DNA from: a virus | Reading direction: 5' to 3' (one strand) | IMG/VR virus record: IMGVR_UViG_3300025083_000164 | Location: 1-28,330 of that record | Length of the DNA: 28,330 bases | Part shown: one piece after another, positions 1-28,330 of the stretch | Layout of the letters: every line of letters starts with the position of its first letter | Numbering within the stretch: position 1 is the first letter of the stretch | Made by a program: the position numbers and the translations under genes | Notes under the pieces: model-generated | The model's database searches: none | What the model saw: the letters and a program-made list of their open reading frames with translations, nothing else | What the model was told of the DNA's origin: nothing

Positions 1-1499
1 GTTACTTTGATTTACCTAACGGAACAACTGCACAGAGACCATCTGCTGCAAGTGGAATGATTAGATATAATTCTACATTAAATCTTGCAGAGTATTATGA
101 TGGGACATCATGGAAGGCGATTGATTCTCCTCCAACAGTAACATCTATTTCCCCAGAAACATTTACTGCATCTGGAACAACAATTACTATCACTGGACAA
201 AACTTTCAATCTGGTGCAAATGTTAAATTGATTGATACCAATGGAACAGAGTTGACTCCAGATTCAGTCGCACTCGTTTCTGCATCTTCTATTACATTCG
301 GTACAACTCAGGCGATGGTTGATAATGAAAACGATAAATTTGATGTTAGAGTAACAAATACATCTGGACTTTCTGGAACATTGGATAATGTATTAGAAAT
401 TTCTGATGGAACATTCTCATTTACCCGTTCTGCAACTTCTACACTTTATGATTCTGGAAGAAGTTCTGGATTTGCCGCTGGTGGTTCATTATCTGGTGGT
501 GGTGGAGAATCTGATATATCTATTGTATATGCCGTTACTTCTGGTTCACTTCCTTCTGGTGGTTCTATTAGTTCATCTACTGGTATTGTTACAGGTATTA
601 GTGCAGTTGGTTCAGACACAGTTTCTAACTTTACCGTTACTGCTACTGTTACTGATAGTTCATCTAGCACTGAAACAGAATACACTCGTGCATTTGCATT
701 AACAGTCAAATCACCTACAGTTACATCTTACACATCAACTGGTTCTGGAACATTCAGTGTTCCAACAGGGACTACTGCTATTGATGTTCTAGTCGTTGCC
801 GGCGGTGGGCCTGGCGGTGGTGGTTATCAAGGTGGTGGCGGCGGAGCTGGTGGACTTATCTATAGACCAGCGTTCCCTGTAACCCCAGGCGGTTCTGTAT
901 CTTACTCTGTTGGTAGTGGTGGTCAATTTACTCAACCAGTGGGAACTAACGGACAAAACTCAACATTTGGTTCACTAACTGCTATTGGTGGTGGTCGTGG
1001 GCAATCAGAAACTCACGGAATTGCTTGGGATGATTGGGGCGCCGAGCCTGGCGGTTCTGGAGGTGGTGGTTCTCATGGTGCCCACCCAAACATAAATGGT
1101 AGAACAGGCACTCAACCTCAACAACCAGGCGACTCTGGATCTTATGGATTCGGAAACCCAGGCGGGAATGGTGTTTCTACACCAGGCGTATATACTGGTG
1201 GCGGTGGTGGTGGTGCAAACTCTCAAGGCGGTAACGCCTCTGGTGATGTTGCCGGTTCTGGTGGTGCTGGTAAATCATACTCAATTTCTGGTTCTAGTGT
1301 GACATACTCTGGTGGCGGCGGTGGTTCACACCGTGATGGCGGAACTAACGGTTCTGGTGGTGCTGGTGGTGGTGGTGCTGGTGGCAATAGTGGAACTGCT
1401 GGATACTCAAACCGTGGCGGTGGTGGTGGTGCCGGAAGAGGTAATATTCCAGGCTATGCTGGCGGTGGCGGTTCTGGTATAGTTATTGTGAAGTACTAA
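1..1499 (+). CDS. Glycine-rich Ig-like tail fibre/adhesin, copy 1 (5' end cut by window)
   Basis: The reading frame is open from base 3, and the codons before the first ATG (57) encode the same conserved segment (LPNGTTAQRPSAASG) found inside the full-length paralogues. ATG 57 is therefore internal and the true start lies upstream of the window. Order of parts: a fibre motif ending in YYDGTSWKAIDSPP; an IPT/TIG-like Ig domain (TSISPETFTASG...); a He_PIG-like Ig domain (SLPSGGSISSSTGIVTG); a glycine-rich domain opening with SYTSTGSGTFSVPTGTTAIDV; and the terminus GSGIVIVKY. The role, by family, is a virion-surface fibre or receptor-binding adhesin. The glycine-rich part recalls the polyglycine-II sandwich of phage S16 gp38, which is inference. 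It resembles copy 5 (18310-20097) most in its Ig-like region (shared FAAGGSLSGGGGESD). Confidence is high for a structural fibre, moderate for receptor binding. Confidence 0.8.
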   Translation, partial: YFDLPNGTTAQRPSAASGMIRYNSTLNLAEYYDGTSWKAIDSPPTVTSISPETFTASGTTITITGQNFQSGANVKLIDTNGTELTPDSVALVSASSITFGTTQAMVDNENDKFDVRVTNTSGLSGTLDNVLEISDGTFSFTRSATSTLYDSGRSSGFAAGGSLSGGGGESDISIVYAVTSGSLPSGGSISSSTGIVTGISAVGSDTVSNFTVTATVTDSSSSTETEYTRAFALTVKSPTVTSYTSTGSGTFSVPTGTTAIDVLVVAGGGPGGGGYQGGGGGAGGLIYRPAFPVTPGGSVSYSVGSGGQFTQPVGTNGQNSTFGSLTAIGGGRGQSETHGIAWDDWGAEPGGSGGGGSHGAHPNINGRTGTQPQQPGDSGSYGFGNPGGNGVSTPGVYTGGGGGGANSQGGNASGDVAGSGGAGKSYSISGSSVTYSGGGGGSHRDGGTNGSGGAGGGGAGGNSGTAGYSNRGGGGGAGRGNIPGYAGGGGSGIVIVKY

Positions 1500-1505
1500 T
1501 AAATA
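1498..1505 (+). promoter_or_regulatory. Possible T4-type late promoter (AATAAATA)
   Basis: The octamer matches the T4 late -10 element TATAAATA at 7 of 8 bases and lies 28 bases before the ATG at 1534. It overlaps the stop codon of the preceding fibre gene. The other late genes in this window have exact copies in the same relative place, so this is plausible but not certain. Confidence 0.4.
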
Positions 1506-1533
1506 TGAAAAAGAATTTTAAAGGTAGAAATTA

Positions 1534-2304
1534 ATGGCATACATAGGTGCATCTCCAGCTTACGGAGTATTTAACAGACAGGTTATTACAGGTGACGGTT
1601 CTACTACAGTGTATGACCTAGACTACCCTGTATCTTCAGCAACTCAGTTGATGATTGTATTGGACGGTATCGTTCAAGAGCCAGAATATTCTTACACTGT
1701 AACAACTAGTTCTGGAAGTGGAAAATTAACATTTTCAGAAGCACCAGATAATAATTCTCGTGCATCTATCGTTTATATGGGTAGACAGTTACTTGTTCCT
1801 ACAACAGCAGTATCTTCTCCTCATATTGACACATTTAATGGTAATGGTTCAACAACTTCATTTACACTAACTCGTGTACCTAGTGCTGGTAATGGTGCAA
1901 ACCTTTTAGTTTTCGTTGACAATGTATATCAAAGATATGGTGCAAGTTATTCATATGTAACAAGTGGCGAAACATTAACTTTTAGTGCTGCTCCAGATAG
2001 TGGTACTGCAAATATTCAAGTAATTCAACTTGCAGAGTCAAACAATGTTATTGATACAGTTTTAGATAACTCTATCACAAACGCAAAACTCTCGTTGAGT
2101 TATTCTCCATCACACTTTACTGGTGATGGTTCAGATACAACATTTACTATTACAACTGGACATACAGTTGATACAATACTAGTATTTGAAAACGGAGTCT
2201 GTTTGAAACCGACTACAGACTATACCGTTTCTGGAACAACATTAACAATGGTTTCTGCACCTTTAAATGGTTCAGAGATTTCGGTAAGATATATGCCAAT
2301 TTAA
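1534..2304 (+). CDS. Virion structural protein with three tandem beta-rich repeats
   Basis: This 256-residue protein has no catalytic motif, membrane segment or signal peptide. It consists mainly of three copies of a roughly 65-residue unit, at about residues 17-85, 98-170 and 193-254. Each unit opens with G(D/N)GSTTxFxL, continues through LxVxxDGVxQ or LLVFVDNVYQ, then Y(T/S)Y.V.SG..LTFS.AP, and closes on a beta strand such as IxVxYM. Alternating hydrophobic residues suggest beta-sandwich repeats. An AAAGGTAG-type ribosome site lies before the ATG. Its position between two glycine-rich fibre genes suggests a tail or fibre component, perhaps an adaptor that holds the fibres. No specific T4 counterpart is recognised. 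Confidence 0.65.
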   Translation: MAYIGASPAYGVFNRQVITGDGSTTVYDLDYPVSSATQLMIVLDGIVQEPEYSYTVTTSSGSGKLTFSEAPDNNSRASIVYMGRQLLVPTTAVSSPHIDTFNGNGSTTSFTLTRVPSAGNGANLLVFVDNVYQRYGASYSYVTSGETLTFSAAPDSGTANIQVIQLAESNNVIDTVLDNSITNAKLSLSYSPSHFTGDGSDTTFTITTGHTVDTILVFENGVCLKPTTDYTVSGTTLTMVSAPLNGSEISVRYMPI

Positions 2305-2314
2305 GGAATGAAAG

Positions 2315-3919
2315 ATGCCAACAAGTAGAGCCAAAGACCTCGCAGACTTTATTGCAAAACAATCAAGTAGTGCAGATGATATTTTAGAAACAGGTGCATT
2401 GCAACTTCCTGCTGGAACAACAGGAGAAAGACCAACTGCTGTAGAAGGTATGCTTAGATATAACTCAACACTAGACTTAGCAGAGTATTATGATGGAAAT
2501 AACTGGAAAGCAATTGATTCCCCACCAACAATAACATCTATTTCTCCAGACAATTTCGATACTGCTGGTGATACAATTACTGTTGCTGGTGCAAACTTTC
2601 AGTCTGGCGCAACAGTAAAAATTAAAGCTGCAGACGGTAGTGAATTTTCAGCATCAAGTGTAACAGTTACAAATTCTTCAACTATATCATTTGATATTAC
2701 ATCAGCAATGGTGGCAGATGATAATGACCCCTATGATGTTATTGTATTAAACACTTCTGGACTTTCTGGGACTTTGGCAGCTTCATTAGACTTTGCACCA
2801 GAACCAGCATGGACTGTTGGAGCTGGTAGTCTTGCAAGCATCTATGATTCGGGAAGAAGTTCTATTTCAATTACAACAGGTGCAACTTCAACAGAGTCAG
2901 ATGCAACAATTACCTATGCGGTAACTACAGGTTCTTTACCTAGTGGGTTATCTATAGCATCTGGTACAGGAACAATTACTGGAACAGCATCTGCTGTTGG
3001 TTCTGATACAACAAGTACATTTACTCTTACTGCAACTGCAACAGATAGTAGTAGTAATACAACAACAAATACAAGACAATATTCTATTGTAGTAAAAGCA
3101 CCAGCAATAACCTCTTACACTTCAACTGGTTCTGGAACATTTAGTGTTCCATCTGGACTAACAGCACTAGACGTATTAGTCATTGGTGGCGGCGCCGGTG
3201 GCGGTGGTGCTGGTTCTGATGATACAGCTGGTGGCGGTGGTGGTGCTGGTGGTCTAATTTATAGACCCGCATTTCCTGTAACTCCATCTGGTTCAATTTC
3301 ATATAGTGTTGGTGGCGGCGGTGGCCCGTCAGGCAATGGACTTGATGCTGGCGGTAATCCAGGCACAGATTCAACATTTGGAACACTCACTGCTAAAGGT
3401 GGCGGTGGCGGTGGTTCATATGCTAGTTATAGTGGTCAAAATGGTGGTTCTGGTGGTGGTGGAGCAACTCAACCTCAACGCCAACAAGGCGGTGCTGGAA
3501 TTCAACCACAACAACCTGGCGACTCTGGATCTTATGGATTTGGTAATCCAGGCGGACAAGCAGCCAACTATAGTCCTCCAGCACAGGGTGCGACTTCTCC
3601 CAACGCTGGTGGCGGTGGCGGTGCTGGACGTGCTGGATACAATCATAACGAATCTCCAAGTGCAGGCGGTGGTACTAGTAAATCATACTCAATCTCTGGT
3701 TCACCAGTAGCATATGCTGGCGGTGGAGGCGGCGGTGGAGGAAATGGCGCTGGTGGTGGCGGTGGCGCTGGCCCAGGCCAACCAAGTGCTCAATCTGGAA
3801 ATGGTGATAACGCAACTGCAAACCGTGGTAGCGGTGGCGGTGGTGCTAACAGTCACGGAAATGGTGGTAGCCACAGTGGTGGTTCTGGCGGTTCTGGTGT
3901 CATTATCGTAAAGTACTAA
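2315..3919 (+). CDS. Glycine-rich Ig-like tail fibre/adhesin, copy 2
   Basis: This is a complete paralogue of 534 residues. The N-terminus (MPTSRAKDLADFIAKQ) differs from the other copies and may be the attachment segment. It is followed by the shared motif TTGERPTAVEGMLRYNSTLDLAEYYDG, split here only by name: TTGERP, then LRYNSTLDLAEYYDG. Next come an IPT/TIG-like domain (TSISPDNFDTAGDTITVAG), a He_PIG-like domain (GSLPSGLSIASGTGTITG) and a glycine-rich domain from about residue 260. The end is GGSGVIIVKY. The gene starts 10 bases after the previous stop, with GGAATGAAAG upstream, so the two genes are probably co-transcribed. The Ig-like part and the last 30-odd bases match copy 3, while its SYGFGNPGG and GKSYSISGS blocks match copies 1 and 4. 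Likely role: distal fibre or receptor-binding protein. Confidence 0.8.
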   Translation: MPTSRAKDLADFIAKQSSSADDILETGALQLPAGTTGERPTAVEGMLRYNSTLDLAEYYDGNNWKAIDSPPTITSISPDNFDTAGDTITVAGANFQSGATVKIKAADGSEFSASSVTVTNSSTISFDITSAMVADDNDPYDVIVLNTSGLSGTLAASLDFAPEPAWTVGAGSLASIYDSGRSSISITTGATSTESDATITYAVTTGSLPSGLSIASGTGTITGTASAVGSDTTSTFTLTATATDSSSNTTTNTRQYSIVVKAPAITSYTSTGSGTFSVPSGLTALDVLVIGGGAGGGGAGSDDTAGGGGGAGGLIYRPAFPVTPSGSISYSVGGGGGPSGNGLDAGGNPGTDSTFGTLTAKGGGGGGSYASYSGQNGGSGGGGATQPQRQQGGAGIQPQQPGDSGSYGFGNPGGQAANYSPPAQGATSPNAGGGGGAGRAGYNHNESPSAGGGTSKSYSISGSPVAYAGGGGGGGGNGAGGGGGAGPGQPSAQSGNGDNATANRGSGGGGANSHGNGGSHSGGSGGSGVIIVKY

Positions 3920-3946
3920 ATAGGATTAAAGGACAGGATAAACTAA

Positions 3947-5698
3947 ATGCCAATTTCAAAAATTAAAGGTGGTGCAATTAATGATGATGCAATCTCAACT
4001 GCAAAGATAGTTGATGATGCTGTTACATCTCCAAAAATTGTAGACTCATACACAACTGCTCTTCAAACTAATCCAGAATTCAGTGGAACTGAAGCAGCAA
4101 GAATGCCACAAGGTACAACTGCTCAACGAGCATCTGCACAGGCTGGTGATTTAAGATTTAATACAACACTTTCTTTAATGGAATACTATGATGGAAGTCA
4201 ATGGAAATCAATTGATTCCCCACCAACTATTACTTCAATTTCTCCAGATAATTTTGATACTGCTGGAGATACTATTACTATTAGTGGTTCAAACTTTCAA
4301 TCGGGAGCAACAGTTAAGATTGTTGCAGCAGATAATGCTGAATTTTCAGCATCAAGTGTAACAGTTACAAATTCTTCAACTATAACATTTGATATTACAT
4401 CAGCAATGGTTGCCGATGATAATGACCCTTATAGTGTAGTAGTTACAAACAATTCTGGACTTTCTGGAACTTTAGCAGCTGGTTTAGACTTCGCACCAGA
4501 ACCAGCATGGACTGTTGCGGCAGGAACTCTTCATACAATATTTGATACAAATAGAACTGATGCACAAAGTATTACAACAGGTGCAACTTCAACAGAATCA
4601 GATGCAACAATGTCATATGCGGTAACTACTGGTGCTCTTCCTAGTGGACTTTCAATTTCAAGTTCTACAGGAACAATTACTGGTACTACATCAGAAGTTG
4701 GTAGTGATACAACAGTAACATTTACAATTACTGCAACTGCAACTGATAGTTCTGGTAACACAACAACAAACACAAGACAATATTCTATAATTCAGAAAGC
4801 ACCTGTAATTACATCTTACACATCTACTGGTTCTGGAACATTCTCTGTTCCAAGTGGACTAACATCTGTTGATGTACTTGTGGTCGCTGGCGGTGGTGCT
4901 GGTGGTAAATTCGACCCTGGCCTCTATGGTGGTGGCGGTGGTGGTGCTGGTGGTCTAATTTTTAGACCTTCATTTCCTGTAACTCCATCTGGTTCAATTG
5001 CATATAGTGTTGGAGCTGGTGGTAATAATTCATATGGACACAATCAAGCAAATCCTCAAGAAAAAGGACAAGATTCAACATTCGGATCATTAACTACTAA
5101 AGGTGGTGGGTGTGGTGCTACAACAGGTACGCCTGGTACATCAACTGCTTTACAAGGCGGTTCTGGTGGTGGACATTGTTATGGTAGCGGTGGGCCTACA
5201 TCTGTGCCAGAAACTGCGAACTCTGCTATTGGTCTCTTTGGCAACCCTTCGGGTCGTAAAGGTGGAGATGCAACTCAACCTCAAGTTGGTGGTGATTCTT
5301 CCACTTATGGTTTTGGAAACTCTGGTGGTGATGGAGAATATACTACTGGACATGGATCTGGCGGTGGCGGTGCTGGTGGTATTGGGTATGACTATGCTAG
5401 AAATGGAGCGCCACAAGGTGGTGGTAACGGTCATGGTGGTATTGGTAAATCATACGATATCTCTGGTTCAGAAATAGCATATGCTGGCGGTGGCGGTGGC
5501 GGTAGTTACTGGAATTATGGACTTGGTGCTGCTGGTGGTGGTAATGGTGGAACGAATGGTGGACAAGGTAGTCAAGGCACTACAGCATCACAATCAGCTA
5601 CTGCAAACCGTGGTTCTGGTGGTGGCGGTTCAGCTGCAGCTCCAGGCCCAACCTTTCAGGCAAGTGGCGGTTCTGGTGTCATTATCGTAAAGTACTAA
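3947..5698 (+). CDS. Glycine-rich Ig-like tail fibre/adhesin, copy 3
   Basis: This is a complete paralogue of 583 residues. Its N-terminus (KIKGGAINDDAISTAKIVDDAVTSPKIVD, given here as GGAINDDAI, STAKIVDDAVT) carries the short A-I-x-TAKI-x-D-x-A-V-T repeats typical of fibre shafts. These are followed by TTAQRASAQAGDLRFNTT, an IPT/TIG-like domain, a He_PIG-like domain and a long glycine-rich domain ending GGSGVIIVKY. Its glycine-rich loops are the most divergent in sequence (for example GLFGNPSGRKGG), while the framework blocks are kept. It shares the YDISGS block with copy 5 rather than the YSISGS block of copies 1, 2 and 4. Likely role: alternative receptor-binding fibre. A consensus host-type promoter begins immediately after its stop codon. 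Confidence 0.8.
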   Translation: MPISKIKGGAINDDAISTAKIVDDAVTSPKIVDSYTTALQTNPEFSGTEAARMPQGTTAQRASAQAGDLRFNTTLSLMEYYDGSQWKSIDSPPTITSISPDNFDTAGDTITISGSNFQSGATVKIVAADNAEFSASSVTVTNSSTITFDITSAMVADDNDPYSVVVTNNSGLSGTLAAGLDFAPEPAWTVAAGTLHTIFDTNRTDAQSITTGATSTESDATMSYAVTTGALPSGLSISSSTGTITGTTSEVGSDTTVTFTITATATDSSGNTTTNTRQYSIIQKAPVITSYTSTGSGTFSVPSGLTSVDVLVVAGGGAGGKFDPGLYGGGGGGAGGLIFRPSFPVTPSGSIAYSVGAGGNNSYGHNQANPQEKGQDSTFGSLTTKGGGCGATTGTPGTSTALQGGSGGGHCYGSGGPTSVPETANSAIGLFGNPSGRKGGDATQPQVGGDSSTYGFGNSGGDGEYTTGHGSGGGGAGGIGYDYARNGAPQGGGNGHGGIGKSYDISGSEIAYAGGGGGGSYWNYGLGAAGGGNGGTNGGQGSQGTTASQSATANRGSGGGGSAAAPGPTFQASGGSGVIIVKY

Positions 5699-5705
5699 AA
5701 ACCTA

Positions 5706-5734
5706 TTGACATTGTACCTAAATATAGGTATAAT
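5706..5734 (+). promoter_or_regulatory. Perfect sigma70 promoter (TTGACA-17-TATAAT) with internal inverted repeat
   Basis: TTGACA at 5706-5711 and TATAAT at 5729-5734 are both exact consensus hexamers, separated by exactly 17 bases. The expected start of transcription is near 5741, and the first ATG is at 5771 with AAAGGAG at 5756-5762. The spacer and the first bases of the -10 form a perfect inverted repeat, TACCTA-AATA-TAGGTA (5715-5730), which could be an operator. The promoter would drive the small protein and oxygenase genes up to 8311. Confidence 0.85.
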
Positions 5735-5770
5735 GAAACTAATAATTCGTAATTCAAAGGAGCGATAATT

Positions 5771-6157
5771 ATGGCTAAAAAAGCAATGGGGAATTCTCCC
5801 TATGATGAATCTGTTTTTGATTATGGTGATCTTACTGATGATCATAAAGAAGCAGTAAAAAAATGTTTAGAACTTGCTAAGAAAGCAGGAGTCCACGAAC
5901 AATTCATTGAGATTATAAAAGTAAAATTTAATCTTTCTACTCTCCCAACATATGATATGGCAAACTCTGAAACATGGAAATCCATGAAATCAGATGATAA
6001 CCTGTCTTGTTCTTCTGGAGGACATACTCAAGCAAATGGTATGAACTATCCTTATGTTTCAGTAATGGCAGATATTCGTGATATCGATAAGTGGTTAGCA
6101 GGTGAAATCACAAACTTATCTAATATGAAAAGTAGCGCTGAAGAAAACGCTAAATAG
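5771..6157 (+). CDS. Small unknown protein, paralogue of 17588-17905
   Basis: I do not recognise the family of this 128-residue soluble protein. The N-terminal half is helical and charged (DDHKEAVKKCLELAKKAG, then EQFIEIIKVKF). The second half has NLSCSSGGH..., MNYPYVSVMADIRDIDKW. The same pattern (helix, G, F-x-E-x-IK-x-x-F, P-x-x-D, N-x-x-C, G-x-x-YP-x-x-S, DIR, K) appears in the 105-residue product of 17588-17905. Both copies sit directly beside a 2OG/Fe(II) oxygenase and just after a glycine-rich fibre gene. This is the first gene after a consensus sigma70 promoter, with AAAGGAG eight bases before the ATG, so early expression is likely. A helper or substrate role for the oxygenases is inference only. 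Confidence 0.75.
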   Translation: MAKKAMGNSPYDESVFDYGDLTDDHKEAVKKCLELAKKAGVHEQFIEIIKVKFNLSTLPTYDMANSETWKSMKSDDNLSCSSGGHTQANGMNYPYVSVMADIRDIDKWLAGEITNLSNMKSSAEENAK

Positions 6158-6192
6158 TATTACAATAAGTTTTTAAATAATGGAGATATATT

Positions 6193-6816
6193 ATGTCATT
6201 TACTGATGGTAAAGATACAGGTGAAAGTACCTCTTTCACTGAAGCAAGTAAAACTTCCCTAACTCAAACACAACAACAACCTCGTTTCGTTGTTATTTCT
6301 GCAAAGATTTTTACAGAAGAACAGTGTCAAGAAATTCTTGATGACACTATTCCAGAGCTCTGGAGAGATATGAAGTTTATGGGAGATAACCAAAAACTTG
6401 CAAAAGCAAAAATACACAAGATACACAGTGACGATAAGAATTCGTTTCCTCATGCACCAATCTATGAAGCATTTAAAACAATTGACAATCAGGTATTCCA
6501 ATGCAGTACTCAAGGACATCATATACATGATTATATGACTGCCCAAGAGTTTTCTAGTGGGGGATACTATTCTATGCACCAAGATTTGGTTACACAGATG
6601 AACACAAGAAAACTAACTGCAATTGTTAATCTTACTAAACGTGAAGATTATGATGGTGGTGATTTGCGATTCTTAAATATTCCAAACAGTAAAGAATTTA
6701 ATGAACAGGGGTATATTCATATATTCCCATCTTTCTTTGCATGGGAAATTACTAAGATTAGAAAGGGTAAGAAAAAAATTATTACTGCCTTTGCACATGG
6801 AGAGGAGTGGAAGTAA
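6193..6816 (+). CDS. 2OG/Fe(II) oxygenase-like protein, probably degenerate active site
   Basis: This 207-residue protein has the double-stranded beta-helix pattern of the prolyl-4-hydroxylase/PKHD group: GYYSMHQD (His129, Asp131), the strand LTAIVNLT, YDGGDLRF, and IHIFPSFFAWEITKIRKGKKKIITAF. In the family the last segment normally reads F-P-S-x-x-x-H-x-V-x-x-x-x-x-G-x-R. Here the distal iron-ligand His is Trp184 and the 2-oxoglutarate-binding Arg is Lys194. The two proteins encoded next keep their His ligands. The start is supported by GGAG at 6181-6184. The gene ends in a TAATG overlap with the next oxygenase gene. It may be a catalytically dead partner or have altered chemistry. The fold assignment is fairly secure; loss of activity is inferred from the residues. 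Confidence 0.75.
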   Translation: MSFTDGKDTGESTSFTEASKTSLTQTQQQPRFVVISAKIFTEEQCQEILDDTIPELWRDMKFMGDNQKLAKAKIHKIHSDDKNSFPHAPIYEAFKTIDNQVFQCSTQGHHIHDYMTAQEFSSGGYYSMHQDLVTQMNTRKLTAIVNLTKREDYDGGDLRFLNIPNSKEFNEQGYIHIFPSFFAWEITKIRKGKKKIITAFAHGEEWK

Positions 6817-7661
6817 TGATACTTGAAAACGATTATTATTTTTTTAAAGCTGCATTGACAGATGACCAATGTGATGAAATTATTATGCGTGGTGAGCGTG
6901 AAATGAAAGCAGCACAGAAACGTGGCGAGTCTATTGATGCAACTACCTTTGGACGCAATGATAAAGCAGGCATGATTGATTCTGGTATTGATGAGTCTGA
7001 ACTTGTTGCACAGGATGCTATGACATCCCAACAACTTAAAAAGAAAGGGTTGGCTAGAGCAGAAGGTAAAGATAAAACCTTTATTCGTGATACTCATGTT
7101 TCTTGGTTAAATGACCAAGATATCTATGGTTGGTTACATCCCTATCTGCAACGTGCAAATCATAGTGCTGGTTGGAACTTCGATTGGAATTGGAGTGAGT
7201 CTCTTCAGTTTACAAAATATGGAGAACATCAATTTTATGGATGGCATCCAGATGCTGGTTCTAAACCAAATCCACCATTTTGGGATGTTAGAAACCCACC
7301 AAAGGGTTACGAGTATATTGAAAAAGAAGAGAATGGAGAAACAGTAAGATATCCAAAAGACAATGGTAATGGTAAAGATGGTGCATCTGCAAAATGGATA
7401 TTTAATCCAAACTATGCTGGTAAAATTCGTAAACTTTCTATGACAGTAAACTTAACTAATCCTAAGAATTATAAAGGTGGAAACTTAAAGTTTGACTTTG
7501 GGCCTCACGCTGCAAGAGCAAGATATCATACTTGTACAGAAATTCGTGAACGTGGTTCTATTATTGTATTTCCTTCAGATAGGTATCATCAAGTGACACC
7601 AATCACCAGTGGAACAAGATACTCTCTTGTTATGTGGACATTAGGAGATCCTTGGAAATGA
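6816..7661 (+). CDS. 2OG/Fe(II)-dependent dioxygenase (PKHD/prolyl-4-hydroxylase type)
   Basis: The product is 281 residues when read from ATG 6816, which overlaps the previous stop (TAATG) and follows AGGAG (6803-6807). A GTG three codons upstream is less likely. All ligands are present: His144 and Asp146 (YGWHPDAG), His258 (FPSDRYHQVTP) and the 2OG-binding Arg268 (SGTRYSLVMW). The expected reaction is hydroxylation of a protein or other substrate with 2-oxoglutarate and O2. Between HxD and the next conserved strand (RKLSMTVNLTNP) there is an extra segment of about 50 residues (150-205, rich in Pro, Gly and charged residues), which may shape substrate choice. It is the middle of three translationally coupled oxygenase genes. 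The substrate is unknown. Confidence 0.85.
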   Translation: MILENDYYFFKAALTDDQCDEIIMRGEREMKAAQKRGESIDATTFGRNDKAGMIDSGIDESELVAQDAMTSQQLKKKGLARAEGKDKTFIRDTHVSWLNDQDIYGWLHPYLQRANHSAGWNFDWNWSESLQFTKYGEHQFYGWHPDAGSKPNPPFWDVRNPPKGYEYIEKEENGETVRYPKDNGNGKDGASAKWIFNPNYAGKIRKLSMTVNLTNPKNYKGGNLKFDFGPHAARARYHTCTEIRERGSIIVFPSDRYHQVTPITSGTRYSLVMWTLGDPWK

Positions 7662-8311
7662 CATTTTTTTTAGAAAACAGATACGCCTTTGCAGAAGGAC
7701 TAATTCCTAAAGACCTTTGTTCTGTAGCAACACAGTATGTCCAGTTTAGAGAAAAATATTTTGATGAAAGAGAAGACCCTGTAGATGGACAAATACCAGA
7801 TACACATTCAATTTATAATGATACATTAATGGAAACATTGATGTTCTTTATGCATCCTCATATGGAAAGAATTACTGGACTTAAACTTTGTCCAACATAC
7901 ACATACTATCGTAATTATAAACCAGGCGATGAACTTAAACGTCATTCTGATAGATACTCTTGTGAAATTTCTACAACAGTTTGCTTAGGATATGATTATA
8001 AAGATGTCGCAGAAGATTATCAATGGGGTATGTATGTCGACCCAGAATCAAATCATACTTTGCCAGAAAATAAAGGTGAAGATGGTCTGTTTAAATCGGA
8101 GTCTCGTGATGGGGTGTTATTAAAACAAAACCCAGGCGATTGTATTATATATCGTGGATGTGAAATTGAACACTGGAGAGATAAGTTTGAAGTTGGTGAG
8201 GGTTCTTACCAATCTCAAGTATTCATGCATTATATTGATATGAATGGCCCATACTATCCAGAGTATAAATTCGATAAACGAGTTGGTATAGGCGCTCCAA
8301 AAAGTCTTTAA
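7658..8311 (+). CDS. 2OG/Fe(II)-dependent oxygenase family protein
   Basis: The product is 217 residues from ATG 7658, which overlaps the previous stop (ATGA) and follows AGGAG at 7643-7647. An in-frame ATG at 7634 lies inside the preceding gene and is not needed. Iron ligands are visible as His96 and Asp98 (LKRHSDRYSCEIS) and His172 (GDCIIYRGCEIEHWRDKF). No clear Arg follows at the usual place (YQSQVFMHYID), although Arg174 is near. The sequence is of a different subfamily from the two genes before it, so the three are not simple duplicates. It ends the operon started at 5706. By family it is a hydroxylase; the substrate is not visible from sequence. Confidence 0.8.
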   Translation: MTFFLENRYAFAEGLIPKDLCSVATQYVQFREKYFDEREDPVDGQIPDTHSIYNDTLMETLMFFMHPHMERITGLKLCPTYTYYRNYKPGDELKRHSDRYSCEISTTVCLGYDYKDVAEDYQWGMYVDPESNHTLPENKGEDGLFKSESRDGVLLKQNPGDCIIYRGCEIEHWRDKFEVGEGSYQSQVFMHYIDMNGPYYPEYKFDKRVGIGAPKSL

Positions 8312-8336
8312 AAACTACCTATAATCCAAAATCTTT

Positions 8337-8380
8337 AACACAGTTTCCTTATAAATAGATATATAAGAGGAGACTGTGTT
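8337..8380 (+). promoter_or_regulatory. Hairpin sequestering the ribosome binding site, with a late promoter in its loop
   Basis: Bases 8337-8348 (AACACAGTTTCC) pair with 8369-8380 (GGAGACTGTGTT) over 12 positions, 11 Watson-Crick and one G-U. The pair 8349/8368 and a wobble 8350/8367 extend the stem. The right arm contains the Shine-Dalgarno GAGGAG (8367-8372) of the gene at 8383. The late promoter TATAAATA (8350-8357) lies at the base of the loop. RNA arriving from the sigma70 promoter at 5706 would fold and hide the site. RNA started at the late promoter (about 8364) lacks the left arm. This matches the arrangement known for T4 gene e. Confidence 0.75.
8350..8357 (+). promoter_or_regulatory. 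T4-type late promoter (TATAAATA)
   Basis: This is an exact match to the T4 late -10 consensus, 26 bases before ATG 8383, in the first gap after the oxygenase operon. The expected start of transcription is about 8363-8365, inside the hairpin loop. Confidence 0.8.
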
Positions 8381-8382
8381 CA

Positions 8383-8721
8383 ATGGCGACAATATCAAAT
8401 ATATTTATTAACCAAGGTGCTGACTTTAGTACTACTGTTACTATATCAGATAGCAATGGTTCTGCACTAGACTTATCTAGTTATACTGCACTTGCACAGA
8501 TTCGTAAAACCTATGAGTCAACGACTGCAACAGGGTTCACAGCAACTTTCGATTCTGATAGAACCACTGGTAAAATCACACTCTCCCTTTCTGATACTCA
8601 AACCTCTTCTCTTGAATCGGGACGTTATGTTTATGACTTACTCATTACAGGCGCAGCGAATGATAAGACTAGAGTAGTTGAAGGTATTGCTACTGTTAAT
8701 CCAAGTGTATCTAGGAGTTAA
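8383..8721 (+). CDS. Small beta-rich virion structural protein
   Basis: This 112-residue protein (ATISNIFINQGADFSTTVTI, ending VVEGIATVNPSVSRS) has alternating strands: DLSSYTALAQIRKTY, GKITLSLSDTQTSSLESGRYVYDLLI. I recall the same pattern (NQGADF, YTxxAQxRK, LESGRYVYD, VEGI-TV-P) in structural proteins of T4-like cyanophages. It suggests an Ig-like or baseplate-adaptor fold. Exact location in the virion is unknown. Its ribosome site GAGGAG is held in a hairpin, so late expression seems to be enforced at translation. The next gene starts four bases after its stop. Confidence 0.7.
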   Translation: MATISNIFINQGADFSTTVTISDSNGSALDLSSYTALAQIRKTYESTTATGFTATFDSDRTTGKITLSLSDTQTSSLESGRYVYDLLITGAANDKTRVVEGIATVNPSVSRS

Positions 8722-8725
8722 ATAA

Positions 8726-8998
8726 ATGTCAATCAGCGCAAAGATAAATACATCTAGTACAATACAGGGTTCGGTATCGCAAGGAAACCAACCCCAAGTA
8801 ACTCGTGTTACAGTGCCAGGCCCAAAGGGTGACTCTGGTGCAGCAGGGGGTAAATTAGTAGAACTTGCAGATGTAAACGCAGACTCCGTTACGGATGGAG
8901 CATTGATTCAATATGATGGTGGAACTGAAAAATTTGTTATAACGAATGTAGTTGAAACTGATACAGGCACAATACGTCTGAACGGTGGAACTTTTTAA
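8726..8998 (+). CDS. Small structural protein with a collagen-like segment
   Basis: This 90-residue protein has an N-terminal Ser/Gln-rich stretch, then VTVPGPKGDSGAAGG, a short run of G-x-y triplets like collagen (GPK GDS GAA). It is followed by a small C-terminal part (LADVNADSVTDGALIQYDG..EKFV) whose VxDGALxxYDGxxxKF pattern is common in tail-fibre proteins. AGGAG at 8712-8716 precedes the ATG. It probably trimerises as a linker or fibre part. The collagen-like run ends only 900 bases downstream of three 2OG oxygenases, the enzyme family that includes prolyl and lysyl hydroxylases, but no direct link is shown. Confidence 0.65.
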   Translation: MSISAKINTSSTIQGSVSQGNQPQVTRVTVPGPKGDSGAAGGKLVELADVNADSVTDGALIQYDGGTEKFVITNVVETDTGTIRLNGGTF

Positions 8999-9025
8999 TA
9001 TAAACTTAAACAAGGTAGAAAAATA

Positions 9026-11089
9026 ATGTCAACAATTATTCAAATCAAACGCACCACTACGGCAAATCTACCATCTACGTTAGAACAAGGCGAATTATCA
9101 TATATCTATGATACTAGTTCGACTGACACAGATGCAGGCGGTAACGGTGGAAGAATCTATATCGGTGACCCAACATCGAATTCAAACACTCCAATTAAGA
9201 TTGGCGGTAAATATTACACCGACTTAATGGAACATAGTCACGGTACGCTCACTGCAAGTGCAGCTTTACTCGTAGACTCAAACAAAAAAATTAATGAGTT
9301 GTTTGTAGACAATCTCAAAGTTGATGGTAATGCAATTACTTCAACAGACACAAATGGCGATATTACCGTAACTCCAAACGGAACTGGTAAGTCTATCATA
9401 ACAAACATCTATACAGATGCATCTACATCCCTTCAAGAATATATCGAAGATATTTCTGGCGGTTCTGTAACTGCTGGTGAAGGTATTGATGTCACTTATG
9501 ATGATGCAGCTGGAACAACTACAATTGCTGGTGAAGATGCAAGTACATCTAATAAAGGTATTGCGTCTTTTGACAGTAATGATTTTGATGTAGCAAGTGG
9601 TGCTGTTACATTGGAAGATACTGTTGTTAAAGCAATCACTACAGATGACGGTGCATTGACTGTTGCTTCACATGGGATATCAATCCTTGGTGGTGAAGGA
9701 ATGGATGTTAATCATACTGGTACAGCAATTACTGTTAAAGGTGAAGATGCAAGTACAACTAATAAAGGTATTGCTTCTTTCGCAACGGCAGACTTTGCAG
9801 TATCATCTGGTGCAGTAACTATTAAAGCATTGGGTGTTGGAACTGCTCAAATCGCAGCAGATGCTGTAAATGGTGATAAGATTGCAGACAACGCTATTGA
9901 CTCAGAACATATTACAAATGGTTCTGTTGATAATGGACATCTTTCTGGTGGTATCGCAAATGCAAAACTTGCTAACGATGGTATTACAATCGGTTCAGAT
10001 GACACATCACTTGGTGATACAATCACAGACTTAAACGGATTGACTTCTGTTGATGTTGACAACTTAACACTAGATGGTAACACACTATCAAGTACTGATA
10101 CAAACGGTGACTTAAACCTAACTCCAAATGGAACAGGTACAGTTGTTGTTCCTTCTGGTTATGAGGGACGTGCTGGATTTACTGCACAGTCACTTGTTAA
10201 CAAAACATATGTTGACCAAGTTGCAAACGGACTTGATGTTAAAGCATCTGTAAAAGTTGCTACAACAGCAAACCTTACAACAAACTATAATAATAGTGCT
10301 GGTACATTGACTGCAACTTCAAATGGTGCAATCACAATTGACGGTGTTTCTCTATCAGTAAATGATAGAGTACTTGTTAAAGACCAGACAACACAAACAC
10401 AGAATGGTTTCTATAAAGTAACTACTGTTGGTTCTGGTTCTGCAGCATTTGTTCTTACAAGAACTCCAGACGCAAACGAGGCATCTGAAATTACAGGTGG
10501 AGCATTTACTTTCGTTGAAGAAGGTACTGCAAACGCAGACAATGGTTATGTTGCAACACACAACGGTGTTCCAACTTTAGGTACTGATTCTATTACATTC
10601 GACCAATTCTCTGGTGCTGGACAAATTTCTGCTGGTGCAGCATTGTCTAAGAATGGTAATACTATTGACGTAGAAGTAGACGATAGTTCAATCGAAATAT
10701 CTGGTGATGCACTACAAGTTAAAGCACTTGGTATCACTAACGGTATGTTAGCTGGTTCAATCGCAAATGCAAAACTTTCAAACAGTTCTGTTACTATCAA
10801 TTCAACAGCACTTGCACTAGGTGGTTCACTTACACTGGACACTGGTGATTTTGCAGAGAATGGAAACTTATTCTACACAGACGAAAGAGTTGATGACAGA
10901 ATTAATGCACTCTTCCAAGCAGGAGAAGGTATTGATTTAACATACAATGACTCTTCAAACACATTTACTGTTGATGCAGAACTTGCTACTGCAACAAACA
11001 GAGGTGTTGCATCTTTTGCTACGGCAAACTTTACAGTCTCAAGTGGAGCAGTTACCGTTACTGGTATTGATGGTGGAACTTATTCATAA
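9026..11089 (+). CDS. Large tail-fibre protein with internal repeats
   Basis: This 687-residue protein begins STIIQIKRTTTANLPSTLEQGELSYIYD, written in two parts as IQIKRTTTANLPSTLEQGEL and SYIYD, a usual N-terminal motif of marine myovirus fibres. It has three copies of a repeat (about residues 150-200, 220-270 and 630-685): GEG(I/M)D(V/L)x..., then (T/N)(N/S)(K/R)G(I/V)ASF, F.VSSGAVT. Between them is shaft sequence with A-K-L and GTAQIAADAVNGDKIADNAI motifs. About residues 375-540 hold a domain found in many fibres: VNGL/VANGLDVKASVKVATTAN, VNDRVLVKDQTTQTQNGFYKV. Near the end is GNLFYTDERVDDRI. A trimeric beta-structured fibre is expected. No cleaving or enzymatic motif was seen. It is followed after 16 bases by another fibre gene. 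Confidence 0.8.
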   Translation: MSTIIQIKRTTTANLPSTLEQGELSYIYDTSSTDTDAGGNGGRIYIGDPTSNSNTPIKIGGKYYTDLMEHSHGTLTASAALLVDSNKKINELFVDNLKVDGNAITSTDTNGDITVTPNGTGKSIITNIYTDASTSLQEYIEDISGGSVTAGEGIDVTYDDAAGTTTIAGEDASTSNKGIASFDSNDFDVASGAVTLEDTVVKAITTDDGALTVASHGISILGGEGMDVNHTGTAITVKGEDASTTNKGIASFATADFAVSSGAVTIKALGVGTAQIAADAVNGDKIADNAIDSEHITNGSVDNGHLSGGIANAKLANDGITIGSDDTSLGDTITDLNGLTSVDVDNLTLDGNTLSSTDTNGDLNLTPNGTGTVVVPSGYEGRAGFTAQSLVNKTYVDQVANGLDVKASVKVATTANLTTNYNNSAGTLTATSNGAITIDGVSLSVNDRVLVKDQTTQTQNGFYKVTTVGSGSAAFVLTRTPDANEASEITGGAFTFVEEGTANADNGYVATHNGVPTLGTDSITFDQFSGAGQISAGAALSKNGNTIDVEVDDSSIEISGDALQVKALGITNGMLAGSIANAKLSNSSVTINSTALALGGSLTLDTGDFAENGNLFYTDERVDDRINALFQAGEGIDLTYNDSSNTFTVDAELATATNRGVASFATANFTVSSGAVTVTGIDGGTYS

Positions 11090-11105
11090 GGGATAGGGTT
11101 ACACT

Positions 11106-12620
11106 ATGTCAACCGTAATAAAACTTAAAAAAAGTGAAACAGCACTTTCCAAACCCTCAACGAGTGACCTCGTTGCGGGCGAAGTTGCGATTAATGCTCT
11201 CGACCAGAGAATCTTTGTTCGTGATAGTAATAGTAAGATTATTACTATCGGTGAAGCTGGTGGTAAGAGACATGAAAGTGCGGCAGTAGAACATACTGTT
11301 ACGGTTGCAACAAAAACTAATAAACACAGATATAACGGAACTGGTTCGTCAAGTGGTTATAAGATTGATGGTTCATTCTCTCCTACGATTGAATTGGTGC
11401 CAGGCAACACTTACAAATTCGACCAAGCAGATTCGTCTAACTCTGGACACCCTCTTCGATTCTATTACGAAGCAGATAAAACAACAGCCTTTACTACTGG
11501 TGTAACAACATCTGGTACGCCTGGAAATTCTGGTGCATATACTCAGATAGTTGTTGCAGATACAACTCCCTCAGTTCTTCATTACCAATGTTCTAATCAT
11601 GGTTACATGGGAAACCAAGTTGTTATCGGAACAAGAAACCTAACTGGACTTGATACTGGTGACTTGGGAGAAGGAACTAATCTTTATTATACAGATGCTA
11701 GATTTGATACAAGATTAGGAACTAAAGATACAGGTGATTTATCAGAAGGTTCTAACCTTTATTATACTGATGCAAGAGTACTAACTAAAATCAATGCAAC
11801 AGGCATTGACGCACTTAGTGATGTTGACACAACAACTGCATCTCCATCTAATGGACAAGCACTTGTTTGGGATGGTTCTCAATGGGAGCCTGGCACAGTT
11901 GGTGGACAAATCACGGTACAAGACGAAGGTTCTTCATTATCAACATCTGCATCTACAATCAACTTTGTAGGTTCTGGTGTTGTCGCATCTGGAACAGGTT
12001 CTACAAAAACTATTACAATCTCTGGCGGTGGAGGTGGTGGAGGAATCGCATTATCAGACATAAGTGTTGGTTCAGAAGCAACTGCAGCTGGTGATGGTGG
12101 ACTTGCATATAATAATACTTCAGGCGTATTTACATACACTCCCCCAACATTAAGTGGTATCGGTGGAACAACAGACAATGTAACTGAGGGTTCTAGCAAT
12201 CTTTACTTCACAGACGCAAGAATAGATACACATCTAAACCAATCTACTGCATCAGCCAATCAAGTTCTTTCTTGGGATGGTAGTGATTATGCGTGGGTTA
12301 ATCAGTCTGGTGGTGGAGGCGGTGGTGGTAATGCATTCACTAATTTCGCAGTAAGTGGACAAAGTACAATACAAGCAGATAGTTCAACAGACACATTAAC
12401 TCTAGTTGGAGCAGGACTAAATAGTATAACAACGAATGCATCATCTGACACAGTAACAATAGGAACTCCTACTGGAATACCTTTTGTGAAAGAGGATGGA
12501 ACATCAACAAGTTTAAATATGAGTGTTGTGGCAGGAACATTGTCAACAGCAGTTGCTAGTTTATACATACCTTTCGTCAAAGACGATGGAACTAGTGTTA
12601 CTACACTTGTAATGAGTTAA
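11106..12620 (+). CDS. Tail-fibre protein with a cupredoxin-like domain
   Basis: This 504-residue protein opens with STVIKLKKSETALSKPS and LVAGEVAINALDQRIFVRD, a common marine fibre N-terminus. Residues of about 68-175 resemble a cupredoxin: IELVPGNTYKFDQ, NSGHPLRFYYE (His115), then LHYQCSNHGYMGNQV (Cys162, His165, Met168), the His...Cys-x2-His-x2-Met order of a type-1 copper site. After this come NLYYTDAR repeats (at about 191, 211 and 370), the segment DVDTTTASPSNGQALVWDGSQW and its second version ASANQVLSWDGSDYAW, and two Gly runs. The repeats and the WDG motif are known from fibres of T4-like cyanophages. Copper binding is inferred from the residues only; the domain could be purely structural. 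Confidence 0.75.
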   Translation: MSTVIKLKKSETALSKPSTSDLVAGEVAINALDQRIFVRDSNSKIITIGEAGGKRHESAAVEHTVTVATKTNKHRYNGTGSSSGYKIDGSFSPTIELVPGNTYKFDQADSSNSGHPLRFYYEADKTTAFTTGVTTSGTPGNSGAYTQIVVADTTPSVLHYQCSNHGYMGNQVVIGTRNLTGLDTGDLGEGTNLYYTDARFDTRLGTKDTGDLSEGSNLYYTDARVLTKINATGIDALSDVDTTTASPSNGQALVWDGSQWEPGTVGGQITVQDEGSSLSTSASTINFVGSGVVASGTGSTKTITISGGGGGGGIALSDISVGSEATAAGDGGLAYNNTSGVFTYTPPTLSGIGGTTDNVTEGSSNLYFTDARIDTHLNQSTASANQVLSWDGSDYAWVNQSGGGGGGGNAFTNFAVSGQSTIQADSSTDTLTLVGAGLNSITTNASSDTVTIGTPTGIPFVKEDGTSTSLNMSVVAGTLSTAVASLYIPFVKDDGTSVTTLVMS

Positions 12621-12629
12621 GGATAAAAG

Positions 12630-12845
12630 ATGGCAGCGAAAACCCCAATTAAAGCAACATTTACTGGTTCGGACGTAACAGGACTTGCAGAATTTGTGGC
12701 AGCAGACTTTATCCCTATCTCCGATGGTGGTACAGGTGCAGTAACAGAAGCTGGTGCTAGAACAGCATTGGATGTAGATTCGAAAGCAGAAGTAACAACA
12801 AAAGCAGTCAATAACGGTATTACGTTTGCGATTGCATTAGGATAA
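12630..12845 (+). CDS. Small fibre-associated protein
   Basis: This 71-residue protein sits between the cupredoxin-containing fibre gene and gene 13. GGATAAAAG precedes the ATG. The segment FIPISDGGTGAVTEAGARTALDV has the DGGTGA-x-x-x-x-x-AR-x-AL pattern, which occurs at the ends of many phage tail fibres. It could be a separate fibre piece, or the detached C-terminal part of the preceding fibre; there is a clean TAA and a new ATG between them. It is not recognised as a T4 gene. Confidence 0.6.
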   Translation: MAAKTPIKATFTGSDVTGLAEFVAADFIPISDGGTGAVTEAGARTALDVDSKAEVTTKAVNNGITFAIALG

Positions 12846-12849
12846 CGAT

Positions 12850-13665
12850 ATGGCAATACCAAGTACAAGAGCAACATTCAAAGAATACTGTCTTAGAAGT
12901 TTAGGTAAGCCAGTAATTGAAATCAATGTTGACCCAGACCAAGTAGAAGATAGAATTGATGAAGCACTTCAATATTTTTCACAGTATCATTATGATGGTA
13001 TTGAAAGAGTATACCTAAAGTATCAGATTACACAAGCAGATATTGACAGGGCAAGAAGTGATAATTCATTACCTTCTGTAACAGATGTTGATGCATCTAC
13101 AACAGCAGTATGGAAAGAACAGAATAATTATATTCCTGTTCCATCTACCATTATGTCTATAGTCAAAGTATTTCCTTTGACAGATAAAGCATCTTTGAAT
13201 ATGTTCGATGTACGTTATCAGATGAGACTGAATGACTTATATGACTTTAGTTCTACTTCTGTTATACATTACGAAATGACAATGCAACACCTAGACCTTC
13301 TAGACCATATTTTGATTGGTGAGACTGCAATACGTCACAACCAACACCAGAATAGATTGTATTTGGATGCAGACTTTAAAACTGATTATGTTGATGGAGA
13401 TTATATCGTCATTGAATGTTATCGTAAATTAGACCCAGCAACTTTCACAGATGTGTGGGATGACATATTCTTGAAGAAGTATGCAACACAACTTATTAAA
13501 ATGCAGTGGGGTGCAAACCTTTCTAAATTCCAAGGCATTCAAATGTTGGGTGGAGTTGCCCTAAATGGCGAACAGATATATACTCAAGCACAAGAACAAA
13601 TTGAGAAATTAGAAGAACAAATTCAACTGGCATATGAGTTGCCTCCAATGCATATGATAGGTTAA
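12850..13665 (+). CDS. gp13: Neck protein gp13 (head completion)
   Basis: The 271 residues match my memory of T4-like marine gp13: the N-terminus FKEYCLRSLGKPVIEINVD and then QVEDRIDEALQYFSQYHYDG are characteristic. T4 gp13 is 309 residues. In T4 this protein joins the head portal after packaging and, with gp14, forms the neck to which the tail docks. Four bases separate it from the preceding gene and three from gene 14, and the order 13-14-15 supports the call. No unusual feature was seen. Confidence 0.88.
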   Translation: MAIPSTRATFKEYCLRSLGKPVIEINVDPDQVEDRIDEALQYFSQYHYDGIERVYLKYQITQADIDRARSDNSLPSVTDVDASTTAVWKEQNNYIPVPSTIMSIVKVFPLTDKASLNMFDVRYQMRLNDLYDFSSTSVIHYEMTMQHLDLLDHILIGETAIRHNQHQNRLYLDADFKTDYVDGDYIVIECYRKLDPATFTDVWDDIFLKKYATQLIKMQWGANLSKFQGIQMLGGVALNGEQIYTQAQEQIEKLEEQIQLAYELPPMHMIG

Positions 13666-13668
13666 GAA

Positions 13669-14529
13669 ATGCCAACTAATGTATACTTTGATACAGGTAC
13701 AAAACCAGAGCAGAACCTCTATGAAGATTTAATCATAGAACAACTGCGTATTTACGGTCAGGATTGTTATTACATTCCTCGTAACATGGTGTCTGAAGAT
13801 AAAGTATTTGGAGAAGATTCACTATCTAAGTTTGAAGATGCATACATGGTTGAAATGTATGTTGATAACATAGATGGATATGAAGGCGAAAAAGAATTGA
13901 TGTCTAAGTTTGGTTTAGACATTCAAGACGATGCAACATTCACAGTTGCAAGAAGAAGATGGGAACAGTTTGTTACGATAGATAATAATCTTGTTGTATC
14001 ATCAAGACCAAACGAAGGTGATTTAGTATACTGGCCTAAAGGAAGTAAACTGTTTGAAATCACATTTGTTGACCATGATGACCCATTCTATCAAGTACAC
14101 AATCTACCGACATACAAACTAAAATGCAAAACCTTTGAATACGGTTCAGAGGATTTGGATACTGGTATTGCAGAGATTGATGCAATTGAAGCAGATAACA
14201 GTTTAGACCAGTTGTCACATCAAATGACTCTAGAGAATGCAACAACATTCAACGAGTTCTTTGCTTTGGAACAGGGAACACCTTCAGATGGACAACTCAT
14301 ACTAGAGGATTCATTACTTGGTGATAAAATTCTATCTGAGACAGTAGATAATACTGGTTCAATTATTATGGAAAATAATGTAGAGGGTGCTGATGCGTCC
14401 TATATAATACTAGAAACTTATCGGGTTGACACTATTGATGAAAGCGCTCAGAATGATTTATTTGATAGTGAAGAGGATACAATATTAGATTTTACCGAAT
14501 CAAATCCATTCGGTGATGCTGGGAAATAA
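13669..14529 (+). CDS. gp14: Neck protein gp14 (head completion)
   Basis: The 286 residues begin PTNVYFDTGTKPEQNLYEDL and include IEQLRIYGQDCYYIPR, typical of T4-like gp14 (T4: 256 residues). Its role in T4 is to complete the neck with gp13 and connect head to tail. The C-terminal half is acidic and contains a short repetitive stretch (QLILEDSLLG, SIIMENNVEG, YIILETYR) that makes it longer than the T4 protein. It lies in the 13-14-15 order with three-base gaps on both sides. Confidence 0.88.
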   Translation: MPTNVYFDTGTKPEQNLYEDLIIEQLRIYGQDCYYIPRNMVSEDKVFGEDSLSKFEDAYMVEMYVDNIDGYEGEKELMSKFGLDIQDDATFTVARRRWEQFVTIDNNLVVSSRPNEGDLVYWPKGSKLFEITFVDHDDPFYQVHNLPTYKLKCKTFEYGSEDLDTGIAEIDAIEADNSLDQLSHQMTLENATTFNEFFALEQGTPSDGQLILEDSLLGDKILSETVDNTGSIIMENNVEGADASYIILETYRVDTIDESAQNDLFDSEEDTILDFTESNPFGDAGK

Positions 14530-14532
14530 ATT

Positions 14533-15354
14533 ATGATTGGAAATTACTTTTACAACGAATCGACAAGGAATGTAGTGGTAGGATTTGGTTCTATCTTCAA
14601 CAACATTCAACTTGTTAAGAAAGACAATTCTGGTAACGTGACACAGACTATGAAGGTGCCTCTTGCATATGGCCCAAAACAGAAGTGGTTATCAAGATTA
14701 AACCAAGACCCTAACCTTACTAAAAAGGTTGCGGTTACTTTACCTCGTATTGGTTTTGAGATTAGTGGTTTAGAATACGACCCATCTCGTAAACTGAATA
14801 AGATGATAAAGGTGAAGAAGCATGCTGACGGAGCAGATAAAGACCAATTAAAATCTGGTTTCATGCCTGTTCCTTATAATGTTAGTTTTGAACTATTCAT
14901 TATGAGTAAGAACTCAGACGATGCATTACAAATTTTAGAACAGATTCTACCATACTTTCAACCAGAGTACACAGTTACTTTGAGAGAAGTACCAGAATTA
15001 GATATTGTTAGAGATGTTCCTGTAACATTAAACAGTATTAGTTATGAAGATAGTTATGAGGGAGACTTTGCAAGTCGTAGAGCAATTATCTACACACTAA
15101 GTTTCTCTGCAAAGTATTATCTATATGGCCCTGTAAGTTCACAGAATGTTATTCGAAGTGTACAGGTTGACCAATATACAGATATGCCAGTGAACTCTCC
15201 TAAGAGAGAACAGAGATATTCTGCAACACCAAAACCAGCAGATGTTGCTCCATCAGATTGGGATGTCGATGACGGTGATTTCGGATTCAATGAGACTACA
15301 AGTTTCTATGAAGATGCAAAAACTTTCGATCCATCTAGTGGACAAGACGTATAA
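14533..15354 (+). CDS. gp15: Tail completion / sheath stabiliser gp15
   Basis: The 273 residues are nearly the length of T4 gp15 (272). Recognisable segments include the N-terminal MIGNYFYNESTRNVVVGFGS, IFNNIQLVKKD, VPLAYGPKQKWLSRL and LPRIGFEISGLEYDPSRKL. In T4 it forms the hexameric ring capping tube and sheath and binds the neck. The stop codon TAA is embedded in the late promoter TATAAATA (15350-15357) used by the next gene. After this gene the conserved T4 order is interrupted by an accessory insertion before gene 16. Confidence 0.92.
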   Translation: MIGNYFYNESTRNVVVGFGSIFNNIQLVKKDNSGNVTQTMKVPLAYGPKQKWLSRLNQDPNLTKKVAVTLPRIGFEISGLEYDPSRKLNKMIKVKKHADGADKDQLKSGFMPVPYNVSFELFIMSKNSDDALQILEQILPYFQPEYTVTLREVPELDIVRDVPVTLNSISYEDSYEGDFASRRAIIYTLSFSAKYYLYGPVSSQNVIRSVQVDQYTDMPVNSPKREQRYSATPKPADVAPSDWDVDDGDFGFNETTSFYEDAKTFDPSSGQDV

Positions 15355-15357
15355 ATA
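15350..15357 (+). promoter_or_regulatory. T4-type late promoter (TATAAATA)
   Basis: This exact late consensus overlaps the gene 15 stop codon and lies 29 bases before ATG 15387. It would start a separate late transcript for the inserted fibre gene. Confidence 0.75.
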
Positions 15358-15386
15358 TAGGAAAGAATTAAAAGGGTTGATGAAAT

Positions 15387-16961
15387 ATGGCAATTAGAAA
15401 AATTATTAAAAGAGCTACAGACTCACTCTTTGTAAACACAGAGTTTGATGGAACAGAAGCAATCAAACCACCAGCTGGAACAACTGCTCAACGAGCAAAT
15501 GCTGCTGCTGGTGATTTAAGATTTAATACGACAACAAACTTGATGGAGTATTATGATGGAAGTGGATGGAAATCAATTGATAGTCCGCCTGTGATTTCAT
15601 CTGTCTCTCCATCTGCTATTGCTAACTCATCTAGTTCCGTTGACATTACTATAAGTGGTGACTTTTTTGCAAGTGGTGCTACAGTAAAAGCAATTGGTCA
15701 AGATTTGTCTGAGATTGCAGCATCCTCAGTAACATTTACAAATTCAACAACTCTAGTTGCAACATTCAATGGAACAAGTTTTGCAGATGCACAAGAAGAT
15801 TATAGTATTGAAGTAACAAATGTATCTGGACTTGCTGGTAAAGGTTCTGACCTACTAGCAGTAAATGCAAGTCCTGCTTGGACTGTTGCGGCAGGAACAC
15901 TCACCACCATTTATGATTCTAGTAGAAGTGGTATTTCAATTACAACAGGTGCAACAGACGATGAAGGTGCATCATTAACGTATTCTGTGTCTACAGGTTC
16001 TTTACCTAGTGGACTTTCTATTTCTTCATCAACAGGAACAATCACTGGTTCTACTAGTGCAGTTGGTAGTGATACAACAGTGACATTTACTTTATCGGTT
16101 ACTGATGGTAGTAATACTACAACAAGACAATATTCTATAATTCAAAAAGCACCAACCATAACATCTTACACATCTACTGGTTCTGGAACATTCAGTGTTC
16201 CTACTGGTGTATCAACAGTTGATGTATTAGTTATTGGTGCTGGTGGTTCTGGTGGTGGTGATAACGGTGGCGGCGGTGGTGCTGGTGGTCTAATCTATAG
16301 ACCTGCATTCCCTGTAACTCCAGGCGGTTCGGTTTCTTATAGTGTTGGTAATCATGGACAAAATACGCCTGGGCCGGTACACAATTCTAGAACTGGAGAT
16401 AACGGCGGTAACAGTACTTTCGGAGGATTAACTGCTCTCGGTGGTGGTGGTGGCGGAAGTGGTCACCCAAACGCATCTATAGGTGGTGGTAAACCAGGCG
16501 GTTCTGGTGGCGGTGCTAGCGGCGAAGTGGCTCACTCTGGTGGTTCTGGAAATCAGCCTGGCCAACCAGGCGACTCTGGATCTTATGGATTTGGTAGTAA
16601 CGGTGGTTCGTCATCTGGACAAGGTGGTGCTGGTGGCGGTGGCGCTGGTGCTGTTGGATCAAATGCAACTAACGAAAATGGTTTTGCTGGTGGTAATGGT
16701 AAATCATACTCAATCTCTGGTTCATCAGTAACTTATGCTGGCGGTGGAGGCGGTGGTGCTCAAAATGGACATCCTGGCCCTAGATCAGCTGGTGGTTCAG
16801 GCGGTGGTGGTCAAGGTGGTTCAAGTACCAGTATACCTGTAACTAATGGCATCGATGGAACAGCAAACCGTGGCGGTGGTGGTGGAGGTGCTGGTAACAC
16901 TGGGCCCCATATTGGTATTGGCGCAGTTGGTGGTTCTGGTATCGTTATTGTAAAATACTAA
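15387..16961 (+). CDS. Glycine-rich Ig-like tail fibre/adhesin, copy 4
   Basis: This is a complete paralogue of 524 residues inserted between genes 15 and 16. Order: a short N-terminus (AIRKIIKRATDSLFVNTEFDG), the TTAQRANAAAGDLRFNTT block, MEYYDGSGWKSIDSPP, an IPT/TIG-like domain that has diverged (SSVSPSAIANSSSSVDITIS), a He_PIG-like domain (GSLPSGLSISSSTGTITG), and a glycine-rich domain from about residue 255 ending GGSGIVIVKY. The TIG domain differs from copies 2 and 3, while the He_PIG part resembles them and the 3' end resembles copy 5. Its own late promoter is at 15350. Likely role: alternative receptor-binding fibre. The following gene is an oxygenase, as after copy 3. Confidence 0.8.
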   Translation: MAIRKIIKRATDSLFVNTEFDGTEAIKPPAGTTAQRANAAAGDLRFNTTTNLMEYYDGSGWKSIDSPPVISSVSPSAIANSSSSVDITISGDFFASGATVKAIGQDLSEIAASSVTFTNSTTLVATFNGTSFADAQEDYSIEVTNVSGLAGKGSDLLAVNASPAWTVAAGTLTTIYDSSRSGISITTGATDDEGASLTYSVSTGSLPSGLSISSSTGTITGSTSAVGSDTTVTFTLSVTDGSNTTTRQYSIIQKAPTITSYTSTGSGTFSVPTGVSTVDVLVIGAGGSGGGDNGGGGGAGGLIYRPAFPVTPGGSVSYSVGNHGQNTPGPVHNSRTGDNGGNSTFGGLTALGGGGGGSGHPNASIGGGKPGGSGGGASGEVAHSGGSGNQPGQPGDSGSYGFGSNGGSSSGQGGAGGGGAGAVGSNATNENGFAGGNGKSYSISGSSVTYAGGGGGGAQNGHPGPRSAGGSGGGGQGGSSTSIPVTNGIDGTANRGGGGGGAGNTGPHIGIGAVGGSGIVIVKY

Positions 16962-16994
16962 GTATTACACAGTTTATTTTATTATGAGGTAGAA

Positions 16995-17555
16995 ATGAAT
17001 TTTATTGAGGAATATAGCATTCCAAAAGATGTTTGTGATGATATTGTAGATTATTTTTATAAAAATAAAAGTAATCACGAAGAAGGTGAAATTGGTGAGA
17101 AGAAGATAGATAAAAGTATAAAAGATTCAATTGACTTGGGTTTAAGTACAGAACAATTTATAAAAGGATTGCCATCTTACACTCCATATCTAAGTGAACA
17201 TATAAACTTGTATCTTGAAAAATATATGGGTATTGTTTCCAAGTGGGGGCCAATACAAATAAATGAGGGAGTTAATATACAATATTACAATCCTTCTGGT
17301 GGGTTTAAGGTAATTCATAATGAAAGAGATGATTGGGAAACAAAAGCTCGTGAACTTGTTTTTATGACATATCTTACAAACACACCAAATGGAGGAACAT
17401 ATTTTCCCTTTCAAGAATATACTACTGAATGTATTATTGGAAAAACAGTAATATGGCCAGCAGGGTTTACTCACCCACATGTAGGAGAAGTGTCTAACAC
17501 ACACGAGAAAATGATTATAACTGGTTGGTTCAGTGTTTTCGATTCTACTAAATAA
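16995..17555 (+). CDS. 2OG/Fe(II) oxygenase family protein with an HxE motif
   Basis: This 186-residue protein has the family outline: VNIQYYNPSGGFKVIHNERD (His108, then Glu110 where Asp is usual), VFMTYLTNTPNGGTYFPFQ, and TVIWPAGFTHPHVG followed by THEKMIITGWFS. The distal His is 160 or 162. Lys172 stands where a 2-oxoglutarate-binding Arg or Lys is expected. HxE is an accepted variant of the HxD triad in some family members, so activity is possible. GAGGTAG lies upstream of the ATG. It follows a glycine-rich fibre and precedes the small unknown protein, mirroring the 3947-8311 region in a different order. The substrate is unknown. No strong promoter is visible in the 33-base gap before it, so it may be read from the late promoter at 15350. 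Confidence 0.75.
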   Translation: MNFIEEYSIPKDVCDDIVDYFYKNKSNHEEGEIGEKKIDKSIKDSIDLGLSTEQFIKGLPSYTPYLSEHINLYLEKYMGIVSKWGPIQINEGVNIQYYNPSGGFKVIHNERDDWETKARELVFMTYLTNTPNGGTYFPFQEYTTECIIGKTVIWPAGFTHPHVGEVSNTHEKMIITGWFSVFDSTK

Positions 17556-17587
17556 TAATATAATTACACAATAGGAGTGAATATAAA

Positions 17588-17905
17588 ATGACTAAAAAAT
17601 GGAATGAAGAACATATTGAAGCGGCAGAAGAAGTAATGAACTTTGCTCGTGCAACAGGTAATGAAAAGTTTGCAGAGATGATTAAGGATTTATTTGAAAT
17701 TAAAGAGAAGCCAGTTTTTGATGATACTGATTCTGTATTCAAGAACCTTTCTAACAAGTATAATATTGGGTGTAATGTTCAAGGATATAAATTAGAAGAT
17801 GGTGTTCGTTATCCTTTCTATTCTATAGAAGGTGACATTCGTGAATTCGAAAAACTTCATGCAGAAGTAAAACAGATGCGTGTAGGTAATGTCGAAACAA
17901 GTTGA
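17588..17905 (+). CDS. Small unknown protein, paralogue of 5771-6157
   Basis: This 105-residue soluble protein is helical and acidic in the N-terminal half (EEHIEAAEEVMNFARATGNE, KFAEMIKDLFEI). The second half, NIGCNVQGYK, DGVRYPFYSIEGDIREFEKL, aligns with NLSCSSGGHT, NYPYVSVMADIRDIDKW of the earlier copy. GGAG at 17574-17577 precedes the ATG. A TATAAT hexamer lies at 17559-17564, but no good -35 is seen at the right distance. The 3' end overlaps gene 16 by 17 bases, so it is probably translated together with the terminase small subunit. Function unknown; again adjacent to a 2OG oxygenase. Confidence 0.75.
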   Translation: MTKKWNEEHIEAAEEVMNFARATGNEKFAEMIKDLFEIKEKPVFDDTDSVFKNLSNKYNIGCNVQGYKLEDGVRYPFYSIEGDIREFEKLHAEVKQMRVGNVETS

Positions 17906-18308
17906 AATACTAGATAATGTTTTGGGCGTGACAGACGTAGTGGAAAATACAACAAGAGTTGTTTCTCCACCAAAACCTGTAGTTGTTCCCGAAACAAAAA
18001 TGAATGAAGAAGATGTGGATAATGATTATAAATATCAAAGAGAAAACTTTTATAATCTGATAGAACGTGGGCAAGATGCAATTGATGGTATCCTAGACCT
18101 TGCGAGAGAATCAGAACATCCTAGAACCTATGAGGTTGCTGGGAACTTAATTAAACAGGTCGCAGAAGTGACTGAGAAACTTGGGGACTTACAGGGTAAA
18201 ATGAAGAAACTAAAAGAAGTACCAAACTCTGCACCTAAAAATGTAACTAACGCATTGTTCGTAGGAAGCACCGCAGAACTACAGAAGATGTTAAAAGGAA
18301 AAGAATGA
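17889..18308 (+). CDS. gp16: Terminase small subunit gp16
   Basis: This 139-residue protein contains DYKYQRENFYNLIERGQDAIDG and ILDLARESEHPRTYEVAGNLIK, the central helical region of T4-like gp16, followed by a coiled-coil-prone stretch (EVTEKLGDLQGKMKKLKE). T4 gp16 is 164 residues and forms rings that recognise DNA and regulate the large subunit during packaging. The start overlaps the previous gene by 17 bases, and the next gene begins one base after its stop. It is separated from gene 17 by a fibre gene and an opposite-strand carbamoyltransferase, unlike in T4 where 16 and 17 are adjacent. Confidence 0.88.
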   Translation: MSKQVEILDNVLGVTDVVENTTRVVSPPKPVVVPETKMNEEDVDNDYKYQRENFYNLIERGQDAIDGILDLARESEHPRTYEVAGNLIKQVAEVTEKLGDLQGKMKKLKEVPNSAPKNVTNALFVGSTAELQKMLKGKE

Positions 18309-18309
18309 T

Positions 18310-20097
18310 ATGCCATTAACTAGATTTAAACTAAGTGCCATTGAGGACGGTGGAATTGCAACTGCTGATTTAGCAGACGGTTCAGTAACAACTGCAAAAC
18401 TTGGTTCTGATGCCGTCACAACTGCAAAGATAGTGGACGGTGCAGTAACACTTGCAAAGACTGATTCACTATTTCTAAACACGGAAATTAGTGGAACTGA
18501 AGCAGCAAGGATGCCTGTCGGAACAACTGCACAACGTGCCAATGCACAATCTGGTGATATTCGATTTAATTCAACTCTGGAACTTATGGAATATTATACT
18601 GGAACTGATTGGAAAGCAATTGATTCCCCCCCTACTGCTACTAATATTTCTCCAACAACATTTGATGCCGCTGGTGATACAATTACTATCAGTGGAACAA
18701 ACTTTCAAACTGGTTTAAGTATTAAAGTTATTGGTGCAAATGGAACAGAATACACACCAGCAAGTGTGACAAGAGTTTCTTCAACAACTGCAACATTTGA
18801 CACAACCCAAGCTATTTTAGATACTGAATCTGATTTATTTGATATTAAATTATCAAACAATTCTGGACTTTCTGCTATATTAGAGAATATCCTTGAAATC
18901 TCAAACGGTACATTCGCATTTACAAACGCTGCTTCTAGTACAATTTATGACTTAGGAAGAAGTACTGGATTTGCTGCTGGTGGTTCATTATCTGGTGGCG
19001 GTGGAGAATCAGATGTAACCGTTGCTTATGCAGTTACAGCTGGTACACTACCATCTGGTGGTTCTATTAGTTCTTCAACTGGTTTAATCACTGGTATTAG
19101 TGCTGTAGGTTCAGATACAAATTCTACATTTACAATAACAGCAACTGTTACGGATGCTTCAGCAGGTTCAAGTACATACAGTCGTGCCTTTACACTCACA
19201 GTCGCTGCTCCAGTGATTGTCTCTTACACATCAACTGGTTCTGGAACATTCAGTGTTCCTACTGGTGTTTCTAGTGTTAATGCTCTAGTTGTCGCTGGCG
19301 GTGGTGCTGGTGGTTCTGCAAATAGTAACACTGGAACTGACGGTGGTGGCGGCGGTGGTGCTGGTGGTCTAATCTATAGACCTGCATTCCCTGTAACTCC
19401 AGGCGGTTCAGTTTCTTATACTGTTGGTTCTGGTTCATCCAGAGGGCAATCGTATGCTGTTACAACACAAACCAAACTATCGAACCTTTCAACCTACAAC
19501 GGACAAGACTCTACATTTGGTACACTAACTGCTAAAGGTGGTGGTGCTGCTGGTGATGGGCCTGCTCCAAACGGAACTGCTATTGCTGGCGGTTCTGGTG
19601 GTGGTTCTGGTTCGGGTGGTGGTTCTTCACCCTCACCAAATGCTGGTGCTGCAACTCAACCTCAACAACCAGGCGACTCTGGATCTTATGGATTCGGAAA
19701 CCCAGGCGGAACAAATGGTTATAGTTCTCCATATAATGGTTCTGGTGGCGGTGGCGCTGGTGCTGCTGGTAGACCTGCTGGCATCGGATCGGGCCCGCAT
19801 GGCGGAAATGGTGGTGTTGGAAAACAATACGATATCTCTGGTTCACAAGTATACTATGCCGGTGGTGGCGCTGGTGCTGGTGGTGGCAGTGGCGCAGGCT
19901 CAGCTGGTTCTGCTGGACAAGGTGGTGGAGGCGATGCTCATCCATCTGTAGACTCTGCTCCTCTAAGCGGTGGTAATGGAAGTGCAAACCGTGGCGGCGG
20001 CGGTGGCGGTGGTGCCGGACTTGATAGTCCATCCAGACCGTGGTCAGCTGGTTATGGTGGTAATGGTGGTTCTGGTATCGTTATTGTAAAATATTAA
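18310..20097 (+). CDS. Glycine-rich Ig-like tail fibre/adhesin, copy 5
   Basis: This is a complete paralogue of 595 residues, the longest copy. The N-terminus has fibre-shaft repeats (GSVTTAKLGSDAVTTAKIVD, GAVTLAK). Then come TTAQRANAQSGDIRFNST, an IPT/TIG-like domain (TNISPTTFDAAGDTITISG), a He_PIG-like domain of the type seen in copy 1 (FAAGGSLSGGGGESD, GTLPSGGSISSSTGLITG), and a glycine-rich domain ending GGSGIVIVKY. AAAAGGAAAAG precedes the ATG. It begins one base after gene 16, so it must share its transcript. The last 17 bases overlap the 3' end of the opposite-strand carbamoyltransferase. Likely role: alternative receptor-binding fibre. Confidence 0.8.
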   Translation: MPLTRFKLSAIEDGGIATADLADGSVTTAKLGSDAVTTAKIVDGAVTLAKTDSLFLNTEISGTEAARMPVGTTAQRANAQSGDIRFNSTLELMEYYTGTDWKAIDSPPTATNISPTTFDAAGDTITISGTNFQTGLSIKVIGANGTEYTPASVTRVSSTTATFDTTQAILDTESDLFDIKLSNNSGLSAILENILEISNGTFAFTNAASSTIYDLGRSTGFAAGGSLSGGGGESDVTVAYAVTAGTLPSGGSISSSTGLITGISAVGSDTNSTFTITATVTDASAGSSTYSRAFTLTVAAPVIVSYTSTGSGTFSVPTGVSSVNALVVAGGGAGGSANSNTGTDGGGGGGAGGLIYRPAFPVTPGGSVSYTVGSGSSRGQSYAVTTQTKLSNLSTYNGQDSTFGTLTAKGGGAAGDGPAPNGTAIAGGSGGGSGSGGGSSPSPNAGAATQPQQPGDSGSYGFGNPGGTNGYSSPYNGSGGGGAGAAGRPAGIGSGPHGGNGGVGKQYDISGSQVYYAGGGAGAGGGSGAGSAGSAGQGGGGDAHPSVDSAPLSGGNGSANRGGGGGGGAGLDSPSRPWSAGYGGNGGSGIVIVKY

Positions 20098-21685
20098 ACT
20101 CTGGAAAATAAAGATAATCAATGCCTGAATTTTTGTGGGCATTGACTGCATCTTCATAAGTTTCTACGATACAATCTCCTGCTAAATTAAAAGAAGTATT
20201 AAAGAGAATAGGACAACCTGTTCTCTTTTTAAATGCATCTATAAGATTATAATAGTGTAAGTTTTGCTCTTTTGTTACTGTCTGAATACGACATGTTTTA
20301 TCTACATGTGTTATTGCAGGCAAGTCATCACTTTTAACATTCACTGCATACATCATAAATGGACTTTCTTTTAGTCCTCTCATATCAAAATAATCATGTA
20401 CATGTTCTAACAACACAGTTCCAGCAAATGGACGATACCATTCTCTACCCTTCACTTTATTAATATAATCTTTTCCATCGACTCTTCTTGGGTCAAATAG
20501 AATGGAACGATTGCCTAATGCTCTTGGCCCTGCTTCAGACCTTCCTTGAAATATTGCAACACTCTTTCCTTCTTCGATAAGTTTTGCAACGTCATCGTAA
20601 TCTGCTCCAATACCTTCTGGAATATAACTATGATACAATCCAAGATATATGTGTTTTTGTTTACGGACTGTCTTATCTTTAGTAAGAGTGTGGTGTATAT
20701 ACTTTGCAGCACCCATAGATGTTCCAGCATCACTAGATACAGGTTCAATATAAAACTCAACATCATCTCTTAAATATTCATAGTTTGCAACACAGTTTAG
20801 AAAGTACCCCCCAGCAAGAACAACTTTCTTAATACCAGTTTGTTCAATCATTTTATCAATGTACATCTTTACATGATTTTGTGTTGCAGTTTGTAACGCA
20901 TATGCAAAGTCTGCTTTACTTTGAAAGTCAGTAAACTCGTAATCCAAGTATCCTTCTCGTAGATTCTCGTTTCTCCACTTGAACAGATTTGGGTTGAGTT
21001 GGTCATTAATATACATGGATGGAATAGAATCATTTGGTTTACCATAAGTTGACATTCCCATCAACTTTCCAGCATCCATTTCATTCATACCCATTGCGAC
21101 ACAGGTTTTTTGAAACGCAAGTCCTTCACTAAAATGATGTGATACTCTTGCAGTTCCAATATCAACATCACATTCAAATCCAACCATAACTTCTTTATCA
21201 ATCTCTTCAAAGTTATTAGGATAAGATGCAACAAATGATGCATTTCTTTCAGAACCAAATGTTCCTTCTTGAAATTGAAAATGGCTAATAGGATAATCTG
21301 AACCCAATCCATCACGAATAATACACAATGCTTTCTTAAACCCAGAATTGTAGAATCCATGAGCAGCATGCATCATGTGGTGTTTTTGATTTAAGTCATA
21401 TGTTTTGTTTGGGTGATTATAAAAAGAACGATTAAGATGAATAATTGCAGATGAGTATGGGTCTCTATCTTCAAAACTCTCTGGATTTTTAGGTGATTGA
21501 ACGCCAGTTATACCAATACAGTCAATATTGTTTGTATATTTTGGCAGTTCATGTATTACATTATATGGAACTTTATCATACTTTATATTAGATAATCTCT
21601 CATTTTCTAAAGAGAACACAACTTCCCCATCGTCTAACAGTGTGACTGCTGAGTTGTGTATTCTATTTAATCCAATTATCTTCAT
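20081..21685 (-). CDS. NodU/CmcH-type O-carbamoyltransferase
   Basis: I chose the ATG at 21685 (534 residues, starting KIIGLNRIHNSAV) because GAGGA stands before it and the family begins there. A longer frame to 21766 would run through the promoter. Family marks: metal-binding HHMMH (102-106) in NQKHHMMHAAHGF; IIRDGLG; VVLAGGYFLNCVANYEYL; SSDAGTSMGAA; and the C-terminal EAGPRALGNRSILFDPRR (384-401) and FNTSFN (495-500). Such enzymes transfer carbamoyl from carbamoyl phosphate, via carbamoyl-adenylate, to a hydroxyl group of the acceptor. The acceptor here is unknown; sugars, lipopolysaccharide, modified bases or hydroxylated proteins are possible. It is one of only two minus-strand genes and has a consensus sigma70 promoter. 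Confidence 0.88.
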   Translation of the reverse strand: MKIIGLNRIHNSAVTLLDDGEVVFSLENERLSNIKYDKVPYNVIHELPKYTNNIDCIGITGVQSPKNPESFEDRDPYSSAIIHLNRSFYNHPNKTYDLNQKHHMMHAAHGFYNSGFKKALCIIRDGLGSDYPISHFQFQEGTFGSERNASFVASYPNNFEEIDKEVMVGFECDVDIGTARVSHHFSEGLAFQKTCVAMGMNEMDAGKLMGMSTYGKPNDSIPSMYINDQLNPNLFKWRNENLREGYLDYEFTDFQSKADFAYALQTATQNHVKMYIDKMIEQTGIKKVVLAGGYFLNCVANYEYLRDDVEFYIEPVSSDAGTSMGAAKYIHHTLTKDKTVRKQKHIYLGLYHSYIPEGIGADYDDVAKLIEEGKSVAIFQGRSEAGPRALGNRSILFDPRRVDGKDYINKVKGREWYRPFAGTVLLEHVHDYFDMRGLKESPFMMYAVNVKSDDLPAITHVDKTCRIQTVTKEQNLHYYNLIDAFKKRTGCPILFNTSFNLAGDCIVETYEDAVNAHKNSGIDYLYFPEFNILQ

Positions 21686-21696
21686 AAAATCCTCAT

Positions 21697-21704
21697 TATA
21701 AATA
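21697..21704 (+). promoter_or_regulatory. T4-type late promoter (TATAAATA) for gene 17
   Basis: This exact late consensus lies 44 bases before the terminase ATG (21749). It falls in the leader of the carbamoyltransferase transcript running the other way. The expected start of transcription is near 21710. Confidence 0.7.
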
Positions 21705-21718
21705 AGTATGTGATTACT

Positions 21719-21747
21719 ATTATATAGTATTATTATGGAAATGTCAA
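21719..21747 (-). promoter_or_regulatory. Perfect sigma70 promoter (TTGACA-17-TATAAT), minus strand
   Basis: Read on the minus strand, TTGACA (21747-21742) and TATAAT (21724-21719) are exact consensus hexamers with a 17-base spacer. The expected start is near 21712, 27 bases before the carbamoyltransferase ATG, with GAGGA between. It overlaps the region just before the terminase start codon. Confidence 0.85.
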
Positions 21748-21748
21748 T

Positions 21749-23395
21749 ATGCAAAATGAAAATCATTATCTAGGAAACCCGCTTTTAAAGAAATCTAATG
21801 TTCCTGTAAACTGGACAAAGGAAAACATCCTAGAATATCAGAAGTGTATGGAAGACCCCATATACTTTATTAAGAATTATATTAAGATTGTGTCTTTAGA
21901 TGAGGGTTTAGTACCCTTTAGACTCTATGATTTCCAAGAGAATATCGTAAAGACAATCCACAACGACAGATTCACAATATGTAAGATGCCTAGACAGTCT
22001 GGTAAATCCACGACTATGGTATCCTATATTTTACACTACGTTCTGTTTAATCCTAACATGAATGTTGCCATTCTAGCGAACAAAGCTGCGACTGCAAGGG
22101 ACATTCTTGGCAGACTGCAACTCGCATATGAGAATCTTCCTAAGTGGTTACAACAGGGTGTGGTATCTTGGAATAAAGGTTCTGTAGACTTAGAGAATGG
22201 TAGTAGGGTAGTTGCATCTTCTACATCCTCAAGTGCAGTTCGTGGTGGTTCATTTAACATGATATTCTTGGACGAATTTGCATTCGTTCCAACTAACGTA
22301 GCAGAGGACTTTTTCAGTTCTGTGTATCCTACAATCTCATCTGGTAAATCTACTAAAGTTATTATCGTATCTACACCTAATGGTATGAACCTATTCTACA
22401 AGTTATGGGTAGATGCAGAGAACAAACGTAACTCATATAACATCGTAGATGTACACTGGAGTCAAGTGCCAGGCAGAGATGATAAGTGGAGACAGGAAAC
22501 AATTGCAAATACATCTGAAGAACAGTTTAAACGAGAGTTTGAATGTGAATTCCTTGGTTCTGCAAATACCCTTATCCATCCTACTAAAATAAAATCAATG
22601 GCATTCAAAAGTCCAATCACATCTAATGCTGGTTTGGATATGTATGAGAAACCTCGACATGGTGCAACTTATGTTATTGTTGCAGACGTATCAAGGGGTA
22701 CGAATAATGATTACTCTGCATTCATTGTATTTGATGTATCTACAGTACCGTATAGAATTGTTGCAAAGTATCGTGACAATGAGATTAAACCTATGTTATT
22801 CCCTAATATTATCCATGATGTTGCGAAAGCATATAACATGGCATACGTTATGGTAGAGGTAAATGATATTGGTGAACAAGTTGCCACTGCACTACAATTT
22901 GACTTAGAGTATGAGAACCTAATAATGGCAAGCATGCGTGGTCGTGCGGGTCAAGTCGTTGGAGGTGGGTTTAGCGGTGGAAAAGCACAACTTGGGGTAC
23001 GAACAACTAAGGCAGTAAAGAGATTAGGTTGCTCAAACATTAAACAAGTTATTGAAACAGATAAGATTGTTATACAGGATTACGACCTAATAACAGAACT
23101 ATCTACCTTTATTCTTAAAGGACAATCATATGAGGCAGAGGAAGGACACACCGATGACCTTGTAATGTGTTGTGTATTGTTTGGATGGTTGGTGGAACAA
23201 ACTTATTTTAAAGAATTAACTGATGATGATATTCGTGCAAGAATGTTTGCAGAACAACAGAATCAATTAGAACAGGACATGGCGCCATTTGGATTTATGG
23301 ATGATGGTATCCAAGAACCATATGGTGAGACTGTTGTTGATGAATACGGTACTCGTTGGAGTCCTGTTGTTAGAACACATGATTCTGATTGGTAG
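21749..23395 (+). CDS. gp17: Terminase large subunit gp17 (ATPase/nuclease)
   Basis: This 548-residue protein (T4: 610) powers DNA packaging and cuts the concatemer. ATPase motifs: Walker A PRQSGKST (81-88), Walker B MIFLDE (171-176), and the coupling motif VSTPNG (207-212). Nuclease acidic residues: Asp313 in VIVADVSRG, Glu370 in YVMVEVND, and Asp469/470 in GHTDDLVM. All are intact. The start ATG has only a weak ribosome site (ATGGAA). It is shorter at both ends than T4 gp17. It is flanked by minus-strand accessory genes on both sides, so it forms a single-gene late transcription unit behind the promoter at 21697. Confidence 0.95.
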   Translation: MQNENHYLGNPLLKKSNVPVNWTKENILEYQKCMEDPIYFIKNYIKIVSLDEGLVPFRLYDFQENIVKTIHNDRFTICKMPRQSGKSTTMVSYILHYVLFNPNMNVAILANKAATARDILGRLQLAYENLPKWLQQGVVSWNKGSVDLENGSRVVASSTSSSAVRGGSFNMIFLDEFAFVPTNVAEDFFSSVYPTISSGKSTKVIIVSTPNGMNLFYKLWVDAENKRNSYNIVDVHWSQVPGRDDKWRQETIANTSEEQFKREFECEFLGSANTLIHPTKIKSMAFKSPITSNAGLDMYEKPRHGATYVIVADVSRGTNNDYSAFIVFDVSTVPYRIVAKYRDNEIKPMLFPNIIHDVAKAYNMAYVMVEVNDIGEQVATALQFDLEYENLIMASMRGRAGQVVGGGFSGGKAQLGVRTTKAVKRLGCSNIKQVIETDKIVIQDYDLITELSTFILKGQSYEAEEGHTDDLVMCCVLFGWLVEQTYFKELTDDDIRARMFAEQQNQLEQDMAPFGFMDDGIQEPYGETVVDEYGTRWSPVVRTHDSDW

Positions 23396-23409
23396 AAAGT
23401 AGTAAAACC

Positions 23410-23709
23410 CTACATAATGTCAATTAGATCGTTTTCTAATTTTAAGTAACAATTAGCACAAACAACTTTGGACTGATTGATTAAATCTATGATTTCTTGT
23501 CTAGATTCTTCATTAAGTCCTTTACGTTTTGTGCGTTTACGAATTTCTGCCTCATAGGGGTGGAATTGGAGACATGCATTTTCAGATTCCCCACAGTAAT
23601 GACAGTACTTATCTTCTAGGTGTTCGTTTACCCATATGATACGTTTCCTGTAATTCCGTTGGGATACACGTTTAATTGTTTCCTTATATTTGTTATAATG
23701 TTCTGACAT
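23410..23709 (-). CDS. HNH-like endonuclease, final motif altered
   Basis: This 99-residue protein carries two zinc-type Cys pairs, CHYC (36-39) and CANC (84-87), around an HNH-like core with LQFHPYEAEIRK (His50). The usual last motif in phage HNH proteins is C-x-N-C-H; here Tyr88 replaces that His. The second half is rich in Lys and Arg (KRTKRKG), fitting DNA binding. It lies on the minus strand between genes 17 and 18, the kind of place where free-standing homing endonucleases occur. A late-type TATAAATA (minus, 23715-23722) sits directly before its ATG. No Shine-Dalgarno is visible. It may be inactive or a repurposed DNA-binding protein. Confidence 0.7.
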   Translation of the reverse strand: MSEHYNKYKETIKRVSQRNYRKRIIWVNEHLEDKYCHYCGESENACLQFHPYEAEIRKRTKRKGLNEESRQEIIDLINQSKVVCANCYLKLENDLIDIM

Positions 23710-23714
23710 ACATT

Positions 23715-23722
23715 TATTTATA
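23715..23722 (-). promoter_or_regulatory. Possible T4-type late promoter (TATAAATA), minus strand
   Basis: This exact octamer on the minus strand ends six bases before the ATG of the HNH-like gene. If used, transcription would start at or near the start codon and give a leaderless message. The distance is unusual, so the assignment is tentative. Confidence 0.35.
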
Positions 23723-23734
23723 TGTTAGACAACC

Positions 23735-23769
23735 TATAAAAATGCAAAGTGTAGAGATGCGTTTTTATA
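23735..23769. repeat. Inverted repeat overlapping the sheath late promoter
   Basis: TATAAAAATGCA (23735-23746) can pair with TGCGTTTTTATA (23758-23769) at all 12 positions, one of them a G-T wobble, with an 11-base loop. The right arm overlaps the first bases of TATAAATA at 23766. It could be a weak two-way terminator between the HNH gene and gene 18, since A and T runs flank a short G/C centre, or a protein-binding site. Confidence 0.4.
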
Positions 23770-23773
23770 AATA
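23766..23773 (+). promoter_or_regulatory. T4-type late promoter (TATAAATA) for gene 18
   Basis: This exact late consensus lies 55 bases before the sheath ATG at 23829. A strong ribosome site (AAAGGAG) lies further downstream. High late expression fits the sheath, the most abundant tail protein. Confidence 0.75.
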
Positions 23774-23828
23774 TATTCGTAAGATTGAGATAAACTAAAT
23801 TATTGAATCCACAAAGGAGAAAACAAAG

Positions 23829-25820
23829 ATGGCATTTCAAGTATCCCCAGGCGTTCTCGTCAAAGAGATAGACTTGACCAATGTCGTTCCTGCTGTTGCA
23901 ACTTCAATTGGTGCGATTGCGTCAGGCTTTTCAAAAGGCCCAGTAGACGAAATCATTCCAATCGGTTCAGAGCAAGAATTGGTCAATATCTTTGGTAAAC
24001 CAAACTCAAGTAACTTTGAGAACTGGTTCACCGCCGCTAACTTTCTTCAGTACACTAACGGACTTCGTGTCGTTCGAGCAGATACAGCTGCTGTAAACGC
24101 TACAGGTAACGCTGCTGGACTGAAGATTAAAAATGACGATGATTATGAAAATAACTATGCTGATGGTTCTGGTTCAGTAGGCGACTTCGCCGCAAAATAT
24201 CCAGGCACATGGGGTAACGCTCTAGGCGTTTCTTTATGTTCTAACGCAACTGCTTTCGAGCAAACATTCACAGGTTCTGCTGGTACACTTGGTGTAACAA
24301 CTGGTACTCCTGCTGCTGGAGCAACAACTGTTGGAGTTGACAACGGTGGTGGTTCTGCTGGTGATGGTGGTGGTGCATTCAACGTAGGTGACATTGTTCA
24401 CTTCGGAGAAGCAGACGGCACACAGTATGAAGTTACTGCAATTTCAACTGATGACTTAACTATTCGTCAATTAGATGACGTTAATGGTGGTGGTCTAAAA
24501 ACTGCACTAACTGCTGCAACAACTGTTCGTAGACGTTGGAAATTCTATGACTTATTTGATGGTGCTCCAGGCACATCAACATGGGCTTCTGACAAAGGAA
24601 TGTCAAATGACGAAATGCACGTTGTTGTACATGACGTAACAGGTGCGTTAAGTGGTTTTGATTCAGATGTTGCTGGACAAAGAACTCTTGCAGTTCTTGA
24701 AACATATGCATTTGTATCACAAGCTTCTGGTGCTAAAACACCACAAGGTGGAACTAACTTCTACGCAAATAAAATCAACGTAGGTTCACAGTATGTTTGG
24801 TGGATGGATCACAATGGTTCATTGACAAATGCTGGAACTGATGTTGCAAGTGGTTCTTCATACGCTTCTACAGCATCACATGCTGGTGTTTTGTCTACAC
24901 TACTAACTGGTGGTACAGACGATAACCCAACAATCGGTGAACTAGACCTTGCATATGGTTTATTCAGTGATGCAGATACAGTTGACATCAACTTAGTAAT
25001 GGCAGGAAGTTGTCCTGCTGGTACAGATGGTGTTGCACACGCAACCATGATTATGGACTTGTGTGAATCTCGTAAAGATTGTGTAGGTTTCATCTCTCCT
25101 CGTAGAGAAGATGTTGTTGGAGTTACTACAGGTGCTGCACAGACAACTAACGTAAAAGGTTTCTTTGATAACCTTGCTAGTTCGTCTTACTCAGTATTTG
25201 ATAGTGGTTACAAATACATGTATGACAAGTATGCAGACGTATACCGTTTTGTACCTATGAATGGTGACGTTGCTGGACTTTCTGCGAATACAGACAATGT
25301 TGCAGACCCTTGGTTCTCACCAGCGGGTTACAACAGAGGACAAATTCGTGGTGCAGTTAAACTTGCATTCAACCCAACAAAAGCACAAAGAGATATTCTT
25401 TATCCTGCTCGTGTAAACCCTGTTTGCACATTCCCAGGCCAAGGTACTGTTCTCTTCGGTGATAAAACTGCATTGTCTAGACCAAGTGCATTCGATAGGA
25501 TTAACGTCCGTAGATTGTTCATTGTTCTTGAGAAAGCAATATCTACTGCTGCTAAGTTCCAACTATTTGAGTTTAACGATGCGTTTACTCAAGCACAGTT
25601 TAAGAACTTGGTTGAACCTTTCCTTCGTGATGTACAAGGTAGAAGAGGTATTACTGATTTCTCAGTAGTTGCTGATGATACTAACAACACAGGTGAGGTA
25701 ATCGACAGGAATGAATTTGTCGCAGACATTTACATCAAACCTGCTCGTTCTATCAACTTTATTACACTAAATTTCATCGCCGTAAGAACTGGTGTTGCAT
25801 TTAGTGAGGTAGGAGGTTAA
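23829..25820 (+). CDS. gp18: Contractile tail sheath protein gp18
   Basis: This 663-residue protein is almost the length of T4 gp18 (659). The N-terminus FQVSPGVLVKEIDLTNVVPA and GAIASGFSKGPVDEI are typical of sheath subunits. The C-terminal region has YPARVNPVCTFPGQGTVLFG, DRINVRRLFIVLEKAIS, a VEPFLRDVQGRRG helix and DIYIKPARSINFITLNF, the conserved assembly domain. A Gly/Ala-rich variable stretch at about residues 150-190 probably belongs to a surface domain. In the virion it forms the contractile outer cylinder around gp19. Its stop is followed two bases later by the gp19 start, so the two are co-expressed. Confidence 0.95.
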   Translation: MAFQVSPGVLVKEIDLTNVVPAVATSIGAIASGFSKGPVDEIIPIGSEQELVNIFGKPNSSNFENWFTAANFLQYTNGLRVVRADTAAVNATGNAAGLKIKNDDDYENNYADGSGSVGDFAAKYPGTWGNALGVSLCSNATAFEQTFTGSAGTLGVTTGTPAAGATTVGVDNGGGSAGDGGGAFNVGDIVHFGEADGTQYEVTAISTDDLTIRQLDDVNGGGLKTALTAATTVRRRWKFYDLFDGAPGTSTWASDKGMSNDEMHVVVHDVTGALSGFDSDVAGQRTLAVLETYAFVSQASGAKTPQGGTNFYANKINVGSQYVWWMDHNGSLTNAGTDVASGSSYASTASHAGVLSTLLTGGTDDNPTIGELDLAYGLFSDADTVDINLVMAGSCPAGTDGVAHATMIMDLCESRKDCVGFISPRREDVVGVTTGAAQTTNVKGFFDNLASSSYSVFDSGYKYMYDKYADVYRFVPMNGDVAGLSANTDNVADPWFSPAGYNRGQIRGAVKLAFNPTKAQRDILYPARVNPVCTFPGQGTVLFGDKTALSRPSAFDRINVRRLFIVLEKAISTAAKFQLFEFNDAFTQAQFKNLVEPFLRDVQGRRGITDFSVVADDTNNTGEVIDRNEFVADIYIKPARSINFITLNFIAVRTGVAFSEVGG

Positions 25821-25822
25821 TC

Positions 25823-26347
25823 ATGGCTAGTATAGACGATTTTAAATCAAACCTTATTGGCGGTGGTGCAAGAGCGAACCAATATCGTGTAATATTGACT
25901 ACTCCCCCAGCAATTACTACTGGATTGGATATCAATAGAACATCATTTCTCGTGAAAGCAACATCGTTGCCAGGGCAAACTATTTCTGAAATTGAAGTTC
26001 AATTCAGAGGTAGACAACTCTACATGGCAGGCGATAGAACAGTTGAAGCATGGACTACAACTTTCATTAACGATACGGACTTTATGGTTCGTAACGCAAT
26101 GGAGCGTTGGATGAGTGGTATCAATGATCTAGAAACAGGTGTTGGACTTACAAATGTGTCAGATTATACTGCACAATTGAGAGTTGAACAACTTGATAGA
26201 GATGATAACATTCTGAAGTCATATGTTCTAAAGAACTGTTGGCCGACTGCTGTGACACCGATTGAACTGTCATATGATACTGTAAGTGACATCGAAACAT
26301 TTGATGTTACATGGAGATACACAAGTTTCTCCGCTAGCGCAGTATAA
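25823..26347 (+). CDS. gp19: Tail tube protein gp19
   Basis: This 174-residue protein (T4: 163) includes ARANQYRVILTTPP, FLVKATSLPGQTISEIEVQF, FRGRQLYMAGDRTVEAWTTT, RNAMERWMSG and FDVTWRYTSF. These are the standard beta-barrel tube pattern of T4-like gp19. Hexamers of it stack into the inner tube through which DNA passes. GGAGG stands just before the ATG, overlapping the end of gene 18. Order 18-19-20 is as in T4. Confidence 0.94.
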   Translation: MASIDDFKSNLIGGGARANQYRVILTTPPAITTGLDINRTSFLVKATSLPGQTISEIEVQFRGRQLYMAGDRTVEAWTTTFINDTDFMVRNAMERWMSGINDLETGVGLTNVSDYTAQLRVEQLDRDDNILKSYVLKNCWPTAVTPIELSYDTVSDIETFDVTWRYTSFSASAV

Positions 26348-26350
26348 ATC
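26343..26350 (+). promoter_or_regulatory. Possible late promoter (TATAAATC) for gene 20
   Basis: This matches TATAAATA at 7 of 8 bases, overlaps the gene 19 stop codon and lies 50 bases before the portal ATG. The gap also holds CTAAATAG and a good ribosome site (AGGAG). Confidence 0.4.
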
Positions 26351-26400
26351 CTCTTTTTTATCTGACTAAATAGTTGGGTAAAACTTAGGAGAATTATAGT

Positions 26401-27924
26401 ATGGCGGAACTTTTCGGTTTCAGAATTACAAGAGCGAATCAAGATGGGGGAAGTGACAGTTTCACTTCTCCTGTCTCTGATGACGGCACCCTTGATATTG
26501 TATCAGGCGGTGGACATTACGCATCTGTCCTCGATATGGATGGAAGAGACCGTAATGAAGTTGACTTAATCCGTAGATATCGTGACATTGCACAACAACC
26601 AGAGTGTGACAGTGCAATTGAAGATATTACGAATGAAGCTATTGTAAGTGATGAACGTGACCAATCTGTATCAATAATGCTTGACAGACTTGATGTCTCC
26701 CCTAAAATTAAATCAAAAATTCGTGAGGAATTCCATGAAATCCTACACCTATTAGACTTTAATGCAAAGGGACATGACATCTTTAGACGTTGGTATGTTG
26801 ATGGCAGACTTTATTACCACAAAATTATTGACCCAAAACAACCTCGCAAGGGGATTAAAGAGGTTCGATATATTGACCCTCGCAAAATCAAAAAGGCGAG
26901 AGAAACACAAAAAGAAGTTAATGCATCTACTGGCATGGAAATGGTCAAGAAGATTGATGACTTCTACCTTTACAATGATAAAGGTTGGGAACAAAACGTA
27001 GGTACATCTGAAGGAGTTAAGATAACTTCTGATTCGATTACTTACTGTCCTTCTGGATTGATTGACATGGGTAAGGGTACAGTACTTTCTTATCTAAACA
27101 AAGCAATCAAACCTGTCAATCAGTTACGCATGATTGAGGATTCGTTAGTTATCTATCGTATATCTCGTGCGCCTGAAAGACGTATTTTCTACATTGACGT
27201 TGGTAACTTACCAAAGATGAAAGCAGAGTCATATCTAAAAGATGTGATGAATCGTTATCGTAACAAAATGGTTTACGATGCACGAACTGGTGAAATCAGA
27301 GATGACAGAAACCACATGTCTATGTTAGAAGATTTTTGGCTACCTCGTAGAGAAGGTGGTAGGGGTACAGAGATTACAACTTTGCCAGGCGGTTCAAACC
27401 TTGGTGAGATTGATGATATCACATACTTCCAGAAAAAACTATTTCGTTCATTGAATGTACCAGTATCAAGACTTGCAGAGGAAACAGGTTTCCAATTAGG
27501 TCGTTCTGATAACATTACAAGAGATGAATTGAAATTTACAAAATTTGTCCAAAGACTTCGTAAGAAGTTTACTACATTGTTCTTAGACATGATACGCACA
27601 CAACTTCTACTGAAGGGTGTGATTGCCATGGATGAGTGGGATCACTTTAAAGAACATATTCAGTTTGACTTCCTACAAGATGGACATTTCACAGAACTGA
27701 AGAATGCAGAAATTCTTCGGGAAAGACTAGACATGCTTGGACAAGTCGAATCTTATGTTGGTACATACTTCTCTAAGGAATATGTTAAGAAACAAATCCT
27801 TAGAATGTCTGATGAGGAGATTGAAGAAATCGACAATCAACTTAAAGATGAAGAAGGTGGTGACATGGGTGGAGATGACGATGGCATGTTCGCACATAAC
27901 GATCCAAATAAGGGAGATAAATAA
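26401..27924 (+). CDS. gp20: Portal protein gp20
   Basis: This 507-residue protein (T4: 524) has the T4-type portal pattern: VDLIRRYRDIAQQPECDSAIEDI and TNEAIVSD, then FRRWYVDGRLYYHKIID, SYLNKAIKPVNQLRMIEDSL, VIYRISRAPERRIFYIDVGN, and MLEDFWLPRREGGRGTEITT with LPGG. The dodecamer sits at one head vertex, is the docking site for the terminase, and starts prohead assembly. The C-terminus is very acidic (EEGGDMGGDDDGM). The stop overlaps the next ATG by one base. AGGAG lies before the start. Confidence 0.95.
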   Translation: MAELFGFRITRANQDGGSDSFTSPVSDDGTLDIVSGGGHYASVLDMDGRDRNEVDLIRRYRDIAQQPECDSAIEDITNEAIVSDERDQSVSIMLDRLDVSPKIKSKIREEFHEILHLLDFNAKGHDIFRRWYVDGRLYYHKIIDPKQPRKGIKEVRYIDPRKIKKARETQKEVNASTGMEMVKKIDDFYLYNDKGWEQNVGTSEGVKITSDSITYCPSGLIDMGKGTVLSYLNKAIKPVNQLRMIEDSLVIYRISRAPERRIFYIDVGNLPKMKAESYLKDVMNRYRNKMVYDARTGEIRDDRNHMSMLEDFWLPRREGGRGTEITTLPGGSNLGEIDDITYFQKKLFRSLNVPVSRLAEETGFQLGRSDNITRDELKFTKFVQRLRKKFTTLFLDMIRTQLLLKGVIAMDEWDHFKEHIQFDFLQDGHFTELKNAEILRERLDMLGQVESYVGTYFSKEYVKKQILRMSDEEIEEIDNQLKDEEGGDMGGDDDGMFAHNDPNKGDK

Positions 27925-28109
27925 TGGACAATGTAAAAAACTTTGTAAGTTCAATTGCATCGGGCGACAACCTTGCGGCGGAGACACATTTTAATAATGC
28001 ACTTGCTTCGAAGGTTGGAGATGCATTAGAAACAAAAAGACAAGACGTGGCACAGACATTTGTGACACACCACATTTCAGATACAAAGGTAGAAGAAGAT
28101 AGTGAGTAA
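27924..28109 (+). CDS. gp67: Prohead core protein gp67
   Basis: This 61-residue protein begins DNVKNFVSSIASGDNLAAET and continues HFNNALASKVGDALETKRQD, VAQTFV, the short helical pattern of T4 gp67 (SNDLVAARKLFAEAM-like), with an acidic tail (KVEEDSE) shorter than in T4 (80 residues). In T4 it is an internal scaffold component that helps set head length and is cleaved by the prohead protease. Its place between genes 20 and 68 is the T4 order. GGGAG at 27912-27916 lies before the ATG. Confidence 0.75.
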   Translation: MDNVKNFVSSIASGDNLAAETHFNNALASKVGDALETKRQDVAQTFVTHHISDTKVEEDSE

Positions 28110-28330
28110 AACTCTTTCAGAATTCAAACAAGAATTACCAGAGAAAGATGAGCATAAGAAGTCGAAGGAGTACAAGAAGTTGTCTCCAGCGATGAAAAAG
28201 GCAATTGACGCTATATTCAAGGAAATGGATGCGAAACCTACAGATTTCCTAAATACTTTTGACAAAACAATAAATAGTGTTTCCAAGAAGTTCAAAGTTC
28301 CGCATAAGGCACTTATGGACTATTTTGAAA
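28102..28330 (+). CDS. gp68: Probable prohead core protein gp68 (3' end beyond window)
   Basis: The frame opens with a GTG at 28102, which overlaps the end of the gp67 gene by eight bases, and stays open to the end of the window (76 codons visible). The product begins SKTLSEFKQELPEKDEHKKS and continues KKLSPAMKKAIDAIFKEMD, then VSKKFKVPHKALMDYFE. It is very rich in Lys and helical, as expected of a core scaffold protein, and gene 68 follows 67 in T4. The identification rests mainly on position. The start codon is inferred, because no ATG precedes the conserved-looking sequence. Confidence 0.55.
   Translation, partial: MSKTLSEFKQELPEKDEHKKSKEYKKLSPAMKKAIDAIFKEMDAKPTDFLNTFDKTINSVSKKFKVPHKALMDYFE

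Follow-up and report, generated by a model that had tools for sequence, protein, structure and literature searches.

Can a hairpin in front of a phage structural gene restrict its translation to RNA from the gene's own promoter? The question is raised by positions 8337–8380 of a 28 330-nucleotide stretch of viral DNA (IMG/VR record IMGVR_UViG_3300025083_000164; this whole stretch is called the window below). There, a first-pass annotation had seen a stem hiding a ribosome site and a late promoter in its loop, and had compared the arrangement with T4 gene e. We consider the hairpin to be a cis-acting translational gate of the T4 gene e type, with a probability of about 0.77. The computed basis of this reading is the anatomy of the hairpin, the difference in folding between two transcript forms, conservation, the existence of independent stems and wobble-type changes; from these we infer the start site, the read-through, the effect on translation and its timing.

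Anatomy of the hairpin and accessibility of the ribosome site

The left, masking arm (8337–8350, + strand; AACACAGTTTCCTT) pairs with the right arm (8367–8380, + strand; GAGGAGACTGTGTT) across a 16-nt loop (ATAAATAGATATATAA, same strand), and the right arm is followed by CA and then by the ATG at 8383. Described previously as 12 pairs with one wobble, extendable by two, the full stem has 14 pairs, two of which are G·U (U8345–G8372 and U8350–G8367, as read from the sequence). The Shine-Dalgarno (SD) sequence GAGGAG (8367–8372, +) lies entirely inside the right arm, as had been claimed, and folding predicts that it is masked in read-through RNA. Folding of 8320–8400 gave a minimum free energy of −18.3 kcal/mol (z = −3.85), and none of 200 shuffled sequences was equally stable. 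Stems of at least 14 contiguous pairs with a loop of at most 30 nt number four in the window against about one in shuffled sequences; a bare 14-pair stem is by itself only mildly unusual. What is beyond chance is that stem, SD and late promoter coincide, and that they do so in relatives too. Most of these relatives have a 3 × 3 internal loop (CAA/GAC) that is replaced in the window by GTT/GAC, so that two short helices become one continuous 14-bp stem. No Rfam match at gathering score was found in the window. Elsewhere, a stem of 15 pairs closed by 5 nt (26441–26476), located in the first part of the gene for the portal protein (26401), is longer than would be expected by chance for the window.

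The T4-type late promoter TATAAATA occupies positions 8350–8357 (+); its first T belongs to the last stem pair and only the remainder is in the loop, to which the whole motif had been assigned. In T4 late promoters, the TATA box spans −13 to −6 (PMC2988020), and A8363 (+) is therefore the predicted +1. This geometry supports a late start inside the loop, at 8363 and not near 8364. Since A8363 is 13 nt beyond the last base of the left arm, late RNA with such a start would lack that arm. TATAAATA also occurs once on each strand (minus at 23722, plus at 23766) on either side of a 12-bp hairpin (23734–23746/23758–23769, in the segment 23722–23773); the two are apparently divergent late promoters, with the genes 23410 (−) and 23829 (+) as their targets.

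Both transcript forms were folded, as the annotation had proposed. In read-through RNA, the value for an unpaired SD (8367–8372) was 0.059 in every context from 81 to 301 nt (8320–8400 up to 8200–8500); in RNA starting at 8363, the openness predicted by folding was 0.69–0.996. The same scan applied to T4 gene e as a positive control returned 0.0007 for read-through RNA and 0.99 for late RNA (proximal promoter). Among the 23 genes of the window with a recognisable SD, that of 8383 is the most occluded (0.02), and of the window's four late promoters that precede a gene, only the one at 8383 is gated. Folding predicts occlusion of the SD in read-through RNA of most relatives too; for the types L057, L058 and L066, the site is predicted to be no more than 24–67% open in late RNA.

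Genes on either side and proposed mechanism

An oxygenase operon precedes the hairpin on the same strand. The sigma70-type promoter that had been claimed at 5706 is a perfect match (TTGACA-17-TATAAT, 5706–5734, +; 12/12 consensus positions), is the sole such match in 5400–9100 and would serve this operon; no terminator-like site was found on the + strand of 5400–9100, and hence none between this promoter and the hairpin. The first gene (5771–6157, +) encodes a small phrog_10937 protein of unknown function (PHROGs 2.8e-7). It is followed by two 2OG-Fe(II) oxygenase genes (6193–6816, +, PF13640 4.4e-7; 6807–7661, +, PF13640 1.3e-11) and by a gene for an auxiliary metabolic protein of phrog_2954/3531 (7634–8311, +; PHROGs 7.3e-44) that carries the PHROGs label ‘ferrochelatase’ and is without a Pfam match. 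The 5771–6157 protein has a paralogue encoded at 17588–17905 (31% identity, E 6e-16) and each of the two genes has an oxygenase gene of the 2OG-Fe(II) type as its neighbour (at 6193 and 16995, respectively); the pair could possibly be partner proteins of these oxygenases.

The gated gene itself (8383–8721, +) codes for a 112-aa tail protein (phrog_3304, ‘L-shaped tail fiber protein assembly’/phrog_1084; PHROGs 4.6e-28). Directly downstream are tail-fibre-type genes (8726–12845, +), identified by PHROGs matches for 8726–8998 and 11106–12620 and by synteny with phage Melnitz (see below), and then neck genes and a tail-sheath stabiliser gene of gp13, gp14 and gp15 type (12850–15354, +; phrog_211, phrog_460/679 and phrog_227). 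Several paralogous glycine-rich tail or adhesin-like proteins are encoded at 57–5698, 15387–16961 and 18310–20097; they have repeated modules in common, e.g. ‘VDVLVVAGGG’ and the ending ‘SGIVIVKY’, which suggests that the gated module is surrounded by a repertoire of recombining adhesins. A carbamoyltransferase gene (PF16861, PF02543; 20081–21766, −) has a tail-type gene on one side and that of the terminase large subunit on the other, and is missing at the corresponding place in Melnitz.

The gate would operate as follows. RNA polymerase that had started at any promoter further upstream, the obvious one here being of sigma70 type at 5706, would copy both arms; the resulting 14-bp stem would hide GAGGAG, and the 8383 gene would not be initiated on such read-through RNA. 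Once TATAAATA is used by the late, gp55-type sigma system of the phage, RNA would begin at about 8363 inside the loop, devoid of the left arm and with an open ribosome site. As the first gene of the tail-fibre and neck unit, 8383 would thus be made solely from its own late promoter.

Conservation of the proposed gate in related phages

The closest named phages are the Methylophilales phage Melnitz isolates (Kyanoviridae), in which the orthologue of the 8383 protein is 86–89% identical. The annotation of Melnitz-2 includes a late sigma factor, a late coactivator and a sliding clamp, i.e. a gp55/gp33/gp45-type late transcription system whose genes lie beyond the part of the genome covered by the window. 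A set of 80 IMG/VR loci encoding an 8383-type protein was assembled, and TATAAATA is present at the same position in nearly all of those with flanking sequence. For each distinct upstream sequence, pairing was assessed between the segment upstream of +1 and the leader downstream, the null being obtained by shuffling the segment upstream of TATAAATA.

Arm complementarity was significant (P ≤ 0.05) in 33 of the 44 distinct sequences upstream of IMG/VR orthologues. The corresponding figures were 2 of 29 for other late promoters on the same contigs and 5 of 113 for random TATAAATA..GGAG..ATG sites drawn from all IMG/VR, so that no enrichment in gating is seen at late promoters in general. Fisher tests of orthologues versus controls are extreme but inflated by relatedness, the orthologue counts not being phylogenetically independent, and the count of independent stems is a sounder measure. 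At least five lineages have unrelated stems: the window/Melnitz type (including the L071 variant), L049, L066, L057/L058 and L074. When arms were swapped in a matrix, those of L049, L066, L057 and L074 each paired best with their own partner. In L057, L058 and L074, the promoter itself is within the left arm, as in T4 gene e. Wherever the flank of a gated orthologue is long enough, the gene immediately before it runs in the same direction.

The annotation had held that relatives with a stem broken without compensating changes would speak against a gate. A few such cases exist: HTVC008M has the promoter without the hairpin, Mosig has neither, and the L064/L224 group has kept the left arm and lost the right one. 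HTVC008M, Mosig and the L064 group, which lie outside the gated clades, represent a loss or absence and not the rule. Neither promoter nor hairpin was found in the four cyanophage homologues checked.

Two other layouts were noticed among the orthologues. In L080 and L082, which have the same upstream sequence, the orthologue is without promoter and hairpin, and a gene located 38 nt downstream of it (MANSPAQNQF; L080:1950–2330, scored in L080) is preceded by a late promoter that is gated, which suggests a displacement of the gate by one gene along with the boundary. In L042/L043 and L067, the late promoter is only 7–10 nt from the ATG of the orthologue; there is no SD on read-through RNA and the message is predicted to be leaderless or nearly so, possibly an alternative way to tie translation to the gene's own promoter.

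A second putatively gated gene and possible termination

The complete genome of Melnitz-2, with about 17 late promoters followed by a gene, was scanned as well. Two of them are clearly gated, that of gene 184 (the 8383 orthologue, with its gate at MZ577096 position 107306) and that of the gp5-OB baseplate gene at 76363. In this second family (MZ577096 76363; L084:26463; loci L288–L367), the gene is preceded by tRNAs and small ORFs. Complementarity is significant in 15 of 28 distinct sequences and the occluded/open pattern is found in 22 of the 28, with unrelated stems (AATCCCTTGT/ACAAGGGATT, GATCCCCTTT/AAAGGGGATT and TTCCTCTT/AAGAGGAA). Another candidate, the post-capsid gene 210 of Melnitz, looked gated in one genome and was rejected on the basis of its family (1/38); its C/T-rich flank looks like the tail of the capsid gene's terminator, and it is regarded as a false positive.

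Many gp5-OB stems are followed by a terminator-like T run, and a T run also comes directly after the stem in orthologues of the L057 type and in some of the L058 type (AAGGGGATTTTTTT, AAGGGTTTTTTT). The hairpin could be an intrinsic terminator or attenuator of upstream transcripts, which a promoter situated in the loop would escape; gating would then be transcriptional. That blocking read-through is useful can be seen from the 9 of 72 distinct upstream contexts in which a clear, separate terminator is found just ahead of the gate, a feature pointing to an insulation role. However, the stem at 8383 ends in GUGUUCAAUGG, with two U only, and is not a terminator-like site on the + strand; the T run is missing in most close relatives as well. 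Moreover, the SD is always within the pairing, for which there would be no need where a separate terminator exists. We regard termination as an unlikely explanation of the 8383 hairpin; at gp5-OB, it may be an addition to masking or the main effect.

Substitutions in the two arms

In the close family of 26 sequences, six pair columns are without any unpaired sequence (7-48, 10-45, 11-44, 15-40, 18-37 and 19-36), and all the changes in these columns, eight cells, are to G-U or U-G, which points to selection at the RNA level. Double changes are found in the outer stem, U-A to G-C at 5-50 and C-G to U-A at 4-51, and in many relatives the outer stem covers the start codon as well. Where the annotation had asked about covarying changes, G·U-type and some double substitutions are seen; formal covariation is modest, its score in the close family being reached by 15 of 500 shuffles. 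Because automatic alignment of the left and right arms produced some spurious A-C mismatches in L070, L073 and L024, column counts were relied upon instead.

Some of the conservation of the left arm may be related to the promoter, as a portion of this arm, the 18-mer ACACAATCCTTATAAATA, is also present at other late promoters. Taken further, this would make the left arm nothing but an extended late-promoter DNA motif, whose CCT resembles an anti-SD and is complementary to the SD by accident. CT does precede TATAAATA at several Melnitz late promoters, and the 18-mer is found ahead of at least one other gene type without a right arm (L223, L241, L245 and L251), in addition to the L064/L224 group. 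We nevertheless find this explanation very improbable. The complementarity reaches past CCT into an ACACA/TGTGT arm and the start codon; unrelated stems occur in several lineages; and CCT ahead of TATAAATA, its anti-SD part, is found at only 1 of 113 random sites, and is therefore not merely promoter sequence. In addition, L033 has lost CCT and still pairs through other bases, and the invariantly paired columns change in wobble fashion. The gene that follows the 18-mer in L223, L237, L241, L245, L246, L251 and similar loci starts with MA(K/Q/R)SKYIQSVLKAAG; its ATG is only 4–6 nt past TATAAATA, so that late RNA is predicted to have no leader.

Binding of the inverted repeat, as DNA, by a repressor, a recombination protein or a packaging protein is hardly credible. 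The repeat is palindromic, and DNA homology with Melnitz begins inside it, at 8346, like a recombination boundary. However, arms of different lineages are wholly unlike in sequence and yet remain complementary and still contain the SD. G-U substitutions, not expected to be favoured in a DNA site, are retained, and A-C mismatches, the reverse-strand type, are rarer than G-U (12 versus 21 cells, symmetric aligner). An RNase III site was discarded, the stem being judged too short.

What the proposed gate may separate

The gate logic proposed by the annotation is supported by folding, conservation, wobble-type changes, independent stems and the similar behaviour of the gene e control. The purpose that it had been given, separation of an early oxygenase operon from the structural genes, is only partly right and is not supported in that form, because the same gate is found in relatives behind other genes. 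Melnitz has no oxygenase operon at this place and its upstream gene is a long tail-type gene; in relatives, the gene directly upstream of the gate is tail-fibre or adhesin-like, or another variable gene. This position implies that the gate predates the oxygenase operon. Several of the upstream tail-fibre or adhesin-like genes carry their own ungated TATAAATA, and there the gate would separate late from late. In the genome of the window, the translational gate would, in comparison with the oxygenase operon, leave the gene off early and on late, and an earlier temporal class of the upstream RNA is plausible in view of the sigma70 promoter; in relatives it is doubtful. The best reading of the general effect is that translation would be restricted to RNA from the gene's own promoter, whatever the class of the upstream RNA. 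Across the family, a conserved structural module would be insulated from read-through of a variable upstream block.

More tentatively, late promoters embedded in loops could be recurrent module insulators in marine T4-like phages, in front of tail-fibre assembly and gp5 baseplate modules: an RNA mask, reinforced in some lineages by a terminator, would make virion modules deaf to upstream variable or auxiliary metabolic blocks. If so, cargo operons could be swapped without misexpression of structural genes. The gate lies at the junction of variable cargo and conserved structural genes and would be a cheap marker of module boundaries; it also suggests how auxiliary metabolic operons can insert beside virion genes with expression undisturbed.

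Comparison with known systems

The closest parallel is T4 gene e (lysozyme), where the SD is also in the right arm, TATAAATA is between the arms, the left arm is absent from late RNA and a co-directional gene lies upstream. Translation of gene e from the long RNA is reduced about 100-fold. The two cases differ in several respects: (i) the gated gene is a tail protein gene here and the lysozyme gene in T4, (ii) the stems are without sequence kinship, (iii) a single promoter lies in a mostly unpaired loop here, whereas T4 has two promoters and (iv) the phage is of the Melnitz kind (Kyanoviridae relatives) and not a T-even. The late-promoter/hairpin translational switch of gene e has been described (PMC3014915). 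A review that took in four marine cyanophages considered gene e alone, which is absent from them (PMC3014915), and no earlier description of gates in the present marine phages was found in an open-access subset of the literature.

A ribosome-binding site hidden in RNA from an upstream promoter is also found for T4 soc and 49 and for homing endonuclease genes of T4 and Aeh1 (I-TevI, I-TevII, I-TevIII, segB and mobE); for the endonuclease genes, a late promoter is placed such that late RNA is without the structure (PMC2988022, PMC3014915). Those endonuclease genes are intron-encoded or inserted mobile genes, whereas the gene gated here opens a conserved virion module. The split ribosome sites of T4 genes 25 and 38 likewise involve RNA structure at a T4-type initiation region, but there the structure joins SD and AUG and is activating, while here it would mask the SD. 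The logic of the gate is thus already known from coliphages, Aeromonas phage genes and homing endonucleases; what appears to be new is its location before conserved virion genes of relatives of phages that infect SAR11 and OM43, abundant bacteria of the ocean, with comparative support.
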